The notes below the pieces were generated by a model. It worked only from the letters and a program-made list of their open reading frames with translations. It did not search any database and was not told where the DNA came from. Shown here in pieces: positions 1-64,000 of a stretch of DNA of 64,000 nucleotides. A program made the translations under genes and the position numbers. Position 1 is the stretch's first letter. Each line of letters begins with the position of its first letter. This DNA is from Stieleria maiorica (GTDB taxonomy: Bacteria > Planctomycetota > Planctomycetia > Pirellulales > Pirellulaceae). Location: contig NZ_CP036264.1 of NCBI RefSeq assembly GCF_008035925.1, forward strand, positions 3,282,443-3,346,442, in the 5' to 3' direction.

Positions 1-342
1 AGAGTGTTCTCGTCAAATGATCACGCCGGTCACTTTTGTATAGCCGAACAGGCATTTGACGATCGGGAAGCGATCGAGTCGGAAGGCCCCGAAATGCGAC
101 AAAGACGAACGGATGGGTCGTTTGAGTGGGGTGCGATTGGCGGATGGATGTACGACGTCCTTTCTAGCAGCGTCGCACAGAGTCCCATCGACGGCCCGGA
201 AGGGCCATCGTACTCGACCCTCGCTGGGCAGCTTTTGTGCGAAAACCGATGAAACTCTTTGAGGGCCCGCGCTGCGGAATTCGCAGGGTGTGTTGATCTC
301 GTTTTTCTCGATTCCAACACCCTTTCGATGGGAATGCTTGTG
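1..342. other. Intergenic start of window
   Basis: No convincing gene is seen upstream of the first coding region. Short open frames exist on both strands but have no recognisable protein features. The only structured element is a repeat copy at 145-214, described separately. The region probably holds the promoter of the ankyrin-type gene, but no promoter is clear by eye. Confidence 0.5.
145..214 (-). repeat. Dispersed repeat, GGCCCTTCCGGGCC family, inverted copy
   Basis: Read on the minus strand, this stretch matches 8580-8653 along its whole length. Both have GTACGATGGCCC at one end, then TTCCGGGCCGTCG, a variable middle, and TAGAAAGGACGTCGTACA at the other end. The inner GGCCC-TTC-CGGGCC is a small palindrome. 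A third locus with the same core is tandemly repeated at 30631-30724. Two near-complete copies in opposite orientation indicate a dispersed, non-coding element. Confidence 0.8.
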
Positions 343-1593
343 ATGCTTCGTAGCAACCCGATTTTTCACGTCGTCTGCACCTTTGCAGTCCTGGCGATGA
401 TTGCGCTGTCAGGCCCGGTCTCAGCACGTACGCCAGAATCCGATACCTCGCCCGGCCGACCGTCACACGCTCGGGCCGGCGTCGGATACCAAGACGCCTC
501 CCACGCGTTGCTCTACAAAAGACTGTGTGAGCTGAACACCAACTGGAACGGCTACGCGCCTCGATTCGAAATCCTGAACGGTACGTTTCCCATTGACGAC
601 GAGATTGCACTGATTCAAACCCATCTCAAGCTCGTGATCGCTCAGCTGCGATCGGCAGACATCTCTCATCTGAGCGATTCGCAGCTCGCCCAGCGGAACG
701 CTCACCTGCAGATCCTGCAGACTTACATGGCCGATGGGAATTTTCCACAGAACATCTTTGTCACCGGTCGCCGTCCAGTCTTTATCGATCCCTGGGGGAC
801 GCACTGCGCCGTCGGGCATCTGATTGCGACATCGGGCCACAGCCGATTGGCCGATGTGATCAACCGCGAACACCGACTGGACTATCTGCGTGACATCCGA
901 ACAGCGGGGCTCGCGCAATGGCAACACGCCTCCGGTTTCAGCCTGGACGAACTGGCCCTGATTCAACCGACCTATCGCAGCACGACGCTAGTCTATCCCA
1001 AAGAAATCGAACAATTGATCCTGGGCGATTCGGCGGCCCTGATGGCTGGTATCAATAGCGGCGAGATCGACGTCCATGCCCGGTGTGGCGGAAAAACACT
1101 GCTGCACCTTGCCGCTGCGGCGGGCGATCTCACACTCGCCCAACTGCTGGTCGACCAAGGGGCGGATCTTCACGCCGTGTCCACTCTCGGATGCGAGAAG
1201 AGCGAACTTGCCAAGGGCGGCAGGCAAACCGTTGTGACCGTGCGATGGGACCAGCCGACGTCGGTCACGAATCGAGGCGGGATGGGGATCGGCGTCTATG
1301 GAGCCGTCTTCAAAACGGAGCGGGGACGATTCGTCGCGGATCTCTTCGGCGACATCCGCGGCGGACGCGAGGGACTGAACGCATTCGACTATGCGACACA
1401 GTCCCCTGTCAGCTCGTGGGGCTATCATCGGGTGCCGATCAACCGGACTCCTTGGGGTGTCAAGGGGGTCAAAAAACAACCCAAGAACGAAATCCTCGAA
1501 ACGCTGAAGGCCAATCGCGCCGCCGTCGCATCGTGGCTCAAAGAGCAGGGAGTGCAACCCGGCGGGTCCGCGTCCGACGGTCCACAGGATTGA
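343..1593 (+). CDS. Exported ankyrin-repeat-type protein
   Basis: A protein of about 416 residues whose function I do not recognise. The start is put at the ATG at 343 because it gives a clean signal peptide (MLRSNPIFHVVCTFAVLAM, cleavage probably after VSA-RT); in-frame ATGs at 328 and 334 are possible. After the signal comes an unassigned N-terminal domain with the stretch RRPVFIDPWGTHCAVGHLIA near residue 145. A single ankyrin-like unit follows (KTLLHLAAAAGDLTLAQLL, about residues 250-285), where a full ankyrin protein would have several units. The C-terminal third is unassigned. It is likely periplasmic and monocistronic. The ankyrin call rests on one unit only. Confidence 0.75.
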   Translation: MLRSNPIFHVVCTFAVLAMIALSGPVSARTPESDTSPGRPSHARAGVGYQDASHALLYKRLCELNTNWNGYAPRFEILNGTFPIDDEIALIQTHLKLVIAQLRSADISHLSDSQLAQRNAHLQILQTYMADGNFPQNIFVTGRRPVFIDPWGTHCAVGHLIATSGHSRLADVINREHRLDYLRDIRTAGLAQWQHASGFSLDELALIQPTYRSTTLVYPKEIEQLILGDSAALMAGINSGEIDVHARCGGKTLLHLAAAAGDLTLAQLLVDQGADLHAVSTLGCEKSELAKGGRQTVVTVRWDQPTSVTNRGGMGIGVYGAVFKTERGRFVADLFGDIRGGREGLNAFDYATQSPVSSWGYHRVPINRTPWGVKGVKKQPKNEILETLKANRAAVASWLKEQGVQPGGSASDGPQD

Positions 1594-2040
1594 ACCGCTT
1601 CGGTCGATTCGTGTCTGATGGAGAAGACCAACCGACGCGCGTTTGGGGAGAGATGGAAACGCTCCACGTATGTTGTGCGCATCAGTGAGTCGACACACGC
1701 GGGACGCGCAAACTATACCTTTCTGTCGTTCATCATCTTAATAGCGGAGCCTGAGGCGAGGAATTGATCGACACGCCTGTAATTACAAGTTGGGATGTGC
1801 TGCTGCGACAAACACGTGGTGCCCAAGCGACGGTTTCAGCCAAGCGAAGGTGTTGAATCCGGCGATCGTGCGGTGGAGGCGCGGGAGTGCTGATTCACCA
1901 TGATTTACCGCTTTTTTCGAGGATTGATGCCGGTCACACTCTCTTCGCCATTACTCACGGCTCACCGGCTGCAATGGCCTTGTGCGCGACCGCAACCGTT
2001 CATGCAATGAACGCGCACACGCAAATCTGTATGGCAAGAT

Positions 2041-2074
2041 ATCTATTAAGCGTCTCGCACTCGACGCTATAGAT
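2041..2074. other. Imperfect hairpin in gene-free stretch
   Basis: ATCTAT (2041-2046) and AGCGTC (2049-2054) pair with GACGCT (2063-2068) and ATAGAT (2069-2074), leaving a two-base bulge and an eight-base loop. No T run follows, so it is not a standard intrinsic terminator. It lies about 450 bases before the DUF1559 start. Confidence 0.4.
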
Positions 2075-2083
2075 TGATGACCG

Positions 2084-2125
2084 TTGCGGTTAACCGAAGA
2101 TCCGCATGCTGCGATTGCGGTTAAC
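2084..2125. promoter_or_regulatory. Paired TTGCGGTTAAC direct repeats
   Basis: The 11-mer TTGCGGTTAAC occurs at 2084-2094 and 2115-2125, 31 bases (about three helical turns) apart. The first copy is embedded in the perfect palindrome CGGTTAACCG at 2088-2097. The spacing and symmetry resemble a two-site operator, but no regulator is indicated and the site is about 400 bases from the next start. Confidence 0.3.
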
Positions 2126-2520
2126 ACATCAAGACGCCAGTGGTGGGCTTTGTCAACGGCGTGTCACCAAGGTCCTTCTGTGGTGCAAGTCACCTCCACT
2201 TCTGTCGAGGGCCGTGTGCAAAAAATGTGTGCCAACGTTCAAGGCACTGCTTAATTTTGAACATACGACACGACCGAGACCGAGGGCGTGATTGAGATTT
2301 TTTTTGAGAAAGGCTCAAGCTGATACGGGAAATCAATTCACCTTGGCGGTCGCTGCCGTTTGATTCTTCAACACCGCAAACGAAACGCAAAACATGGCGC
2401 GGCAGGTTTGCGACAGCGGTATGTGGTTTGCCTAGCAGAGATGCGTTCGAGCAGTCCGTTGGCACGTTGCCTGACGGCTCGTTCGAGTCCTGCCTCTTTC
2501 ACAATGCAAACTTTCAAGCG

Positions 2521-3591
2521 ATGAGAAATCTCAGTCACAAACGTTCCGCTTTCACTCTGGTCGAGTTATTGGTCGTGATCGCCATCATCGGTGTCATGGT
2601 CGGTCTGCTGCTGCCCGCGGTGCAAGCTGCTCGCGAAGCAGCACGGCGGATGCAATGCTCCAATAACATGAAGCAAATCGGGTTGGCGATTCACAACTAC
2701 CACGACACGTTTCGTCAAATGCCGGCCAATCACGGACTGCGTGGGGACCTGCCTTCGAGCGGACGTCCCCACTCAGGTGTTTCCTGGATGGTGGTGATTC
2801 TGCCCCAGTTGGAGCAGTCGTCCGCAGCCGATGCGATCATTTACGAGGGCACCGATTTCAGCGAGGATTCCAATGTTCCCAATCGGAACTGGGAATTGAT
2901 GTCGCGAACCAACGTTCCGACTTACAACTGCCCCTCAAGTGCACTGGAGCGATTCCGTATTCAGGACACCAGCGACGCGACGAGAACTTTTGATCCCAAT
3001 GCCCCCGACAACTACGAGGTCCAAATCCCCGATTACGTCGCGTCGGTCGGTTACTACAACCCGCCGGGATCGAACGTCTTTTCGTGGGACCGTTATTATG
3101 CCAACACGGCGACGTGGTCTTGGGGATGGTTGCAGGACGATGGTTTTCTATCGATGCTGAACAATCGATTCCGCGAGCGAAAGTTCTCCAGTGTCTTGGA
3201 CGGCTTGAGCAATACGATTGCCATCGGCGAACACGGTGCATTCCTTCAACACTTTGACGGGACCCAGGAAGATTCGCGTCCCGGTCGTGGCCCGGGAGGA
3301 TTCTGGGCCGCCCGGCCGATGCACTACGCCTGGGGAGCGTATCACGGCAAGACCGCCAACGTGACGGTGCCGCGGTATCCGAACAACAGTTTGTTCTCGG
3401 GCAACTGGACCCAAAACATGGAGCACACGTTGCACAACGGATTCCGATCACAGCACGTCGGCGGAGTGCAGTTCACGATGGGCGACGGATCGGTTCGGTT
3501 CATCACCGACAGCATCGATTTTGACAAAATCTTCACCGCGTTGTGCGGCCGCTCGGACCGCTACGTCTTCGATCAGGAGTGGGTGAATTAA
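2521..3591 (+). CDS. DUF1559 prepilin-like protein
   Basis: A 356-residue member of the planctomycete DUF1559 family. The start at 2521 (MRNLSHKRSAFTLVELL) places a type IV pilin-type N-methylation motif at the N terminus, immediately followed by a hydrophobic helix; the upstream in-frame ATG at 2428 would bury it. After the helix comes the family signature around AAREAARRMQCSNNMKQIGL and an HNYHDTF segment. The C terminus holds the H-G-G-x-x-F-x-MGDGSVRFI motif, the H-X9-DG signature of the family. Members are thought to be processed by prepilin peptidase and to sit in the cell envelope; their role is unknown. A lipoprotein gene follows within 50 bases, probably in the same transcript, which is a common arrangement. 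Confidence 0.93.
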   Translation: MRNLSHKRSAFTLVELLVVIAIIGVMVGLLLPAVQAAREAARRMQCSNNMKQIGLAIHNYHDTFRQMPANHGLRGDLPSSGRPHSGVSWMVVILPQLEQSSAADAIIYEGTDFSEDSNVPNRNWELMSRTNVPTYNCPSSALERFRIQDTSDATRTFDPNAPDNYEVQIPDYVASVGYYNPPGSNVFSWDRYYANTATWSWGWLQDDGFLSMLNNRFRERKFSSVLDGLSNTIAIGEHGAFLQHFDGTQEDSRPGRGPGGFWAARPMHYAWGAYHGKTANVTVPRYPNNSLFSGNWTQNMEHTLHNGFRSQHVGGVQFTMGDGSVRFITDSIDFDKIFTALCGRSDRYVFDQEWVN

Positions 3592-3639
3592 TCGATGCAA
3601 AGGATGAATGAACGGACGATCGAGACCATCAAAAAGAGA

Positions 3640-4077
3640 ATGACTATGAAGCTTCATCAACGATCCCTCCGACCACTCGGCTGGCTAGCGGCCATCCTGG
3701 TTTTGGCAGTCCTGCAGACCGGATGCGACTCGTCACCCAAGCTCGGCCAAGTCACCGGTGTGTTGACGATGGACGGTGAACCAGTGAAGAACGGCAGCAT
3801 CGAATTTGTCCCCAGCGGGGGTGGGCGGCCGTCGTTGGCATTGACCGATGCGGAGGGACGCTACACGGCGTACTACCTGCCCAACGTCCCGGGAGCGCTT
3901 CCGGGGAAACATCGGATTCGGTTCGAAATCGCCAAGGCCAAGCCCGGCGATCCGGGGCTGGTGCGTCCCAAGGGCAAGGGCCGACCGACCGGTGAAGTCA
4001 CCTTGGAACCGTCGACGATCGAAGTCGTCGCGGGGGAAAACCAAGTCGACTTCAAGCTGGTCGAAGCTCAAAGCTGA
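3640..4077 (+). CDS. Carboxypeptidase-regulatory-like lipoprotein
   Basis: About 145 residues. The start at 3640 (MTMKLHQRS) follows an AAAAAGAGA purine stretch; an in-frame ATG at 3595 would add 15 residues before the signal peptide and is less likely. A lipobox (LQTGC, cysteine near residue 29) marks a lipoprotein. The mature part is one small beta-sandwich of the kind seen in planctomycete proteins with a carboxypeptidase-regulatory-like fold: VTGVLTMDGEPVKNGSIEFV, then TDAEGRYTAYYLPNVPGALP. It follows the DUF1559 gene closely and is probably co-transcribed, as seen at many such loci. Substrate and partner are unknown. Confidence 0.85.
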   Translation: MTMKLHQRSLRPLGWLAAILVLAVLQTGCDSSPKLGQVTGVLTMDGEPVKNGSIEFVPSGGGRPSLALTDAEGRYTAYYLPNVPGALPGKHRIRFEIAKAKPGDPGLVRPKGKGRPTGEVTLEPSTIEVVAGENQVDFKLVEAQS

Positions 4078-4118
4078 GCCCGCAAACACAAGACCATTCC
4101 GATCCGCCGCCGCCCGAC

Positions 4119-4149
4119 TTTTCGCGAAGACAGTGTCTCTTCGCGGAAA
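4119..4149 (+). terminator. Stem-loop after the DUF1559-lipoprotein pair
   Basis: TTTTCGCGAAGA (4119-4130) pairs with TCTTCGCGGAAA (4138-4149), 12 pairs with one G-T, around a seven-base loop. It lies 42 bases after the lipoprotein stop. There is no T run after the stem, so termination activity is inferred from position only. Confidence 0.5.
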
Positions 4150-4307
4150 CAGGGCGGCGGTTGTGTTTACCCCCGGCGGGTTTTCCCTCACAGCTGGACC
4201 GTCTCGATGGAGAAGGGCCGCATCGGCTTTGACTGCGGGCAATACTGCAGAGCGACGTTCTCGTAACGTCGAGTCAATTGCACCCCAAAGAGATTGGAAG
4301 ACGTTGT

Positions 4308-5264
4308 ATGGATCGCCAGAGCACGATTGAACGAATCGAGGAGGTTATCGATCGCCCCGAATTACTTCATTCGCCGCCCGAAGTGGCGCAATCGCTGTTG
4401 CAACTGACCAAAAACGATGACTTCGGTCTGCATGAAATCGTCGATTGCATTCGCGCCGATCCGGCGATGTCCAGCCGCGTGCTGCACGTCGTCAATTCCT
4501 CTCGCTACGGGCTGAGCACCTCGGTGACCAACCTGCATCAGGCCGTGTCGCTGTTGGGTGAACGCAGCATTCGTTTGATCGCGATGACGTTCAGCATCGC
4601 CAATGCGTTTTCCACCGGCGCCGCGCGAGAGCTCTACAACGACTTCTGGCGACAGGCGTTGACGACCGCCGCGGCCGCCCGTCGACTTGCCGTCCACTTG
4701 GACGACGTGGATCACAATGACGCCTACACGACGGGGCTGCTGAGCCATCTGGGCACGCTGGTGTTCGCACAAGTCGAAGGGGAAAAGTATCTGTCGCTGT
4801 ACCGCAGCACTTCGGGACAACGTTTGGCCCAATTGGAGCGACGAAAATACGGCATCGATCATGTCGACATCGGCGCACGCCTGTTGTGCCAATGGCAATT
4901 TCCCGACGTGATTTGTGATGCCGTTGGCAGCCACCGCGATCCGGAGATCGAAGCCCCGCTTGCGATGGCCGTTCACGGCGGCGCGCTGGTCACCGACGCG
5001 CTCTGGTACGCCGGTGACGAATCGATCGCGGCCTGTCGCGGCTGGTTGGAAGACCGGTTCGATCTGACGATCGACCAGTTCGTCAAGCTCGCTTTGGAAT
5101 GTCGCGACGAAGTTCAGCTGGAGCTGGAGGTCTATGGCGTCGACGCAGACATTCCGGTCGATCCCGAAGAACTATTGGAACAGGCCCGTCAGCGGTACAT
5201 GGAATCATCGCTCACCACCGCACTCGACTTCGATTCGTACGACTCCGTGTTCGGCGACGAATGA
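4308..5264 (+). CDS. HDOD domain protein
   Basis: A 318-residue cytoplasmic protein. The start at 4308 (MDRQSTIERIEEV) is preferred over an upstream ATG at 4278. The HDOD core is clear: LHSPPEVAQSLLQLTKNDD, then IRADPAMSSRVLHVVNSSRYG and LHQAVSLLGERSIRLIAMT, with TTGLLSHLGTLVFAQ further on. HDOD proteins are HD-fold relatives that usually lack the metal-binding HD residues and act as scaffolds or regulators in c-di-GMP, stress or motility signalling. No output domain is fused here and the acidic C-terminal 40 residues are unassigned. It appears monocistronic. Confidence 0.9.
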   Translation: MDRQSTIERIEEVIDRPELLHSPPEVAQSLLQLTKNDDFGLHEIVDCIRADPAMSSRVLHVVNSSRYGLSTSVTNLHQAVSLLGERSIRLIAMTFSIANAFSTGAARELYNDFWRQALTTAAAARRLAVHLDDVDHNDAYTTGLLSHLGTLVFAQVEGEKYLSLYRSTSGQRLAQLERRKYGIDHVDIGARLLCQWQFPDVICDAVGSHRDPEIEAPLAMAVHGGALVTDALWYAGDESIAACRGWLEDRFDLTIDQFVKLALECRDEVQLELEVYGVDADIPVDPEELLEQARQRYMESSLTTALDFDSYDSVFGDE

Positions 5265-5305
5265 TCCTCTGGGGAACGCAACTCGGCAGCGGCGTGTTGA
5301 TTGAC

Positions 5306-5361
5306 AAGCCCGCAGCGCGAGCAAGAGACGAGGCAGGTCCACTGACTTGCGCTTCGCGCCT
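5306..5361. repeat. Imperfect palindrome between convergent genes
   Basis: AAGCCCGCAGCGCGAGCAAG at 5306-5325 and CTTGCGCTTCGCGCCT at 5346-5361 form arms of an imperfect inverted repeat with a loop of about 20 bases. It lies between the converging 3' ends of the HDOD and exchanger genes, so it could act as a two-way terminator. From memory, similar AAGCCCG...GAGCAAG elements are common between planctomycete genes, but only this copy was noticed here. Confidence 0.45.
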
Positions 5362-5419
5362 AGTAGGTCAACAGACCGCCGAGAGTTTCGCCCCGCCACA
5401 CGGTAGAGTAAGCGATCGT

Positions 5420-6547
<1,128 letters not shown>

Positions 6548-6791
6548 GCCCTTTGCTTCGAACCGATCTGAAAACGAATCGACACCGATTTACAGAGAAC
6601 AGAATTGGATCGTTCCTGCAAGCGGAAATAGGCTCATGAACGTGTCGATGTCGGGCCAGCGATCGACCACGTCATGAACCGTCGGTTTGTGCACGCGGCC
6701 CCGCTTCGGGGAAAATGGCGTTAACCTAGCGGTACCCGGTTTTGATCGGCCCAATGTCGGCCCCGGATAACGTGCTTGGAAGGAGTGAATT

Positions 6792-8501
6792 GTGAAACGT
6801 TGCTGTCGATTCGGATCTCTGTTGGTTTTGGTGTGGTGCTCGTTCCACGGCGGGCACGTCGCGGCGCAGTCTCGCGACGGTACACCCCATCGCGATGCGG
6901 AAAGCCGAGACGGGATGGTCGTCGCCGTCTCGCCCGATGCGGCGGCGGTCGGCGCGGAGATTCTGGGGCACGGCGGCACGGCGGTCGATTCGGCGATCGC
7001 CACTGCGTTTGCCCTGGCGGTCACCCACCCGGCGGCGGGCAATATCGGTGGCGGCGGGTTCATGCTGGTTCACCCCGGCGACGGCAGCCCGGCGGTGGTG
7101 ATCGACTATCGCGAAAAAGCCCCCTTGGCGGCCACGCGGACGATGTTTGTCGACAACAACGACGCGCGGACGCACCCGTACGTCGGGGTCCCCGGAACGG
7201 TCCGCGGATTGAAGCTGGCCCACGAGTTGTACGGTTCGCTTCCTTGGAGCGATTTGGTCGAACCGGCCGTGGCGCTGGCCAGGAACGGGTTCACCCTGCA
7301 TGAAGGCTTGGCCGGCGACCTGAACCGTCAACTTTCCCGGTCATCCAACGACGAATTCCGACGTGTGTACGGCAAGCCCGATGGCACGCCATGGGTCGCG
7401 GGCGACCGAATGGTGCTTTCGGATTTGGCCGCGACACTTCAAAGGATTGCCGAGAACGGACCTGCCGGATTCTATGCCGGCGAAACCGCTGAATTGATCA
7501 CCGCCGAGATGCAAGCTGGTGGCGGTTTGATTTCGGCCGAGGATCTGCTGCGTTACCGTGCCCGAATTCGAGCGCCGATCCGAAGTCGCTTTCGCGGATA
7601 TGAAGTCCTCGGGCCTCCTCCGCCCAGCAGTGGTGGGATCACGCTGGCCCAAATGCTCGGCATCGCCGCACAGTTTGACCTCCGCCGCTGGGGGCGATGG
7701 TCGGTCCAGACCAACCACGTGATGATCGAAGCGATGCGCCGCGCGTACGCCAACCGTGCGATGTATTTGGGAGACCCCGACTTTGTCACCATCCCGCGAC
7801 ATTTAGCCAGCGGTGATTTCGCGAAGTACATGGCCGGCACGATCGATCTGGATCGGGCGACCCCCAGTGCACGGCTCGGTCCGCCGGTGACCGAACCGGC
7901 GGAAAGCCCCCAGACGACGCACTTTTCGGTCATCGACCGTGACGGAATGGCGGTGTCCAACACCTACACGTTGGAAGCCAGCTACGGCAGCGGCATCGTC
8001 GTGCGTGGCGCGGGGTTTTTGTTGAACAATGAAATGGGCGATTTCAACCGTCGGCCGGGTGTGACCAACACGCAAGGATCGATCGGGACGGCGGCCAACG
8101 AAGTGCGCCCCGAAAAACGCATGCTCAGCTCGATGACTCCGACGATCGTGCTGAAAGACGGCAAGCCGTACTTGGTCACCGGCAGCCCCGGAGGGCGTAC
8201 GATTATCAACACGGTGTTCTGTGTCACTCTGAACGTGCTGGAATTTGGCATGACCGCCCGCCAGGCCGTGGACGCTCCCCGCACCGATCACGAGTGGTTT
8301 CCCGATCGCGTCCGCTTTATGGGGGCCGACGATCCCGAGCACGCCGAGATGGTGGAACAACTTCAACGGCTCGGGCACGCGGTCGTCGACACCAACAGCC
8401 AAGGCGACGCCAACACCATCCTGGTCTCCGATGGCAGGTTCATCGGAGCAGCGGATTACCGGTTCGGGGCGGCTGTCGCGGCGACGGGAAGTGACCAGTA
8501 A
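6792..8501 (+). CDS. ggt: Gamma-glutamyltransferase
   Basis: A 569-residue exported gamma-glutamyltranspeptidase. The GTG start at 6792 has a good AGGAG ribosome site just upstream and a signal peptide (LLVLVWCSFHGGHVAAQ). The N-terminal large-subunit part shows MVVAVSPDAAAVGAEILGHG, TAFALAVTHPAAGNIGGGGF and the VIDYREKAP element that supplies a substrate-binding arginine. The maturation site is the TTHFSVIDRDGMAVS stretch near residues 376-390: the protein should cut itself before the catalytic threonine of THFSVID. Downstream are GSGIVVRGAGFLLNNEMGDF and the GSPGGRTIINTV element. Length matches the family. It would degrade glutathione or transfer gamma-glutamyl groups in the periplasm. Monocistronic. 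Confidence 0.95.
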   Translation: MKRCCRFGSLLVLVWCSFHGGHVAAQSRDGTPHRDAESRDGMVVAVSPDAAAVGAEILGHGGTAVDSAIATAFALAVTHPAAGNIGGGGFMLVHPGDGSPAVVIDYREKAPLAATRTMFVDNNDARTHPYVGVPGTVRGLKLAHELYGSLPWSDLVEPAVALARNGFTLHEGLAGDLNRQLSRSSNDEFRRVYGKPDGTPWVAGDRMVLSDLAATLQRIAENGPAGFYAGETAELITAEMQAGGGLISAEDLLRYRARIRAPIRSRFRGYEVLGPPPPSSGGITLAQMLGIAAQFDLRRWGRWSVQTNHVMIEAMRRAYANRAMYLGDPDFVTIPRHLASGDFAKYMAGTIDLDRATPSARLGPPVTEPAESPQTTHFSVIDRDGMAVSNTYTLEASYGSGIVVRGAGFLLNNEMGDFNRRPGVTNTQGSIGTAANEVRPEKRMLSSMTPTIVLKDGKPYLVTGSPGGRTIINTVFCVTLNVLEFGMTARQAVDAPRTDHEWFPDRVRFMGADDPEHAEMVEQLQRLGHAVVDTNSQGDANTILVSDGRFIGAADYRFGAAVAATGSDQ

Positions 8502-8764
8502 AGTGGAGTCCGGGGCAGCAGCAAACGCTGGTGTTTAGCCTTTAGGGACCGTCCAGCTTAGGGCGATGCTTTTCTCGCGGTACGATGGCCCTTCCGGGCC
8601 GTCGCCCGTGGGGCTCAGCGCGACGACCTAGAAAGGACGTCGTACACCCATCCACCGACCACCTCTTACCCAACCGGCTGATGTCAACCGCTTGTCAGCC
8701 GTTTGGCGCGAGCCTACGGGCCCTCCCCAGAGGCTGGAAGCCGGGCGCGCAGCTTTTTGACGCG
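8502..8764. other. Intergenic repeat-bearing gap
   Basis: No gene is seen. At 8526-8546 lies CGCTGGTGTTTAGCCTTTAG, which resembles CGTTGGTGTTCAGGCTTTAG at 16929-16948, a possible further dispersed motif. The large repeat copy at 8580-8653 occupies the middle. Confidence 0.5.
8580..8653 (+). repeat. Dispersed repeat, GGCCCTTCCGGGCC family
   Basis: Near-complete match to the reverse complement of 145-214: GTACGATGGCCC-TTCCGGGCCGTCG at the left and TAGAAAGGACGTCGTACA at the right, with a divergent middle of about 25 bases. The 12-base core is shared with the tandem copies at 30631-30724. Confidence 0.8.
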
Positions 8765-9079
8765 TCAGACCAGGCAGGGCACTGCGGCGGCGGCGCCGGT
8801 GGTGCTGGCCGCCGGGGCGGGCACGGCCGGTTCGACGGTTTGCATCGGCATCGGCATGATGACTTCGGCCGCCGGGATCAGTCGCACGGCTTCACATCGC
8901 GACAGATAGAACTGACGTGGTTCTTCGCGGCACAGACACAACGCCAGGAAGCGATCGTCGCCGACAAAACGAATCGGGCTGACGATCCGGCGGGTGCGGT
9001 TGCCTTTGGAATCCGAATAGACCATTTCGACGACGAAGGTTTCCGAATCGAACATGGCGCGGCGTAGTACGTTTTTCAT
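8765..9079 (-). CDS. Small WYL-like domain protein
   Basis: About 104 residues. The ATG at 9079 follows an AGGGGG ribosome site, which makes it much more likely than the longer open frame from 9205. The sequence MVYSDSKGNRTRRIVSPIRF, then RFLALCLCREEPRQFYLSRCEA, follows the general pattern of the C-terminal half of WYL domains (Y, a G turn, R-x-V-x-P, a hydrophobic strand, C, then R-x-F-x-L-x-R). It lacks the DNA-binding helix-turn-helix normally found before WYL, so if the match is right it is a stand-alone ligand-binding unit. The last 35 residues are proline/alanine-rich and probably disordered. It lies downstream of the DUF1501 gene on the same strand with 122 bases between. The WYL assignment is tentative. 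Confidence 0.7.
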   Translation of the reverse strand: MKNVLRRAMFDSETFVVEMVYSDSKGNRTRRIVSPIRFVGDDRFLALCLCREEPRQFYLSRCEAVRLIPAAEVIMPMPMQTVEPAVPAPAASTTGAAAAVPCLV

Positions 9080-9201
9080 GGCGTGTCCCCCTGAAGGATG
9101 GTAATCACTTCGGACGTGGCAATTTGGGTCGGCCGATTCGTCCGTTGCGGGCAGGTTTCTGCTTGCCTGGAGAAGTATCAGGGGGCGCCGGACACATTCG
9201 G

Positions 9202-10500
9202 TCACGCCAACAGCGCCGCAACCGGATCGCCGTTGCCGCCGATCTTGAAGGGCCGTCCGTTGGGAGCGAATTGCTCCTTTTCCAGCGGCAATCCGGCCGC
9301 TGCGGCGATCGTTTTGTTGAAATCGCTGACCGACACGTGATCTTCGTCGACCGAAAAACCTCGTTTGTCGCTGGCCCCGTACACTTGGCCGCCCTTGATG
9401 CCGGCGCCGATCAGAAGCGAACAGAATGCTCCGGGGTGGTGGTCCCTTCCCCCGTTGGCGTTGATCGACGGCTTGCGACCGAATTCGGTGGTCAACACGA
9501 CCAGGGTTTCATCCAGCAAGCCGGTGCGGTGCAGATCTTTCAGCAAGATCCCCAAGGCGGTGTCCAGGTGTGCGGCCCGGTCATTCAGCCGGCTGTAGAT
9601 GTCCTGGTGCATGTCCCAGCCCCCGTAGGAAACTTCGACGAAGCGGGCGCCGCCTTGAACCAAACGTCGCGCCAACAAGCAACCTTGCCCCAGCGTGTTG
9701 TTGCCATAGGCATCGCGAACGGCCTGGGGTTCCTGCTTGATATCAAACACCTTCAATTGGTCGCTGCCCATCAAGTTGCGGGCTTCGTGATAGAGTTGGT
9801 TGTAGGCTTCGATTTTTGTATTGCCGCGGTGCGAGGTTTGGAACTTGGTGTCGAAGCGTTCGGCCAACATCAACCGCCGGGCGAACAGTTCGTCCGGCAG
9901 GTACTTGGGCAGTTTGATGTTCTGGATGCCGGCGCTGGGACTGGCGACGGGAACCGGAGAAAGCGACGGTTCCAGGAAGCCGGCGCCGGGATGTCGGTTG
10001 GCCCCGCCGATCACGTAGTTGCCCGGCAGTTCGTGGTTGATTCGTCCCTGTTCGGCCAACATCCAGCCTCCCATCGCGGGGTGCTGGATGCTGTTGATCT
10101 TCTTGTACGACGTCCGCATCAAGTACTGGCCTTTTTCGTGGGCCCCGGTCTCCGTGCTAAGCGATCGCACGACGGCGATCGCGCCGGCCAGGTAGGCGAG
10201 TTTGGGGAATCGGTCTCCGTAGGAGATGCCCGGAACACGCGTTTGGATGGGCTTGGTTTCGCCCGCTTCGGGCACGCCCGTCTTGGGATCAAAGGTGTCC
10301 AGGTGCGTCATCGCACCTTCCATGAACAGATAGATGATGTGCTTGGCTTTTCCCGCCGGCGTTCCGGCCGCTTGGGCTTCACCGAGCGAAGCCATCGCAC
10401 CGGATCCGACGGCGCCCGCGAAGGAGACTCCCAGGCATTGGTTGGCAACGCTGCGCATGAAGTCGCGGCGACACTGGTTGGTTGCTTCGGGTGCAGTCAT
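9202..10500 (-). CDS. DUF1501 protein (first copy)
   Basis: A 432-residue DUF1501 family protein. The N terminus is Tat-like (CRRDFMRSVANQCLGVSFAG). Family features follow in order: IIYLFMEGAMTHLDTFDPK, the PGNYVIGG segment, GWDMHQDIYSRLNDRAAHLD, and the C-terminal TEFGRKPSINANGGRDHHPG, which resembles the metal site of alkaline-phosphatase/sulfatase-fold proteins. DUF1501 genes nearly always sit beside DUF1549/DUF1553 genes, as here: the partner ends 202 bases upstream on the same strand. The pair is thought to act at the periplasmic face, perhaps in polysaccharide or sulfated-polymer use, but no activity is established. Confidence 0.93.
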   Translation of the reverse strand: MTAPEATNQCRRDFMRSVANQCLGVSFAGAVGSGAMASLGEAQAAGTPAGKAKHIIYLFMEGAMTHLDTFDPKTGVPEAGETKPIQTRVPGISYGDRFPKLAYLAGAIAVVRSLSTETGAHEKGQYLMRTSYKKINSIQHPAMGGWMLAEQGRINHELPGNYVIGGANRHPGAGFLEPSLSPVPVASPSAGIQNIKLPKYLPDELFARRLMLAERFDTKFQTSHRGNTKIEAYNQLYHEARNLMGSDQLKVFDIKQEPQAVRDAYGNNTLGQGCLLARRLVQGGARFVEVSYGGWDMHQDIYSRLNDRAAHLDTALGILLKDLHRTGLLDETLVVLTTEFGRKPSINANGGRDHHPGAFCSLLIGAGIKGGQVYGASDKRGFSVDEDHVSVSDFNKTIAAAAGLPLEKEQFAPNGRPFKIGGNGDPVAALLA

Positions 10501-10603
10501 CGTGATCGTGGTTGGGAGGGGCTGGAAATAGTGTCGGGCGAGTGTGCATCGGGATGGACACCGCCGCTTGGAACACGAACCCTTTGATGATTCGGAGACC
10601 GAA

Positions 10604-10666
10604 CGTAGCCACCTTCACCAGAAGGTGGTCCTCCGACGCTCACCACGCTCTGGCGAGCGTAGCTAC
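10604..10666. repeat. Palindromic CCACCTTC repeat, copy 1
   Basis: CCACCTTC (10609-10616) and GAAGGTGG (10621-10628) form an eight-base stem with an ACCA loop, followed by a second inverted pair built on ACGCTC and GAGCGT and ending CGTAGCTAC. The unit matches 17048-17110 in layout and most bases. It lies between the two genes of the DUF1549-DUF1501 pair. Confidence 0.75.
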
Positions 10667-10701
10667 AGCAAAGAGCAGCGGTCCAATGGAATGAAGGAAC
10701 A

Positions 10702-12690
10702 TTATTGAACGAACAGGAACTCACGGGTGTTGAGCAAGGCCCAGATGATGTTTCCGTAGCCGACGTTGTCGTTGGGCGTCCGCGAGAGCTCCTTGGCGAC
10801 GAACAGCCGGTCCTTGGTCGCGGGCCGTCGTGCCAGCACGCTCATGAAGATCGCATCGATACGGTCGCGTGTGTCGCGGATGGCCAAGACATCGTCGACG
10901 ATCGCCGATCCGCGTTCGAGCATGACGTGGGTGATCGGCCCGTTGAACATGGCCAGAATCTGCGGCACCGTGGCTTCTTTCTCCGCACCGTCGATCGTCT
11001 CGCGATCACTTTGGCCGAATTGGCGCAAGAAATGGTCGGCACGCTGTGGCGCGGGCAGCTCACTGGCGCGGCACAGGATATTGCCCTGATAGGCGTGCTT
11101 GTTCAACTCTCGGTTGTAAGCCGAAAGAAAGTATGTCTTGGCGAAACGCTCCGACTGGGCCTTGGCCTGTTCGAACGTTAGGTTGGCAAAGTCAACGTCC
11201 ACGTACGGTTTCAGTTCTTCGGCCCCCGGACGCTGAAACGGCATGGGGTTGCGAACCGCCAGCGTCAGCATCGAATCCCAAACCTGCTCGGCCGTCATCC
11301 GGCGAATCATCGGCCCCGGAAAGTAGTAGGCTTGGCCACTGGTGACGTCGTAGTCCGACGCCTCGCGCTGATACGTTCGCGAGTACAGGATGATACGAAT
11401 CAGGTCCTTGAGGTCGAATCCTGATCGCACCAGTTCCTTGCCCAGGCACTCCATTGCCGGTTCATTCACGCACGGATGCTCGTCGCGAAAATCGTCGATC
11501 GGTTCGACGAATCCGACGCCCATGAATCGTTGCCACAATCGATTGACGATCATGTTTTGGAATTGCTGGTTGTCCGGGCTGGTCACCCAGGCGGCGAACT
11601 GGTGCCGCGGCGAGGCGTTTTTGGCTTTCGAGGGGATCTCGCCCCACAGCACGGCCGGTTCGATCACCGACTTGGGCTTGGCGTCTTGGTAGGCGTAATC
11701 GTGCGGCAAACGCAGGGTCGCCTTGACTTCGGAAACGTTGTAGGTGTTGGCGCGAATCATCCGCTGGAACGCGCCGGGGACTCGCCCTTTGTCGTAGTGC
11801 TTGCGGGCTTCGCTGATCATCGCGTTGGCGGGATTCGTTTTCTCATAGCCTGGGTCGCCACGCTTGATTCGCGTCCGAGTCCCCGCGGTCAACGCCGCCA
11901 ATTCATAGAACTGGTACTGGGTCCATTGGTCAAAGGGATGGTCGTGGCATTGGGCACATCCGATCTGGGTGCCCAAGAAGATCCTGACGGTGTTGTCGAT
12001 GTACGGCAGCGGCATCCCGTCATCGCGCAGTTGGTAGCCGGTCGCGGGATTCTCCCACACCTTGCCGTCGGCGGTCAGCATTTCATAGACCCACTCGTCG
12101 TACGGCTTGTTGGTGCGAATCGCATCTTTGACGTACGCCAGGAACGGTTCCGCGATGATGTTCGGCTGGGGGCGTTCGCGCAGCCGCAGCGTGTCGGCCC
12201 AAAAGTTGTAGGTGTGACTGACGTAGTCCGGACTGCCCAGCAGCGTGTCGATCAATTCGATGCGTTTATCCGGATCTTTGGAATCCAGAAAGGCTTGGGC
12301 CTCGGCCAGCGTCGGAATTCGGCCGGCGACGTCCAAATAGATCCGTCGCAGAAACACTTCGTCCTCGACCGGCGGGTTCGGCGACAACCCTTGCTCGGTC
12401 AGCTTGTCTTCGATCAGCGAGTCCAGTTCGGCGGCGGCGAGTTCCAATTCGGTCCGCCGATCGCGCGATGCCGGTTCGACGTCCATCAGGTGCGATGGTC
12501 GTGTGCGCACGCTTTCGGGCAGTCGGATCTTTGGCGGTGCGGGTTTCTTCTTGGCGGGCGTCTTTTTTTGTGCCGTCGCGACGGCAGGGGACAGGACCAG
12601 CAGGGCTGAAACCAGCGCAAGCAGGGGGGCCGGTCGTCGAAGGAGAGGGGGCAACATGGCGGCGGGAATCATCGAAAATCGCGGACGCAT
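10702..12690 (-). CDS. DUF1549/DUF1553 protein without N-terminal cytochrome
   Basis: A 662-residue exported protein starting at 12690 with a signal peptide (APLLALVSALLVLSPAVATA). DUF1549 begins near residue 85 (EVFLRRIYLDVAGRIPTLAEAQAFL) and includes GTQIGCAQCHDHPFDQWTQ, a CxxCH heme or metal site. DUF1553 fills the C-terminal half (RRMTAEQVWDSMLTLAVR, then the ending PNDNVGYGNIIWALLNTREFLF). Unlike its larger paralogue at 40704-43682, it has no PSCyt1 cytochrome domain in front; instead a lysine/proline-rich linker (KKTPAKKKPAPPK) precedes DUF1549. It is upstream of its DUF1501 partner and probably in the same transcript. Confidence 0.92.
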   Translation of the reverse strand: MRPRFSMIPAAMLPPLLRRPAPLLALVSALLVLSPAVATAQKKTPAKKKPAPPKIRLPESVRTRPSHLMDVEPASRDRRTELELAAAELDSLIEDKLTEQGLSPNPPVEDEVFLRRIYLDVAGRIPTLAEAQAFLDSKDPDKRIELIDTLLGSPDYVSHTYNFWADTLRLRERPQPNIIAEPFLAYVKDAIRTNKPYDEWVYEMLTADGKVWENPATGYQLRDDGMPLPYIDNTVRIFLGTQIGCAQCHDHPFDQWTQYQFYELAALTAGTRTRIKRGDPGYEKTNPANAMISEARKHYDKGRVPGAFQRMIRANTYNVSEVKATLRLPHDYAYQDAKPKSVIEPAVLWGEIPSKAKNASPRHQFAAWVTSPDNQQFQNMIVNRLWQRFMGVGFVEPIDDFRDEHPCVNEPAMECLGKELVRSGFDLKDLIRIILYSRTYQREASDYDVTSGQAYYFPGPMIRRMTAEQVWDSMLTLAVRNPMPFQRPGAEELKPYVDVDFANLTFEQAKAQSERFAKTYFLSAYNRELNKHAYQGNILCRASELPAPQRADHFLRQFGQSDRETIDGAEKEATVPQILAMFNGPITHVMLERGSAIVDDVLAIRDTRDRIDAIFMSVLARRPATKDRLFVAKELSRTPNDNVGYGNIIWALLNTREFLFVQ

Positions 12691-12868
12691 GAAGAGCTAC
12701 ACCTAGCCGTGTCGAGAAGAGGAATCCGTCAATCATTGAACGCGACCGACTGACGATTTGTACCCCATTTTAGCCCACGAGCTGGCAAATGCGGCATGGA
12801 ACGTGCCGGGTGGGAGGTCAAGAAACGCGTCTTTCGACCGGTCCCCCCGCTGTGCTACAACGGATCGC

Positions 12869-13411
12869 ATGTTGGGTGAAATCAAAGTTGGCCGATGTAG
12901 CCGCCAGTGCTACCGCGAAAAGCGACCGCTGAAAGAAGGCGAGTGGTATTACAGTGTCGTGCTGCACAATGACGACGACGAATACGAACGCCGCGATTAC
13001 AGCGCCGACGGCTGGGAAGGCCCACCGGAGGGGACGCTGGGGCATTGGAAATGCCGGATGCCGGTCGCCGGAGAGAAGAAAATGGTGCTGGCACCGCGGG
13101 CCGTGCTGATCGGTTTGTTGCGGCAGATGGAAGACATGCCCGAGCAGGCGAAAACACGATACCTGCTGGCGCTGATCTTACTCCGTCGACGATTCGTCCG
13201 CGTCATCAGCGGTCCGCACTCGGCAGCGAAAACCCAAGACGAAGCGGACGCGACGACGTCCGGCCCCCCGATGATGCACTTGGAAGTGGTCGACGACGGA
13301 TCGACGATCGACGTGGCCGAGTGCCAAATCGCCAAGAGTGAAGCGGAATCGTTGAGCGAGGCGCTGAGCGAGTTGTTGTATTGCGAAGCGAGCGAAATTC
13401 AGCAGGAATGA
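12869..13411 (+). CDS. Conserved planctomycete unknown with Cys pair
   Basis: About 180 residues from the ATG at 12869 (MLGEIKVGRCSRQCYREKRP); the open frame from 12758 is longer but its extra part looks non-coding. The pattern C-x3-C-x-REKRPLKEGEWYYSVV, then ERRDYSADGWEGPPEGTLGHWK, LAPRAVLIGLLRQMED and YLLALILLRRRFVRVI fits, from memory, a small family found widely in planctomycetes with no known role. The two cysteines near the N terminus might bind metal with other residues. There is no signal peptide, so it is probably cytoplasmic. The next gene starts 3 bases after the stop, indicating one operon. Confidence 0.8.
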   Translation: MLGEIKVGRCSRQCYREKRPLKEGEWYYSVVLHNDDDEYERRDYSADGWEGPPEGTLGHWKCRMPVAGEKKMVLAPRAVLIGLLRQMEDMPEQAKTRYLLALILLRRRFVRVISGPHSAAKTQDEADATTSGPPMMHLEVVDDGSTIDVAECQIAKSEAESLSEALSELLYCEASEIQQE

Positions 13412-13414
13412 TCG

Positions 13415-14395
13415 ATGGTACGGTTTGACGCAAGGATGCGCGCACTGACCTGGCTACTCGTGCTCGGTGTCGGTTTTGTTTCTGGCGGAGCGACCTGCGC
13501 CCGACGCGACACGACGTTTCAATTGCCCCCGCCGCCACCGGTGCTGCCCCAAACGCCGACGTTGGATCAGGTCGTTGCGGCGGTCAATCGCACCTCGTCG
13601 ATCGGAGAATTGTCCACCAACACCGCGTCGGTCGATGTGCTCACCATGCCGGCGCTGCCGAAGCTGTCGGCGACGATCAATTTGCGCAAAGAGCGCGACT
13701 TCCGACTCAAGGCCAGTCTGCCCGTCGTGATGGGATCGGGGTTGGACATGGGCAGCAACAACTCTCTGTTTTGGTTCGAAGTCCCCGAGGGCATGAGCCG
13801 CACGCTGTATTTCGCACGGCATGATCAGTATCGCCGACAACTCGACCGGGCCGTGCTTCCGGTCGATCCGACCTGGGTCAGCGACGCGCTGGGGCTGGTC
13901 CAAATCGATCCCAGCCAAGTGGTCGCCGGTCCGGTCTTGCGGCCCGACGGAAAACTTGCGATCCGATCGGCGTTGCCGTTGCCCGCCGGAACCTTCCAGC
14001 GCGTCTGTTACATCGACCGCGCCGCGGGACATGTCACCGACCAACTGTTGTACGCGCCCACCGGCGGCCCGCCGATCGCGGAAAGCCACGCCTCGAACCA
14101 CCAGTTCTACGTCGATCACAATTGTTCGCTGCCGCATACCGTTCAGCTGTCGCTGCGGCCGCCTGCGGGCGAGCCGTTGGAGATGGTGATCGATGTGGGC
14201 GTCTATGCGGTCAACCAGATCTTAAGCGGCGACCCAAATCTGTTCGTCATGCCGCAAGGGGCCAGTCAGTCGATCGATCTGACCACGCTGTCACCGGCCG
14301 CTGCCGGCCTGGTCGCGCCGACCAGTTATCAGCTTCCCACCAAATATCAGTCCGAATCGGTCGGTCCGATGCCCTACCGCGGATTGGTCCGGTAG
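13415..14395 (+). CDS. Exported LolA-like unknown
   Basis: 326 residues from 13415; an ATG at 13436 (MRALTWLLVLGVGFVSGGATC) is an equal choice. The signal sequence ends in GGATC, close to but not a canonical lipobox. A proline-rich linker (LPPPPPVLP) is followed by TLDQVVAAVNRTSSIGELST and strands such as LSATINLRKERDFRLKASLP and NNSLFWFEVPEG. This recalls the LolA/LppX-type half-barrel used to carry lipids or lipoproteins, but the match is structural impression only. It is the second gene of an operon with the preceding cysteine-pair protein. Confidence 0.75.
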   Translation: MVRFDARMRALTWLLVLGVGFVSGGATCARRDTTFQLPPPPPVLPQTPTLDQVVAAVNRTSSIGELSTNTASVDVLTMPALPKLSATINLRKERDFRLKASLPVVMGSGLDMGSNNSLFWFEVPEGMSRTLYFARHDQYRRQLDRAVLPVDPTWVSDALGLVQIDPSQVVAGPVLRPDGKLAIRSALPLPAGTFQRVCYIDRAAGHVTDQLLYAPTGGPPIAESHASNHQFYVDHNCSLPHTVQLSLRPPAGEPLEMVIDVGVYAVNQILSGDPNLFVMPQGASQSIDLTTLSPAAAGLVAPTSYQLPTKYQSESVGPMPYRGLVR

Positions 14396-14515
14396 CGTAC
14401 CGTTTTGACGCCGGCCTATAATGGAATCCTCAGGGGCCGGCGACCGTGAAGCCCGCGATTCAATTTCGCGGGAAAATCGGAGCGGGAATCGCAAAAAACA
14501 TCTCGAGACAATTGC

Positions 14516-14971
14516 ATGTCGACACTCCACGTGACCAATGACCGCGATATCGTGTTGGTCGACGACGATGAGCTCGAAATCAAGCTGTTCGCCCGCTTCA
14601 TGACCCTCTCGCAACTGAACAATCCGCTGCAATCGTTCACGTCAGGCGAAGAATTCCTGAGCTTCATGAATGAAGTCGATCAGGACAAGCAACCGGTGCC
14701 CGCGATCGCGATGATCGACGTTCGGATGCCGGTGATGAACGGATTCGAAGTGGTCCAGGCCGTTCGGGCAAACCCTTCGTTTGCCGAGATTCCGATGGTC
14801 GTCATGTTTTCAAATTCCGACGCGCCGGTCGATGAACAGAAAGCTCGTGACGCAGGGGCGGATGCCTACATCGTCAAACCGCAGGGATTTGAAGGTTACT
14901 TGCAGATCTTGAATATGTTGGCCACCGGCCAGGAAATCGAAGGGGAGTCCCCGGTGACGTATTTCAAGTGA
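14516..14971 (+). CDS. Response regulator, receiver domain only
   Basis: A 151-residue single-domain response regulator. Acidic pocket in IVLVDDDELEIKLF, phosphoacceptor aspartate in IAMIDVRMPVMNGFEV, the switch serine/threonine region MVVMFSNSDAPVDEQ, and the conserved lysine in DAYIVKPQGF. The layout resembles Rcp1/CheY-like regulators that partner phytochrome-type kinases. The last codons overlap by 8 bases the 3' end of the convergent sensor kinase, whose H-box (AAHDLREP) is of the matching subtype. A functional pair is likely but not proven. Confidence 0.93.
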   Translation: MSTLHVTNDRDIVLVDDDELEIKLFARFMTLSQLNNPLQSFTSGEEFLSFMNEVDQDKQPVPAIAMIDVRMPVMNGFEVVQAVRANPSFAEIPMVVMFSNSDAPVDEQKARDAGADAYIVKPQGFEGYLQILNMLATGQEIEGESPVTYFK

Positions 14972-16859
14972 TCTCGGTCCCATTGGTGTCGGAGAGGGTG
15001 AATTTGATGTGCGTGAAGTCCTCCCCCGACTCCGCGTAGATCACGCCGGAATGCTTGTCGACGATCCGCTTGCACAGGCTGAGCCCGACCCCCGTTCCGG
15101 AGTGCGCCGATCCGCCGGTGGTGCGATACATCTTGAATACTTCCTTCAGCTGATTCTGCGGAATCGAGGAACCGCTGTTTTTTACCCCGAGAACCCAGGT
15201 CTCACCGGAGTGGTTGGCGGTGAAGTGCAGGGTGAATCCGTTGCCGTCGGCATGTGCCAATGCATTGGAAACCAGGTTACGGTAAAGCAGTTCCAGGTAC
15301 GATTCGTACCCCAACAGATCACCGGGGTGAACGTCCTTTTCTAGGACCACCTGACGGGCACGGATGCTGGTTTCGAACTCTTGCAGGACAGGATTGATGA
15401 TTCGGTCAAAGTCGAGCGGCTGGCGCTCGATTCGCTCCTCGGAGACCTGCGTCAGCATCCGAAAGTCTTGGACCATCGCCAGCATTTGATCCGAACAGCG
15501 CGACGCGTTGGAGATCAAGAACCGCAACTCCTCGTCATCGATCTCCTTCAGATGGTGCGCGATCAAGCCCATCAAATTGGACTGCATCCGCGCCGGTTCA
15601 CGCAGATCGTGTGCGGCAAGGTGCGCAAAATGCTCCAGGTCACTGTTGGTGATTTTCAGACGCCGGTTGGCACGCACCAGCTTGGATTCTTTGTTCTTGA
15701 TCGTGACGGCCATCTCTTCAAAGGCGGTTGCCAGGACGCCGATTTCGTCGGTCCTGTCCTTCGGCAACTCGACGACCGAGCCGCCTTCCCGGATCCGATT
15801 TGCCGCTTGGGTAATCGCGTAGAGCGGTCGGGTCAGAACGGAGCTCGCCAGGTAGCCGGTGAACATCGCCAGCACGATCAAGGCCAGGGTCACTCCCACA
15901 GCCCATCGCACAATGTCATTCTGCGATTCGTGCAGATTCACATTGGTCGCGATCACCCCGATCCCGATCACGTCTTGGCTTCGCGAAGAAAACATGTCGG
16001 ACGTGCCGAACACGATCTGCCGTTTGCCATCGGCGACCTCGCGCATCGAGGATGACAGCGGGCCGGAGAGGAACTCGGCGAGCGGCGGGTGGTCCGCGTC
16101 GAGCGTTCGCCCGTGCGGCAATTCGAATCCGAACGTGCGTTCCGGGTCATTGTGGTAGAGATAGTAACCTTCCTGATTCGTCGCGATGTACTGAAAGTTT
16201 TCCGAGTCTGGTTTCAAAAGTGGCCTAAACAGCATGTCGAAACGAATGTTCAGTACGATGATGCCAGATTGTTGACCATGGTCATCGTAGACCCCGGCGA
16301 CAAACCGCACGGTCGGCTGGAAAGGAACCTGGATCTGACCATTTTCCCGGTTCAAGTTGATCTTGGAAACGTAGACTTCGTGATTCTGCAACTGCTTCGA
16401 GGCAATGAAATAGTCTCGCCCCGCTTTGGGTTGCAGTCGGTCGTCGGGGACGACCGTTGTCTGGCCATTGGATTGCTCAACACGCACCATTTCTCGACCG
16501 TCTTCGTCCAGGCGGATCAGTCGAACCTGGCTGTAGAACGGTTTCGACGACGCGATTTCGGTGAACACCCGTTGCAACTCCGTTTTCGCGAACTTGAAAT
16601 CGTCCGTATCGCTTTCCCGCTCGGCGAGTGCGACGGTCCGCACGATTGGCAACTGCGAAACCAGACGCACATTGTGTTTGATGTTGTCGACTTCCTGTTC
16701 CAAACTGCGGATGTCCGAAACAAGGATCTGACGCAGACTGTCGAACTGCTGCATTTGTGCGATCTGCACATAACCGATGTAGACCGTCGATCCGATCAGG
16801 GCTGCGGTCACCAAGATCAAGGTTACCGACAGCCATCTCAGCTGGATCGCAATTCTCAT
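14964..16859 (-). CDS. Sensor histidine kinase, Cache-HAMP-HisKA
   Basis: A 631-residue membrane kinase starting at the ATG at 16859 behind GAGGGG. Transmembrane helix about 8-30; a periplasmic dCache-type sensor of about 270 residues including RLIRLDEDGREMVRVEQ and YIATNQEGYYLYHNDPERTF; a second helix about 313-335; HAMP (SSVLTRPLYAITQAANRIRE); a coiled region; HisKA with the phosphoacceptor histidine in HFAHLAAHDLREPARMQ; and a C-terminal ATPase domain with NLVSNALAHA and GTGVGLSLCKRI. Sensors of this type often bind small organic ligands. The gene converges on and slightly overlaps the response regulator at 14516-14971. Confidence 0.93.
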   Translation of the reverse strand: MRIAIQLRWLSVTLILVTAALIGSTVYIGYVQIAQMQQFDSLRQILVSDIRSLEQEVDNIKHNVRLVSQLPIVRTVALAERESDTDDFKFAKTELQRVFTEIASSKPFYSQVRLIRLDEDGREMVRVEQSNGQTTVVPDDRLQPKAGRDYFIASKQLQNHEVYVSKINLNRENGQIQVPFQPTVRFVAGVYDDHGQQSGIIVLNIRFDMLFRPLLKPDSENFQYIATNQEGYYLYHNDPERTFGFELPHGRTLDADHPPLAEFLSGPLSSSMREVADGKRQIVFGTSDMFSSRSQDVIGIGVIATNVNLHESQNDIVRWAVGVTLALIVLAMFTGYLASSVLTRPLYAITQAANRIREGGSVVELPKDRTDEIGVLATAFEEMAVTIKNKESKLVRANRRLKITNSDLEHFAHLAAHDLREPARMQSNLMGLIAHHLKEIDDEELRFLISNASRCSDQMLAMVQDFRMLTQVSEERIERQPLDFDRIINPVLQEFETSIRARQVVLEKDVHPGDLLGYESYLELLYRNLVSNALAHADGNGFTLHFTANHSGETWVLGVKNSGSSIPQNQLKEVFKMYRTTGGSAHSGTGVGLSLCKRIVDKHSGVIYAESGEDFTHIKFTLSDTNGTEIT

Positions 16860-17047
16860 GTTGCCCCTCGGGTGCAGTCGTAGTGAACGTCAGTGGTTAT
16901 TATGCATAACGGCGAAGCGTTTCGCATCCGTTGGTGTTCAGGCTTTAGCCGCCCAATGTCGCTGCGACGCAGCGAGGGGGAGTCGTCTTGAAGGGCAAGC
17001 AGGACAGCGGCACTTCGCACAAGAAACATCGTGAATCCCCGGTCAAA

Positions 17048-17110
17048 CGTAGCTACCTTCGCCAGAAGGTGGATCCCGGGAGATCCCACGCTCGAATCGA
17101 GCGTAGCTGC
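17048..17110. repeat. Palindromic CCACCTTC repeat, copy 2
   Basis: CGTAGCTACCTTCGCCAGAAGGTGG followed by an ACGCTC...GAGCGT pair and GTAGCTGC. It matches the copy at 10604-10666 in order, spacing and most bases. It ends 26 bases before the start of the hydrolase gene, so it lies in that gene's leader. Confidence 0.75.
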
Positions 17111-17136
17111 GTCAAACAAAACTGTCGATCGGAAAG

Positions 17137-18003
17137 ATGATTGATCAAATCCAGCAATTGCGAGCAACACGACTGGCACTGGTCCTTGCACTCACATCGT
17201 TGGCGGCGAACCCGTTCTGTCTTGCCCAAACGCCGGGGCGCGTCCAAGACCTTCAAACGCCGACGGTGACCGGTGGAGAACCTGCGGCGGGAAAACGCGT
17301 CCGACAGGTTTTGCCCGCCTATCGGGGATCCGATGTCTATCACTTGCTGTACCTTCCTTCCGATTGGCAACCCGGCCAGAAATACCCGGTGATCGTCGAG
17401 TACGCCGGTAACAAGTATCAAACCAGCCCCGGCACGGTCGAAGGCAGCAATCTGGGTTACGGCATCTCCGGCGGCAAGGGGGCGATCTGGGTCTGTATGC
17501 CGTACGTCGATTCGAAGGAACAGCGTAATCAAACGCGGTGGTGGGGCGACGTCGATGCGACCGTTGCGTACTGCAAGGAAACCGTCGCACTGGTCTGTGA
17601 TCGATTCGGCGGTGACGCGGAAAATGTTTTCATCGCCGGTTTTTCACGCGGGGCGATCGCCGGCAATTTCATCGGACTCTACGACGACCAGATCGCGTCG
17701 TTGTGGCGGGGATTCATCTGCCACAGCCACTACGACGGGGTGAAGCAATGGGCGTATGCCGGCAGCGACCGCTTGTCGGCCGCAAAGCGTTTGAGTCGGC
17801 TGGGTGACCGGGCACAATTCATTAGCCACGAAAAATCCGTTGATCCAACGCGCGACTATTTGGCTGACGTCATGCCGCAGGGAAACTTCACCTTTCAAGT
17901 CCTGGCAGGCTGGGACCATACCGACACCTGGGTTCTGTACGACATTCCAGAGCGGACAACGCTGAGAGAATGGTTTAACGCCACGTGTCAGGAAACTCGC
18001 TGA
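17137..18003 (+). CDS. Secreted alpha/beta hydrolase-type protein
   Basis: 288 residues with a signal peptide (LALVLALTSLAANPFCLAQ). The mature part fits an esterase/PHB-depolymerase-like alpha/beta hydrolase: YHLLYLPSDWQPGQKYPVIV (first strands), WWGDVDATVAYCKETVALV, the nucleophile elbow FIAGFSRGAIAGN (serine near residue 171), and a late histidine in LAGWDHTDTWVLYD. The acid residue is not certain. Substrate unknown; an ester of an environmental polymer is plausible for an exported enzyme. Its last 29 bases overlap the 3' end of the convergent SLC13 transporter gene. Confidence 0.85.
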   Translation: MIDQIQQLRATRLALVLALTSLAANPFCLAQTPGRVQDLQTPTVTGGEPAAGKRVRQVLPAYRGSDVYHLLYLPSDWQPGQKYPVIVEYAGNKYQTSPGTVEGSNLGYGISGGKGAIWVCMPYVDSKEQRNQTRWWGDVDATVAYCKETVALVCDRFGGDAENVFIAGFSRGAIAGNFIGLYDDQIASLWRGFICHSHYDGVKQWAYAGSDRLSAAKRLSRLGDRAQFISHEKSVDPTRDYLADVMPQGNFTFQVLAGWDHTDTWVLYDIPERTTLREWFNATCQETR

Positions 18004-19465
18004 TTTGGATGTCCCAAACGATCGGCAACACCCAATAAACAAACACGGTCAACAACACGATCGAGATCACGTTCAACCAGATCCCCACACGCACCATGTC
18101 CGGGATTCGCAAGTGACCCGATCCGAACACGACGGCGTTGGGCGGGGTCGCGACCGGCAACATGAACGCACAGGACGCGGCCACCGTCGCGCCGACCATC
18201 AACAGGAACGGGTGCACGTTCATGGAAACTGCCATCGACGCCAGAATCGGCAACAGCATCGAGGTGGTTGCCAGATTCGACGTGATCTCGGTCAGAAAGT
18301 TGACCGCCGCGACCAGGATCAACACCAGCAGCAGCATCGACACCGACTCGAGCAACGTCGTTTGTGAACCGATCCATACCGCCAATCCGCTGGACGTGAA
18401 CCCCTCGGCGAGTGCCATCCCGCCGCCGAACAGCAACACGATTCCCCAGGGCAGGTTCTTGGTGTCTTCCCAATCGAGCAGCGGCAACGGTTTGGCATCT
18501 TCGTTGACGTTGCCACTGGGAATCAAGAACAGGCACAGCCCACCGGTCATGGCGATGATCGTGTCATCCAGTCGTGGGAATAACCCCAGTTGCTGTTGCA
18601 AAAACGACCGGCTGATCCATGCCGCCGCCGTCAAGGAGAACACGCCGAGCAGTAGCTTTTCTTCCCTCGAAAACGCCTTCAACGCATGGAGCTGCTTCTG
18701 GATCTCCTGGCGTCCGCCGGGAAAACTCTTCTGTCGGAACTGGAACGCGAATCGTGTTAGGTAGACCCAACACAGGGCCAGCAAGATCAGCGAGATCGGC
18801 AATCCAAACTTGAACCACTGCAAAAAGCTGATTTCCACGCCGTAGACTTCTTCGACGACACCGGCCAGCACCAGATTGGGCGGCGTGCCGATCAGGGTGG
18901 CGATGCCGCCGATCGACGCGCTGTAGGCGATCGCCAGCATCAACGCCTTGCCAAACGTCTCGTTTTCACCGGCCTCCGTTTGCGGGTTGTCACGCAGCTG
19001 GGCCACGATGGCCATCCCGATGGGAAGCATCATCACCGCAGTGGCGGTGTTGGAAATCCACATCGACAATCCCGCGGTGGCGACCATGAATCCGAGAATG
19101 ATGCTGGTGATGTTGGTGCCGATCAAGTTGATGATGTTCAGCGCGATCCGCCGGTGCAGGCCCCATTTTTCGATCGCAATCGCGATCAAAAAACCGCCGA
19201 TGTACAGAAAGATGTAGCGGTGGCCGTACTGGGACGTGGTCGCTTGCAAGTCGACGGCTCCGGTCGACGAAAACAAAACGATCGGCAGCAGCGCCGTCGC
19301 GGCAATCGGGATCGCTTCGGTCACCCACCAGACGGCGATCCAAGCCGTCGCCGCCAACACCGCGTTGGCCTCGGGGCTCAGTCCAGACGGGTGAAAGAAC
19401 ATCAAAATCAGAGCAAACAAGATCGGCCCGGCGAGGCGTCCGACAAACTTGGCAGAGAAGGTCAT
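17975..19465 (-). CDS. SLC13/DASS family anion:sodium symporter
   Basis: A 496-residue inner-membrane transporter of the divalent-anion:sodium symporter family, related to VcINDY and mammalian NaDC/NaS carriers. The first repeat has SNTATAVMMLPIGMAIV and later GTPPNLVLAG; the second has EITSNLATTSMLLP and the family signature ATPPNAVVFGSGHLRIPDM. The first SNT motif is intact; in the second the third position is leucine (SNL), a place where variation occurs in the family. Substrates are typically dicarboxylates or sulfate; the sequence does not decide. The gene is convergent with the hydrolase and overlaps it by 29 bases. Confidence 0.93.
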   Translation of the reverse strand: MTFSAKFVGRLAGPILFALILMFFHPSGLSPEANAVLAATAWIAVWWVTEAIPIAATALLPIVLFSSTGAVDLQATTSQYGHRYIFLYIGGFLIAIAIEKWGLHRRIALNIINLIGTNITSIILGFMVATAGLSMWISNTATAVMMLPIGMAIVAQLRDNPQTEAGENETFGKALMLAIAYSASIGGIATLIGTPPNLVLAGVVEEVYGVEISFLQWFKFGLPISLILLALCWVYLTRFAFQFRQKSFPGGRQEIQKQLHALKAFSREEKLLLGVFSLTAAAWISRSFLQQQLGLFPRLDDTIIAMTGGLCLFLIPSGNVNEDAKPLPLLDWEDTKNLPWGIVLLFGGGMALAEGFTSSGLAVWIGSQTTLLESVSMLLLVLILVAAVNFLTEITSNLATTSMLLPILASMAVSMNVHPFLLMVGATVAASCAFMLPVATPPNAVVFGSGHLRIPDMVRVGIWLNVISIVLLTVFVYWVLPIVWDIQISEFPDTWR

Positions 19466-19507
19466 GGTGTGCGTGGTCGTCCTACCGGCGTCAGCTGCGG
19501 CAGGGGC

Positions 19508-19571
19508 GTAGGAAGATTTTGGGGTAAGAAGATTTTGGGGTAGGAAGATTTTGGGGTAGGAAGATTTTGGG
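19508..19571 (+). repeat. Tandem array, four 16-bp units
   Basis: Four exact-length copies of GTAGGAAGATTTTGGG at 19508, 19524, 19540 and 19556; only the second differs (GTAAGAAG). There are no spacers, so it is not CRISPR. A related single unit occurs at 44195-44221 and in inverted form at 19609-19640. Confidence 0.9.
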
Positions 19572-19608
19572 GAAACAGTGGAGCTGGTTCAGGCACGCGT
19601 CGGCGCGC

Positions 19609-19640
19609 AAATTTTCTTACCTCCGAAATCTTCCTACCCC
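19609..19640 (-). repeat. Inverted relative of the 16-bp unit
   Basis: On the minus strand this reads GGGGTAGGAAGATTTCGGAGG then TAAGAAAATTT. The first part matches the tandem unit and the whole resembles 44195-44221. With the array 40 bases away it could form a hairpin. Confidence 0.7.
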
Positions 19641-19897
19641 AACCTCAACGCCGGACTTTCCCGTCTGGATCCGGGCCCTGAATGGTCGATCGGCCGACCA
19701 ATCTAACAGATCTCATCGACGGGAAGAGACGCCGACGGTGCGACGACTTCGTTTCCGAACGCAAACGCGAAAACCGAGGAAACCGATCGACGCATCAGCG
19801 AGTTTGACCATTCAGGAATGTCATCGATCGAGTATCCTGTGGTTTGGCCTGCCTTGCATCTCCCTCCCCTGACTCTTCCCCTCCTTTGATCCCCCCG

Positions 19898-22800
19898 ATG
19901 AAACCTTCCTGTTTTGCCCCGTGGCGTTCGCTGCTGCTCGTGTCCATGTCGGTGTTCTTGCCGAATCTACTCTCAGCCCAGTCATTCTCGCCTCGATTCC
20001 AAACGATCGTCCTGAGCGAATCGTTTCACAGCGAAGGTGCCGACGCGGCGGACATCGATGGTGACGGGAACGTCGACATCGTTTCCGGGCCGTTTTGGTA
20101 CCGAGGGCCGGACTTCCGCACGCGGCATGCTTACGCCGTGGTCAAGGATTACCCGATCAAGGGTTACTCCGATCACTTCTTTTCCTTCGCACGTGATTTC
20201 AACGGTGATGGTCACGTGGACGTTTTCTGTATCCCGATGCCCGGCACGGCGGGCGTGTGGTACGAGAATCCGGGGACCGCGGACCGAACATCGGTTTGGA
20301 ACAGCCACGTCGTGTTGGCGAGCGTGGACAACGAGTCGCCGACGCTGGCGGACATCAACGGCGATGGCGTCGAGGAACTGGTCTGCATCCACCAGGGACG
20401 CTACGGCTATGCCCAGCCCGACGCCACTGATCCGACCGCACCGTGGACGTTCACCGCCGTCAGCGAGAACCGCGGTTACGGGCGATTCACGCACGGGTTG
20501 GGTGTCGGCGATGTGGACGGCGACGGACGTGCCGACGTGCTGGAAAAAGATGGCTGGTGGCAACAGACCAAGACGGCCGGCGAAACGTTCCAATTTCATC
20601 CGGTGAAGTTCGCCGAATCGGGCGGATCGCAAATGTTCGCCTATGACTTTGACGGCGACGGGGACAATGATGTGCTGTCGGTGCAGAACGCACACGGTTA
20701 TGGATTAAGCTGGTTCGAGCGACGCGGCAGCGACGACGAGTTTCTGTTCGTCGAACGTCCGATTCTGGGCAGCGAGCCGTCGGGCAATCCTTACGGACTG
20801 GCGATTTCCCAAATGCATGCCGTCGCGCTGGCCGACATCGACGGCGATGGCGTCAAAGACATCGTGACTGGCAAGCGGTTCTGGGCACACGGCGGAAATG
20901 ACCCGGGCGCATCCGAGTTGCCGGTGTTGTACTGGCTGCGCACGGTCCGCTCCGAGTATGGCGTCGACTTCCAGCCGCATCTGATCGACACCCGTGTCGG
21001 TGTCGGAACTCAGTTGACCACCGCCGACGTCGACCGCAACGGACACGTCGATATCGTTGTCGGAAACAAATTGGGGACCTATGTGTTGCTTAACAGCGGA
21101 AACGCCGAACCGGCCCCCGAACCGTCAACGACGGCGGCGCACACCGTCGGCAGCGACGAATTTAAAACCGCCGTCAGGACCACCGAGCCCCTGACACCCG
21201 AACAGGAAGGCGAGACGTTTGTTCTGCCGGCCGGATTCAGCGTGCAGCTTGTCGCCGCCGAACCCGAGATCGCCAAGCCGATGAACATGGCCTTTGATGC
21301 CAAGGGGCGATTGTGGGTCAGCAGCAGTGTTGAGTACCCGTTTCCCGCCGCCGAAGGCGAGGGCCGCGATACGATCAAAATCCTGGAGGACACCGACAAC
21401 GACGGTCGCGCCGACAAGGTCATCACGTTTGCCGACGGGTTGAACATCCCGATCGGATTGTATCCCTATCGTGACGGCGTGATCTGTTACAGCATCCCGA
21501 ACATCTGGTTCCTGCGTGACACCGACGGCGACGATCGGTGCGACACACGCCAGGTCCTGTACGGACCGTTCGACTACTCGCGCGACACCCATGGCATGTG
21601 CAACGGATTCACCCGTGGATTCGACGGTTGGCTGTACGCCTGCCACGGTTTCAACAATCAATCCTCGGTCACCGGCGGTGACGGACACACGGTCACGATG
21701 CACTCGGGCAACACGTTTCGGATTCGCACCGATGGATCGCGAATCGAACACTTCACCGACGGCCAAGTCAATCCGTTCGGCATGGCGATCGATCCCGACG
21801 GTGACTTGTTCACCGCCGACTGTCACACCAAGCCGGTCACCTTGCTGATGCAAGGCGGCGTGTATCAAGGATTCGGCAAGCCCCATGATGGCCTGGGTTT
21901 CGTCCCCAACGTGATGGAACACTTGCACGGAAGCACGGCCATCGGCGGAATCGCACTGTATCACGACGACGCGTTCCCTCCGGTCTTTCACGGCAACTCC
22001 TTCGGCGGCAACGTGATGACCAGCCGGATCAATCGCAATTCGATTCACCGCACCGGATCGACCGTTTCGGCACGCGAAGAATCCGATTTCTTGATCTCCG
22101 GCGACCCCTGGTTCCGACCCGTCGATTTGCAGGTCGGTCCCGATGGTGCCTTGTACGTCGCCGACTTTTACAACCGCATCATCGGGCACTACGAAGTCGG
22201 GCTCGATCACCCCGGTCGTGATCGTCATCGGGGGCGGATCTGGCGGATCGTTTTTGATGACCCGGCGGGATCGCGTCGCGACATGCCGGCCCTGACGGCA
22301 AGTCGTGCGCCAGGACAGACGGACGATCACGAGATGTCCCAGGTGATCGGTCAGCTGGATTCACCGAGCCTGCCCCGACGTGCCCTGGCAGCCGATCAAC
22401 TGGCCGATCAGTTCGGTGCCGCTGCGGTCGATCCCGTTCGCAGAGCGTTGGCCGAGAGCACCAGCGCCGACGCGAAAGTTCAAATGCTGTGGGTTTTGCA
22501 CCGCTTGGGTGTGATCACCGATTCCGAGATCCAGACCGCGGCGCAGGACGAATCCGCCAGGGTGCGCGTTCACGCGATGCAGCTGATCGGGACCAGAGTT
22601 GGTGTCGATGACGCGCTGTCGTCATGGTTGATCACCGGACTGAACGATCCCGACGCGATGGTGCGACGCGGTGCGGCGATGGCCGCGTCGAAGTCTGCCT
22701 CGATGCCGTTGACCGCAGCGCTGATGAAGACGCTGCATCAAACCCCCGCGTCGGATGCCCACCTGGTTCATGCGATCCGCATGTCACTGCGCGACCACCT

Positions 22801-24607
22801 TCGCGACGCCGATCGATTTCGCGTCTTCACCGAGTCCCTGTCCACGCAAGACATGCGGGTCGTGATCGACCTTTGCCTGGGGATCCGGACCGAGTTTGCC
22901 GGCGAGTATCTTGCCGCCCACGTGTCACAGCTTCAAGACTTACAGCCTGATCAGCTTTCGACGTATCTCTCATTTGCCGCCCGGTATGCTTCACCGCAGC
23001 ACCTGGATTCGATCGCCGCGATGGCGCAAAACCGTTTCGCCGAGGACCTTGCCTTCCAAGAAGACCTGCTGCGTTCGATCCGAAACGGGCTCGGCCAGCG
23101 CGGCATCGACGCCCCGCCTGTGGTGACCGATTGGGCGACGCGTCTGGCACGTCGCTATCTTGGTCTGCGTGAGGGGGATACGTTGTTGCCGGAGAGCCCG
23201 CGACACATCGGCTGGACCTACTTGCCTTATCCCGGCACGCCGGACCACGGCAACCCATGGGTGTTGTCGAACAAACGCAATTCAGCCGACGGCCAACGGG
23301 CATCCAAGCTGCACAGCAGTTTTCCGCTCGGTGAATCCAGGACGGGCATCTATCGCAGCGATTCATTCCAGCTGCCGGAGCAACTGTCGTTTTATGTGGC
23401 CGGTCACGACGGCGTTCCCGACAAACCGCTCCAGAACTTGAACGTGGTGCGTGTTCGCGATGCGGTGTCCCAAGCGGTGCTGCAGACATGGAGCCCGCCG
23501 CGGAATGACACCGCACAGGAGGTCACCTGGCAAACCGGTGATGCGGCCGGTCGCGACGTGTTCGTCGAATTGGTGGACGGGGACACCGCCGGGGCTTATG
23601 CCTGGATGGCGGTGGGACGTTTTTCGATCGACGGGTTGAATCCCAGTGACCAGGCGAGTGAATTCAGTCAGGCCGCTCGATTGATCGGCGACTTCACGCT
23701 GAACGATCTCGCCGGCGTGGCGACACAGGTGCTTCGTGACGGTGACGTCGGCCGTCAGCTCGCCGCCGACTTTGCGACGGCTCTGGCGGCGTTGAATCCC
23801 AACTCGCAAACCTCGGCGATCGCCGAATCCATCTCTGTTGTGGGCGTTGATCGGGCGTTGCGCGGCGAACTGACCGAATTGCTGTTGAATTCCAACGGCG
23901 GCCAACTGGTTCCCGTGATTGGCAAGGTCACCAAGCTGGCCACCGCAGCCGAACAGTTGCGGATCGCGGGGCAGCTCTCTTCGGATCAAGCCGGCGTGGA
24001 AACGTTGTTGGCACTCGTGGAAGCGGGGCAGGCATCGCCGCGACTGTTGGTCGATCCGGCCATCAGCGGCAAACTGGACAGTTTAGCGACCGAGGAGCAC
24101 TCACGGCGGATCTCAAAACTGACCGGAGATCTGCCGATCGAGGACCAAGCACTGGTCGCGGCAATGAACGCGCGGAAATCGGCCTATTTACGGGACGGAG
24201 GCGATGCCGCCGTCGGGGCCGCCTTGTTTACCAAGCAGTGTGCCGTCTGCCATCAAATCGCCGGTAAAGGGGTGGCGGTCGGTCCGAACCTGGACGGGGT
24301 GGGAAACCGTGGGTTGGACCGGTTGATCGAAGACGTGCTGACCCCGAACCGGAACATTGACGCGGCGTTTCGAGCCAGCGTCGTGCTGACCGATGACGGT
24401 CAGGTGTACAGTGGTTTGATCAAGCGGACCGATGGTGAACAGTTGCTGATCGTCGATCAGACGGGCAAAGAAATCAACGTCCCCGTCGACGAGATCGTCA
24501 GACAGAAGATCGTGGGCAATTCACCGATGCCGGCAAACTTTCATGAAACGCTTGGCGAGGGGCAAACCAAAGACTTGCTGGCCTACCTGTTGTCGTTGAC
24601 TCACTAA
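19898..24607 (+). CDS. VCBS-dehydrogenase-HEAT-cytochrome c giant
   Basis: A 1569-residue exported protein; the start at 19898 (MKPSCFAPWRSLLLVSMSV) gives a signal peptide ending LLSAQ. Residues about 25-410 form an FG-GAP/VCBS-type propeller with Ca-binding loops such as DIDGDGNVDIV and DFDGDGDNDVL. Residues about 440-800 match the planctomycete membrane-bound dehydrogenase domain (TIGR02604-like, sorbosone-dehydrogenase-type propeller; SVQLVAAEPEIAKPMNMAFD, DGALYVADFYNRIIGHYE). Helical HEAT-like repeats follow to about 1000. The C terminus is the Pirellula/Verrucomicrobium-type heme-binding domain: CAVCH near residue 1447, then VGPNLDGVGNRGLDRLIED and SPMPANF, whose methionine is a likely axial ligand. 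It is probably a periplasmic oxidoreductase with its own electron outlet; substrate unknown. The next gene is 84 bases downstream on the same strand. Confidence 0.93.
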   Translation: MKPSCFAPWRSLLLVSMSVFLPNLLSAQSFSPRFQTIVLSESFHSEGADAADIDGDGNVDIVSGPFWYRGPDFRTRHAYAVVKDYPIKGYSDHFFSFARDFNGDGHVDVFCIPMPGTAGVWYENPGTADRTSVWNSHVVLASVDNESPTLADINGDGVEELVCIHQGRYGYAQPDATDPTAPWTFTAVSENRGYGRFTHGLGVGDVDGDGRADVLEKDGWWQQTKTAGETFQFHPVKFAESGGSQMFAYDFDGDGDNDVLSVQNAHGYGLSWFERRGSDDEFLFVERPILGSEPSGNPYGLAISQMHAVALADIDGDGVKDIVTGKRFWAHGGNDPGASELPVLYWLRTVRSEYGVDFQPHLIDTRVGVGTQLTTADVDRNGHVDIVVGNKLGTYVLLNSGNAEPAPEPSTTAAHTVGSDEFKTAVRTTEPLTPEQEGETFVLPAGFSVQLVAAEPEIAKPMNMAFDAKGRLWVSSSVEYPFPAAEGEGRDTIKILEDTDNDGRADKVITFADGLNIPIGLYPYRDGVICYSIPNIWFLRDTDGDDRCDTRQVLYGPFDYSRDTHGMCNGFTRGFDGWLYACHGFNNQSSVTGGDGHTVTMHSGNTFRIRTDGSRIEHFTDGQVNPFGMAIDPDGDLFTADCHTKPVTLLMQGGVYQGFGKPHDGLGFVPNVMEHLHGSTAIGGIALYHDDAFPPVFHGNSFGGNVMTSRINRNSIHRTGSTVSAREESDFLISGDPWFRPVDLQVGPDGALYVADFYNRIIGHYEVGLDHPGRDRHRGRIWRIVFDDPAGSRRDMPALTASRAPGQTDDHEMSQVIGQLDSPSLPRRALAADQLADQFGAAAVDPVRRALAESTSADAKVQMLWVLHRLGVITDSEIQTAAQDESARVRVHAMQLIGTRVGVDDALSSWLITGLNDPDAMVRRGAAMAASKSASMPLTAALMKTLHQTPASDAHLVHAIRMSLRDHLRDADRFRVFTESLSTQDMRVVIDLCLGIRTEFAGEYLAAHVSQLQDLQPDQLSTYLSFAARYASPQHLDSIAAMAQNRFAEDLAFQEDLLRSIRNGLGQRGIDAPPVVTDWATRLARRYLGLREGDTLLPESPRHIGWTYLPYPGTPDHGNPWVLSNKRNSADGQRASKLHSSFPLGESRTGIYRSDSFQLPEQLSFYVAGHDGVPDKPLQNLNVVRVRDAVSQAVLQTWSPPRNDTAQEVTWQTGDAAGRDVFVELVDGDTAGAYAWMAVGRFSIDGLNPSDQASEFSQAARLIGDFTLNDLAGVATQVLRDGDVGRQLAADFATALAALNPNSQTSAIAESISVVGVDRALRGELTELLLNSNGGQLVPVIGKVTKLATAAEQLRIAGQLSSDQAGVETLLALVEAGQASPRLLVDPAISGKLDSLATEEHSRRISKLTGDLPIEDQALVAAMNARKSAYLRDGGDAAVGAALFTKQCAVCHQIAGKGVAVGPNLDGVGNRGLDRLIEDVLTPNRNIDAAFRASVVLTDDGQVYSGLIKRTDGEQLLIVDQTGKEINVPVDEIVRQKIVGNSPMPANFHETLGEGQTKDLLAYLLSLTH

Positions 24608-24691
24608 TGTTCGCGACGCGATGTTTCATCGGGTACGATGATGGAGTGGCGGACTTTTCCATAGGGACGAGGCAATCAGGGGAGCACGGTG

Positions 24692-26230
24692 ATGATCAAT
24701 CGGCCAGCAACAACGAGCGGGCGTCGGCGTTTCATGGGCGTCTGCGGTGGCGTCACGGCAGCGGTTGCCCTGGCGGAACTTGAAATCATTAACCGTTTGC
24801 CGCGGGTCAGTGCCGCCGAGGCGACACTTGATCAACAGGCCGTTCGGTTTAGCGACGACATCGAACCGCTGGTGCGATTGTTGGAAGACACCCCGCGCAA
24901 TCGCGTCGTGGAAGTGTTTGCCGACAAGGTCCACGGCGGCACGTCCTATCGCGAGGTGCTGACCGCGCTGTTGTTGGCCGGTGTCCGCAACGTCCAGCCG
25001 CGACCGAGTGTCGGATTCAAATTCCATGCGGTGTTGGTGGTCAATTCGGCGCACTTGGCCAGCCTCGCTTCACCGGACCAGGATCGATGGCTGCCGATCT
25101 TCTGGGCGCTGGATTACTTTAAATCCTCCCAGGACCGCGACGTCCGCGAGGGCAATTGGACGATGGCGGCGGTCGACGAATCGTCCGTGCCCGCACCGCA
25201 CTTGGCCCGCCAAGCATTCATCGACGCGATGGACCGCTGGGACGTCGATGCGGCCGACGTGGCGATCGCCGGATTGGCCCGGTCGGCCGGTGCGAACGAG
25301 GTGTTTGAGCTGATGGCCCACTACGGATGCCGAGATTTCCGCAGCATCGGACACAAGGCGATTTTCGTGGCGAACGGTTTTCGTACGTTGCAATGCATCG
25401 GCTGGCGCTACTCCGAGCCGGTGTTGCGATCGCTGACCTATGCACTGCTGAACCACAACGGCGAACCCAATCCCGCCGACAGCGACTTGACGCCCGATGC
25501 CGCGTGCCGCGTGACCGAGGAATTGATGGACGGATTCGGCGACCATTGGAACAGTGGCAAAATGGATCCGGCAGCTTCCTTGGCACATTTGGACGCGCTC
25601 CGGGATGCGTCGCCGGAGCAGGCCGTGCGCGAGACGGCGGCACTGATTCAATCCGGGATTCATCCCCAGTCGATCGCCGACGCGTTGTTCTTGTCGGCCG
25701 GTGAAATGTTGATGCAGCAACCGGGAATCATCTCACTGCATTCGTCGACGACCACCAACGCGATGCAGTACGCGTATCGCACCGCGCGCGATCCCAAGAC
25801 CCGGTTGCGTCTGCTGTTGCAAAACGCCGCCTTCATCCCCCACTTCCGATCGTCGATGCAGTCGCGTGGCAAGGTGGCAAACAAGCAAATCAACGAACTG
25901 CAACAGTTGGATGCTCCCGCCACCACGATGTCGCCGACCAAGATTTTTGAAAGCGCCAATCAAGACCGTGCCGGGGCGTCACATGCCGCGATGCAATTCC
26001 TGGCCGGTGGCGGCCAGGCCGAACAGATGATCCAAACGGCTCGCCAACTGGTGTTTCTGAAAGGCAACGACTCCCACGACTACAAATTCAGCTCGGCGGT
26101 GCTGGAAGATTTTTATGCCGTCTCGCCCGAGTTCCGCAACAGTTACCTGGCCGCGTCGACTTACCTGTTGCCGGCCAGCGGAGACCGCGACAACGGACTG
26201 GTCGATCGAATTCGCTCGGCGATCGGATAG
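24692..26230 (+). CDS. Tat-exported unknown, histidine-rich helices
   Basis: About 512 residues. ATG at 24692 is preferred, seven bases after AGGGGAG; a GTG at 24689 is adjacent. The N terminus has a twin-arginine signal (SGRRRFMGVCGGVTAAVALA), so the protein is probably exported folded, often a sign of a cofactor. The body is mostly helical with recurring histidines in hydrophobic contexts: GFKFHAVLVVNSAHLASL, HYGCRDFRSIGHKAIFVANG, LLNHNGEP and IISLHSSTTTNAMQYAYR. I do not recognise the family; a questin-oxidase-like fold is one untested idea. It follows the cytochrome-tailed protein after 84 bases, suggesting a shared transcript and possibly a redox partnership. Confidence 0.75.
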   Translation: MINRPATTSGRRRFMGVCGGVTAAVALAELEIINRLPRVSAAEATLDQQAVRFSDDIEPLVRLLEDTPRNRVVEVFADKVHGGTSYREVLTALLLAGVRNVQPRPSVGFKFHAVLVVNSAHLASLASPDQDRWLPIFWALDYFKSSQDRDVREGNWTMAAVDESSVPAPHLARQAFIDAMDRWDVDAADVAIAGLARSAGANEVFELMAHYGCRDFRSIGHKAIFVANGFRTLQCIGWRYSEPVLRSLTYALLNHNGEPNPADSDLTPDAACRVTEELMDGFGDHWNSGKMDPAASLAHLDALRDASPEQAVRETAALIQSGIHPQSIADALFLSAGEMLMQQPGIISLHSSTTTNAMQYAYRTARDPKTRLRLLLQNAAFIPHFRSSMQSRGKVANKQINELQQLDAPATTMSPTKIFESANQDRAGASHAAMQFLAGGGQAEQMIQTARQLVFLKGNDSHDYKFSSAVLEDFYAVSPEFRNSYLAASTYLLPASGDRDNGLVDRIRSAIG

Positions 26231-26340
26231 GGAAGGTTTCAGGCTTCAGGTTTCAAAACTGCCCGAAATCTTCGCCTTACCCATTTTCCTGTCTGCATTC
26301 CTTTGCCCGTCCCCCATGTTTCTGTCCCCTCGCTGCGGTC

Positions 26341-26754
26341 CTAGTGCCGCTCGCGTGTCGGTTCGCGGTTGAGCAAACGATTGAGTTGTCCCGAGAATTC
26401 TTGCAAATCCAGCGGTTTGACGAGCACACAGTCCGGTCCGTCGACGGCTTGGTCGCTGTGCTGTGCGTCGATGCTGCCGGTAATGACGATGACGGGCGTG
26501 TTCGGGGCGATCGTCTTGACTTCTTGGGTCAGTCGCAAGCCGTTCATGCCGGGCATGTTCATGTCGGTCAGAACCAAGTCGTACTTCTCTTGGCGGATCA
26601 TCTCCAGCCCCGCCGCCGCGCTTTCGGCGCACTCAATTTGATAGCCTAAGGTTTGCATCAAAACTGTCAGCGACTTGAGTCCCAGGACATCGTCGTCGAT
26701 GTACAGCAATTTGACCGCACCGTGTCGGTTCATCAGTTCAGCCGAATTCGCCAC
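26341..26754 (-). CDS. Response regulator, receiver domain only
   Basis: 137 residues from the GTG at 26754, supported by AGGAGG six bases upstream; an ATG seven codons later lacks such a site. Receiver domain motifs: LLYIDDDVLGLKSL, the phosphoacceptor in DLVLTDMNMPGMNGLRL, the switch region PVIVITGSIDAQHSD, and the lysine in CVLVKPLDLQEF. No output domain is present. No kinase is adjacent in an operon; the PAS kinase at 27902 is the nearest candidate partner. It likely acts by phosphotransfer or protein contact. Confidence 0.92.
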   Translation of the reverse strand: MANSAELMNRHGAVKLLYIDDDVLGLKSLTVLMQTLGYQIECAESAAAGLEMIRQEKYDLVLTDMNMPGMNGLRLTQEVKTIAPNTPVIVITGSIDAQHSDQAVDGPDCVLVKPLDLQEFSGQLNRLLNREPTRERH

Positions 26755-27068
26755 CCCAACCTCCTGTATCGGATCGGTCCGTTCAGATCTTCTGATTCAT
26801 CGGGACCATGTATTCTTACGCCCGGTTAAACCCCACGGCGGCAAAAAACGTTCGCACCGATTTACCGATGATAACGGTTTCTGTGCACGCGGGTGGCAGA
26901 TTCTATGGACTGGCGGGTGCGACGTCGAGTTGCGTCCTTGTTCGTCTTTCTCGATTCCGAGTACGATGTTAGGGACATGGCCGGCCGACGGATCACAATC
27001 GGCAACTTTTCCACTCCCCGCGTGCCGTTTGCGATTCGCCCGAAGCGATCATCGATCAAAGCAGGACA
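26755..27068. other. Divergent promoter gap
   Basis: A 314-base gap between the response regulator and the divergently transcribed phosphoesterase. No gene is seen. It must contain both promoters, but no clear -35/-10 pair or operator could be picked out by eye. Confidence 0.45.
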
Positions 27069-27815
27069 ATGATGAGTGAAACTGGATCGTCCAACGGTTA
27101 CTTCGTTTCCGATTTGCATCTGTTTTCCAGCCGTTCGACGGGGGATTTGATCCTGCCGGAACTCCGTCAGAAGGCACGTCAAACGCACACCGTGGTGCTG
27201 GGCGGTGACATCTTTGATTTCAAGTGGAGCACGCACGAGAGCGACGAGAAATCGGTGGAAAAGGCCATCGAATGGATCGAGGATTTGTTGGATCAAAACG
27301 AGGGTTGTGAATACCACTACATTTTGGGCAATCACGACTCGCGTCCCGAGTTTGTCAAGGAGTTGATTGCGTTGGCGTCGCGACACCCCAATTTCACTTG
27401 GCATCGCTACTTTGCCCGTCTGGATAATTGTTTATTTTTGCACGGTGATGTCGCCGACGGGCCACTGGATCATGCGCGTTTAGATTCGCGTCGAGAAAAA
27501 TTCGAGCGGAAGAAGAAAAAGACGGGATTGTGGCACGTCGCTTATGACATGGCGATTCACGCTCGACTGCACCGTTTGGTCGTGTTGTCGATCCGCGAAA
27601 TGGTCGTGCTGCGACGTGTGAAAGAGTACGTCGAAAGCATCGGTCATGGTCTTTCCGAGGGCGTGACAGATGTTTACTTCGGACACACCCACGTCGAACT
27701 CGATGGCATCCAGTATCAGGGGCTTTGCTTTCACAACGGCGGCGCCGCCATCCGCGGCATGAAGTTTCGGATCGTTGAAACGACACTCGGCGCACCGGCC
27801 AGCGTGCGGGCCTGA
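27069..27815 (+). CDS. LpxH-like metallophosphoesterase
   Basis: A 248-residue calcineurin-type phosphoesterase with all five metal-site blocks: FVSDLHLFS, VVLGGDIFDFK, YILGNHDSRPEF, LFLHGDVADGP and YFGHTHVELDG. The arrangement, with a helical insert rich in lysine/arginine (REKFERKKKKTG) before the last block, resembles UDP-2,3-diacylglucosamine hydrolases of lipid A synthesis. Without lipid A neighbours the substrate is only inferred; it could be another phosphodiester or pyrophosphate. No signal peptide. It precedes the PAS kinase on the same strand by 86 bases. Confidence 0.88.
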   Translation: MMSETGSSNGYFVSDLHLFSSRSTGDLILPELRQKARQTHTVVLGGDIFDFKWSTHESDEKSVEKAIEWIEDLLDQNEGCEYHYILGNHDSRPEFVKELIALASRHPNFTWHRYFARLDNCLFLHGDVADGPLDHARLDSRREKFERKKKKTGLWHVAYDMAIHARLHRLVVLSIREMVVLRRVKEYVESIGHGLSEGVTDVYFGHTHVELDGIQYQGLCFHNGGAAIRGMKFRIVETTLGAPASVRA

Positions 27816-27901
27816 AATTGCCACTCTTTCAGATGTCTGGCGGAAACATTCGCCCCCCCCTTCGATCGGGTATAGAATACAGTGGTGTCTGATTTGCTGA
27901 A

Positions 27902-29050
27902 ATGATCCCGCTGTCCCGTGAGCGTCCGATGGCAGTTCGCAATGCGATTGACTGCGACACGCGGTTCCACCCCAATCACGAACTCGCAGCACAAGTTCTT
28001 GATTCGTTGACGGTCGAGGTGGCGGTGATCAACACGGCCGGGGCGATCATTGCCACGAATCAGGCGTGGCAGGATTTCGCGGTTCAGAACGGTGGCCGTC
28101 CCTCGCTGACCGGCGTGGGAGCGAATTATCTGGACGTCTGTCGGGCAATCCGCGGCGGTGATCGGTTCTATGCCGATCGAGCGTGCCAGGGCATCAGCGA
28201 CGTGCTCGCCGGCAAGCGTCATGTGTTCACGTTGGAATACCCGTGCCACAGTTCGACTGAAAACCGTTGGTTCCTGCTCCATGTCTCGCCGCTGAAAGGA
28301 GACTCTTCCAAAGCGGTGACCGCCCACGTGTCGATCACGGATCGAAAGATTGTCGAACATCAATTGGTTGAAACCGCGAGACTGGCGGCCATCGGCGATG
28401 CGATGAAAGGGTTAAGCCACAAGGGACGCAATTCGCTGCAACAAGCCCAAGGCTTTATCGATTTGCTGCGCTACTCGATCGGCGACGATTCCGACGCCCG
28501 TAAGTTGCTGGATCGAATCGAACTCGCGCAGCATCGGCTGGTCGGTTTGTACGAAGAGGTGTTGCATTATGCCGAACCGATGCAATTGAATTGTTCGATC
28601 GGCCGATTGGACGACGTCGTCGAAGAAGCCTGGGCGTCCGTGTTGCCCGTTGACGATCGGTTGAGGCTGCAGCACCCGACGCAAGGCATGGATCTCGAGT
28701 GCGAAATGGACCGTGATGCGATGTGGCAGGTGGTGAAAACCCTGTTTGACAACGCCGCCGAAACGGGATCCCAAACGACTCGGATTGACGTGTCGTATCA
28801 AACGGGACTGCTGAACCATCGTCCGGCGATCACCATGGTTGTCAGTGACAATGGACCGGGAATCGCCGCGGCGGATCACGAACGAGTCTTCGAGCCCTTT
28901 TTCACGACCAAGACGATCGGCACCGGACTGGGCCTGCCCCGGGCGCGGCGGATCGTCGAACTGCACGGCGGCCAAATTGGATTGGGCGCATCGGTGCTGG
29001 GCGGGGCATCGTTTTACCTGACCTTGCCACGTCAACAAATCGCGCGTTGA
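27902..29050 (+). CDS. PAS-domain soluble histidine kinase
   Basis: A 382-residue kinase with no membrane helix. Residues about 25-150 form a PAS-like sensor (VEVAVINTAGAIIATNQAWQ, then the strand RWFLLHVSPLKGDSSKA). The H-box is unusual in sequence, LAAIGDAMKGLSHKGRNSLQ, with the histidine near residue 171 in SHKGRN where SHELRN or AHEINN is common. The ATPase domain is intact: TLFDNAAETG (N box), VSDNGPGIAAAD (G1), VFEPFFTTK (F box) and GTGLGLPRARRI (G2). A plausible cytosolic sensor kinase; the single-domain response regulator at 26341 is a possible partner. Confidence 0.9.
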   Translation: MIPLSRERPMAVRNAIDCDTRFHPNHELAAQVLDSLTVEVAVINTAGAIIATNQAWQDFAVQNGGRPSLTGVGANYLDVCRAIRGGDRFYADRACQGISDVLAGKRHVFTLEYPCHSSTENRWFLLHVSPLKGDSSKAVTAHVSITDRKIVEHQLVETARLAAIGDAMKGLSHKGRNSLQQAQGFIDLLRYSIGDDSDARKLLDRIELAQHRLVGLYEEVLHYAEPMQLNCSIGRLDDVVEEAWASVLPVDDRLRLQHPTQGMDLECEMDRDAMWQVVKTLFDNAAETGSQTTRIDVSYQTGLLNHRPAITMVVSDNGPGIAAADHERVFEPFFTTKTIGTGLGLPRARRIVELHGGQIGLGASVLGGASFYLTLPRQQIAR

Positions 29051-29070
29051 CGTGTGAGCGATCGGCCCGA

Positions 29071-29101
29071 CCTTCTCCCCCCGCAATGCCGGGGGAGAAG
29101 G
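29071..29101. terminator. Stem-loop after the PAS kinase
   Basis: CCTTCTCCCCC (29071-29081) pairs perfectly with GGGGGAGAAGG (29091-29101) around a nine-base loop. It begins 20 bases after the kinase stop. A T run is missing, so this is either a terminator of a non-canonical type or a dispersed palindrome. Confidence 0.55.
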
Positions 29102-29268
29102 GAGCCCGGGTGAGTTGTGTTGACAACCATGCCGGCAAGGACGGTAAATTTCAAACGCCGCTCGCACTCTGGTCGTCGATGCGCGGAACGCTGGCGGCGT
29201 GTAAACTACGCACCGCGTTTGACGCATCCTAACGCCCTCCAACCCTTTCCCCGATTGGCATCACGTTT

Positions 29269-30186
29269 ATGAACCTTGGATTTCGACGCTGCGGTCTTCT
29301 TTTGGCTTTCCTTTTCGTCTCGGTTTCGATTTGCCGGGCGGCGGCACCGGAGGGTTCGGCGACCGTGCCGCTTTGGCCCGACTTGCCGCCCGGGACGACG
29401 CTCCGCGGTGAAGGCGACCTCCCTGAACTGATCGTCACACGTGTCGAATCGGAATCGCCGACCGCGGCGGTCGTGATCTTGCCGGGCGGCGGATACGGCG
29501 GTCACGCGATGGATCACGAAGGCCACCAATTCGCGGCGTGGTTCGAATCGTTGGGCGTGACGTCGGCGATTTGCACCTATCGTTTGCGCGGCAAAGGCAA
29601 CGACGGAAAGGGCTACGGGCATCCGGCCCCGATGATGGACGCCCAACGCGCGATTCAAACGTTGCGTGCCCGAGCCGAACAATGGAACATCGATCCAAAT
29701 CGAATCGGTGTGATCGGGTTTTCCGCCGGCGGCCACTTGTGCTCCACCGTCTCGACACACTTTGTCGACGGCGATCCGGCGTCGGAGGATCCGATCGCAC
29801 GCGTTTCGTCTCGTCCGGATTTCAGCATCCTGTGCTACCCCGTGATCGCATTCGGGCAGCCCCACACGCACAAGGGCAGCCAGCGAAACCTGATCGGTGC
29901 GGCTCCCGACGATGGGCTGCTGCAATCTCTTTCGAATGAAAAGCAGGTGACCGAGAAAACTCCACCGGCGTTTTTGTTCCACACCGGTGCCGACACCGCC
30001 GTGCCCGTGCAAAACAGCATCGATTACTACTTGGCTTGTTTACGGCACGGCGTCGCCGCAGAGCTGCACGTGTTTCCCGAAGGACGGCACGGATTGGGAC
30101 TTGCCCAAAGCTTGCCCGGGGCGAAGCAGTGGCCCGACCTGTGCGCGGATTGGCTGCGACGCTTGGGCGTAGTGGCCACGCCGTGA
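29269..30186 (+). CDS. Secreted esterase, BD-FAE/acetylxylan-esterase type
   Basis: A 305-residue exported alpha/beta hydrolase with a signal peptide (CGLLLAFLFVSVSICRAA). Key elements: the oxyanion loop VILPGGGYGGHAMDHEGHQF, the nucleophile elbow GVIGFSAGGHLCSTV, the acid in FLFHTGADTAVPVQ and the histidine in FPEGRHGLGLAQ. This matches the feruloyl/acetyl-xylan esterase-like family that removes acyl groups from plant or algal polysaccharide. The last bases overlap the start of the next gene (GTGA), so the two are translationally coupled. Confidence 0.9.
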   Translation: MNLGFRRCGLLLAFLFVSVSICRAAAPEGSATVPLWPDLPPGTTLRGEGDLPELIVTRVESESPTAAVVILPGGGYGGHAMDHEGHQFAAWFESLGVTSAICTYRLRGKGNDGKGYGHPAPMMDAQRAIQTLRARAEQWNIDPNRIGVIGFSAGGHLCSTVSTHFVDGDPASEDPIARVSSRPDFSILCYPVIAFGQPHTHKGSQRNLIGAAPDDGLLQSLSNEKQVTEKTPPAFLFHTGADTAVPVQNSIDYYLACLRHGVAAELHVFPEGRHGLGLAQSLPGAKQWPDLCADWLRRLGVVATP

Positions 30187-30608
30187 ACGCGTTTCTTGAC
30201 GATCACAAGGTGGCGATGGCCTGGATCGCCGCAATTTCCTGCGTGCTGTTTGTCGGCTGCTTGCTGATCGCACCCTGGCTGGCCGTTCGAATTCCGGTCG
30301 ACTATTTCGTCGGTCGGCGACGCCCCCGAACACTCTTCGCCGATCGGCACCCCGTGTTGCGGTGGACGGGATTGGTGATCAAAAACCTGATCGGCGGCGT
30401 ACTGGTACTTGCCGGCCTGGTGATGCTGGTCCTGCCGGGCCAGGGGCTGTTGACCATGCTGGTCGGGATCCTGATGCTGAATTTTCCGGGCAAACATCGC
30501 CTGGAACGACGGTTGGTCTCCATTCCAGCGGTGTTGAAATCGATCAATTGGATGCGGCAGCGTTCGGGCGTCGAACCGATCCGAGTCCGATCGTTCGGTC
30601 GACCTTAA
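30183..30608 (+). CDS. Small PGPGW-type membrane protein
   Basis: 141 residues. The GTG at 30183 overlaps the esterase stop by four bases (GTGA), which fixes the start; the longer open frame upstream is a shadow of the esterase. Two membrane segments: MAWIAAISCVLFVGCLLIAP and GGVLVLAGLVMLVLPGQGLL; the second carries the PG-x-G element of the PGPGW family (PGQG here), followed by NFPGKHRLERRLVS. Function of the family is unknown. Coupling to a secreted esterase is probably incidental. Confidence 0.85.
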   Translation: MNAFLDDHKVAMAWIAAISCVLFVGCLLIAPWLAVRIPVDYFVGRRRPRTLFADRHPVLRWTGLVIKNLIGGVLVLAGLVMLVLPGQGLLTMLVGILMLNFPGKHRLERRLVSIPAVLKSINWMRQRSGVEPIRVRSFGRP

Positions 30609-30630
30609 ATCTTCCGCCGTGTGTCCCCTG

Positions 30631-30724
30631 GTACGACAGCCTTTCCGGGCGGTCGAGCCCATTTGTACGACGGCCCTTCCGGGCGGTCGAGCCCATTTGT
30701 ACGACGGCCCTTCCGGGCGGTCGA
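30631..30724 (+). repeat. Tandem 34-bp repeat, GGCCCTTCCGGGC family
   Basis: Units start at 30631, 30665 and 30699. The first two are 34 bases long, each running from GTACGAC to CCCATTT; the third is truncated after TCGA. The core GTACGACGGCCCTTCCGGGC is that of the dispersed repeats at 145-214 and 8580-8653, but here only the left end was amplified. It lies between the converging ends of the PGPGW and beta-helix genes. Confidence 0.85.
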
Positions 30725-30734
30725 GGCTCCACAA

Positions 30735-31901
30735 TCAATCCACCTCAAACTCCTGTGACCCGTTGCCATTGATCAATACCTTCCGGCAGTCACCGAGTTG
30801 CCGGACCGCGTCACCGCTCAGACCGGAAAACAGATTCCCAGAGATCACCAATGCCTGGCAATCCTGGAGCAGGATCCCGGCCGCTTCGTTCGGATTCGTT
30901 TCGGTTTTGCTGACCACGGAATCTCGTTTCTTGATCGGAGTCCCATCGTCCGCATCGCCGATCCAACTATCGCTGAAATTATTGGCGCTGATCGTGATGC
31001 TGCCGGAACCTTCGCGCACCGCGACGCCGACCTTTTTGACGATGGTGAAGGTGTTGGCGGAGATGGCACAGCCGTGCGCGTCGCGTAGATCGATCCCGCC
31101 GGTGAACTCATGTGCGATCACGTTGGCCGACATGGTGATGCCATAGCAATCGCGGTCCAGCACGATCGCCCAGCCTTGGCATTCTTCGATCATGTTGCCG
31201 GCGACGACCGAGCCATAAGTGTTTTCGATGACCACACCGTCGCCGAGGTGGTCGTCCAGGTTGTTGCCGCTCATCGTCAGGTTGAATGAATCGATGCAGC
31301 GTAACCCGTCATCGTTTTCTTCGAACTGATTGGCGGAGACGATGATATCGTGGCAGCCTTCGATCGAAACGCCGCATTTCTTGTTGTAGGTGAACAGACA
31401 GTCGCTGACGCGGGGATCTTCGTAACAATAGTGCAATCGCAATCCGTCGCCACCGTTGTCGCTGCTGGTGACACCCTGGACGAAGATCTCTTCGATGTAG
31501 CGGGCTTCGATTCCCGCACCGCTTTTTTCATTTCCGGTCACCCGAAAGTTGGCCAGGTTGACGCGCCACAGCCGGTCTTTCGATGGGACCTGTTTCCCGA
31601 TCCAATCGGGATGCTCGATCAGAATGGCCGGTTTTCCTTCGGTGTTTTTGTTGATCAGGTGAGTTGCGGTTCCAGAACCTTCCAGACGCGTGTCGGCCGT
31701 TTTAAGATGCAGCGGTTGGCTCAATTCGTAAGTCCCCGGCGGAATTTTCAGCACGCCTCCGGACCGGGGGATCGCATCAGCGGCTTCCTGCAGTGTCGCA
31801 AAGTCAGCGGCGTTGATGATCGCGTCCGCGCCGCGCGTTTCGCCGGCGGCCACGAGACTGCAGGTGGCCAGCGTGATCAATAGAGTCTTGTTACGAATCA
31901 T
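30735..31901 (-). CDS. Exported right-handed beta-helix protein
   Basis: 388 residues from the ATG at 31901 (MIRNKTLLITLATCSLVAAG); the open frame from 32030 extends past a good signal peptide. After FATLQEAADAIPRSGGVLKIPPGTYEL, the pectate-lyase-3-type entry motif, comes a ladder of repeats of about 22 residues such as CHDIIVSANQFEEN, SFNLTMSGNNLDDH and CYGITMSANVIAHE, each with a NxF/NxI turn. This is the parallel beta-helix fold of polysaccharide lyases, epimerases and adhesins. No catalytic residues of a known lyase are evident, so binding or lyase activity on a polymer remains open. Confidence 0.9.
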   Translation of the reverse strand: MIRNKTLLITLATCSLVAAGETRGADAIINAADFATLQEAADAIPRSGGVLKIPPGTYELSQPLHLKTADTRLEGSGTATHLINKNTEGKPAILIEHPDWIGKQVPSKDRLWRVNLANFRVTGNEKSGAGIEARYIEEIFVQGVTSSDNGGDGLRLHYCYEDPRVSDCLFTYNKKCGVSIEGCHDIIVSANQFEENDDGLRCIDSFNLTMSGNNLDDHLGDGVVIENTYGSVVAGNMIEECQGWAIVLDRDCYGITMSANVIAHEFTGGIDLRDAHGCAISANTFTIVKKVGVAVREGSGSITISANNFSDSWIGDADDGTPIKKRDSVVSKTETNPNEAAGILLQDCQALVISGNLFSGLSGDAVRQLGDCRKVLINGNGSQEFEVD

Positions 31902-32087
31902 GGTGTAGCGTGGATCGGACCATTGGGGTGGGGATCGGATCATCGACGGCTCGTCGAGTCGTGTGATCACGGGGGAGGTGCAAAATAGTGTATCGTATCG
32001 CAACGTTGGGCAGCGGGCGTTGGCGGGCACCGTCGCCAGCCGGCTATGATAGACACAGCCGACAAGACTTCATTGAAAGGAGAGAAC

Positions 32088-34289
32088 GTGGACCTGAGGA
32101 CCCTGTTTTGCCTGCCACTGTTGATCGCGATCGCCTCGCCCAGCCAGGCAGCGGCCGACGACGACCAGTCACACCAATCGTTGATCGCCAAAGTGCGTCC
32201 GTCGGTGATGACGATTCGCGTTCAGGGCCGCGACGGCGATCCGATGGGCATCGGCACCGGCTTCGTCATCGATTCGGATGGTTTGATCGCCACCAACTTT
32301 CACGTCATCAACGAAGGGCGTCCGTTTACCGTGGAGTCCCCCGAGGGCAAGAAGCTGAGAGTCTTGGGGGTCGAAGCTTCGGACGTGAGCAGCGATTTGG
32401 CGATCATTCACGTCGACCCCGGATCCACCGAATTGCCGGCGTTGGAGTTTGCCGGCGATGACTCCACACGGCAAGGCATCCGCGTGCTGGCGTTCGGCAA
32501 TCCGCTGGGGCTTCGCAACAGTGTCGTCGAAGGCATCGTGTCGGCCAGACGCGAAGTCGAAGGCCGCGAGCTGTTGCAGCTGGCGATGCCGATCGAACCG
32601 GGAAACAGCGGCGGCCCGTTGGTCGATCTGAAGGGGCGCGTCCACGGCATCATCAATATGAAATCATCGATCGACGATAACTTGGGTTTCGCCATCCCCG
32701 TTTCGCAGCTCGTCGCACTCAAAGAGAATCCCAACCCCGTGACACTTGATCGCTGGGTCCGGATCGGCCGCATCAATGACGATCGGTGGACGCCGGTGAT
32801 GGGATCTCGCTGGCAACAACGCGGCGGACGGATCGTCGCGCTCGGTGCCGGGAACGGGTTCGGCGGACGATCCTTGCTACTTTCAAAACGCGACGTTCCC
32901 CAGCGCCCCTTCGAAATCGCGGTGATGGTCCGGCTGGATGATGAGTCCGGCGCCGCGGGATTGGCGTTCCATAGCGACGGCCAGAATCAACATTATGGGT
33001 TTTACGCCAGCGCCGGCCGTTTGCGTTTGACCTGCTTTCGCGGTGCGTCGGTGTACTCGTGGGATATCTTGAAAGAAGTGGAAACGGAGTACTATCTGCC
33101 GGGTCAATGGAACCAATTGAAAGTCCGAGTGGGAGACGAAAAAATCCTGTGCTACGTCAACGGACGACTCGTGATCGAGTCCGATGACCGGCAGATCACT
33201 GAAGGGCAGGTCGGACTGGCAAAGTTTCGTGACACCGAGCCGGAATTTTCCGGATTTCAACTCGGCGCTGCCTTGGACTTGCCGGTGCTGTCCGAAGCGG
33301 GCGAAAAAATGCTCGCCCAACTCGATCCCACCGCACTGCCACTGGATTCGGTCGGCAGTGACCAGATCCGCCAACTGGGCACGTCAGGCGATTTGGCATG
33401 GCGGGAATTGACCCGTCGGGCGATCGAGTTGGAAACACAAGCCAAGCGAATGCACCAGTTGGCCGACGATGTCCGCCGTGCTGACACCGTTGACCGATTG
33501 AGTCGACTGGACGCAATCGACGACGACGAACGGTTGCTGACCGGATCGTTGTTGATCGCCAAATTGGACAGCCCCGATTTGGATGTCGAAGCCTACCGCG
33601 AACGGATCGACGAAATGGCCGGTGAGATTCTGGCGGGACTCGATGCGGATGCGTCGGCGACCGAGATTCGCGACGCCATGCATCGCTATCTGTTTCAAGA
33701 GAACGGATTTCATGGCAGCCGAAGCGAGTATTATCACGCCGCCAACAGCCAACTCAACCGGGTGATCGATGACCGCGAGGGGTTGCCGATCACGATGTCC
33801 GTGCTGTACATCGAACTCGGGCGGCGATTGGGGATCAAAGTCGTCGGTGTCGGGTTGCCCGGCCACTTTGTCGCCAAGCACGTCATTGATACCGAGCAGG
33901 ATCAACTGATCGATGTGTTTGAACGCGGAAAACTGCTCAGTCAGGAAGACGCGGCCGAGATCGTTGCCGCGCACGCCGGACGCCGTATCCGTGATTCCGA
34001 CTTGCAGGCCTCCACGGACATCGAAATCCTGACCCGCATTTTGAATAATCTGATCGGCGTCGCCGGACGCATGAACGACGGGGAGGCGATGCTTCGCTAC
34101 TGTGACGCCATCGTCGCGGTCAATCCCGACGAACCACGCTACCGGATGATGCGCGCCCAGCTGCGTGGGATGACCGGGCGGATCAATTTGGCGCTTGAAG
34201 ACGTCGAGATGATGCTGCAACACGATCCTCCGGAACTCGATCGCGGCGCGACCGAGCGGCTTCGCGATGCACTGATCGAGCGTTTGTGA
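32088..34289 (+). CDS. HtrA-type protease, LamG, transglutaminase-like fusion
   Basis: 733 residues. The GTG at 32088 follows AAAGGAGAG at the right distance and begins a signal peptide (VDLRTLFCLPLLIAIASP); the ATG at 32046 is less likely. Residues about 35-215 are an S1C trypsin-like protease with triad His in IATNFHVIN, Asp in SSDLAIIHV and Ser in EPGNSGGPLVD; no PDZ domain follows. Residues about 225-400 look like a LamG/DUF1080 beta-sandwich (FEIAVMVRLDDESGAAGLAF, WNQLKVRVGDEKILCYVNG). Residues about 490-640 match the SirB1/Transglut_core2 family (NSQLNRVIDDREGLPITMSV, VVGVGLPGHFVAKHV), followed by TPR-like helices. SirB1-type domains generally lack the catalytic cysteine and none is visible here. 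The combination in one chain is unusual. Confidence 0.9.
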   Translation: MDLRTLFCLPLLIAIASPSQAAADDDQSHQSLIAKVRPSVMTIRVQGRDGDPMGIGTGFVIDSDGLIATNFHVINEGRPFTVESPEGKKLRVLGVEASDVSSDLAIIHVDPGSTELPALEFAGDDSTRQGIRVLAFGNPLGLRNSVVEGIVSARREVEGRELLQLAMPIEPGNSGGPLVDLKGRVHGIINMKSSIDDNLGFAIPVSQLVALKENPNPVTLDRWVRIGRINDDRWTPVMGSRWQQRGGRIVALGAGNGFGGRSLLLSKRDVPQRPFEIAVMVRLDDESGAAGLAFHSDGQNQHYGFYASAGRLRLTCFRGASVYSWDILKEVETEYYLPGQWNQLKVRVGDEKILCYVNGRLVIESDDRQITEGQVGLAKFRDTEPEFSGFQLGAALDLPVLSEAGEKMLAQLDPTALPLDSVGSDQIRQLGTSGDLAWRELTRRAIELETQAKRMHQLADDVRRADTVDRLSRLDAIDDDERLLTGSLLIAKLDSPDLDVEAYRERIDEMAGEILAGLDADASATEIRDAMHRYLFQENGFHGSRSEYYHAANSQLNRVIDDREGLPITMSVLYIELGRRLGIKVVGVGLPGHFVAKHVIDTEQDQLIDVFERGKLLSQEDAAEIVAAHAGRRIRDSDLQASTDIEILTRILNNLIGVAGRMNDGEAMLRYCDAIVAVNPDEPRYRMMRAQLRGMTGRINLALEDVEMMLQHDPPELDRGATERLRDALIERL

Positions 34290-34379
34290 TTGCAGCAGCC
34301 GGTGGCGAAAACGCGCCAATAAGCGTGTCGAATCGTCGCGAGACACGCGGGCGTACGATGCCCACGCGTAAACTCGGCT

Positions 34380-36179
34380 ATGCTAAAGCGTTGCATCCGA
34401 GCGCGTTTTCTGTGGCGGTCTCTGAGATCTGTGCGAGGATGGCGAATCCAAAGCCAGCAGATGATGTCGACGCAGAGTGTTTCTTCCCCGGTCATCGGCG
34501 GTCTTGCTGAAGGCAAGAAACTGGGACTTGCGTCGCATCTGATTTTGATCGGCGCGCTGGCTGCCGTTTATTACGCGACCGCCCGCGCGGGGCTTTTGTT
34601 CGCGATCCCTCCGGGCAATGCCACCGCGGTCTGGCCTCCGTCGGGGATCGCACTGGGCGGTCTCTTGTTGGGCGGTTTGTCGATTACACCGGGGATCTGG
34701 ATCGGCTCGTTCCTGGTCAATACCGGGACAGGGGTTTCGCCGGTGACGGCTGGGATCATTGCAACGGGAAATACCGCGGCGGCACTGGTCGCGTTTGCAC
34801 TTTGTCGACGGTTTCTCAGCCTGGACGCTCCATTTCGTCGAGCCGCCTGTGGATTCCGTCTCTTTGCGATCGCTGCGGTGGCGTGTTTGTTGGCGGCCAC
34901 GCTCGGTTCGGGAAGCCTGGCGATCAACGGCTACATTTCCGAGGGTCAATTCGGGTCGAACTGGTCGACCTGGTGGCTGGGAGACCTTGCCGGTGTGATG
35001 CTTCTGTCGCCGTTGTTCATGTTGTTCGGAGCGCGGCATCAATCGCAAGTCCCCTCCCATGCGTTGTTTGGCGCGCTGGTGTCGCTCGTGGTGCTGGGGG
35101 TGATCAGCCTGGCGATCTTTGGCAGTTGGCTTCCGGAGGAATTCTCCGAGGGGTTGTTGTATTTGCCATTGATTGCGTTGTTTTGGTTGTTGCTCCGATT
35201 CCCACCGATTGTCGTTTTCGGCGGCAACCTGCTGATCGCGGTGATTGCTGTCCACTACACCTCCAGGGGCTCTGGGCCGTTTGCGACCGAAGTGGTCGCC
35301 AATTCACTGTTCGAGTTGCAGTTCTTTATGACGGTCTACGCGCTGACGACGCTTGCCCTGATCGGAGTACTATCCAGCCAACGGGAGGCAGAAAATCGGG
35401 AGTCTCAATTGGCGGCCAAGGTCAAAGCCGACGAAGCAATGCGGAAAAAGGAGAGCGAATTGGCGCATGTCGCCCGCCTGGCAACCATGGGAGAATTGGT
35501 CGCCGGGATCGCACATGAAGTGAACCAGCCGTTGTACGCAATCGCCAACTACGCCGCGGCGAGCGAGAGCATGCTCGCATCCTGCGACGTCCGACAAAAC
35601 GATCGTCTGTGTGATCTGAATCGGCAGATCAGTGACCAGGCCGTGCGTGCCGGAGAGATCATTCGCCGGATGCGCGGCTTTGTAAAAAAGTCAGGCGACC
35701 AGCGGACCGTGTTTTCGATCAGCGATGCGGTCGATGAGGCTTGCAGTCTGCTGGATGCGGAGGCAAGGTTGCAGACGATCGCGGTGAATGCTCACCCGGA
35801 ATCCACTGTGCCGGTTTGTGTCTGTGCCGATCGAATCCAAATCGAACAAGTTTTCATCAATTTGATTCGCAATGCAATTGACGCCATGGGGGAGAGCGAC
35901 GGCGACAAACGAGTCGTCACCGTGCGGACGGTGGTGGTGGAGAACGAGGTTCAGGTGAGTGTCATCGATCGCGGGATAGGGATCACGCAGTCCTCGCTGA
36001 CGGACGTGTTCGCCCCCTTCTTCACGACCAAACAGAATGGGATGGGAATGGGCCTGGCCATCAGCCGCACCATTGTGGAAGCACACGGTGGACGGATTTG
36101 GGCATCGCCGGGAACCGACGACGGCGCCGTCTTCACCGTCGCGTTGCCCATCGACAAGTCTGGAGCGGATGGGCGGTAG
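34380..36179 (+). CDS. MASE1-type membrane histidine kinase
   Basis: 599 residues from 34380; ATGs at 34461 and 34464 are also possible and would remove a basic extension. About eight membrane helices form a MASE1-like sensor (ARAGLLFAIPPGNATAVWPP, SGIALGGLLLGGLSITPGIW). A coiled stretch leads to HisKA with the phosphoacceptor in GELVAGIAHEVNQPLYAIAN, as in FixL/DctB-type kinases. The ATPase domain has INLIRNAIDAMGES, VIDRGIGITQSSL, VFAPFFTTK and GMGMGLAISRTI. No response regulator is adjacent. The signal is unknown; MASE1 is an integral-membrane sensor of unknown ligand. Confidence 0.92.
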   Translation: MLKRCIRARFLWRSLRSVRGWRIQSQQMMSTQSVSSPVIGGLAEGKKLGLASHLILIGALAAVYYATARAGLLFAIPPGNATAVWPPSGIALGGLLLGGLSITPGIWIGSFLVNTGTGVSPVTAGIIATGNTAAALVAFALCRRFLSLDAPFRRAACGFRLFAIAAVACLLAATLGSGSLAINGYISEGQFGSNWSTWWLGDLAGVMLLSPLFMLFGARHQSQVPSHALFGALVSLVVLGVISLAIFGSWLPEEFSEGLLYLPLIALFWLLLRFPPIVVFGGNLLIAVIAVHYTSRGSGPFATEVVANSLFELQFFMTVYALTTLALIGVLSSQREAENRESQLAAKVKADEAMRKKESELAHVARLATMGELVAGIAHEVNQPLYAIANYAAASESMLASCDVRQNDRLCDLNRQISDQAVRAGEIIRRMRGFVKKSGDQRTVFSISDAVDEACSLLDAEARLQTIAVNAHPESTVPVCVCADRIQIEQVFINLIRNAIDAMGESDGDKRVVTVRTVVVENEVQVSVIDRGIGITQSSLTDVFAPFFTTKQNGMGMGLAISRTIVEAHGGRIWASPGTDDGAVFTVALPIDKSGADGR

Positions 36180-36203
36180 AATGCAACCATGGAGCATCAC
36201 GCT

Positions 36204-39032
36204 CTACGGATCCGGCCAGTCGGTTACTTCATCGGCCGCCTTGTGCAGCAGTCGATCGATCGCCTTTCCCAGGTGCGATGCAGAGGGGCTGACGCGGGAA
36301 TTGAGCAACGCCACGAAGTTTTTTCCGTCATGTCGGCGGATCATGACGGTCGCTGTGCCGCCCAGTGAGCCGGTGTGCCAATGATTGACCTTGTCCGCCC
36401 CGACCACACGGTTGCTCCAACCCAGGGAATAGTAGTGGTCGGTTTCCTTTCCGTCGGCATCGTGTCCGGCCAGACCCGGCGGACGTCGATACATCCACTC
36501 GATGGACCGTCGCGTCAGAATCGGGCAGTTGTCCGGATCGTCAAACGCCGCGGCAAACTTCGCCAGATCCGATGCTGACGCGATCCATCCGCCGTGCGAA
36601 TCCATCGCTTCCAGGTTCCACGCACCGTAAGGCCAGGGGACCTCGTCGCCTCGATCGTCTGCGAAGACTGACGTGCCGGTCCCGGGCTGATAGTACCGCA
36701 CTTCGTTCGTCGCTCGGCCCTCCAATCGCGTCGACCCGATCCGCATGTCCGTGACGCCGATCGGGGCCAGGACGTGTTCCTTGACGTAATCTTCGTAGCT
36801 CTGATCGGTAAGCGTTTCGATCACACGTCCCAGCAAGCAATAGCCGAAATTGGAATAGGCGTAGCGCTGGCCGGGGTCGAAATCAAGCTTCTGCCCAAGC
36901 ATGGCTTTGATGACCGTATCCTGATTGGCGGGCGGATCCCTTTCCATCTGATCGGCAAATCGAAGGGATTGGAACATGGCGTCGAAGGAGACGTCGCGGT
37001 CCCAGCCGCCTCGATGCTCCAAACAGTGACGAATGGTCACGTCGCGCAGACGGTCGTCAAATCCGTCGGTCGCCTCGATCTCCGATTCGTAGTCGAGCAC
37101 GTCGAAGACTTTGTCGGCCAAAGACAGTGCTTCCCGTTCGACCAGCTGCAACACCGCGACCGCGGTGATCGGCTTGGACAGACTGGCGATCCGGAACAGA
37201 CTGTCCGGTTCAACCGGCTGTTGCTGTGCCACGTCCGCATAACCGTAGCCGCGAGCGAAGACGGTGCGGCCTGCGTCGGTCACGGCGATCGATGCGCCCG
37301 GAACACGGTGCTCGGTCATGAAGTCGTGCATCAGGCGGTCGTAGCTGGCAAACCGCTCGTCGCCCTCTCCCGAACGGACGTTCGCCGCGGCGGTGGATTC
37401 GCGATACCCGGGGCCTCGCAGCACGCGTCCGGGGCGCGCGTCGGTCATCTCCCCATGATTCAGTACCAGCCGGCCACCGACGATGACGTACTGCATCCCT
37501 CGGGACAACGCATGAGGATTCGCAAAATCCGCCTGGTCGGCCAGCTTTTCATAGTCAAACACGATCAGATCGGCCGCCAGACCGACGTTGATGCGGCCGC
37601 GGTCGCGGACCAGCACATCGTTGGCCGCGACCGCGCTGGCTTGTGCGATCGCCCGCTCCAACGAAATCGCCCCCAGGTCACGAACATAACGCGAAAGCAG
37701 CCGTGGGAACGAACCGAACGCTCGGGGATGAGACGCCGACCGACTTCCGCCGGCAGGGCCAACGTCGGTGCAAAAGGAGACGAATTCCTGTTGCATGGCC
37801 AGGATCTTGTTCGCCTCGGTCATCGTTTCGGGAAGTGCGAACGCGCCCTGTCGCACCAAATGAAAAAACGTGTCCCAAGGATCTTCGTCGGTTGCTCGGG
37901 CCATTTCCGCGACCGACATGCCGTCGTACTTGCTGTAGCGTGCATCATTGCTGCGTCCGATGATGATTCGGTTCCAGTCTTTCCCGGCATGCCGAAACCA
38001 GTTCTCCCAGCCGTCCGTCGTTTCCATCTCCTTCTTGATCTCGTCGCGCAATTCCGGATCGTCCAACCGCAAAATCAGTCGCTCGTGGCCCTCGGCGAAA
38101 TGCCGCGGATGGATCAGCGCCGCGATTCCCAAACCGTTATTGACGTAGGGATAGATGTCCGCGGTCACTTGCTGGCCGAGCGAGCGCGCCTGTTTGATTT
38201 TGGCGATTGCCAGCGGCATTTTTCCCCAATTCTGTTTGCCGGCGGCTTTGAGATGAAAGATGTGGACGGGGGTATTGGCCTGGTGTCCGATCTCCAGTGC
38301 CTCTTCGATCGCTTCGAGCAGTCGATCCCCTTCGTTTCGCATGTGCGTGTAATACCCGCCGCCGTACTCGCCCGCGGTGGCCGCCAACCTGGCAATCTCT
38401 TCGGTGCGAGCATACACGGCCGGCGGATAGATCAAGGCGGTGGACACGCCGATCGCGCCGGCTTCCATGGCCTCGCGAACCAGGGCTTGCATCTGCTCCA
38501 TTTCCTGATCACTGGGACGCCGCTGGACGTCGCCGATGACGATGCGACGGATTTGGGTGTGACCGATCGTTTGGACGACATTGACGGGCAACCCTTTGGA
38601 TTCGATCAGGGTGAAGTACTCGGCCATCGTCGTGTAGCCTTTGCGACGCCCTTCCTCGGCTCCCAGCGGCGCCGCCGATCCGCCTTCGCCCGCGTTGATG
38701 GTCGTGATGCCCTGGGTCAGCAAGTTGATCGCCGTCTTGGGGTCTTCGATCATCGGCGTTGCGGTTTGGCCCATCATGTCGATCAGCCCTGGGGCGACGA
38801 CCAGTCCTTCGGCGTCGATCACTTCCTTCGCGATTTTGTCGTCGATGTCGCCGATCCGCACGATTTTGCCGTCATCGATGCCGACGTCGGCGTAGTACCA
38901 CGGTGCCCCGGATCCGTCGACGACCTTCCCATGCTTGATCACGATGTCGATCTGCGGATCATCAGCAAAGGAGACGTTCGCCGCGAACGATGCGATGAAC
39001 AAGAATAGCCAGGAACGCGGTGGAGCAACCAT
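36204..39032 (-). CDS. D-aminoacylase-like/beta-lactamase-like fusion
   Basis: A 942-residue exported two-domain hydrolase (signal RSWLFLFIASFAANVSFAD). Residues about 28-545 are an N-acyl-D-amino-acid deacylase-type amidohydrolase: VIKHGKVVDGSGAPWYYADV, YYTHMRNEGDRLLEAIEEA, VHIFHLKAAGKQNWGKMPLA, and a C-terminal INVGLAADLIVFDYEKL. The metal-binding HxH after the first strand is replaced by PGLIDMMGQTATP (81-93), and the usual GNCG-type cysteine motif is GEGGSAAP (115-122). Residues about 555-930 are a class C/serine-hydrolase-type domain with SLSKP near 617, YSNFGY near 725 and HTGSLGG. Both activities could act on D-amino-acid peptides, for example peptidoglycan fragments. The first domain may use other metal ligands or be altered in activity. 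Confidence 0.92.
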   Translation of the reverse strand: MVAPPRSWLFLFIASFAANVSFADDPQIDIVIKHGKVVDGSGAPWYYADVGIDDGKIVRIGDIDDKIAKEVIDAEGLVVAPGLIDMMGQTATPMIEDPKTAINLLTQGITTINAGEGGSAAPLGAEEGRRKGYTTMAEYFTLIESKGLPVNVVQTIGHTQIRRIVIGDVQRRPSDQEMEQMQALVREAMEAGAIGVSTALIYPPAVYARTEEIARLAATAGEYGGGYYTHMRNEGDRLLEAIEEALEIGHQANTPVHIFHLKAAGKQNWGKMPLAIAKIKQARSLGQQVTADIYPYVNNGLGIAALIHPRHFAEGHERLILRLDDPELRDEIKKEMETTDGWENWFRHAGKDWNRIIIGRSNDARYSKYDGMSVAEMARATDEDPWDTFFHLVRQGAFALPETMTEANKILAMQQEFVSFCTDVGPAGGSRSASHPRAFGSFPRLLSRYVRDLGAISLERAIAQASAVAANDVLVRDRGRINVGLAADLIVFDYEKLADQADFANPHALSRGMQYVIVGGRLVLNHGEMTDARPGRVLRGPGYRESTAAANVRSGEGDERFASYDRLMHDFMTEHRVPGASIAVTDAGRTVFARGYGYADVAQQQPVEPDSLFRIASLSKPITAVAVLQLVEREALSLADKVFDVLDYESEIEATDGFDDRLRDVTIRHCLEHRGGWDRDVSFDAMFQSLRFADQMERDPPANQDTVIKAMLGQKLDFDPGQRYAYSNFGYCLLGRVIETLTDQSYEDYVKEHVLAPIGVTDMRIGSTRLEGRATNEVRYYQPGTGTSVFADDRGDEVPWPYGAWNLEAMDSHGGWIASASDLAKFAAAFDDPDNCPILTRRSIEWMYRRPPGLAGHDADGKETDHYYSLGWSNRVVGADKVNHWHTGSLGGTATVMIRRHDGKNFVALLNSRVSPSASHLGKAIDRLLHKAADEVTDWPDP

Positions 39033-39150
39033 GAGACGAATCGCAATGAAGAAATAGTGTGGGATAGGGATCAGCCTGCCATGTCTGTGCTGGGCCTCGT
39101 CAACGGCCTGTCGATTTCATCCGGTAGGTGTTGGCGAACCGTCGCGGCGC

Positions 39151-39178
39151 GCCCCTCGCTTACGCGTCGGGCTGGCAT
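39151..39178 (-). repeat. Half copy of the GCCAGC...AGCGAG repeat
   Basis: GCCCCTCGCTTACGCGTCGG followed by GCTGGCAT is nearly the same as the right arm of the palindrome at 48373-48457 (GGCCACTCGCTAACGCGTCG then TGCTGGCAT). No left arm is seen here. It lies between the fusion hydrolase and the second DUF1501 gene. Confidence 0.6.
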
Positions 39179-39222
39179 CGGTGCGAAAGTGGAATGACAG
39201 GCTGGAAGCCTATCCCACTGCG

Positions 39223-40671
39223 TTACGCGATGATGTCGTGGACCACATTGCCGTGGACGTCGGTCAGGCGAAAATCGCGGCCGGCATAGCGGTAGGTCAA
39301 TCGTTCGTGGTCGAATCCCAGCAGGTGCATGATCGTGGCGTGCAAGTCATGCACATGCACGCGGTCCTCCACTGCCTGGAAACCGAATTCATCGGTCGCC
39401 CCGTGCACATGGCCCCCCTTCACACCGCCGCCGGCCATCCACATTGTGAATCCGTAATGGTTGTGATCGCGACCGCTGTTGGTGCCGGCATTGGCTCCCG
39501 GCTTGGGCAGCTCGACCGTCGGCGTGCGCCCGAATTCACCGCCCCAGATCACCAGCGTGTCCTGCAACAGCGAGCGTTGTTTCAAGTCTTTCAGCAACGC
39601 ACCGATCGCTTGCGAGCACTCGCCGGCGAGCCGGCGATGGTTGTCTTCGATCTTGTCATGGCTGTCCCACGGTTGGCCCGCGCCATGCCAAAGCTGGATG
39701 TATCGCACACCGCGTTCGACCAACCGACGGGCGATCAAGATCTGTCTGGCTTGGACCGAATCGCCGTACATCTCACGAATCGATTGTGGTTCGCGGCTGA
39801 TGTCGAACGCGTCGGTCGCCTCGATTTGCATCCGATAGGCGAGTTCGAAACTCTGTACCCGCGATTCCAGTTCCGCGTCCTGTTGGCGCGCTTGCTGGTG
39901 CCGGCGATTCAACGTTTGCAATAGATCTAATTGACGCCGTTGTTCATCACGAGGCAGCCCGGCGGCGTTGCGGATGTTGGCGATCAGCTTTTCGATTTCT
40001 TGATGTTTGCTGTCGATGTAGGTCCCTTGGTAGGCGCCGGGCAGGAAACCGGCTTGCCAGTTTTCGGCTCCCTTGATCGGGTAACCGCTAGGGCACATCG
40101 CGATGAAGCCGGGGAGATTCTGGTTTTCACTCCCCAGCCCATACGTCACCCAGGATCCGACCGAGGGGCGGACCAGTTGGCCGTTGCCGCAGTTCATCAG
40201 CATCAGCGACGGTTCATGATTGGGAACATCGGCATGCATGGACCGGACGACACAGACGTCATCGATCATTTCGCCCACGTGGGAAAACAGCTCGCTGACT
40301 TCGATGCCGCTTTGGCCGTACTTTTCGAATTTGAACGGCGACCGATAGGCCGCGCCGGTTTCGCGTTCGGTGCGCAGATCCAGCGGGATTGATTTGCCGT
40401 GGTATTGATCCAGTGCCGGTTTGGGGTCGAACGTATCGACTTGCGACGGTCCGCCGTTCAGGAACAAATGAATCACCGCCTTCGCCTTGGGGGCAAAGTG
40501 CGGCGTTTTGGGCGACATCGGGTTGGTCGCACCGGCGGCCAAAAGCCGGCGTGAGCTGTCGTCGGCCATCACACCGGCCAATCCCAGCGTCCCGAGTCCG
40601 ATCCCGCTGCGACGCAGGAATTCACGACGGGTGGTGGGGCATCGGTTGAGAGCGGAAACGGGATTTGACAT
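39223..40671 (-). CDS. DUF1501 protein (second copy)
   Basis: About 482 residues from the ATG at 40671; an in-frame GTG at 40686 would add five residues. Tat-type N terminus (TRREFLRRSGIGLGTLGLAG). Family blocks: VIHLFLNGGPSQVDTFDPKP, GLGSENQNLPGFIAMCPSG, RYIQLWHGAGQPWDSHDKIE and IWGGEFGRTPTVELPKPG with GRDHNHYGFTMW. It is longer than the copy at 9202-10500 and belongs to the subgroup with the GG-PSQ-D-T-F entry motif. It follows the cytochrome-containing DUF1549/DUF1553 gene by 32 bases, so the two form an operon. Confidence 0.94.
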   Translation of the reverse strand: MSNPVSALNRCPTTRREFLRRSGIGLGTLGLAGVMADDSSRRLLAAGATNPMSPKTPHFAPKAKAVIHLFLNGGPSQVDTFDPKPALDQYHGKSIPLDLRTERETGAAYRSPFKFEKYGQSGIEVSELFSHVGEMIDDVCVVRSMHADVPNHEPSLMLMNCGNGQLVRPSVGSWVTYGLGSENQNLPGFIAMCPSGYPIKGAENWQAGFLPGAYQGTYIDSKHQEIEKLIANIRNAAGLPRDEQRRQLDLLQTLNRRHQQARQQDAELESRVQSFELAYRMQIEATDAFDISREPQSIREMYGDSVQARQILIARRLVERGVRYIQLWHGAGQPWDSHDKIEDNHRRLAGECSQAIGALLKDLKQRSLLQDTLVIWGGEFGRTPTVELPKPGANAGTNSGRDHNHYGFTMWMAGGGVKGGHVHGATDEFGFQAVEDRVHVHDLHATIMHLLGFDHERLTYRYAGRDFRLTDVHGNVVHDIIA

Positions 40672-40703
40672 GGTTCTATTTTGCACTATCTCGGCTGGAT
40701 GAC

Positions 40704-43682
40704 TTAATCGACAAAGGCAAATTCATTGCTCAACAGCAGCACTTGGGAGAGCTGAACCCAAGGGTCGAGCGTGCTGTCCGGCTGTTGGCTGTCCGGCTGT
40801 TGGCTTCCGGGACGCTGGGTGACAAAGTCGAGCGCCGCTTCGATTTCCGCATTTTCCGGGTCGCGCGCCAAAGCGAATCGGTACAAGCGGACGATCCGCG
40901 GCCGTGCTTCATCGTCCACATCGGAACCACTTCGCGCCGCCAACGCCTTGGCCTGTTCGATGACAAATCCAGAATTCATCAGGAACAGGGCTTGTTGGGG
41001 AACTGTGGTTTTGGCGCGTTTGGCTTGGCTGGCATCGGGACTGGGAAGGTCAAAACTGGCCAGCAGCCCAGGCAGATCTTCTCGGTCGATGTAGGCGTAC
41101 AGGGCACGGCGGGTCGCATCCTGGTGGATCATGACCGACCGACCGCCGACGGAATCGTCCAGGCGTCCGGAGGCGAACAACAAGCGGTCGCGGAACGGTT
41201 CGAAGTCCATTCTGCGCCGCGGCATGTGCCACAACAAACGATTCTCTGGATCTTGCTCCATCGCCTCGGCCCGCGTTCGGCTGGACTGTTGCCAGGTCGC
41301 CGACAGCATGATTTGCCGTTGCAGCTGTTTGATGGACCAACCATCGGCGACGAATTTCGCGGCCAGATGATCTAACAATTCTGGATGCGTCGGCAGTTCG
41401 CCGCGAATGCCGAAGTCACTGGCCGTTCGCACCAGCCCGTCACCGAACTGGTGTTGCCACACGCGGTTGACGATCACTCGCGGTGTCAGGGGGTTGTCGA
41501 CGTCGGCGATGGCGCGGGCCAATTCCAAACGGCCGCTGCCGTTTTGAAAGGGTTGGCCTCCGTCGACGTGCGACAAGACTTGTAGGAACCGTCGCGGTAC
41601 GCGGTCACCGCGATTTCCCGGTACACCACGTCGAAAGATCACCGGCTCGACCGCTTTGGCCTTGTCGACCAACACCATCCCGCGCGGGGGCGCCCCCGGA
41701 TGGGTGACGCTAACTCCATTGACGCCGTTGATCAATTGATTGTGTCTGCCGCGTTCGGCCTGATCCAAATGGGCGACCGCTTGGGCGGTGTCCAGCGAAG
41801 TCGGTGCGTCGGCGGTCCATAAGACCATCCGCAGTGCTTCGTCCTCCGCATTCGGCAAACGTTCCAGTGTTTCGTCGGCCTTGCGAGCTTCGCTCCACTG
41901 GGCATGGACCGCTTCCAGGACGTCGCCGAAGACCTGCGCCGCCTCGGGTAGCGATTGTGGTTGCGCCTGCTTCAACGCATCGAGCAAACGCTGGGGAATC
42001 GCGTCCGCCGTTTCGTTCTCTGCTGCCGCATCGGCATCAGTGGCGGCCTGATCGTAGATCGCACCGGACTTTTCGGCGAACTCTTCCGGCGGCAGTGCGG
42101 CCAATTGGCGAAGCAGACTCCAAACGGGATGGGGAGATTCGGCGGGATTGACCAGGTATTGTTGCCAACGCCGTGCGGCAGGCAATCGCAACGCACCTCG
42201 TTTTCCTTGGGGAGGCACCTTACCATCGCTGTATTGGGGCAGCGACTTGGCGATGTAGACCAGATAGTCAGCGACCCGTGTTCGCAGTTCGTTTTCGATG
42301 GCTTGCCGACGCTCCTCGACCCAATCGTCGACCTCCTTTTGCTTCTCCGCTTTTGCTTTCAGGAAGGCGTCGTACTCGGGTGACGGTTTCGGTTCGCCGA
42401 GCAGCGGCAGGGTGCCCGGTTCTTCCGAGCTGGCGAACACGCCGTACAGCGAATAGTAGTCGGCCGTCGGGATCGCATCGTATTTGTGATCGTGGCATCG
42501 GGCGCAAGCCACACTCATCCCCAAAAATCCGCGTGTGACGACATCGATTTGGTCGTCAATGATGTCGTGCTGGCGATTCATGAAACGCCTGCCGACGGTC
42601 AAAAAACCCATGGCGGCCAGCGCTGTTCGGTCCTCGCCGTCCACACCCAGTTGGTCGGCGGCAAGTTGCTCGACGATGAATTGGTCAAACGGCTTGTCGT
42701 CGTTGAACGCATCGATCACGTAGTCTCGATACGTGAACGCATAGGGGTATCGCGTTTCTTGGTTTCCGGGCAAATAGCCTTTGGTGTCGCCGTAGCGTGC
42801 GATGTCCAGCCAGTGCCGTGCCCAGCGTTCTCCGTAGTGCGGGCTTTCCAACAGTCGATCGACCAGTTTGGCGAAAGCGTCGGGAGCGTCATCTTGCACA
42901 AAGGCTTGGACTTGCTCATACGTCGGCGGCAAACCGAGCAACGTGTAATAGGCACGATGGATCAGCGTGCGACGATCGGCCCGTGGGTTGGGCGGCACGT
43001 CGGCTTCGGCCATCCGGGCGAGCACAAAGCGGTCGATTTGCGTCATGGCGGTGCCGCCCCAGGATGCGAATTGGTCCGCGGGGACGCGCTTCGACAACTC
43101 GTCAAGCGACGGCGGTTCTTTGGCCGTGATCGGTTGATAGGCCCAATGCGATTGGCGTTGGTCTTCGATTTGCTCGGCCGGCGTCATCACGGCCGACGGT
43201 TCGGGCGATGGTGTCGTCTCGGCCGGCCAATACGCTCCCTCGCGAACCCATTGCGACAAGACGTCGATCGCTTCGTCGGGCAATTTGCTGTCCGGCGGCA
43301 TTTGCAGTGCGTTGTCTTGGTATCCGATCGCCCGGATCAGCCGACTTGCGTCTGGGTCACCGGCCACGACGACCGGCCCACTGCCCCCGCCGCGTTGAAA
43401 ATGGACTTGCCGATCCAAACGCAATTCGCCCGACTGGTCATCCGGACCGTGACACTCGACGCAATGCTGCACCAACAAGGGACGCACTGAGTTTTCAAAA
43501 AACTTCTCTTGCTCGGACGACTCAGGTTCATTCGCGTGGCTCGGCGACGCGGCGACGGCGATACAGGTCGCGGCAAACAACGCGACCGCCGACAAGACAA
43601 CGCGGCGCGGCAACGGGCTTCGGAGACCAGCGACGACTTTCGACGATTCACAGGCCGAACGACGAGAATACACGTGAGGCAT
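40704..43682 (-). CDS. PSCyt1-DUF1549-DUF1553 protein
   Basis: 992 residues with a signal peptide (VVLSAVALFAATCIAVAAS). The N-terminal planctomycete cytochrome domain (PSCyt1) starts near residue 60: VRPLLVQHCVECHGPDDQSG, with a CxxCH heme site and later ALQMPPDSKLPDEAI containing the likely axial methionine. DUF1549 follows (LIHRAYYTLLGLPPTYEQVQ, SVACARCHDHKYDAIPTADY, second CxxCH). A helical insert of about 200 residues precedes DUF1553 (NPLTPRVIVNRVWQHQFGDG, RRRMDFEPFRDRLLFASGRL). It is probably periplasmic and redox active. It is the first gene of the operon with the DUF1501 gene. Confidence 0.94.
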   Translation of the reverse strand: MPHVYSRRSACESSKVVAGLRSPLPRRVVLSAVALFAATCIAVAASPSHANEPESSEQEKFFENSVRPLLVQHCVECHGPDDQSGELRLDRQVHFQRGGGSGPVVVAGDPDASRLIRAIGYQDNALQMPPDSKLPDEAIDVLSQWVREGAYWPAETTPSPEPSAVMTPAEQIEDQRQSHWAYQPITAKEPPSLDELSKRVPADQFASWGGTAMTQIDRFVLARMAEADVPPNPRADRRTLIHRAYYTLLGLPPTYEQVQAFVQDDAPDAFAKLVDRLLESPHYGERWARHWLDIARYGDTKGYLPGNQETRYPYAFTYRDYVIDAFNDDKPFDQFIVEQLAADQLGVDGEDRTALAAMGFLTVGRRFMNRQHDIIDDQIDVVTRGFLGMSVACARCHDHKYDAIPTADYYSLYGVFASSEEPGTLPLLGEPKPSPEYDAFLKAKAEKQKEVDDWVEERRQAIENELRTRVADYLVYIAKSLPQYSDGKVPPQGKRGALRLPAARRWQQYLVNPAESPHPVWSLLRQLAALPPEEFAEKSGAIYDQAATDADAAAENETADAIPQRLLDALKQAQPQSLPEAAQVFGDVLEAVHAQWSEARKADETLERLPNAEDEALRMVLWTADAPTSLDTAQAVAHLDQAERGRHNQLINGVNGVSVTHPGAPPRGMVLVDKAKAVEPVIFRRGVPGNRGDRVPRRFLQVLSHVDGGQPFQNGSGRLELARAIADVDNPLTPRVIVNRVWQHQFGDGLVRTASDFGIRGELPTHPELLDHLAAKFVADGWSIKQLQRQIMLSATWQQSSRTRAEAMEQDPENRLLWHMPRRRMDFEPFRDRLLFASGRLDDSVGGRSVMIHQDATRRALYAYIDREDLPGLLASFDLPSPDASQAKRAKTTVPQQALFLMNSGFVIEQAKALAARSGSDVDDEARPRIVRLYRFALARDPENAEIEAALDFVTQRPGSQQPDSQQPDSTLDPWVQLSQVLLLSNEFAFVD

Positions 43683-44039
43683 CTCTATTTTGGCGGGGCA
43701 GGCGGGACCAGGACGTCAGAATCTCAGCCGGCTCTGACGCAAATGGGGTTGGCGGGGGGGGGCGCAGACGTACCGGTGTGGTTGCGTCTGTCGGATCCGG
43801 TACCCATTGTATGTCAGATCTGACGGCTAGGCGAGTGTTCAACAAAACACGTCGGAAATTCGCGACCACCTCAGTGAGGATGAAGAGAGGGATGGCAGAA
43901 TGATACGGGGCAGAATGATGATGCAATGGCCCCGGGCGGCTGATCGGAAGAGAGTTCGAAGCGGAATCGAAACCGTCAACATTCCGCGCGCGAAAACGTA
44001 CACGAATGGCAACCCTCTGCTCCGCCCAGCCTACCCCCC

Positions 44040-44140
44040 CATCATTCTGCCTCCATCGTTTTGCCCCTTCCCCATCGCACGGATTCCGGCACAGGCCGCT
44101 CGCTGACGCTTCCCGCTGGCATTTCTCTCGCATCGCTTTG
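44040..44140 (-). repeat. REP-like unit, inverted copy
   Basis: On the minus strand this carries, in order, GCGAGAGAA-x-TGCCAGCGGGAAGCGTCAGCG, AGCGGCCTG and then GGGGCAAAACGATGG. The tandem units at 46599-46800 hold the same blocks in the opposite orientation. The block order within the unit differs slightly (GCAAAACGATG lies downstream here), so the boundary of the element is uncertain. Confidence 0.7.
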
Positions 44141-44194
44141 CCTTCCCTCCCCCGATTCCCATAAGCGTGACCGGGAACGGTGTCAGCGTAGAAA

Positions 44195-44221
44195 GGTAGG
44201 AAGATTTCGGAGGCAGGAAAA
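44195..44221 (+). repeat. Single unit of the GTAGGAAGATTT repeat
   Basis: GGTAGGAAGATTTCGGAGG then CAGGAAAA. It matches the minus-strand reading of 19609-19640 at nearly every base, and the first half matches the tandem units at 19508-19571. Confidence 0.7.
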
Positions 44222-44243
44222 CTGGCAGCGGGCAATGAGCGAT

Positions 44244-45287
44244 CTATTTGGACAGACCGGACAGGTGCAGCGGCAGTTCGATGACAGGTTTTCCATTGAT
44301 GTCGCAGATCTGAAACGCCAACTTCGGATCCTCCGATTCCCAGTTGATCGTCAACCGTCCATAGTTCTCGCGGTGGTAGGTCGTGTCGCTAATCCGGTGG
44401 CGATTTTCGGTGGGCGTCCCCCGCTTGTGCAGCTGATTCAGACTGCTGCAGGTGATGTCGTGGATCGGATATGCCGATTGATCGCGGAGGGCCGAGATCT
44501 CCGACCAGTGGCGATCGCCGCTGATGAAGACGACACCCTTGGCTTTGGTTTCGCGGATCAGGTTTAGCATGCGGGCTCGTTCGAGCGGCAGATTCGCCCA
44601 ACATTCTTGGCCGGCGTCCTGGGCGATGAATTGAATGCTGGAAACGATCAACCGGATTTCAGCGGGCCGGCGAAGTTGTTCTTCGAGCCATTGCCACTGG
44701 TCAGCCCCGAGCATCGTCTTGCTGGCGTCGCCATCCGGGTAATAAGGACCGCCGACGCGACGCGCGCCGGTCTTCAGCGGCGAACGAAAGTAACGCGTGT
44801 CCAGCAGGATGACTTGCAATCGCTGCCCCTCCGTGCCGAAGGTTTCCGCGTGGTAGACGCCTTCACGATTTCGACGGGGTGACTGTTCGGAAACACCCCA
44901 GAAATCGAGGAACTGTTTCTGCGACTCGGCGCGTTTGGGAAACGCCGCGCCGCCATCGTTGACACCAAAATCGTGATCGTCCCAGGTCGCCAGGACGCTG
45001 GCTGAATCAATCAGAGACGAAAAGCCGGGCATTTGCGACAGCGTTTGATACTTGTCATGCATCACGCGCATGTCATCGGTGTCGGCGTAAATATTATCCC
45101 CGGTGAACAGAACAACGTCCGCGTCCTCGGCCGCCATGGCGTTGAAGATCGGTGCAGGTTGTTCTTGCTTGATGCACGATCCAAACACGACGCGGGTGAT
45201 CGGCGTCGCCTCTTCGGATCTTGCGACAACGGCTAGCACTAGCGCCGGGACGATGGCCAGAAGTGTTGCGAGGCGTGTGTTCCACAT
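44244..45287 (-). CDS. PhoD-like metallophosphatase
   Basis: 347 residues with a signal peptide (LATLLAIVPALVLAVVARS). Motifs of the alkaline phosphatase D family: ITRVVFGSCIKQEQ, VVLFTGDNIYADTDDM, VLATWDDHDFGVND and GVVFISGDRHWSEISAL, together giving the metal-binding Asp/Asn/His residues. It lacks the long N-terminal Fn3-like domain of classical PhoD and so belongs to the short form. It probably hydrolyses phosphodiesters or phosphomonoesters outside the inner membrane. No PHO-type operator was recognised. Monocistronic. Confidence 0.92.
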   Translation of the reverse strand: MWNTRLATLLAIVPALVLAVVARSEEATPITRVVFGSCIKQEQPAPIFNAMAAEDADVVLFTGDNIYADTDDMRVMHDKYQTLSQMPGFSSLIDSASVLATWDDHDFGVNDGGAAFPKRAESQKQFLDFWGVSEQSPRRNREGVYHAETFGTEGQRLQVILLDTRYFRSPLKTGARRVGGPYYPDGDASKTMLGADQWQWLEEQLRRPAEIRLIVSSIQFIAQDAGQECWANLPLERARMLNLIRETKAKGVVFISGDRHWSEISALRDQSAYPIHDITCSSLNQLHKRGTPTENRHRISDTTYHRENYGRLTINWESEDPKLAFQICDINGKPVIELPLHLSGLSK

Positions 45288-45396
45288 GAGGTGGCAAAGC
45301 AGAGAGAAAGGGAACGAATCAGGAATGGCGTCCTAATGTACCCGATTCTGCGATCACGATCGCAGGGTGGAATCCCCGCGATTCCAACCACGTCGA

Positions 45397-46458
45397 CTAT
45401 GATGCCACCGCACTTTCAGCGAATGCAAGATTGCAGTTCGGGCAGTTCAACAATGGCCGTCGGAGTCGTTCTTTGGTCGCATAATAGCTTAGTCCGAGAT
45501 CGATGGTGTTGACCGCGCGGATCTCCTGGACCATCCCAGGCAAGGGGATCGTTCCAAGATCGCAGAATTCACCGTCCAACACGGCGATCCCGCCTTTCAG
45601 TGATTCTCGGTCTTCACGTTTCCCATATTGCGAATGCCCCACAAAGATCCGATCGGGGGTCACCGACAGTCCGCGGGTCAGATAATGGCAGCGGTGCACC
45701 TCTCTATCGCCATGGACGAGCGTTCCCGCTTTCGAATCACAATAGAGGAATTCGTCTTGGTAAAGCATGATGTTGTGTGCATGACCTGCCGTCGTCGAAA
45801 TCCGTTTGACCACTTGAAAGTCATCATTCAGCGATGCTATTTCGCTGCAACGTCCGGTCTTTGTCGACTCATTGTGAAACATCGCCAGAGTGTGGATGCC
45901 ATCGGACCAAATCGAGTTTAGATGCGCGTAATTCGGCGAATTTCGACCCTCATTGAGGGAGCCGGGAGGGTAAGACCTGGAAAGTTCGTCCAACTTGTTG
46001 CTGGAAGGGTCGTACGAAATGAGCCGATTGTTGTAGGTGTCGGCGACAAGAAGCCCCCCGTGAATCATGTCGATCTGATGACACCCTGGGTCCAGGTCGC
46101 CACGTCGTTGTTTTGCTTTGCCGATTCCGCGTTCCGTGACACGGAACTCAATGATTCGGCCATTCGTACTGGACAATCTTTCAAAGACGAACCACTTCGA
46201 CGCCAAACGCGTGATGCCATAAAACTGGCCGCGAAGCAAGCGAATGACGGCGTCGGAGCGAATCAAATAGAGACCATTTTTTGTCGCCGCCAGCAATTGC
46301 GTCTCGCCCAGCATTTCGTAGGATCGGTCGATGATTCGGTTTTCGATCGTGATGGGAACGTATCGCTTCAGGTTTCCCGACAGCTCCTTACGGACGTACC
46401 GGGACGCTTGCCGGTAGGCGCTCGACACCTGACCCATTCCATTCTTCAACGCCAACAT
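45397..46458 (-). CDS. Six-blade-type beta-propeller protein, unknown role
   Basis: 353 residues from the ATG at 46458. No signal peptide. Repeated strand patterns with NHL- or DUF4915-like features suggest a beta-propeller: HQIDMIHGGLLVADTYNNRL, YAHLNSIWSDGIHTLAMFHN, GHAHNIMLYQDEFLYCDSKA and RGLSVTPDRIFVGHSQYGKR. Histidines recur at blade tips (AHLN, GHAHN). The C terminus ends in LNCPNCNLAF, a CxxC that could bind metal. Two 60-base lines of the gene counted by hand were 53% and 47% GC, lower than typical genes here, and the gene is flanked by repeat-rich gaps, so recent acquisition is possible. Function unknown. Confidence 0.8.
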   Translation of the reverse strand: MLALKNGMGQVSSAYRQASRYVRKELSGNLKRYVPITIENRIIDRSYEMLGETQLLAATKNGLYLIRSDAVIRLLRGQFYGITRLASKWFVFERLSSTNGRIIEFRVTERGIGKAKQRRGDLDPGCHQIDMIHGGLLVADTYNNRLISYDPSSNKLDELSRSYPPGSLNEGRNSPNYAHLNSIWSDGIHTLAMFHNESTKTGRCSEIASLNDDFQVVKRISTTAGHAHNIMLYQDEFLYCDSKAGTLVHGDREVHRCHYLTRGLSVTPDRIFVGHSQYGKREDRESLKGGIAVLDGEFCDLGTIPLPGMVQEIRAVNTIDLGLSYYATKERLRRPLLNCPNCNLAFAESAVAS

Positions 46459-46965
46459 CTGTCAACTCACGCGTAAGGATCGTCTGCACAACAACCCGAT
46501 ATCATGGTCGACGCATGTGAAACTATCGCTTCGGCAATGTGAATCTACGGTGAAGAGCCGGGAGTTCCATCGGGGATCCGTTCCAGGAATCGGACCTTGC
46601 AGAATGATTCGGGGCAAAACGATGCGAGAGAACTGCCAGCGGGAAGCGTCAGCGAGCGGCCGGTGCGCCGATCCCATGCAGCGGAGAGAAGGCAGAATGA
46701 TTCGGGGCAAAACGATGGGGGCAAAACGATGCGAGAGAACTGCCAGCGGGAAGCGTCAGCGAGCGGCCCGTGCGCCGATCCCGTGCGGAGGGAGAAGGCA
46801 GATTGAAGGGGGGGAGCTGTGGATATGCTTTGCCATCGGTGCGTCGTTTTCTTTCACACGGCGATGATTCAGGGGACTTCGTCCAAGCGTCAACCGTGGT
46901 TGCCAAACCGCAGTACACTGGGCTGGACAAGCTTCCTTTCATGACGGTTTTCTCAGAGGGTCAAG
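46459..46965. other. Divergent gap with tandem REP-like units
   Basis: 507 bases between the propeller gene and the dimethylformamidase-like gene. The tandem repeat at 46599-46800 fills the middle. No gene is seen; small open frames overlapping the repeat are artefacts. Promoters for both flanking genes must lie in the remaining sequence. Confidence 0.55.
46599..46800 (+). repeat. Tandem REP-like units, about 92-108 bp
   Basis: Two consecutive units begin GCAGAATGATTCGGGGCAAA at 46599 and 46691. Each continues through GCGAGAGAACTGCCAGCGGG, AAGCGTCAGCGAGCGGCC and GTGCGCCGATCCC. The second unit has an additional GGGGGCAAAACGATG. The block GCCAGCGGGAAGCGTCAGCG is shared with 44040-44140 and, with one change, with 48380-48396. 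Confidence 0.85.
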
Positions 46966-48363
46966 ATGACGTTGCGATTGATCATTGTGGCGATGATGGT
47001 ATTTGGTGTGGGCTACCGAGGTCACGCGGACCAGATGCCGCCTGCGGCTCCCTACGTGTTCGGTTACACCGATCAACTCAGCTACGTCGCCGGGGACACG
47101 GTCGCGTTTCACCTGTCGTCCAGCGAGCCGAACGTGGAAGTGACGATCTCGCGCGTCGGTGCCCAGACAGAAACGGTCCATCGTGAACTTGGGATCACTT
47201 GTGCGGCACACCCGATTCCCGATCGCGCGTCGTCGGATGGATGTGGCTGGCCCGCGGCTTGGACGTTCACAATTCCTGACGCATGGAGGAGCGGCTATTA
47301 CGAGGTCGCGATCAGCACCGGCGGGGACGATCCCGCCAAAGGATCGGCGTTTTTTGTGGTTCGATCGAGTGAATCGCAATCGAAGTCGACCATCCTGTTG
47401 CAATTGTCAACCAACACCTACAACGCCTACACCAATTGGGGCGGCCACAGCCTGTACAGCTACCACGACCGCGACGGTCTGCAGGGGCATCAGGTCTCGT
47501 TTGACCGCCCGATCAATTCACAATTCGGGAATTGGGAACTGCCCTTTGTGCGATGGGCCGAAACGAACGGTTACACGATCGACTATGCCGTCAACAGTGA
47601 CCTGGAGTTCCACCCCGAGATCTTGAAGCACTACCGCTTGGTGCTAAGCGTCGGACATGATGAATACTGGTCGTCGCCGATGCGTGATTCCTTGGAACAG
47701 TTCATCCGCGACGGCGGCAATGTCGCATTCTTTAGCGGGAATACCTGCTGTTGGCAGGTGCGCAGCGGTAACGAGGGCCGAACGCTAACGTCTTGGAAGC
47801 AGACACCGAACATGGATCCGTTGTATCGGACAGGGGACCACCGTTTGCTGAGCACCGCGTGGAGCCATCATCTGGTCGGACGCCCGGAGAATGAACTGAC
47901 CGGCGTCGGATTTCTGTGGGGCGGGTACCATCGAAGCCACGGTCAGTTCATGGACGGATCGGCGGCGTTCACCGTTCATCGTCCCGACCATTGGTTGTTT
48001 CGCGGAACGGGGTTAAAGCGAGGTGACGCGTTCGGTGGAAACGACAGCATCGTCGGATACGAGTGTGACGGATGCGAGATGAAGTGGGTCGATGGGCTTC
48101 CCGTTCCCACGCACGCCGATGGCACTCCGGAGAGCTTTCAGATTTTGGGAACGTGTGAAGCTCGTTGGGCGCCCGGTGACAGCTACTGGTACGACCGCTT
48201 TCCCACCGACCGCGTCGGGGCGGCGGTGTTGGGCGTCTACACGTCCGAAAACGGTGGAACGGTGGTGACCGCCGGGACGACCGATTGGGCCCACGGGCTG
48301 CGTGGCGGCGACCGAGCCGTGATCCAAATCACCAAGAATGTGCTCGATCGGCTGAAACAGTAA
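46966..48363 (+). CDS. N,N-dimethylformamidase-like large-subunit protein
   Basis: 465 residues with a signal peptide (MTLRLIIVAMMVFGVGYRGH). An N-terminal Ig-like region (VAGDTVAFHLSSSEPNVEVT, ISRVGAQTE) is followed by the catalytic-type domain of the dimethylformamidase beta/large-subunit family: LLQLSTNTYNAYTNWGGHSL, then LVLSVGHDEYWSSPMRDSLE, whose Glu and Tyr in HDEYW match a conserved site, and GGNVAFFSGNTCCWQ. A late WAPGDSYWYDRFPTDR closes the domain. Characterised members are iron amidases, but exported homologues in planctomycetes have no known substrate; an amide or formyl group on a polymer is possible. No small-subunit gene is adjacent. Confidence 0.85.
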   Translation: MTLRLIIVAMMVFGVGYRGHADQMPPAAPYVFGYTDQLSYVAGDTVAFHLSSSEPNVEVTISRVGAQTETVHRELGITCAAHPIPDRASSDGCGWPAAWTFTIPDAWRSGYYEVAISTGGDDPAKGSAFFVVRSSESQSKSTILLQLSTNTYNAYTNWGGHSLYSYHDRDGLQGHQVSFDRPINSQFGNWELPFVRWAETNGYTIDYAVNSDLEFHPEILKHYRLVLSVGHDEYWSSPMRDSLEQFIRDGGNVAFFSGNTCCWQVRSGNEGRTLTSWKQTPNMDPLYRTGDHRLLSTAWSHHLVGRPENELTGVGFLWGGYHRSHGQFMDGSAAFTVHRPDHWLFRGTGLKRGDAFGGNDSIVGYECDGCEMKWVDGLPVPTHADGTPESFQILGTCEARWAPGDSYWYDRFPTDRVGAAVLGVYTSENGGTVVTAGTTDWAHGLRGGDRAVIQITKNVLDRLKQ

Positions 48364-48372
48364 AACGCAAGA

Positions 48373-48457
48373 AATGCCAGCGGAAAGCGTCAGCGAGCGG
48401 CCTGTAGTGACATCCCGCGCAACGGCGGGCCACTCGCTAACGCGTCGTGCTGGCATT
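48373..48457. terminator. Large imperfect palindrome between convergent genes
   Basis: The left arm AATGCCAGC-GGAAAGCGTCAG-CGAGCGGCC (48373-48402) pairs with the right arm GGCCACTCGC-TAACGCGTCG-TGCTGGCATT (48428-48457), with a mismatched centre, and an inner stem CCCGC/GCGGG lies in the loop. It sits in the 95-base gap between two converging genes, so a two-way terminator is likely. Its left arm is the REP-like block seen at 44040-44140 and 46599-46800; its right arm matches 39151-39178. Confidence 0.75.
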
Positions 48458-48458
48458 G

Positions 48459-49640
48459 TTACTCGCTGATTACCAGCGCGTCGACGCACAACGCATGGTT
48501 CTCGTCTTCGGGATCGACCAGAATGCGAACCGGCGTGCCTTGTTCGGCCAGCGACTTCGCACGCTCGATTCCCGCATACACATTCGCCTTCGACTTGCGT
48601 GACTTGCCCCGAAAGTCATCGCTCAAGTGCAACACGTAGCGGCGTCTTCCGTTGACTTCCGTGTCGGTCCGCTCGACGCGTTCGATGCGTCCGGAATGAA
48701 GCGTCCCCTGACGCAACAGTCGGTGTTTGCGGCGCCCGTGTCGAAGGGAAAAGAACAGCATCAGCCCTCCGGCCAGTAAAAATGTTCCCGCAAAGGGGAC
48801 CGCGAGCAGGCGGTCGTTGCCTTGCAGTGTCACAAAACACAGCACCGGAACGACGACGCCGACGATGCAAAACACAACCCCCATCGCGATCAACATTTTC
48901 AAGTCCGCGATGACTTGACGTTGCAACCCGCTGGGAATTTCCAACCGCGGAATCGGCTGTGCGAGAAACGACTGCACTTCAGCGCTGGAAAGCGCGATTC
49001 GGTTCAGTTCCTTGCGGAGGATCCGCCCCGCAATGCCTCCCATGTTCTCGGCCGCCGCCATGGCGTCTTGAACTTGGGTTTCTCGGGTGATTTCCGGATG
49101 ACGATCCAATTCGGCCTCGCCCGATTGAAACAGCCGAAAGATCTCGGCCGCATCGCTGACGAAGGACTCCCTTTCGTCGCTCTTGCACACCGCATTGTGA
49201 TTGAAGATCGCGATGTGATTCCGATCCCCTCGGATGCTCCAGCCCGGATGCTGGGCGAAATAGTCGCGGATCTCCAGAGTGAACAATACCCGGACGGCTT
49301 TTTCATTCCAGGCGTGCAGCAGGTAGTCGGCCGAGAACTCGGGTGAATCATCGAAGTTCACGTCATTCATCCCCCCGATCGCGGAAAAGACAGCTCCGAT
49401 GATCCCTTTGAAGTGAGGGAACATCGCGAATTGGGGCAGATCGATCGGTTCCTGTGGCACCGCCACCGTTTCGCGAATCCACTGCGTCGATCGTGAATCG
49501 GGGTCGCTGGATCGATAACTGATGTCGGCGATGATCAGATTCAGCCCGTCCCGCTCGCACGCCTCCTGGTGATCAACGGCGACGTTGCGGGCGAGCAACT
49601 CCGAAAGCGATTCGGCCAGTGATTCCGTTGACGAACTCAT
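48459..49640 (-). CDS. DUF3592-like membrane protein
   Basis: 393 residues. The first 230 are soluble and unassigned (LNLIIADISYRSSDPDSRST, FSADYLLHAWNEKAVRVLFT). Two membrane helices follow (IAMGVVFCIVGVVVPVLCFV, VPFAGTFLLAGGLMLFFSLR), then a small beta-rich domain (LHSGRIERVERTDTEVNGRR, PVRILVDPEDENHALCVDAL) like the C-terminal part of DUF3592 proteins. The ATG at 49640 overlaps the stop of the giant TPR gene by four bases (ATGA), so translation is coupled and the two products are likely used together in the envelope. The start is firm for this reason. Confidence 0.85.
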   Translation of the reverse strand: MSSSTESLAESLSELLARNVAVDHQEACERDGLNLIIADISYRSSDPDSRSTQWIRETVAVPQEPIDLPQFAMFPHFKGIIGAVFSAIGGMNDVNFDDSPEFSADYLLHAWNEKAVRVLFTLEIRDYFAQHPGWSIRGDRNHIAIFNHNAVCKSDERESFVSDAAEIFRLFQSGEAELDRHPEITRETQVQDAMAAAENMGGIAGRILRKELNRIALSSAEVQSFLAQPIPRLEIPSGLQRQVIADLKMLIAMGVVFCIVGVVVPVLCFVTLQGNDRLLAVPFAGTFLLAGGLMLFFSLRHGRRKHRLLRQGTLHSGRIERVERTDTEVNGRRRYVLHLSDDFRGKSRKSKANVYAGIERAKSLAEQGTPVRILVDPEDENHALCVDALVISE

Positions 49641-52600
49641 TGGGTCTCTGTGCGAGTAAAGGTCAGCAGATGCTGGGGCACCTCCGTGGGCCAGGGGCCG
49701 TTGAGCCGGACATTTCGGATTCGCGCGGACGTCTGTTCTCGGTTGTGGAAAAAACCGAACACCATGTCTCCGAGCCGAGATTGCGGTTGTTGGTCAAAGA
49801 CGGTTTCGCCGTTCAGCGAGATCCGGATGCGGGATCCGTCGCGAACCAATTCTACCCGATTCCACTGGCCCGCTTTCAGCGGCAACGGTTTCGCGTCAGC
49901 GCCGGGCAAGGGTACCTCGAAACCCTTGGGGATCTTCCACGCCGTATTCGGGGCACTCATCCAGTGCAGTTTCAATCCGCTCGGACGCATCACATAGGCG
50001 ATTCGACCAATGGAAGGATGCACCTCCATTTTGCCCTCTTCGTAGAAGAACTCATACGAGAGCACTTCGCCGTCCCCGAGCGGGCGTTCATAACGAATGC
50101 TGTTTTGGCCGTTGAATTTCTGTGCCTTGATTTTGCCGCTGATTAACTCACCGTCTTGCACGGTCCAGGCCAGGTTTTGAATCTGTTCAGGTTTGGAGCC
50201 GGTGCGATAGCGCGAAGGGTCGTTGCCGTCCTTGTCCTGTTTGCGGGCATCCACGTCAGCGGTCGGAAGCGCGACGCCGTAGTACTGTCCGGACCAACCA
50301 CGCAGCGTGTCGCCGGGGATCAAGTTCACGTCGCCTGGGATCTGGGGGGTGCCGCTGATCTTGATGTTCCGAACCGACGTTCGTTTGTTACCCGCCAGAT
50401 GGACGGCAAACCACGGCGAATGATCCTTGCGTGGTTCACGGTAGATCAATTGGTCGTTGACGCGAAAGCTGAGCGTTTTTTCATCCAGCGTCACGCTACA
50501 GTGATTCCATTGGTTCTGTCGGGTGGCCTTTGAATAGAACCGCACCCAATCGGTAGTGTTCTGAGACTTGACGTACACGCTGCCGTTGTGGGCCAACGGC
50601 GCGAACTGCAGCCCATCGAACAACAATTCCGCTTCTCGATAGCCGCCGTCGCGGATTTCCATTTCGACGGCAAAGTTACCTTGCAAGGGGTAGCGGAACC
50701 ACAGGGAATCATTGCCGAAACCGCAAACATGACGGACTTGCGATTCACCGTCGGACACCCAAATCGGAGCCGTTTTTCCTTCCGAAAAGTCTTTGGCACT
50801 GGCGTGGGTGGCCGGAATCCAATGTGCCAAATCGTCACCCGAGCGCAGCTCGGACGTCTCGGCCCATCCTTGGTTGTGTTCAAATCGCGCAACCCATGGC
50901 ATCAAGTAGCCACGTGATTGCGTGTGGGTGTGGTCCATCAGGGACTGTGTCACCTTTTTGGCAAACGCGTGGTGTTCGGGTGCGGACGCCAGAATTGAAG
51001 CGAGCTGTAATTCGGCCAGAGGGGCCTGTGAAGCCGGCTTTCCGTCGGCTGGCTGGATCGCATCCAAGTGCTGAACAATTTTCGAAAGCAACTGGGGATT
51101 GACGGGCTGATTCATCGCCGAGAGACAAATCGCCAGCGCGGTGTCGGCGCCGCTGCGGCCATCGGCTTGCGCTTTCCGCAATCGTTCTAACAAGTCATCG
51201 CCGGCATCGATCTGCATGGCCAAACGAGCCAGGGAATAGAAATTCGTTGCGATCGGAAGCGATGCATCCGCAACCGGAGGGAAAGGCGGGTAATACCCGC
51301 CGACCGATTCGGGAATCCATGTAGGCAGCCGTTGTCGTCGAACCAGCGCCCGAATCGTTTGCAGCGAACCATCACCCTGAAACGTCCAGTCAGCCAGCTT
51401 TTGGTAGGCCGCCTTACGGTCGGACATCCCCTGAATCGATTCCAACGCCCAGGAGCCGACCCAATCGTTGCTGCGGTCAAAGCCTTGCGAAAAACCGTCG
51501 TGACGCATCCCCAGGTAGGTCAACGCCTCGTCGACTCGGCCTTTGGGTAGCAACAACTGGGCAACCTTGTCCAACTGTCCCAGACGCCGGGTCACACGAC
51601 TGCTGACGCCCGAATAGCGATCGTTGTCGTGGGCGGTCAATTCCAAATAGTCGTTGATGGCCTTTGCGACCAAGTCGTCGTTCAATCCATGTTCAAGCCC
51701 CTGCTTGGCCAGATGAAGCGAGAACGTTTCGTAGGGCGTGACGTTGGCATATCGCTCGCTCGGACGGTTTTGGTCAACCAGTGCAAGCCCCAATTCCATC
51801 GCACGTTGGCGGCAATGGGGATCCTGGAACGCGAGCAGCAGCGATTGCATCACCAACTCTTTCGGCAAGGCGCTCAGCGTGGTTGGGTCAACTGCCTCGT
51901 ACCGCGGCAGCGCCGCTTGGCCGCGTTTGTCGTTCAGCAGCACCAGCCCGGCCATCAGATGTGATTGGGCATCGTCGCCCGAGACCAACGACAGCAGCTT
52001 GTCGGTCTGCTTGGACCAGCTTGCCCGGCGAGCCAGTCGGTCGAACACGCTGTGGATAACGATCCGATCGTCGGGTTTGATCTCGACGGGAGCGCACAGC
52101 GGACGCGGACGCGATCCGCTGGGGCCCAATGTCAGCGCGACGAGCGGATCAAACACGAACTTCGTATACAACTGATTCACCCGCCACGCTTCATCCAATT
52201 CCAGAATCCGCCGCGCAAGCCGGACCTCGTCGGCGTCCAGTTCGTTGACCGTCGACCGGGAGGACGAGCTTTGTCGCGGCTGAGCGTTGCTGAGTAGTTC
52301 CCCCAAGGAGTTGGCGGAGTGATCCGTCGGCGGGTTGACCTGAACCGCCCCCGCCGGTGCGGGGACGGCGGCGGAAAAAGCGGCCGCGGAAAGTTCCGGC
52401 AGGCCGGCTTCGATCGCCGCGTGCGACAGGTCGATCAGCAACCACTGGCTTGCCGCCAAATCGACCGCACGCTGCCACAACCGTTGCGTGGATTCTTTAT
52501 CAGCCCGTTCCAGTGCCTGATTTCCCAGTGCGGCGATCAAACAGGTTTGTTCGACTTGATTGACTCCCGTGATCGAATCGAAATTCAGATCGGAGCTCAC

Positions 52601-55600
52601 AACCGGATCGCCATTCGCAGTGTCCCCGGGAACGCTCTGGTCGGCGAGAAGCAGCAGGACCATGGTCAATCGTCCACGCAGACGCTGATCAATCACCTTC
52701 GAATCGCTTGGGGATTCATCATCGTCCTCGGGGGAGGTTGCGGTTCGCGGCCTCATCCAGCGCCGAATCAGATCCTTCAGCGGCTGGTGATCGCCGACGA
52801 CGTCCGCCGCGATCGCGTGGGCAGCCGCAGCCGAGTCGTCGTCGGGACGTTCTTCGGCAAGCGATTGCATCTGCCCAGCGAATTCATCCAACGCGCCTGC
52901 ATTCTTCGGATCGCCGGCGGCGTCTTGCAACATCTCCACCCACAGCGAGGAAACCGCGTGTTGGGTAAAGGGCTGATCACCCAGTGTGATCGCGAAATCG
53001 ACCGCGGTGGGGCTTTCGGTTTTGGGATTGATCATCGACTGGACGGTGGCCAATCCGCCCAGTTTGCGGACTTGATCCAAGAGTTCTTGCTGCTGCTTTT
53101 CGAATTGTTCTTGTCGTCCCGACTGATAGCGGCCTGCTTTAACGAACAGCGTCGTGTCGAACTCGCGTGCGATGCGAAGGGCATCGGTGGGGTAATCGAT
53201 TTTGGCCATGAACTCCATCATGGCCATCGTCGATTGAATTTGTTGGTACGCTTCGTATTCCGGATTGCTGAAACTCTGTTGCGGATTGTTCTTTGCCTGT
53301 TCGATCGCTTCGAGCGCCATCTCACGGGCGCGTTGGTTGTTGCCGATGTCGGCCATGAAGTTGCAGACTCGGCCTTTCAGCGAGTATTTAAAATCACGGT
53401 TCGAGCGATCGGTCGTGTTCTCCAACGCGTATTCGTAGATCCGCTCGCTCAGATCCTGCATCGGCGGATGCGTGTCGATCAAGCTGCCGACCAGCCAGAG
53501 CAGGTCGTGCGTCGGCTGCGGGCTGAGTTCCCCGCTGACCAACGGCTCCAGCAATTGTTTGGCTTCGTCGTATCCTTTGTTCGTCGTCAACAACAAGGCG
53601 AGCCAGACTTTGCCCTCCTGCCAGTCATCTTTCTCCTTCAGTTTCTCCCGCAACAATTCTTCGACCGCCGTTACGTTTTCCTGGTCGCCGGCGACGTGAC
53701 GGACGAAGGAGGTGGTCACGTTGTTGTGCCGGCCATCGCTGCTGGTGGAATAGCCGCTGAACAACGTGTTCCATCCGGTTCCATTCTCTGATGCTTCGAT
53801 CAAGTAGCGGGCGGTACGCAACACGGTTTCGCGATCGGTCAGAAGCTTACTGGCCGACCCCATCACGTTGCTCATCGAATACATCGAATTGGTCGACGTC
53901 GGCGCGATATCCAACATCGCCAAATACAATTTCCGTGCCTTGGCGACACCGTTTTCGTTGCGAATCAGGTCTTCACAGATCTCCGAGACGCGGTGGTCGG
54001 TGAATTTCTGGATCCCGACTTCGATCATCAGGTCCGCCAAATCGCCCAGCCGCTGCGTGGCATCAAAGGGACGTTTGATGTCATAAAACTGTTGGTTGAA
54101 CATGTCTTGTTTGCGGCGGAGCAGTTTTAGATACGCTTCACAGGCCTCATCCATTTGGCCGGCGGTCACCAGTTGTGCGGCGGTGGCTTCGAGAGCGCGG
54201 GCGCTGTTGACGTCCTTGATCTCCATCTGGCCGAGCAGCTCTTGCGATTTCTCCGTTTTCCCGGCGGCGACATACAGTTCGGCCAGCTCCGATCGGATCC
54301 GCTGGCTTTTGGGAGCCTTTTCAAGTTTTGATTCGGTCGCCTTGATCAGCGACGTCAACCGTCCGGTCGTCGAGAGCGTTTGCAAGGCATTGCGGCGTAG
54401 GACTTGGTTGGTCGTCGTGTAACGGCTGGTCGTTCGTCGCGATGGGACGCTGCGCCGCAACAGTTCCATCGCGACCTCGGCCGCCTGATCGTGTTCGCCT
54501 TGGGCGACGAAATACGTCATCAGCGATTGCAATTGGTCGGTATTGCTGCCGCCCCGGCTGCGCAGACGCCGGACCAGATCCGCAGCGAGCTGGCGCATGT
54601 CCAATTGACGCATCAACTTGGCCAATTCGATCTGTGCCTCGGTGTTCAACCGGACGCCGAACAATCGCCGTGCGGCGGTTTGGGCACGTTGCCGATCGCC
54701 GATCGCAGCGGCCAACCGTGCGGCGGCAAATTCGCGGACGGCCATGGTGTTTTGGTCATAAACGGCCAACGTATCGATCGCATCCAGGGCTTCGCGTTTG
54801 CGATCGAGACGCAACAGCAGATCGGCGGACATCAACCGTAGCTCGGGCTCCATCTGCGGCAACTCGTTGGAGGCGAGTTGCGTCGCTTGGCTGAGCTGAT
54901 CAAGCGCCTGGCCGGTTTGTTTGTCCCAGTACAACAGTGCCGCGGCGGCGAGCCGACGAATGATTCGCTCACGTGGTTGAGTCGCATCCGACGCGGGCGT
55001 CTGCAATGATTCGATCCACTGGCCGGTGTGGTCTTTCATGCGTTCCCAGACACCGTATTGGGCAAAGACGAATGGGTCGTCTTGGCCGAGTCCGCTGGGC
55101 GGGAATTCGATTTCGGTTCGGATGTATTGACCGCCGACGACCCGGCCCCTGGTTCGCGGTCCGCCGATTCCCGTCAAGCGGATGGTGCGTCGCTGGAGCG
55201 GTTGCTGGGCGACGTCTTTGATCATCTTGTCCATCAGGGCGATGACCCGCGTGCGATACTCGGGGTCGGAGGCTCCCTTGGACAACCCGTCCGCGACGCG
55301 CTTTTCGGCGGTGAACAAGGTCAGGAAATGAGCCGAGGGAGACGCCCCGAAAGTCGCTTTCAGTTCCTCTTTGTCTTCGATGGCACGCTGCAGCAATGGC
55401 CACAGCTGCGCATCGGTTCCATGGGCCGATGCTTGCTGGATTGCCACCAACAGGCCGACCGACTCGGGGTCGGCGATGGCCGCTTCAAGCTGGGCTTGCA
55501 GGTATCGGTCCGCTTCTTCCTTGCTGCCGGCGATCCGCAACTCGGATCCATAGATCATTGGCCAGGAGGCACGCTGGCCGTACTGGTCGGCGATAGATTT

Positions 55601-58600
55601 CTCCGCCGAATCGGCTTTCGCTTTGACCCATGCGAGACGTTCCTCGGGCAGTTTTTGCAGTTCGATGTCGCCACGTTCGGCATAGCGTGTGCGGTTGGCG
55701 AACATGCTGACCAACAGCGACTCGCCGATCTCCTGATCCACGTCGGCCAATCGCCATAGCGGCGCCCAGTCGGCGGGATCCTGGGGGTTGATGCTGGACT
55801 GTTGCTGGACCGTTGCGGCCAGCGATGTGGTTTGGTACCAGTCCCAAACCTGATCGGCCGAAGCATCGTCGGCCATCGCGGTCTTTTCCAGGTCGGCCAA
55901 GTGCTGCTTGAGTTTTGCGGCCGATGTCGACATCTGTTTGAGCTGGCAATAGCGTGCCATCAGTTTGGCGTGACCGAAGTCGATCGGTTTGGGCAACGAC
56001 ATCGTCGACTGATAACCGTAGCGGTCGTCGACGATTCGGTAGAACTCGTACATCTGTTGCAGTCGCATCAGCTGCAGGGGCGGCTGGGTGTACGTTTGGC
56101 CGCCGCTGACGCGGACCGTTCGCTGATAGGGTTTGCCGCCTTCGGGCAGGGTGGTGTCATCAACGCTCATTGCGATCAGGTCGTCCGCGGTCTCCGCCGC
56201 CGCTTCCCAGTCGTCTTCGTCGGCCTGCAACACCATCAAACGCAGGCGTGTTTCCCAGTCGTCGCTTTGATGGTCCAATAACCCCTTGGCTAGCTTCAGC
56301 GCCGTTTCGACTTCGCCGGCCGCATACAAGCGATTCAGATTGCGCGCCACTTGGGTGGGATCGGCGTTTGACTCGGCCATCCGGAACCACAACGTTTGGG
56401 CCTCTTCGACTTCGCCGATGTCGATCAACAGCGAAGCGAGACGGGCTTCGTTCTTACGATCGGGGGCCAAACGCATCAGCTCTCGTTGCAACGCGACCGC
56501 CTGGTCGTATTCGCCGGACTGTTCGGCCAGAGCGACCAGACGTTCCAGCAGCAAGGTGTCCCGGCCGCCTTCACTTAGCAGCCCTTCGAGTGCTTGGCGG
56601 GCCAGGCCCAAGTCGCCTGCCTGTTGATGAACCGTCGCGATCAGATCGACGGTGGAGCGGCGATCGCCGGATTCACGCCCACGGATTTCCAAGCGATCGA
56701 TCAATTGGTCCAGGCGATTGGTTCTTAAATACAGGTCCGTCAGCGTGGTGACGATCTCGCGTTTGCCGTCCAGATCATTGGCGCTATCGAGCATGTTCCA
56801 GTACAGTTCGATCGCCTGGTCGGTTTTGAAGTCCTCGGCCAGTTGGCTGGCGAGCATCCGCTGGGCCTCGTTGCTGCGCGGGTTCAACCGTGCGCAGCGT
56901 CGCAGCGTATCGAGACGTTGGTCGACCCGGCCGATGGTTCCGCATAAATCGGCATAAAACCGATAGGCTTCGATGGAACCGGCCGATGCGGCCAACAATT
57001 CTTTGCCGACCGCGACGGCTTGTTCCGTTGCGCCGACGCGGAGATGCAACGAGGACAGTTTTTGCAGGTGACCGTTTCGGAATCGCGGATCCGTTTCGGC
57101 CAGCCGACGCCGCTTCTCGATCGCCAGTGGAAGCCGCCCGGAATCTTCATACATCCGCGCGGCGATTTCCAAGGCATCGATCGATCCCGGTGATTGTTTC
57201 AGCGACTTTTCGATCGCGTCGAGCGCTTCGGGAACTTTACCGGCGGCGTTATAGAGGATTGCCAGCCGACGCATCGCTTCCCCGTCGCTCGCATCATCGG
57301 CCGTTTCTTCGATCGCTTGTTCGATCCGTTGGTCCAATTTGCCGGCGGCCTGGTACGTTTTAACTTCGGCGGCGAAGACGCGTCCGCGATCGTCCATGTT
57401 CTCCGTCACGGTGGATGCCATACCGATTTGTTCCAGTGCCGAATCGAAAAGATCGGCTTCGCGAAGCCATTCGGCATACCTCAGCCGTTCTTCGATCGTA
57501 GGATCCAGTTCACAGGCCTCGGCCATGACCGTCAACGCTTCGTCGGAGCGGTCGAATTGGTGAAAGACTTCGGCTAATCGAACCAGGTTTTTTCGATTGC
57601 GTTGATCGCCGGCGACCAAGGAACGCCAAACCTGGGTCGCTTCGTCCTGGCGATCGAGTTGGTGCAGGTACTCGCCCAGGTACTCCTTGTATTGCGGTTG
57701 GTCCGGGGCCAGCTTGATAGCGGCTCGGTACTGCGAAATCGCATCTTCAACCAGGTCGGCGCCACGCAACAGATCCGCGACCTGGGATTGAATGACGGCA
57801 TCGTCCAAGCGGGCGTCTGCCAATCGCTTCCAGATTTTCGCCGCCGCTTGGGTCCGTGCCGCGTTGGGCTGCGCGGGATCGTCCAATAAGACCTGCCCCC
57901 AACGCACGAAATGATCCGGGTTGCCCGGATCCAATTCGATCAAGGACTCGTATTGTTTGGCCGCTTTGGAATAATCTTCGGCAGCGACGTAGGCGTTGAT
58001 CAATGCCAGTCGCGGTGCGGGATCGGTCGGTGCCAGCTGGATCGCTTTTTCGAACCAGGACAACGCTTCGGGACCACGGCCTTGGATCGACAGGGTGCGA
58101 GCGAGACGAATGACCGCGCCCAGATCCTCGGGGTGGTTTTCGATCCAGTCTTCATAGTATTCCGCTAGACCGGCGTAGTCGCCACTGGAAAGAAACGTGG
58201 CCTCGATGCGTCGCCGGGCTTCGTCATAAAGATAACTTCCCGGTCGAAGTTTCTTGAGCAGGAGTTCGAATTCACTGATGGCTTGTGCTTGGTCGCCCGA
58301 TTGGGCGCGCAGATCGGCCGCGCGCATGGCAAAGACGATTCGGTCATTGGGCGAACGAGCATCTTTGGCCAGGGCCTCGTAACGGGCCAACGCGCCGTCG
58401 ACGTCGCCTTCTTCGATCATCACGCGGGCGATCCGCTGGCGGACACCGTCATCGCCTGGAAAAGTTTTTTCCAGCTGTTCCCATATCCGGATCGCGTCAT
58501 CGATCTTTCCGCCGCGTTGGTATAAACGGCCGAGTTGTCCGGCGATTTTCAGGTGATCTTGTCGCGATGGTTTTAAATCGATCGCTCGCTGCATCGCCGC

Positions 58601-59059
58601 GGCCGCCTCCTCCGTTCGTCCGACCAACAGTAACGCTTGGCCGTGGTAGTAGGCTGCCAACGGATTGTCGCCCAGTTTCTTTTCCGCTTCCGCCAAGGCC
58701 TCGATCGCCGCGGCGTCTTCGCTGCGTTGCAACTGCAGCAACCCGGCGACCATCCAGTGGCGTCCCGATTCATCGGTATCCGCGGTGTTTTGGGCCTTGT
58801 TCGTCAGTTCATCAATCACCTCGCCGATGTCACCGACGCCGATGTGGTATCCAAACACACGGTCCAAGGCCGTTCCGGTGTTGGGCCGTCGAAGCAGCAC
58901 CTCCAAGAACTTCGCCGCCGTGATTTTCTCACGCTCCTCGGCGGGCGAAAGCGGCGTCGGCTGAGCCATACAGGCCACTGGGCGATAGGCACCCAATGCC
59001 AGCAAACAGCAAATCACAAGCGTCGGTTTGAAATGGCTGCGGGCAGTGCGACCGGACAT
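49637..59059 (-). CDS. Giant exported TPR protein with LamG-like tail
   Basis: About 3140 residues. The start at 59059 (MSGRTARSHFKPTLVICCLL) follows AAAAGGGGA and gives a signal peptide ending near CMAQ; the ATG at 59104 is too far upstream. From about residue 60 to 2700 the protein is a solenoid of TPR-like helical pairs, clearest in the N-terminal half: PLAAYYHGQALLLVGRTEEA, GNPDHFVRWGQVLLDDPAQP, KVPEALDAIEKSLKQSPGSI. Residues about 2740-2900 and 2900-3130 are two beta-sandwich domains of LamG/DUF1080 type (FAVEMEIRDGGYREAELLFD, LKAGQWNRVELVRDGSRIRI). It probably acts as a large scaffold outside the cytoplasm. It is coupled to the DUF3592-like gene and divergent from the kinase-WD40 gene. 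Confidence 0.92.
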   Translation of the reverse strand: MSGRTARSHFKPTLVICCLLALGAYRPVACMAQPTPLSPAEEREKITAAKFLEVLLRRPNTGTALDRVFGYHIGVGDIGEVIDELTNKAQNTADTDESGRHWMVAGLLQLQRSEDAAAIEALAEAEKKLGDNPLAAYYHGQALLLVGRTEEAAAAMQRAIDLKPSRQDHLKIAGQLGRLYQRGGKIDDAIRIWEQLEKTFPGDDGVRQRIARVMIEEGDVDGALARYEALAKDARSPNDRIVFAMRAADLRAQSGDQAQAISEFELLLKKLRPGSYLYDEARRRIEATFLSSGDYAGLAEYYEDWIENHPEDLGAVIRLARTLSIQGRGPEALSWFEKAIQLAPTDPAPRLALINAYVAAEDYSKAAKQYESLIELDPGNPDHFVRWGQVLLDDPAQPNAARTQAAAKIWKRLADARLDDAVIQSQVADLLRGADLVEDAISQYRAAIKLAPDQPQYKEYLGEYLHQLDRQDEATQVWRSLVAGDQRNRKNLVRLAEVFHQFDRSDEALTVMAEACELDPTIEERLRYAEWLREADLFDSALEQIGMASTVTENMDDRGRVFAAEVKTYQAAGKLDQRIEQAIEETADDASDGEAMRRLAILYNAAGKVPEALDAIEKSLKQSPGSIDALEIAARMYEDSGRLPLAIEKRRRLAETDPRFRNGHLQKLSSLHLRVGATEQAVAVGKELLAASAGSIEAYRFYADLCGTIGRVDQRLDTLRRCARLNPRSNEAQRMLASQLAEDFKTDQAIELYWNMLDSANDLDGKREIVTTLTDLYLRTNRLDQLIDRLEIRGRESGDRRSTVDLIATVHQQAGDLGLARQALEGLLSEGGRDTLLLERLVALAEQSGEYDQAVALQRELMRLAPDRKNEARLASLLIDIGEVEEAQTLWFRMAESNADPTQVARNLNRLYAAGEVETALKLAKGLLDHQSDDWETRLRLMVLQADEDDWEAAAETADDLIAMSVDDTTLPEGGKPYQRTVRVSGGQTYTQPPLQLMRLQQMYEFYRIVDDRYGYQSTMSLPKPIDFGHAKLMARYCQLKQMSTSAAKLKQHLADLEKTAMADDASADQVWDWYQTTSLAATVQQQSSINPQDPADWAPLWRLADVDQEIGESLLVSMFANRTRYAERGDIELQKLPEERLAWVKAKADSAEKSIADQYGQRASWPMIYGSELRIAGSKEEADRYLQAQLEAAIADPESVGLLVAIQQASAHGTDAQLWPLLQRAIEDKEELKATFGASPSAHFLTLFTAEKRVADGLSKGASDPEYRTRVIALMDKMIKDVAQQPLQRRTIRLTGIGGPRTRGRVVGGQYIRTEIEFPPSGLGQDDPFVFAQYGVWERMKDHTGQWIESLQTPASDATQPRERIIRRLAAAALLYWDKQTGQALDQLSQATQLASNELPQMEPELRLMSADLLLRLDRKREALDAIDTLAVYDQNTMAVREFAAARLAAAIGDRQRAQTAARRLFGVRLNTEAQIELAKLMRQLDMRQLAADLVRRLRSRGGSNTDQLQSLMTYFVAQGEHDQAAEVAMELLRRSVPSRRTTSRYTTTNQVLRRNALQTLSTTGRLTSLIKATESKLEKAPKSQRIRSELAELYVAAGKTEKSQELLGQMEIKDVNSARALEATAAQLVTAGQMDEACEAYLKLLRRKQDMFNQQFYDIKRPFDATQRLGDLADLMIEVGIQKFTDHRVSEICEDLIRNENGVAKARKLYLAMLDIAPTSTNSMYSMSNVMGSASKLLTDRETVLRTARYLIEASENGTGWNTLFSGYSTSSDGRHNNVTTSFVRHVAGDQENVTAVEELLREKLKEKDDWQEGKVWLALLLTTNKGYDEAKQLLEPLVSGELSPQPTHDLLWLVGSLIDTHPPMQDLSERIYEYALENTTDRSNRDFKYSLKGRVCNFMADIGNNQRAREMALEAIEQAKNNPQQSFSNPEYEAYQQIQSTMAMMEFMAKIDYPTDALRIAREFDTTLFVKAGRYQSGRQEQFEKQQQELLDQVRKLGGLATVQSMINPKTESPTAVDFAITLGDQPFTQHAVSSLWVEMLQDAAGDPKNAGALDEFAGQMQSLAEERPDDDSAAAAHAIAADVVGDHQPLKDLIRRWMRPRTATSPEDDDESPSDSKVIDQRLRGRLTMVLLLLADQSVPGDTANGDPVVSSDLNFDSITGVNQVEQTCLIAALGNQALERADKESTQRLWQRAVDLAASQWLLIDLSHAAIEAGLPELSAAAFSAAVPAPAGAVQVNPPTDHSANSLGELLSNAQPRQSSSSRSTVNELDADEVRLARRILELDEAWRVNQLYTKFVFDPLVALTLGPSGSRPRPLCAPVEIKPDDRIVIHSVFDRLARRASWSKQTDKLLSLVSGDDAQSHLMAGLVLLNDKRGQAALPRYEAVDPTTLSALPKELVMQSLLLAFQDPHCRQRAMELGLALVDQNRPSERYANVTPYETFSLHLAKQGLEHGLNDDLVAKAINDYLELTAHDNDRYSGVSSRVTRRLGQLDKVAQLLLPKGRVDEALTYLGMRHDGFSQGFDRSNDWVGSWALESIQGMSDRKAAYQKLADWTFQGDGSLQTIRALVRRQRLPTWIPESVGGYYPPFPPVADASLPIATNFYSLARLAMQIDAGDDLLERLRKAQADGRSGADTALAICLSAMNQPVNPQLLSKIVQHLDAIQPADGKPASQAPLAELQLASILASAPEHHAFAKKVTQSLMDHTHTQSRGYLMPWVARFEHNQGWAETSELRSGDDLAHWIPATHASAKDFSEGKTAPIWVSDGESQVRHVCGFGNDSLWFRYPLQGNFAVEMEIRDGGYREAELLFDGLQFAPLAHNGSVYVKSQNTTDWVRFYSKATRQNQWNHCSVTLDEKTLSFRVNDQLIYREPRKDHSPWFAVHLAGNKRTSVRNIKISGTPQIPGDVNLIPGDTLRGWSGQYYGVALPTADVDARKQDKDGNDPSRYRTGSKPEQIQNLAWTVQDGELISGKIKAQKFNGQNSIRYERPLGDGEVLSYEFFYEEGKMEVHPSIGRIAYVMRPSGLKLHWMSAPNTAWKIPKGFEVPLPGADAKPLPLKAGQWNRVELVRDGSRIRISLNGETVFDQQPQSRLGDMVFGFFHNREQTSARIRNVRLNGPWPTEVPQHLLTFTRTETQ

Positions 59060-59253
59060 ACGATCCCCTTTTAACGTTCCATCAGGACTGTGACGTCCCG
59101 TCACAGCGGGACCACCTTCAAGGGCTATAGGCTAACACACTCCGGAACCTCGGAGTCGCGGGGGCGGAGAGAGATTCATCGGTCTCGGCCCGCTTTGGCG
59201 TCGCGACGCTGGGCAGATATAATGACTCCACGGGACAGCTTTTCACCACTCTT
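59060..59253. promoter_or_regulatory. Divergent promoter gap, TPR giant and kinase
   Basis: About 190 bases separate the starts of the giant TPR gene and the kinase-WD40 gene, which read outward. The gap must contain both promoters and so offers a shared control point. No palindromic operator or clear sigma-type boxes were found by eye. Confidence 0.5.
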
Positions 59254-62200
59254 TTGGTCGTCGCGGGGCAATTCAGTTTGTCGATTTTTAATCACGACTC
59301 ATCGACTCGCTCGCTGCCGGACACCGAGTTTGTGGTTTCGAACGAGCTTCAGAGGCTTCTGGACCGTTGGGAATCCATGGTGGCTGCGGGTGAGGACGTC
59401 ACGGCGGAACAGCTTTGCGAAGGCGACTTGGGCTTGGCCGAGCAACTGCGGGACTACGTCAATTGGCTGGAGATGTCGTCGGGACATGGTCCCGCGTCTC
59501 CGGTGCCGCTTCCGGAGTCGATCGGCCCTTACAAGATTCTGTCAGAGATATCCCGAGGTCCCTATTCGATTGTTTATCTGGCCGAGCAGCGGTTTCCGAA
59601 TCGAAAGGTTGCGTTGAAACTGTTGCATGACCTGGCGGCCCGATCGAGGGTCAAATCGCGTTTTCAGCTTGAGGTGGAGTTGCTGGGGACGCTTCAACAT
59701 CCCAACATCGCCAAGATCTTTGACGCCGGTGTCGCCGATGTGCTCGGCGCGTCTCGACTTTATTTCACGATGGAATGGGTCGAGGGGGCGGACATCGGAC
59801 AATACATCCGCTTCCGCCGGCAAGAGTCGGACTGGTCGCCTTCGGACACGATCCGGCTATGTCTGCAGTTTTGCGAAGCCTTGTCGGCGGCCCACGCCGA
59901 AGGGATCGTTCACCGCGACCTGAAACCGGCCAACATGTTGGTCACCGACGATGGAGTGCCGAAGCTGATCGATTTCGGGCTGGCTCGAATCCGACGCGAC
60001 AACGTCGACGAATTGGGGCATGAGCCGACGACGGAAGCCTGGATCGGAACGCGCAGCTACATGAGCCCCGAGCAGTTCAATGCGCAGCTTGGTCAAATCG
60101 ACGTTCGGACCGATGTCTATGGCATGGCGGTGGTGCTGTATCAGTTGCTCTCGGGACGGCTTCCCTATGAGATCGACAAAAAGACGATGTGGGAGACGGC
60201 CCAAATCGTCAAAACTCAGCCGCCGTTACCGATCGGTCGTGTCGACCGTCGCCTTCGCGGTGATTTGGAATTGATCTTGGAAACCGCGTTGGCGAAAGAG
60301 CCGGGCGAACGCTACGCATCGATGGAAGCGTTCGCGACGGATCTGAGAAACTATGTCGATGGCAAACCGATCCATGCTCGACGTCAGGGGGCGGGCCGGG
60401 CGTTGTGGAAGTGGAGTCTCCGGCACCGTCGGGTCGCCGCCGTCTCGGTCGCGGCTCTCGTGTTGTTGGTCGCGCTTGCCGTCACCGCCGGCATCGCGGC
60501 GAAACTCGCCAACGACCGCGCGAGAGATCTTCGTGACATCAACGAGATCCTCCGTTTGAACGAGGCGGAACTCGTCAGCGCGAACGAGCGATCGTCCAAG
60601 TCCGCTCGGCGGCTACGTCGAACCGCAATGAACCAGACCTTGTTGCGTCTGGGGCTGATCGCCCAACGTGAACCCGATCATGTCGCCGAGCAATTGGCCG
60701 ACGAGTCAATTTGTCCTCCGGATCTTCGCGGCTTCGTCTGGCGTCTGCTGTATGAATACACGACCCAAGTCACGACGGGATGGAACGCGGACCGGCGCGG
60801 GTTGCTGGACGTTGCCGTTTCCGATGACGGGGCGTGGCTGGTCACCAGCGGGCCGTCGGGCGTGCGTGCCTGGGAAACGGCATCGGGCAACCCGATCGCG
60901 GCGATCGAAGGACAAATCGATTCACCGACGGTTCGACTGGCACTCGATGGCGATTCGCGCGCGGCACTGTTCGCGCGACGCGACGGCACCGCCGTCCGGT
61001 TTGACATCGATTCCAACCAGACGCACGTGCTGTGGTCGGACGACGCGGCACGGGCGACCGCTGTGGCGGCGGTCACGGGCGACGACGGCTACTTGATCGG
61101 CGACCAATCCGGCCGTGTCACGCACTTTGATCGCCCCGGCGGCCGGCAGACCTGGCAACGCCGGCTGGATGATTCCGCGATCATCGGATTGACCATTGCG
61201 GCCCAGGGCGATCGGGTCGGTACGGTTTCGCAGAACGGTGTGCTGACGATATGTGACCTGCAAACGGGTGAACCGCTGGAACGGCAAAAAGCGTCGTTTG
61301 TCGCAGACGACGCGCAATCGGTCTTCCGTGGCCGATACTCGGATGACCTGCGATTGGCGTGCTTGTGCCGTCAAGTCAAAGCCGCCGGGATCTGGGACGT
61401 GGCTTCCAATCAGTCTCTGCGGACTTGGGGCGGCCAACTCTTCCTGCCCGATTTGGAAATCTGTCACTCCGGCGCGGGGCTCCAAGGCCAACGTATCCTG
61501 CTCTGCGGGCGTGGACAGGTCGTTCTGTTGGGCAGCGATGGAAAGCTGGCAACGATCTATCGCGGCGATCGCGCCCAGTCGCTCAGCCTTTCCCCGAACC
61601 AGACGACAGGGACGCTAACCGAATCTTCACCGAACGTCGATTGGGATCCCTTCGTCGTCGATGCGTCCCGGCACGGCGACAATGTCGCCATCGGGCTGAG
61701 GGGCGGGCGCGTCTTGATCGCATCGGTCACGCCCAAACGGCTGTACCAATCCTGGAAACCGCTCGGGCAGGTCGTGCGGCGACTGGCGTTTTCGTCCCGC
61801 GGTGATCTGCTGGCGACCTACAGCCCCAATGGGACCGTCGGCATTTACGATGCCCGGACGGGCGAGCTGCGACGCCAGTGGGCGACGGGCACCAAGAACA
61901 TTTACCAAATTCTGTTCGCCGACCCGGATCCGATTTTGATCACTCGTGCACGGGGGCGCGACGTCGACCTCTGGGACGCAACAAGCGGTCACCAAATCGA
62001 TTCGCCGAACGTCCCCGGTGGGACGCGGGGGATCATGCTTGAGGCCGATCGGCTGCTGATCGGCTTGGACGACGACAAACCGAGGTGGTTGCCGATGGAC
62101 AACTCGGCTGAAACGCTTCGTCTGGGGCACTCGGCAGAACACGTCGATTCAAGCATCGCGATCGCGGCCAAGGATCGCGTGTCAGGCTTGTTGGCCACCG

Positions 62201-62679
62201 CCGATGAAAACGACGTGGTGGTGTTGTGGCGGGAAGCGGAGAATGGGCAAGTGGAACGATTGGGCGAGCGTCACCTGGACGACTTGAAAACGATGAAGTT
62301 CCACCCCGGCGGTTCTGCATTGGTCACCGGTACGCTCGATGGCATGATCACGGTTTGGTCGATGCCCGATTTTCAAGTCATCACCCGTCGCCAAAGCCCT
62401 GCCCAATTGGCGGAACTCGATTTCTCCAATGACGGCAGCGTCATGGCGAGTGGCCACTTTGACGGCGAAGTCCTGTTCTGGGACACCCAGGTCTGGCAGA
62501 CGCAGTTGGTGGTCCAGACCAACATCGTACCGATCCGCAGCCTGCAGTTTTCCCCGCTCTCAGACCGATTGGCCGTCGCCGGCAAGGGTGATCACATCGC
62601 GGTGTTCAGTACACAAACCCCAGACGATCGCGACCGAGAACGGCAACGCCCCGCAACCGCCCGAATGGCGGAGAAATAG
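59254..62679 (+). CDS. Ser/Thr protein kinase with WD40 propeller
   Basis: Up to 1141 residues. No in-frame ATG fits; TTG at 59254 or 59278 (the latter eight bases after GGGG) are candidates. Residues about 88-355 are a Hanks-type kinase: lysine in VALKLLHDL, glutamate in FQLEVELLGTLQHPNI, VHRDLKPANMLV, LIDFGLARI and SYMSPEQF all intact. The glycine loop is ISRGPYSIVYLAEQ, with only one of the three usual glycines. A membrane helix (VAAVSVAALVLLVALAVTAG, about 394-418) follows, then a WD40-like propeller from about 500 (RGLLDVAVSDDGAWLVTSGP, LKTMKFHPGGSALVTGTLDG) presumably outside the membrane. An N-terminal helical segment of 80 residues is typical of planctomycete kinases. It may sense envelope signals. 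Confidence 0.92.
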   Translation: MVVAGQFSLSIFNHDSSTRSLPDTEFVVSNELQRLLDRWESMVAAGEDVTAEQLCEGDLGLAEQLRDYVNWLEMSSGHGPASPVPLPESIGPYKILSEISRGPYSIVYLAEQRFPNRKVALKLLHDLAARSRVKSRFQLEVELLGTLQHPNIAKIFDAGVADVLGASRLYFTMEWVEGADIGQYIRFRRQESDWSPSDTIRLCLQFCEALSAAHAEGIVHRDLKPANMLVTDDGVPKLIDFGLARIRRDNVDELGHEPTTEAWIGTRSYMSPEQFNAQLGQIDVRTDVYGMAVVLYQLLSGRLPYEIDKKTMWETAQIVKTQPPLPIGRVDRRLRGDLELILETALAKEPGERYASMEAFATDLRNYVDGKPIHARRQGAGRALWKWSLRHRRVAAVSVAALVLLVALAVTAGIAAKLANDRARDLRDINEILRLNEAELVSANERSSKSARRLRRTAMNQTLLRLGLIAQREPDHVAEQLADESICPPDLRGFVWRLLYEYTTQVTTGWNADRRGLLDVAVSDDGAWLVTSGPSGVRAWETASGNPIAAIEGQIDSPTVRLALDGDSRAALFARRDGTAVRFDIDSNQTHVLWSDDAARATAVAAVTGDDGYLIGDQSGRVTHFDRPGGRQTWQRRLDDSAIIGLTIAAQGDRVGTVSQNGVLTICDLQTGEPLERQKASFVADDAQSVFRGRYSDDLRLACLCRQVKAAGIWDVASNQSLRTWGGQLFLPDLEICHSGAGLQGQRILLCGRGQVVLLGSDGKLATIYRGDRAQSLSLSPNQTTGTLTESSPNVDWDPFVVDASRHGDNVAIGLRGGRVLIASVTPKRLYQSWKPLGQVVRRLAFSSRGDLLATYSPNGTVGIYDARTGELRRQWATGTKNIYQILFADPDPILITRARGRDVDLWDATSGHQIDSPNVPGGTRGIMLEADRLLIGLDDDKPRWLPMDNSAETLRLGHSAEHVDSSIAIAAKDRVSGLLATADENDVVVLWREAENGQVERLGERHLDDLKTMKFHPGGSALVTGTLDGMITVWSMPDFQVITRRQSPAQLAELDFSNDGSVMASGHFDGEVLFWDTQVWQTQLVVQTNIVPIRSLQFSPLSDRLAVAGKGDHIAVFSTQTPDDRDRERQRPATARMAEK

Positions 62680-62867
62680 GGGCGGTTGGGCGACGAATCG
62701 TTCTACGTTGTCAACCACGTGGGACAATTCCGTCAGGGGCGACGGGAGACGATTTCGCGGCTGCCCACTGTGTTCCTGTCCTGTGCGGGTCCGCTATGTT
62801 AGTGGCCGGCGATCGGTCGGCCTGGTTACCGACCGTCTCTTCCACCTTCCCTTCATCTGTTGAACTC

Positions 62868-63416
62868 ATGTCAGAACGTATCATCTTGCGCACCGGAGAA
62901 TCACTTGTTGCCGGCGGCCCCCCGTTTACCGCCGCCGAACCCGAAGTCGTGATCGGCGAACTCGACGGTCCGGTCGGCACCGCCTTGGCCACGCTGACCG
63001 GTGACCAAACCAAGGGGCACACCAAAGTCTTTGCGATCCTGAACACCGACATCCAAGTCCGCCCGGTCACCTTGTGCGTCAGCAAGGTCACCGTCAAAGA
63101 CAACCGCTACACCAACATCCTGATGGGGACGGTGCAAGCGGCGATCGCCAACGGCGTGCTCGACGCGGTTCGCGCCGGCGACATCCCCAAAGAAAAGTGC
63201 AACGACCTGGGAATCATCTGCAGCGTCTGGCTGAACCCGGGCGTCGCCACCGCCGACAACCTGGATCATAAAGCACTGTTCGACATCCACCGCAAAGCGA
63301 TGGCCCAAGCCATTGCCAAAGCGATGGCCTGTGAACCGTCGATCGATTGGTTGCTGGAAAACCAGGAAAACATCACCCACAAGTACTACCAAATGGGCTT
63401 GGACGGAAAGATCTGA
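62868..63416 (+). CDS. Formaldehyde-activating enzyme homologue, His-less
   Basis: 182 residues from the ATG at 62868 (MSERIILRTGES). The Fae family pattern is clear: ILRTGESLVAGG, VIGELDGPVGTALATLTGDQ, KGHTKVFAILNTDIQVRPVT, LCVSKVTVKDNRYTNILMGT and the C-terminal AQAIAKAMACEPSIDWLLEN. Fae condenses formaldehyde with tetrahydromethanopterin, and planctomycetes carry such C1 genes. However, the conserved histidine of the N-terminal motif (AHIDLLIG in the Methylobacterium enzyme) is replaced: the aligned stretch reads AAEPEVVIG, with Glu24 in its place and no histidine before residue 51. The activity may therefore be lost or changed. It has 188 bases of upstream gap after the kinase gene and stands alone. 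Confidence 0.9.
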   Translation: MSERIILRTGESLVAGGPPFTAAEPEVVIGELDGPVGTALATLTGDQTKGHTKVFAILNTDIQVRPVTLCVSKVTVKDNRYTNILMGTVQAAIANGVLDAVRAGDIPKEKCNDLGIICSVWLNPGVATADNLDHKALFDIHRKAMAQAIAKAMACEPSIDWLLENQENITHKYYQMGLDGKI

Positions 63417-63647
63417 TCCCTGGGGAATCTGCTCCCAGCCGACGGCAGGGAGCAGGCTGACAGAAAAATTTGGGGCAGACGAATGGTCGGGAAGAAAAGC
63501 CGATAGGAAAATGGGTGACAAGGAAATCGCCGGGGCGCGGATTTGATCGGCCGCGGTCCGCGCCGGTGCCGGTCACGTCTCCTTGTCATCAATCTGCTCG
63601 TCGTTCTTCCCGCCGCCAGCGCAATGACAGGTTTCGACAATCGGATG
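63417..63647. other. Gap with GGGGCAGACGAATGG strings
   Basis: 231 bases between converging genes. No gene is seen. GACAGAAAAATTTGGGGCAGA and GATAGGAAAATGGGTGACAAGG echo the AGGAAAA and GGGGCAGAATGATG strings of other gaps, so it is probably degraded repeat material. Confidence 0.45.
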
Positions 63648-64000
63648 TCAACGGGCGGCTTGCGAAAGATCGAGCGCCAGTTGCGTCAGCAGGTCGTCGA
63701 GTGATGTCTCATCGTCACTGTCGCTATCCGCCTGCGATTCGGCGGCCGGCCAGTTCTCAAATCGCATAACGTTCTGCGGTGTTGCAGAGGTCGCCGCTGA
63801 GATCGTTTCGGCTTCGGCCTGAATGACCGCCGGTTCCAAAAGATTCATCCCCGAGCGTTCCCGATCGCTTGGCGTGCTTGAGATCAGCGGGAATTGGGCA
63901 AGCAGACTCGATGCGGCAACGGTGCCGCCGGTTCGCCTTACCGACTCCGACTCCATCTCCTGCTGCAACGCGACGTAGTTGATGACCAACAGTGCGTCCA
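63648..64000 (-). CDS. C terminus of a dockerin-like protein (partial)
   Basis: Only the last 117 or so residues are in the window; the gene runs off the right edge. The frame is open to base 64000 and begins DALLVINYVALQQEM, the second half of the dockerin-like calcium-binding repeat typical of large planctomycete surface proteins (DALLVIN is its hallmark). The rest is a low-complexity acidic tail (ADSDSDDETSLDDLLTQLAL). Such proteins are usually secreted, and the repeat may anchor or bind another module. The rest of the protein cannot be seen. Confidence 0.75.
   Translation of the reverse strand, partial: DALLVINYVALQQEMESESVRRTGGTVAASSLLAQFPLISSTPSDRERSGMNLLEPAVIQAEAETISAATSATPQNVMRFENWPAAESQADSDSDDETSLDDLLTQLALDLSQAAR

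Follow-up and report, generated by a model that had tools for sequence, protein, structure and literature searches.

The window, a stretch of 64,000 nucleotides of the Stieleria maiorica genome, contains a gene for a 182-amino-acid protein that belongs to Fae3, an established and widespread paralogue family of the formaldehyde-activating enzyme (Fae). The N-terminal active-site histidine of Fae is exchanged for glutamate in this protein, and the exchange is fixed throughout its group. The protein is under strong constraint, and the genome also carries a second, His-bearing Fae as well as the H4MPT route. Sequence comparison shows the family to be exceptionally conserved even across large evolutionary distances among bacteria.

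The gene and its altered site

The open reading frame at 62868-63416 (+) starts with ATG. The ORF list gives the same frame with an ATG further upstream, at 62796; among 36 aligned homologues, both His51 and the Met1 that belongs to the 62868 start are invariant. The family blocks of Fae reported in the first-pass annotation were found again as a full-length match to the Pfam profile PF08714 (Fae), which scored 194.5 bits where the cut-off is 27 and covered profile positions 1-158 of 159. The NCBIfam equivalog one_C_fae (TIGR03126) scored 116.7 bits, marginally below its curated cut-off of 118.05. The features of the gene are as follows.

62868..63416, + strand: fae3-type gene for a 182-aa Fae-family protein (ORF list, Pfam, structure alignment, MAFFT, tree)
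62922..62930, + strand: two-residue insertion directly before the site (two of residues 19-21, depending on the aligner)
62937..62939, + strand: codon GAA for Glu24, in the place of Fae His17 (alignments)
63018..63020, + strand: codon of His51, the first histidine of the protein

The VAHID histidine of Fae is taken here to be His17, the presumed catalytic residue and general acid of the published Fae structure. When the window protein was aligned to the M. extorquens Fae structure 1y5y, Glu24 (AAEPE) lay opposite this histidine (VAHID), and MAFFT gave the identical register with 167 and with 12 sequences. The annotation was therefore right that the active-site histidine is missing with Glu24 in its place, that the first histidine stands at residue 51 and that two residues are inserted just before the site. 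It had also considered that a different register could restore a histidine. No such register was seen, the first histidine, H51, being 27 residues away from Glu24, and the possibility was ruled out by the 1y5y alignment and both MAFFT alignments. Judged by His17 as the mark of a functional Fae, the window protein differs by carrying Glu24. In the literature searched, no co-mention of "His17" and "formaldehyde-activating enzyme" was found, and neither "histidine" nor "catalytic" occurs in the main text of PMC11748545.

The predicted fold of the window protein is that of Fae. In the predicted-fold search, the five PDB matches with E < 0.001 were all chains of 1y60/1y5y (1e-9 to 4e-8). The underlying AlphaFold model is a weak one with a mean pLDDT of 64.5; it was derived from a single subfamily, and residues 34-68 are poorly modelled.

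Glutamate, histidine and methionine groups

A total of 209 Fae genes was gathered from 207 loci and gave 167 distinct proteins. The residue at the site was Glu in 94, His in 49 and Met in 24 of them; the Glu set is skewed to the near relatives of the query (best 80 of 241). Identity to the window protein did not overlap between the groups, with 59-100% for Glu, 39-49% for Met and 23-38% for His. All 94 sequences at least 59% identical to the window protein have Glu, which indicates that Glu24 is neither chance nor a sequencing error. A mutation specific to this genome was similarly ruled out, since 94 of the 167 distinct sequences carry Glu. One gene (L215/L224) escaped the search pattern for the Glu type and was Glu-type when read by eye.

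A tree was calculated for 99 of the 167 proteins (46 Glu, 41 His, 12 Met) by a quick search, with the site column masked and no bootstrap. Each residue state occupied one side of a branch, with SH-aLRT values of 95, 100 and 93 for Glu, His and Met, and two changes suffice to explain the three states. The His and Glu groups differ at 27 positions that are at least 95% constant in both. Beside the site, Ile is replaced by Pro and Asp by Glu from the His to the Glu group, so that the neighbouring acid is kept. Some planctomycete Glu-type proteins branch more deeply or are more divergent (L146, L147, L149, L153, L162, also L263-L265); they differ just before the site, by their residues or by a longer insert, and L147 and L153 carry a lysine-rich N-terminal extension.

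The Glu group is identified by sequence as the named family Fae3, as it holds the Fae3 of Methylotuvimicrobium alcaliphilum 20Z. Genome G082 is that of 20Z, since the first 8 kb of one of its contigs are 100% identical to the 20Z plasmid record. It carries three Fae genes, located at 0.93, 1.65 and 2.78 Mb on a contig of 4,668,296 bases; the middle one has Glu (L168) and the other two have His (L169, L170). This order fits the locus tags of fae1-2, fae3 and fae1 in PMC11748545. The 20Z Fae3 (MEALZ_RS07105) falls in the same clade as the window protein, is 88% identical to it, and has Glu at the site with the same two-residue insertion. The window protein groups with 20Z Fae3 and has its fixed residues; the window gene is therefore Fae3.

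Canonical Fae (M. extorquens 1y5y/1y60 and the second Fae of the Stieleria genome, L001) shares with the window protein the family, the fold and the core positions common to all three groups. The window protein differs from it in His17 to Glu24, the insertion and the 27 positions fixed differently. One member of the Met group is encoded on plasmid 1p of M. aquaticum 22A; as the only match on that plasmid it is taken by its place to be the Fae2 of PMC7356819 (H11/L115). Like the window protein, Fae2 has extra residues before the site and x-Pro-Glu at the site. Unlike it, the Fae2 group has Met at the site in 24 distinct sequences, is 39-49% identical and forms a separate tree group. The window protein lies outside the Fae2 clade, both on the tree and by its Glu.

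Conservation was compared in the 55 pairs formed by 11 genomes with both a Glu-type protein and canonical Fae. The former was more alike than the latter in 54 of the 55 pairs (mean identity 87 vs 70%), and planctomycete-proteobacterium pairs gave 81-90% for the Glu type vs 54-63% for canonical Fae. The four-fold silent sites of the Glu-type genes agreed at 0.364 between planctomycetes and proteobacteria (35 pairs; mean after shuffling of synonymous codons 0.335, highest of 100 shuffles 0.354), and those of canonical Fae between the same phyla at 0.335 (shuffled 0.309, highest 0.329). Both are close to saturation with a small excess, so recent transfer between the phyla does not explain the likeness of the Glu-type proteins and was rejected as its cause. 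On this sequence evidence, protein constraint appears to be the better explanation. An older inter-phylum transfer of fae3 may have occurred: the common planctomycete type stands among proteobacterial ones in the tree, and the window's own gene has the largest silent-site excess, agreeing at 0.449 with the proteobacterial ones (shuffles 0.393, highest 0.438).

Within the genus, five congener pairs gave dN of 0.005-0.017, dS of 0.29-0.97 and dN/dS of about 0.02; canonical Fae in one congener pair gave the same dN/dS of about 0.02. In these congeners, 178-181 of the 182 Fae3 residues are identical, against 57-88% in the matched flanking protein stretches. Mean column identity is 92% over the whole chain in 36 sequences, which were chosen at 85-99% identity.

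In the literature on Fae paralogues within the scope of this search (subscription and older Fae papers outside it), no description was found of the fixed His-to-Glu exchange, of an interphylum protein conservation stronger than that of true Fae, or of formaldehyde-metabolism neighbours of Glu-type genes in a minority of genomes.

Host genomes and gene neighbourhoods

The 9.89-Mb genome has two Fae genes, that of the window and a His-bearing one at C1:7365559, the second copy that the first-pass annotation proposed to look for. The two proteins are 32% identical. A methylene-H4MPT dehydrogenase-domain gene lies behind the canonical Fae, and FhcA (632 bits) and Mch (352 bits) are present elsewhere; with these four components the genome carries the H4MPT route. 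Among 60 relatives, 16 have the Glu type, 1 the Met type and 57 canonical Fae, and all 16 Glu-type carriers also carry canonical Fae. Similarly, 8 of 149 genomes of the phylum carry the Glu type (the Stieleria genome included), all 8 with a His-bearing Fae; each of the seven other carriers has one Glu gene and one His gene. In the order of Methyloversatilis, 4 of 250 genomes carry a protein 76-85% identical. Within the genus, fae3 is found in 7 of 13 congeners, and one of the six others is only 85% complete. Two congeners (G011, G009; loci L159, L161) have a clearly different version with unmatched flanks; on the tree this version adjoins, with weak support, a Blastopirellula sequence, which suggests separate gains within the genus.

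Within the window fae3 is a lone gene. By Pfam, neither the two genes before it nor the one after it is related. Directly upstream are a 3155-aa TPR/DUF1583 protein (49637-59104, -) and a 1141-aa Ser/Thr kinase with WD40 repeats (59254-62679, +). The downstream gene (63648 to beyond the window end, -) is a 2534-aa frame with SdrD-B-like and dockerin domains. The statement that the window holds no other C1 gene was borne out for these three neighbours; two FhcA-like matches located inside the window reach just 24 and 20 bits, with the cut-off at 393.

Neighbours were counted in the 80 nearest named loci; the 100-locus set holds at least one genome twice (L076/L188). The clustering recovered fae3 itself in 67 of the 80 loci and chose overlapping frames elsewhere, so all neighbour counts are lower bounds. 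FhcD lies within 6 kb in at least 9 of the 80 loci; these belong to Gammaproteobacteria, by title chiefly Methylococcales, and their fhc genes are on the opposite strand. FhcA and FhcB were each found in at least 9 of the 80 loci, one being a planctomycete (L065). A divergent radical-SAM gene is near fae3 in at least 14 of the 80, likewise in Gammaproteobacteria; its product of about 291 aa (L064:5057-5929 and 13 further loci) matches only general radical-SAM profiles in Pfam and NCBIfam. In Rhodopirellula-like records, an iron alcohol dehydrogenase (at least 6 of 80 loci) and a CoA-transferase-like gene with a weak profile match (at least 4 of 80) are near fae3.

The planctomycete locus L065, from a Bythopirellula MAG, carries at 4096-11994 an aldehyde ferredoxin oxidoreductase, fae3, a molybdopterin-binding protein, an FhcB-like frame, an FwdA-like amidohydrolase and a GXGXG protein. 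The FhcB-like frame has 26% identity by tblastn and no Pfam match, and one opposite-strand frame precedes the GXGXG protein. From its gene content, this run is a possible formaldehyde module in a planctomycete. On plasmid pLVM1 of Methylobacterium sp. DM1, genes for a glutamine amidotransferase, GlxC, a glutamate-synthase-like protein and a type III glutamine synthetase are followed by fae3; the set is read as a putative N-methylglutamate pathway. Genome G227 has a similar gene set next to fae3, separated from it by a GATase-family frame and a small one.

For all other planctomycete loci, the window included, the clustering and 14 context queries gave no recurrent C1 neighbour. C1-type neighbours are found in a minority of other genomes' loci. 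A planctomycete link to the N-methylglutamate pathway was rejected: GMAS was over the cut-off in 6 of the 60 relatives, only one of them (G017) a fae3 carrier. A link to the presence of aldehyde ferredoxin oxidoreductase (AOR) was also rejected, as AFOR_N was found in 17 of the 60 (16 over the cut-off) and in 3 of the 16 fae3 carriers (G017, G025, G047). The Stieleria genome itself has neither GMAS over the cut-off nor AOR. Since it lacks both and the window gene stands alone, the informative contexts are those of other organisms only.

Candidate roles of Fae3

In published mutant work, 20Z fae3 neither relieved the methanol sensitivity nor restored the growth of an AM1 fae mutant, so that one member of the family has no Fae function in vivo; 20Z fae1 did both, and fae1-2 gave relief on plates, not in liquid, which the abstract counts as failure (PMC11748545). 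Deletion of fae3 in M. alcaliphilum caused no growth defect, and the functions of Fae-like groups 2-4 were called unknown in this 2024 paper (PMC11748545). In Methyloversatilis universalis FAM5, methylamine raised fae3 11.7-fold over methanol (PMC5023235 Table 3) and its deletion was silent; no revertants arose from a fae1 fae3 double mutant on methylamine, and when fae3 was deleted in a strain that had already reverted, growth on methylamine persisted (PMC5023235). The FAM5 Fae3 is likely of the Glu type, as inferred from strain EHg5 of the same species, which has one His-, one Glu- and one Met-type gene, rather than by locus tag. Among nine Methylophilaceae, the N-methylglutamate pathway is present in 2 of 4 genomes with a gene named fae3, which may be of the Glu type, and in 0 of 5 without it, according to a published table (PMC4109929). 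The hosts of the 20Z and FAM5 Fae3 are methylotrophs, whereas the window's gene stands alone between the WD40-kinase gene and the large SdrD/dockerin-domain gene.

The first-pass annotation left a choice between a binding or regulatory paralogue and a different C1 reaction. A paralogue without the ordinary Fae job is supported by the second, His-bearing Fae in the genome and by the failure of the 20Z clade member to complement a fae mutant; between the two options, the neighbours in some other genomes lean to a metabolic C1 role. The preferred reading, which is given about an even chance, is that Fae3 is a Fae-fold paralogue that would likely still handle formaldehyde or its methylene adduct, with another C1 carrier or in another direction. 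It differs from Fae at the active site by His17 to Glu and the adjacent Ile to Pro and Asp to Glu, and also at some 25 further group-fixed positions, which may line the cleft. Glu24 would act as acid or base instead of histidine, the carrier could be tetrahydrofolate or a furan carrier, or the reaction could run in the releasing or transferring direction, and Fae3 would work beside normal Fae, not instead of it. Such a C1 reaction is favoured because of the metabolic neighbours and the methylamine induction. Against it stand the fae3 deletions without a growth phenotype in M. alcaliphilum (PMC11748545) and M. universalis (PMC5023235), the minority of loci and the other organisms from which the informative contexts come, and the equal constraint on canonical Fae within the genus.

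The same lost histidine and silent knock-outs keep a binding or sensing role in play. Fae3 would then bind formaldehyde or methylene-pterin as a sensor, buffer or partner, with the chain kept by conserved contacts, a reading that is possible and somewhat doubtful. The failure to complement and the high conservation over the whole chain are in line with it, and sensing or regulatory roles have been proposed for Fae-like proteins (PMC3728764, PMC11748545). However, the repeated neighbours of the Glu group are metabolic and its regulators scattered, and Glu can serve as an acid or base with the adjacent acid kept. It is improbable that Fae3 is instead a normal Fae in which Glu takes over from His17 and which serves as a back-up under special conditions. 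The predicted Fae fold, the methylamine induction and the lack of revertants from the double mutant would fit, but 20Z Fae3 failed to give the AM1 mutant growth or tolerance of methanol. Each of the two His-bearing 20Z copies, by contrast, made it less sensitive to methanol on plates, and fae1 alone did so in liquid as well. In addition, the groups differ at many other fixed positions, and the existing revertant grew on methylamine after loss of fae3. It is very improbable that the gene is in decay, or a recent gain, and serves no selected function in this genome. Its patchy presence within the genus and the distinct version in two congeners would suit this, but the dN/dS and the near-identity of the protein beside much less similar flanks speak against it, and pseudogene decay was rejected on these grounds.

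A more specific form of the preferred reading is put forward only tentatively: Fae3 could be a second, so far overlooked enzyme of bacterial formaldehyde metabolism, with Glu24 forming, hydrolysing or transferring a methylene group on a carrier different from H4MPT, namely tetrahydrofolate or methylo-/methanofuran. If so, Fae3 would connect the fhc/fwd branch with aldehyde oxidation and with demethylations that release formaldehyde, as in the N-methylglutamate pathway, and its sequence would be under tighter constraint across phyla than Fae. The clade-defining His-to-Glu exchange, the high conservation and the C1 neighbours together point to one defined residue and to a few substrates. They are also a warning that surveys which take "fae" to indicate formaldehyde oxidation may lump together three or more proteins whose active sites differ.

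Regulatory genes also occur near Fae paralogues. A response-regulator gene lies beside fae3 in 20Z, G108 and L082. One methyl-accepting chemotaxis protein (MCP) match was found among 100 Glu-type loci, and L222 and L223 have weak partial MCP matches. In Azospirillum oryzae, a Met-type fae of the Fae2 group directly follows an MCP gene (L114:3236-5522).
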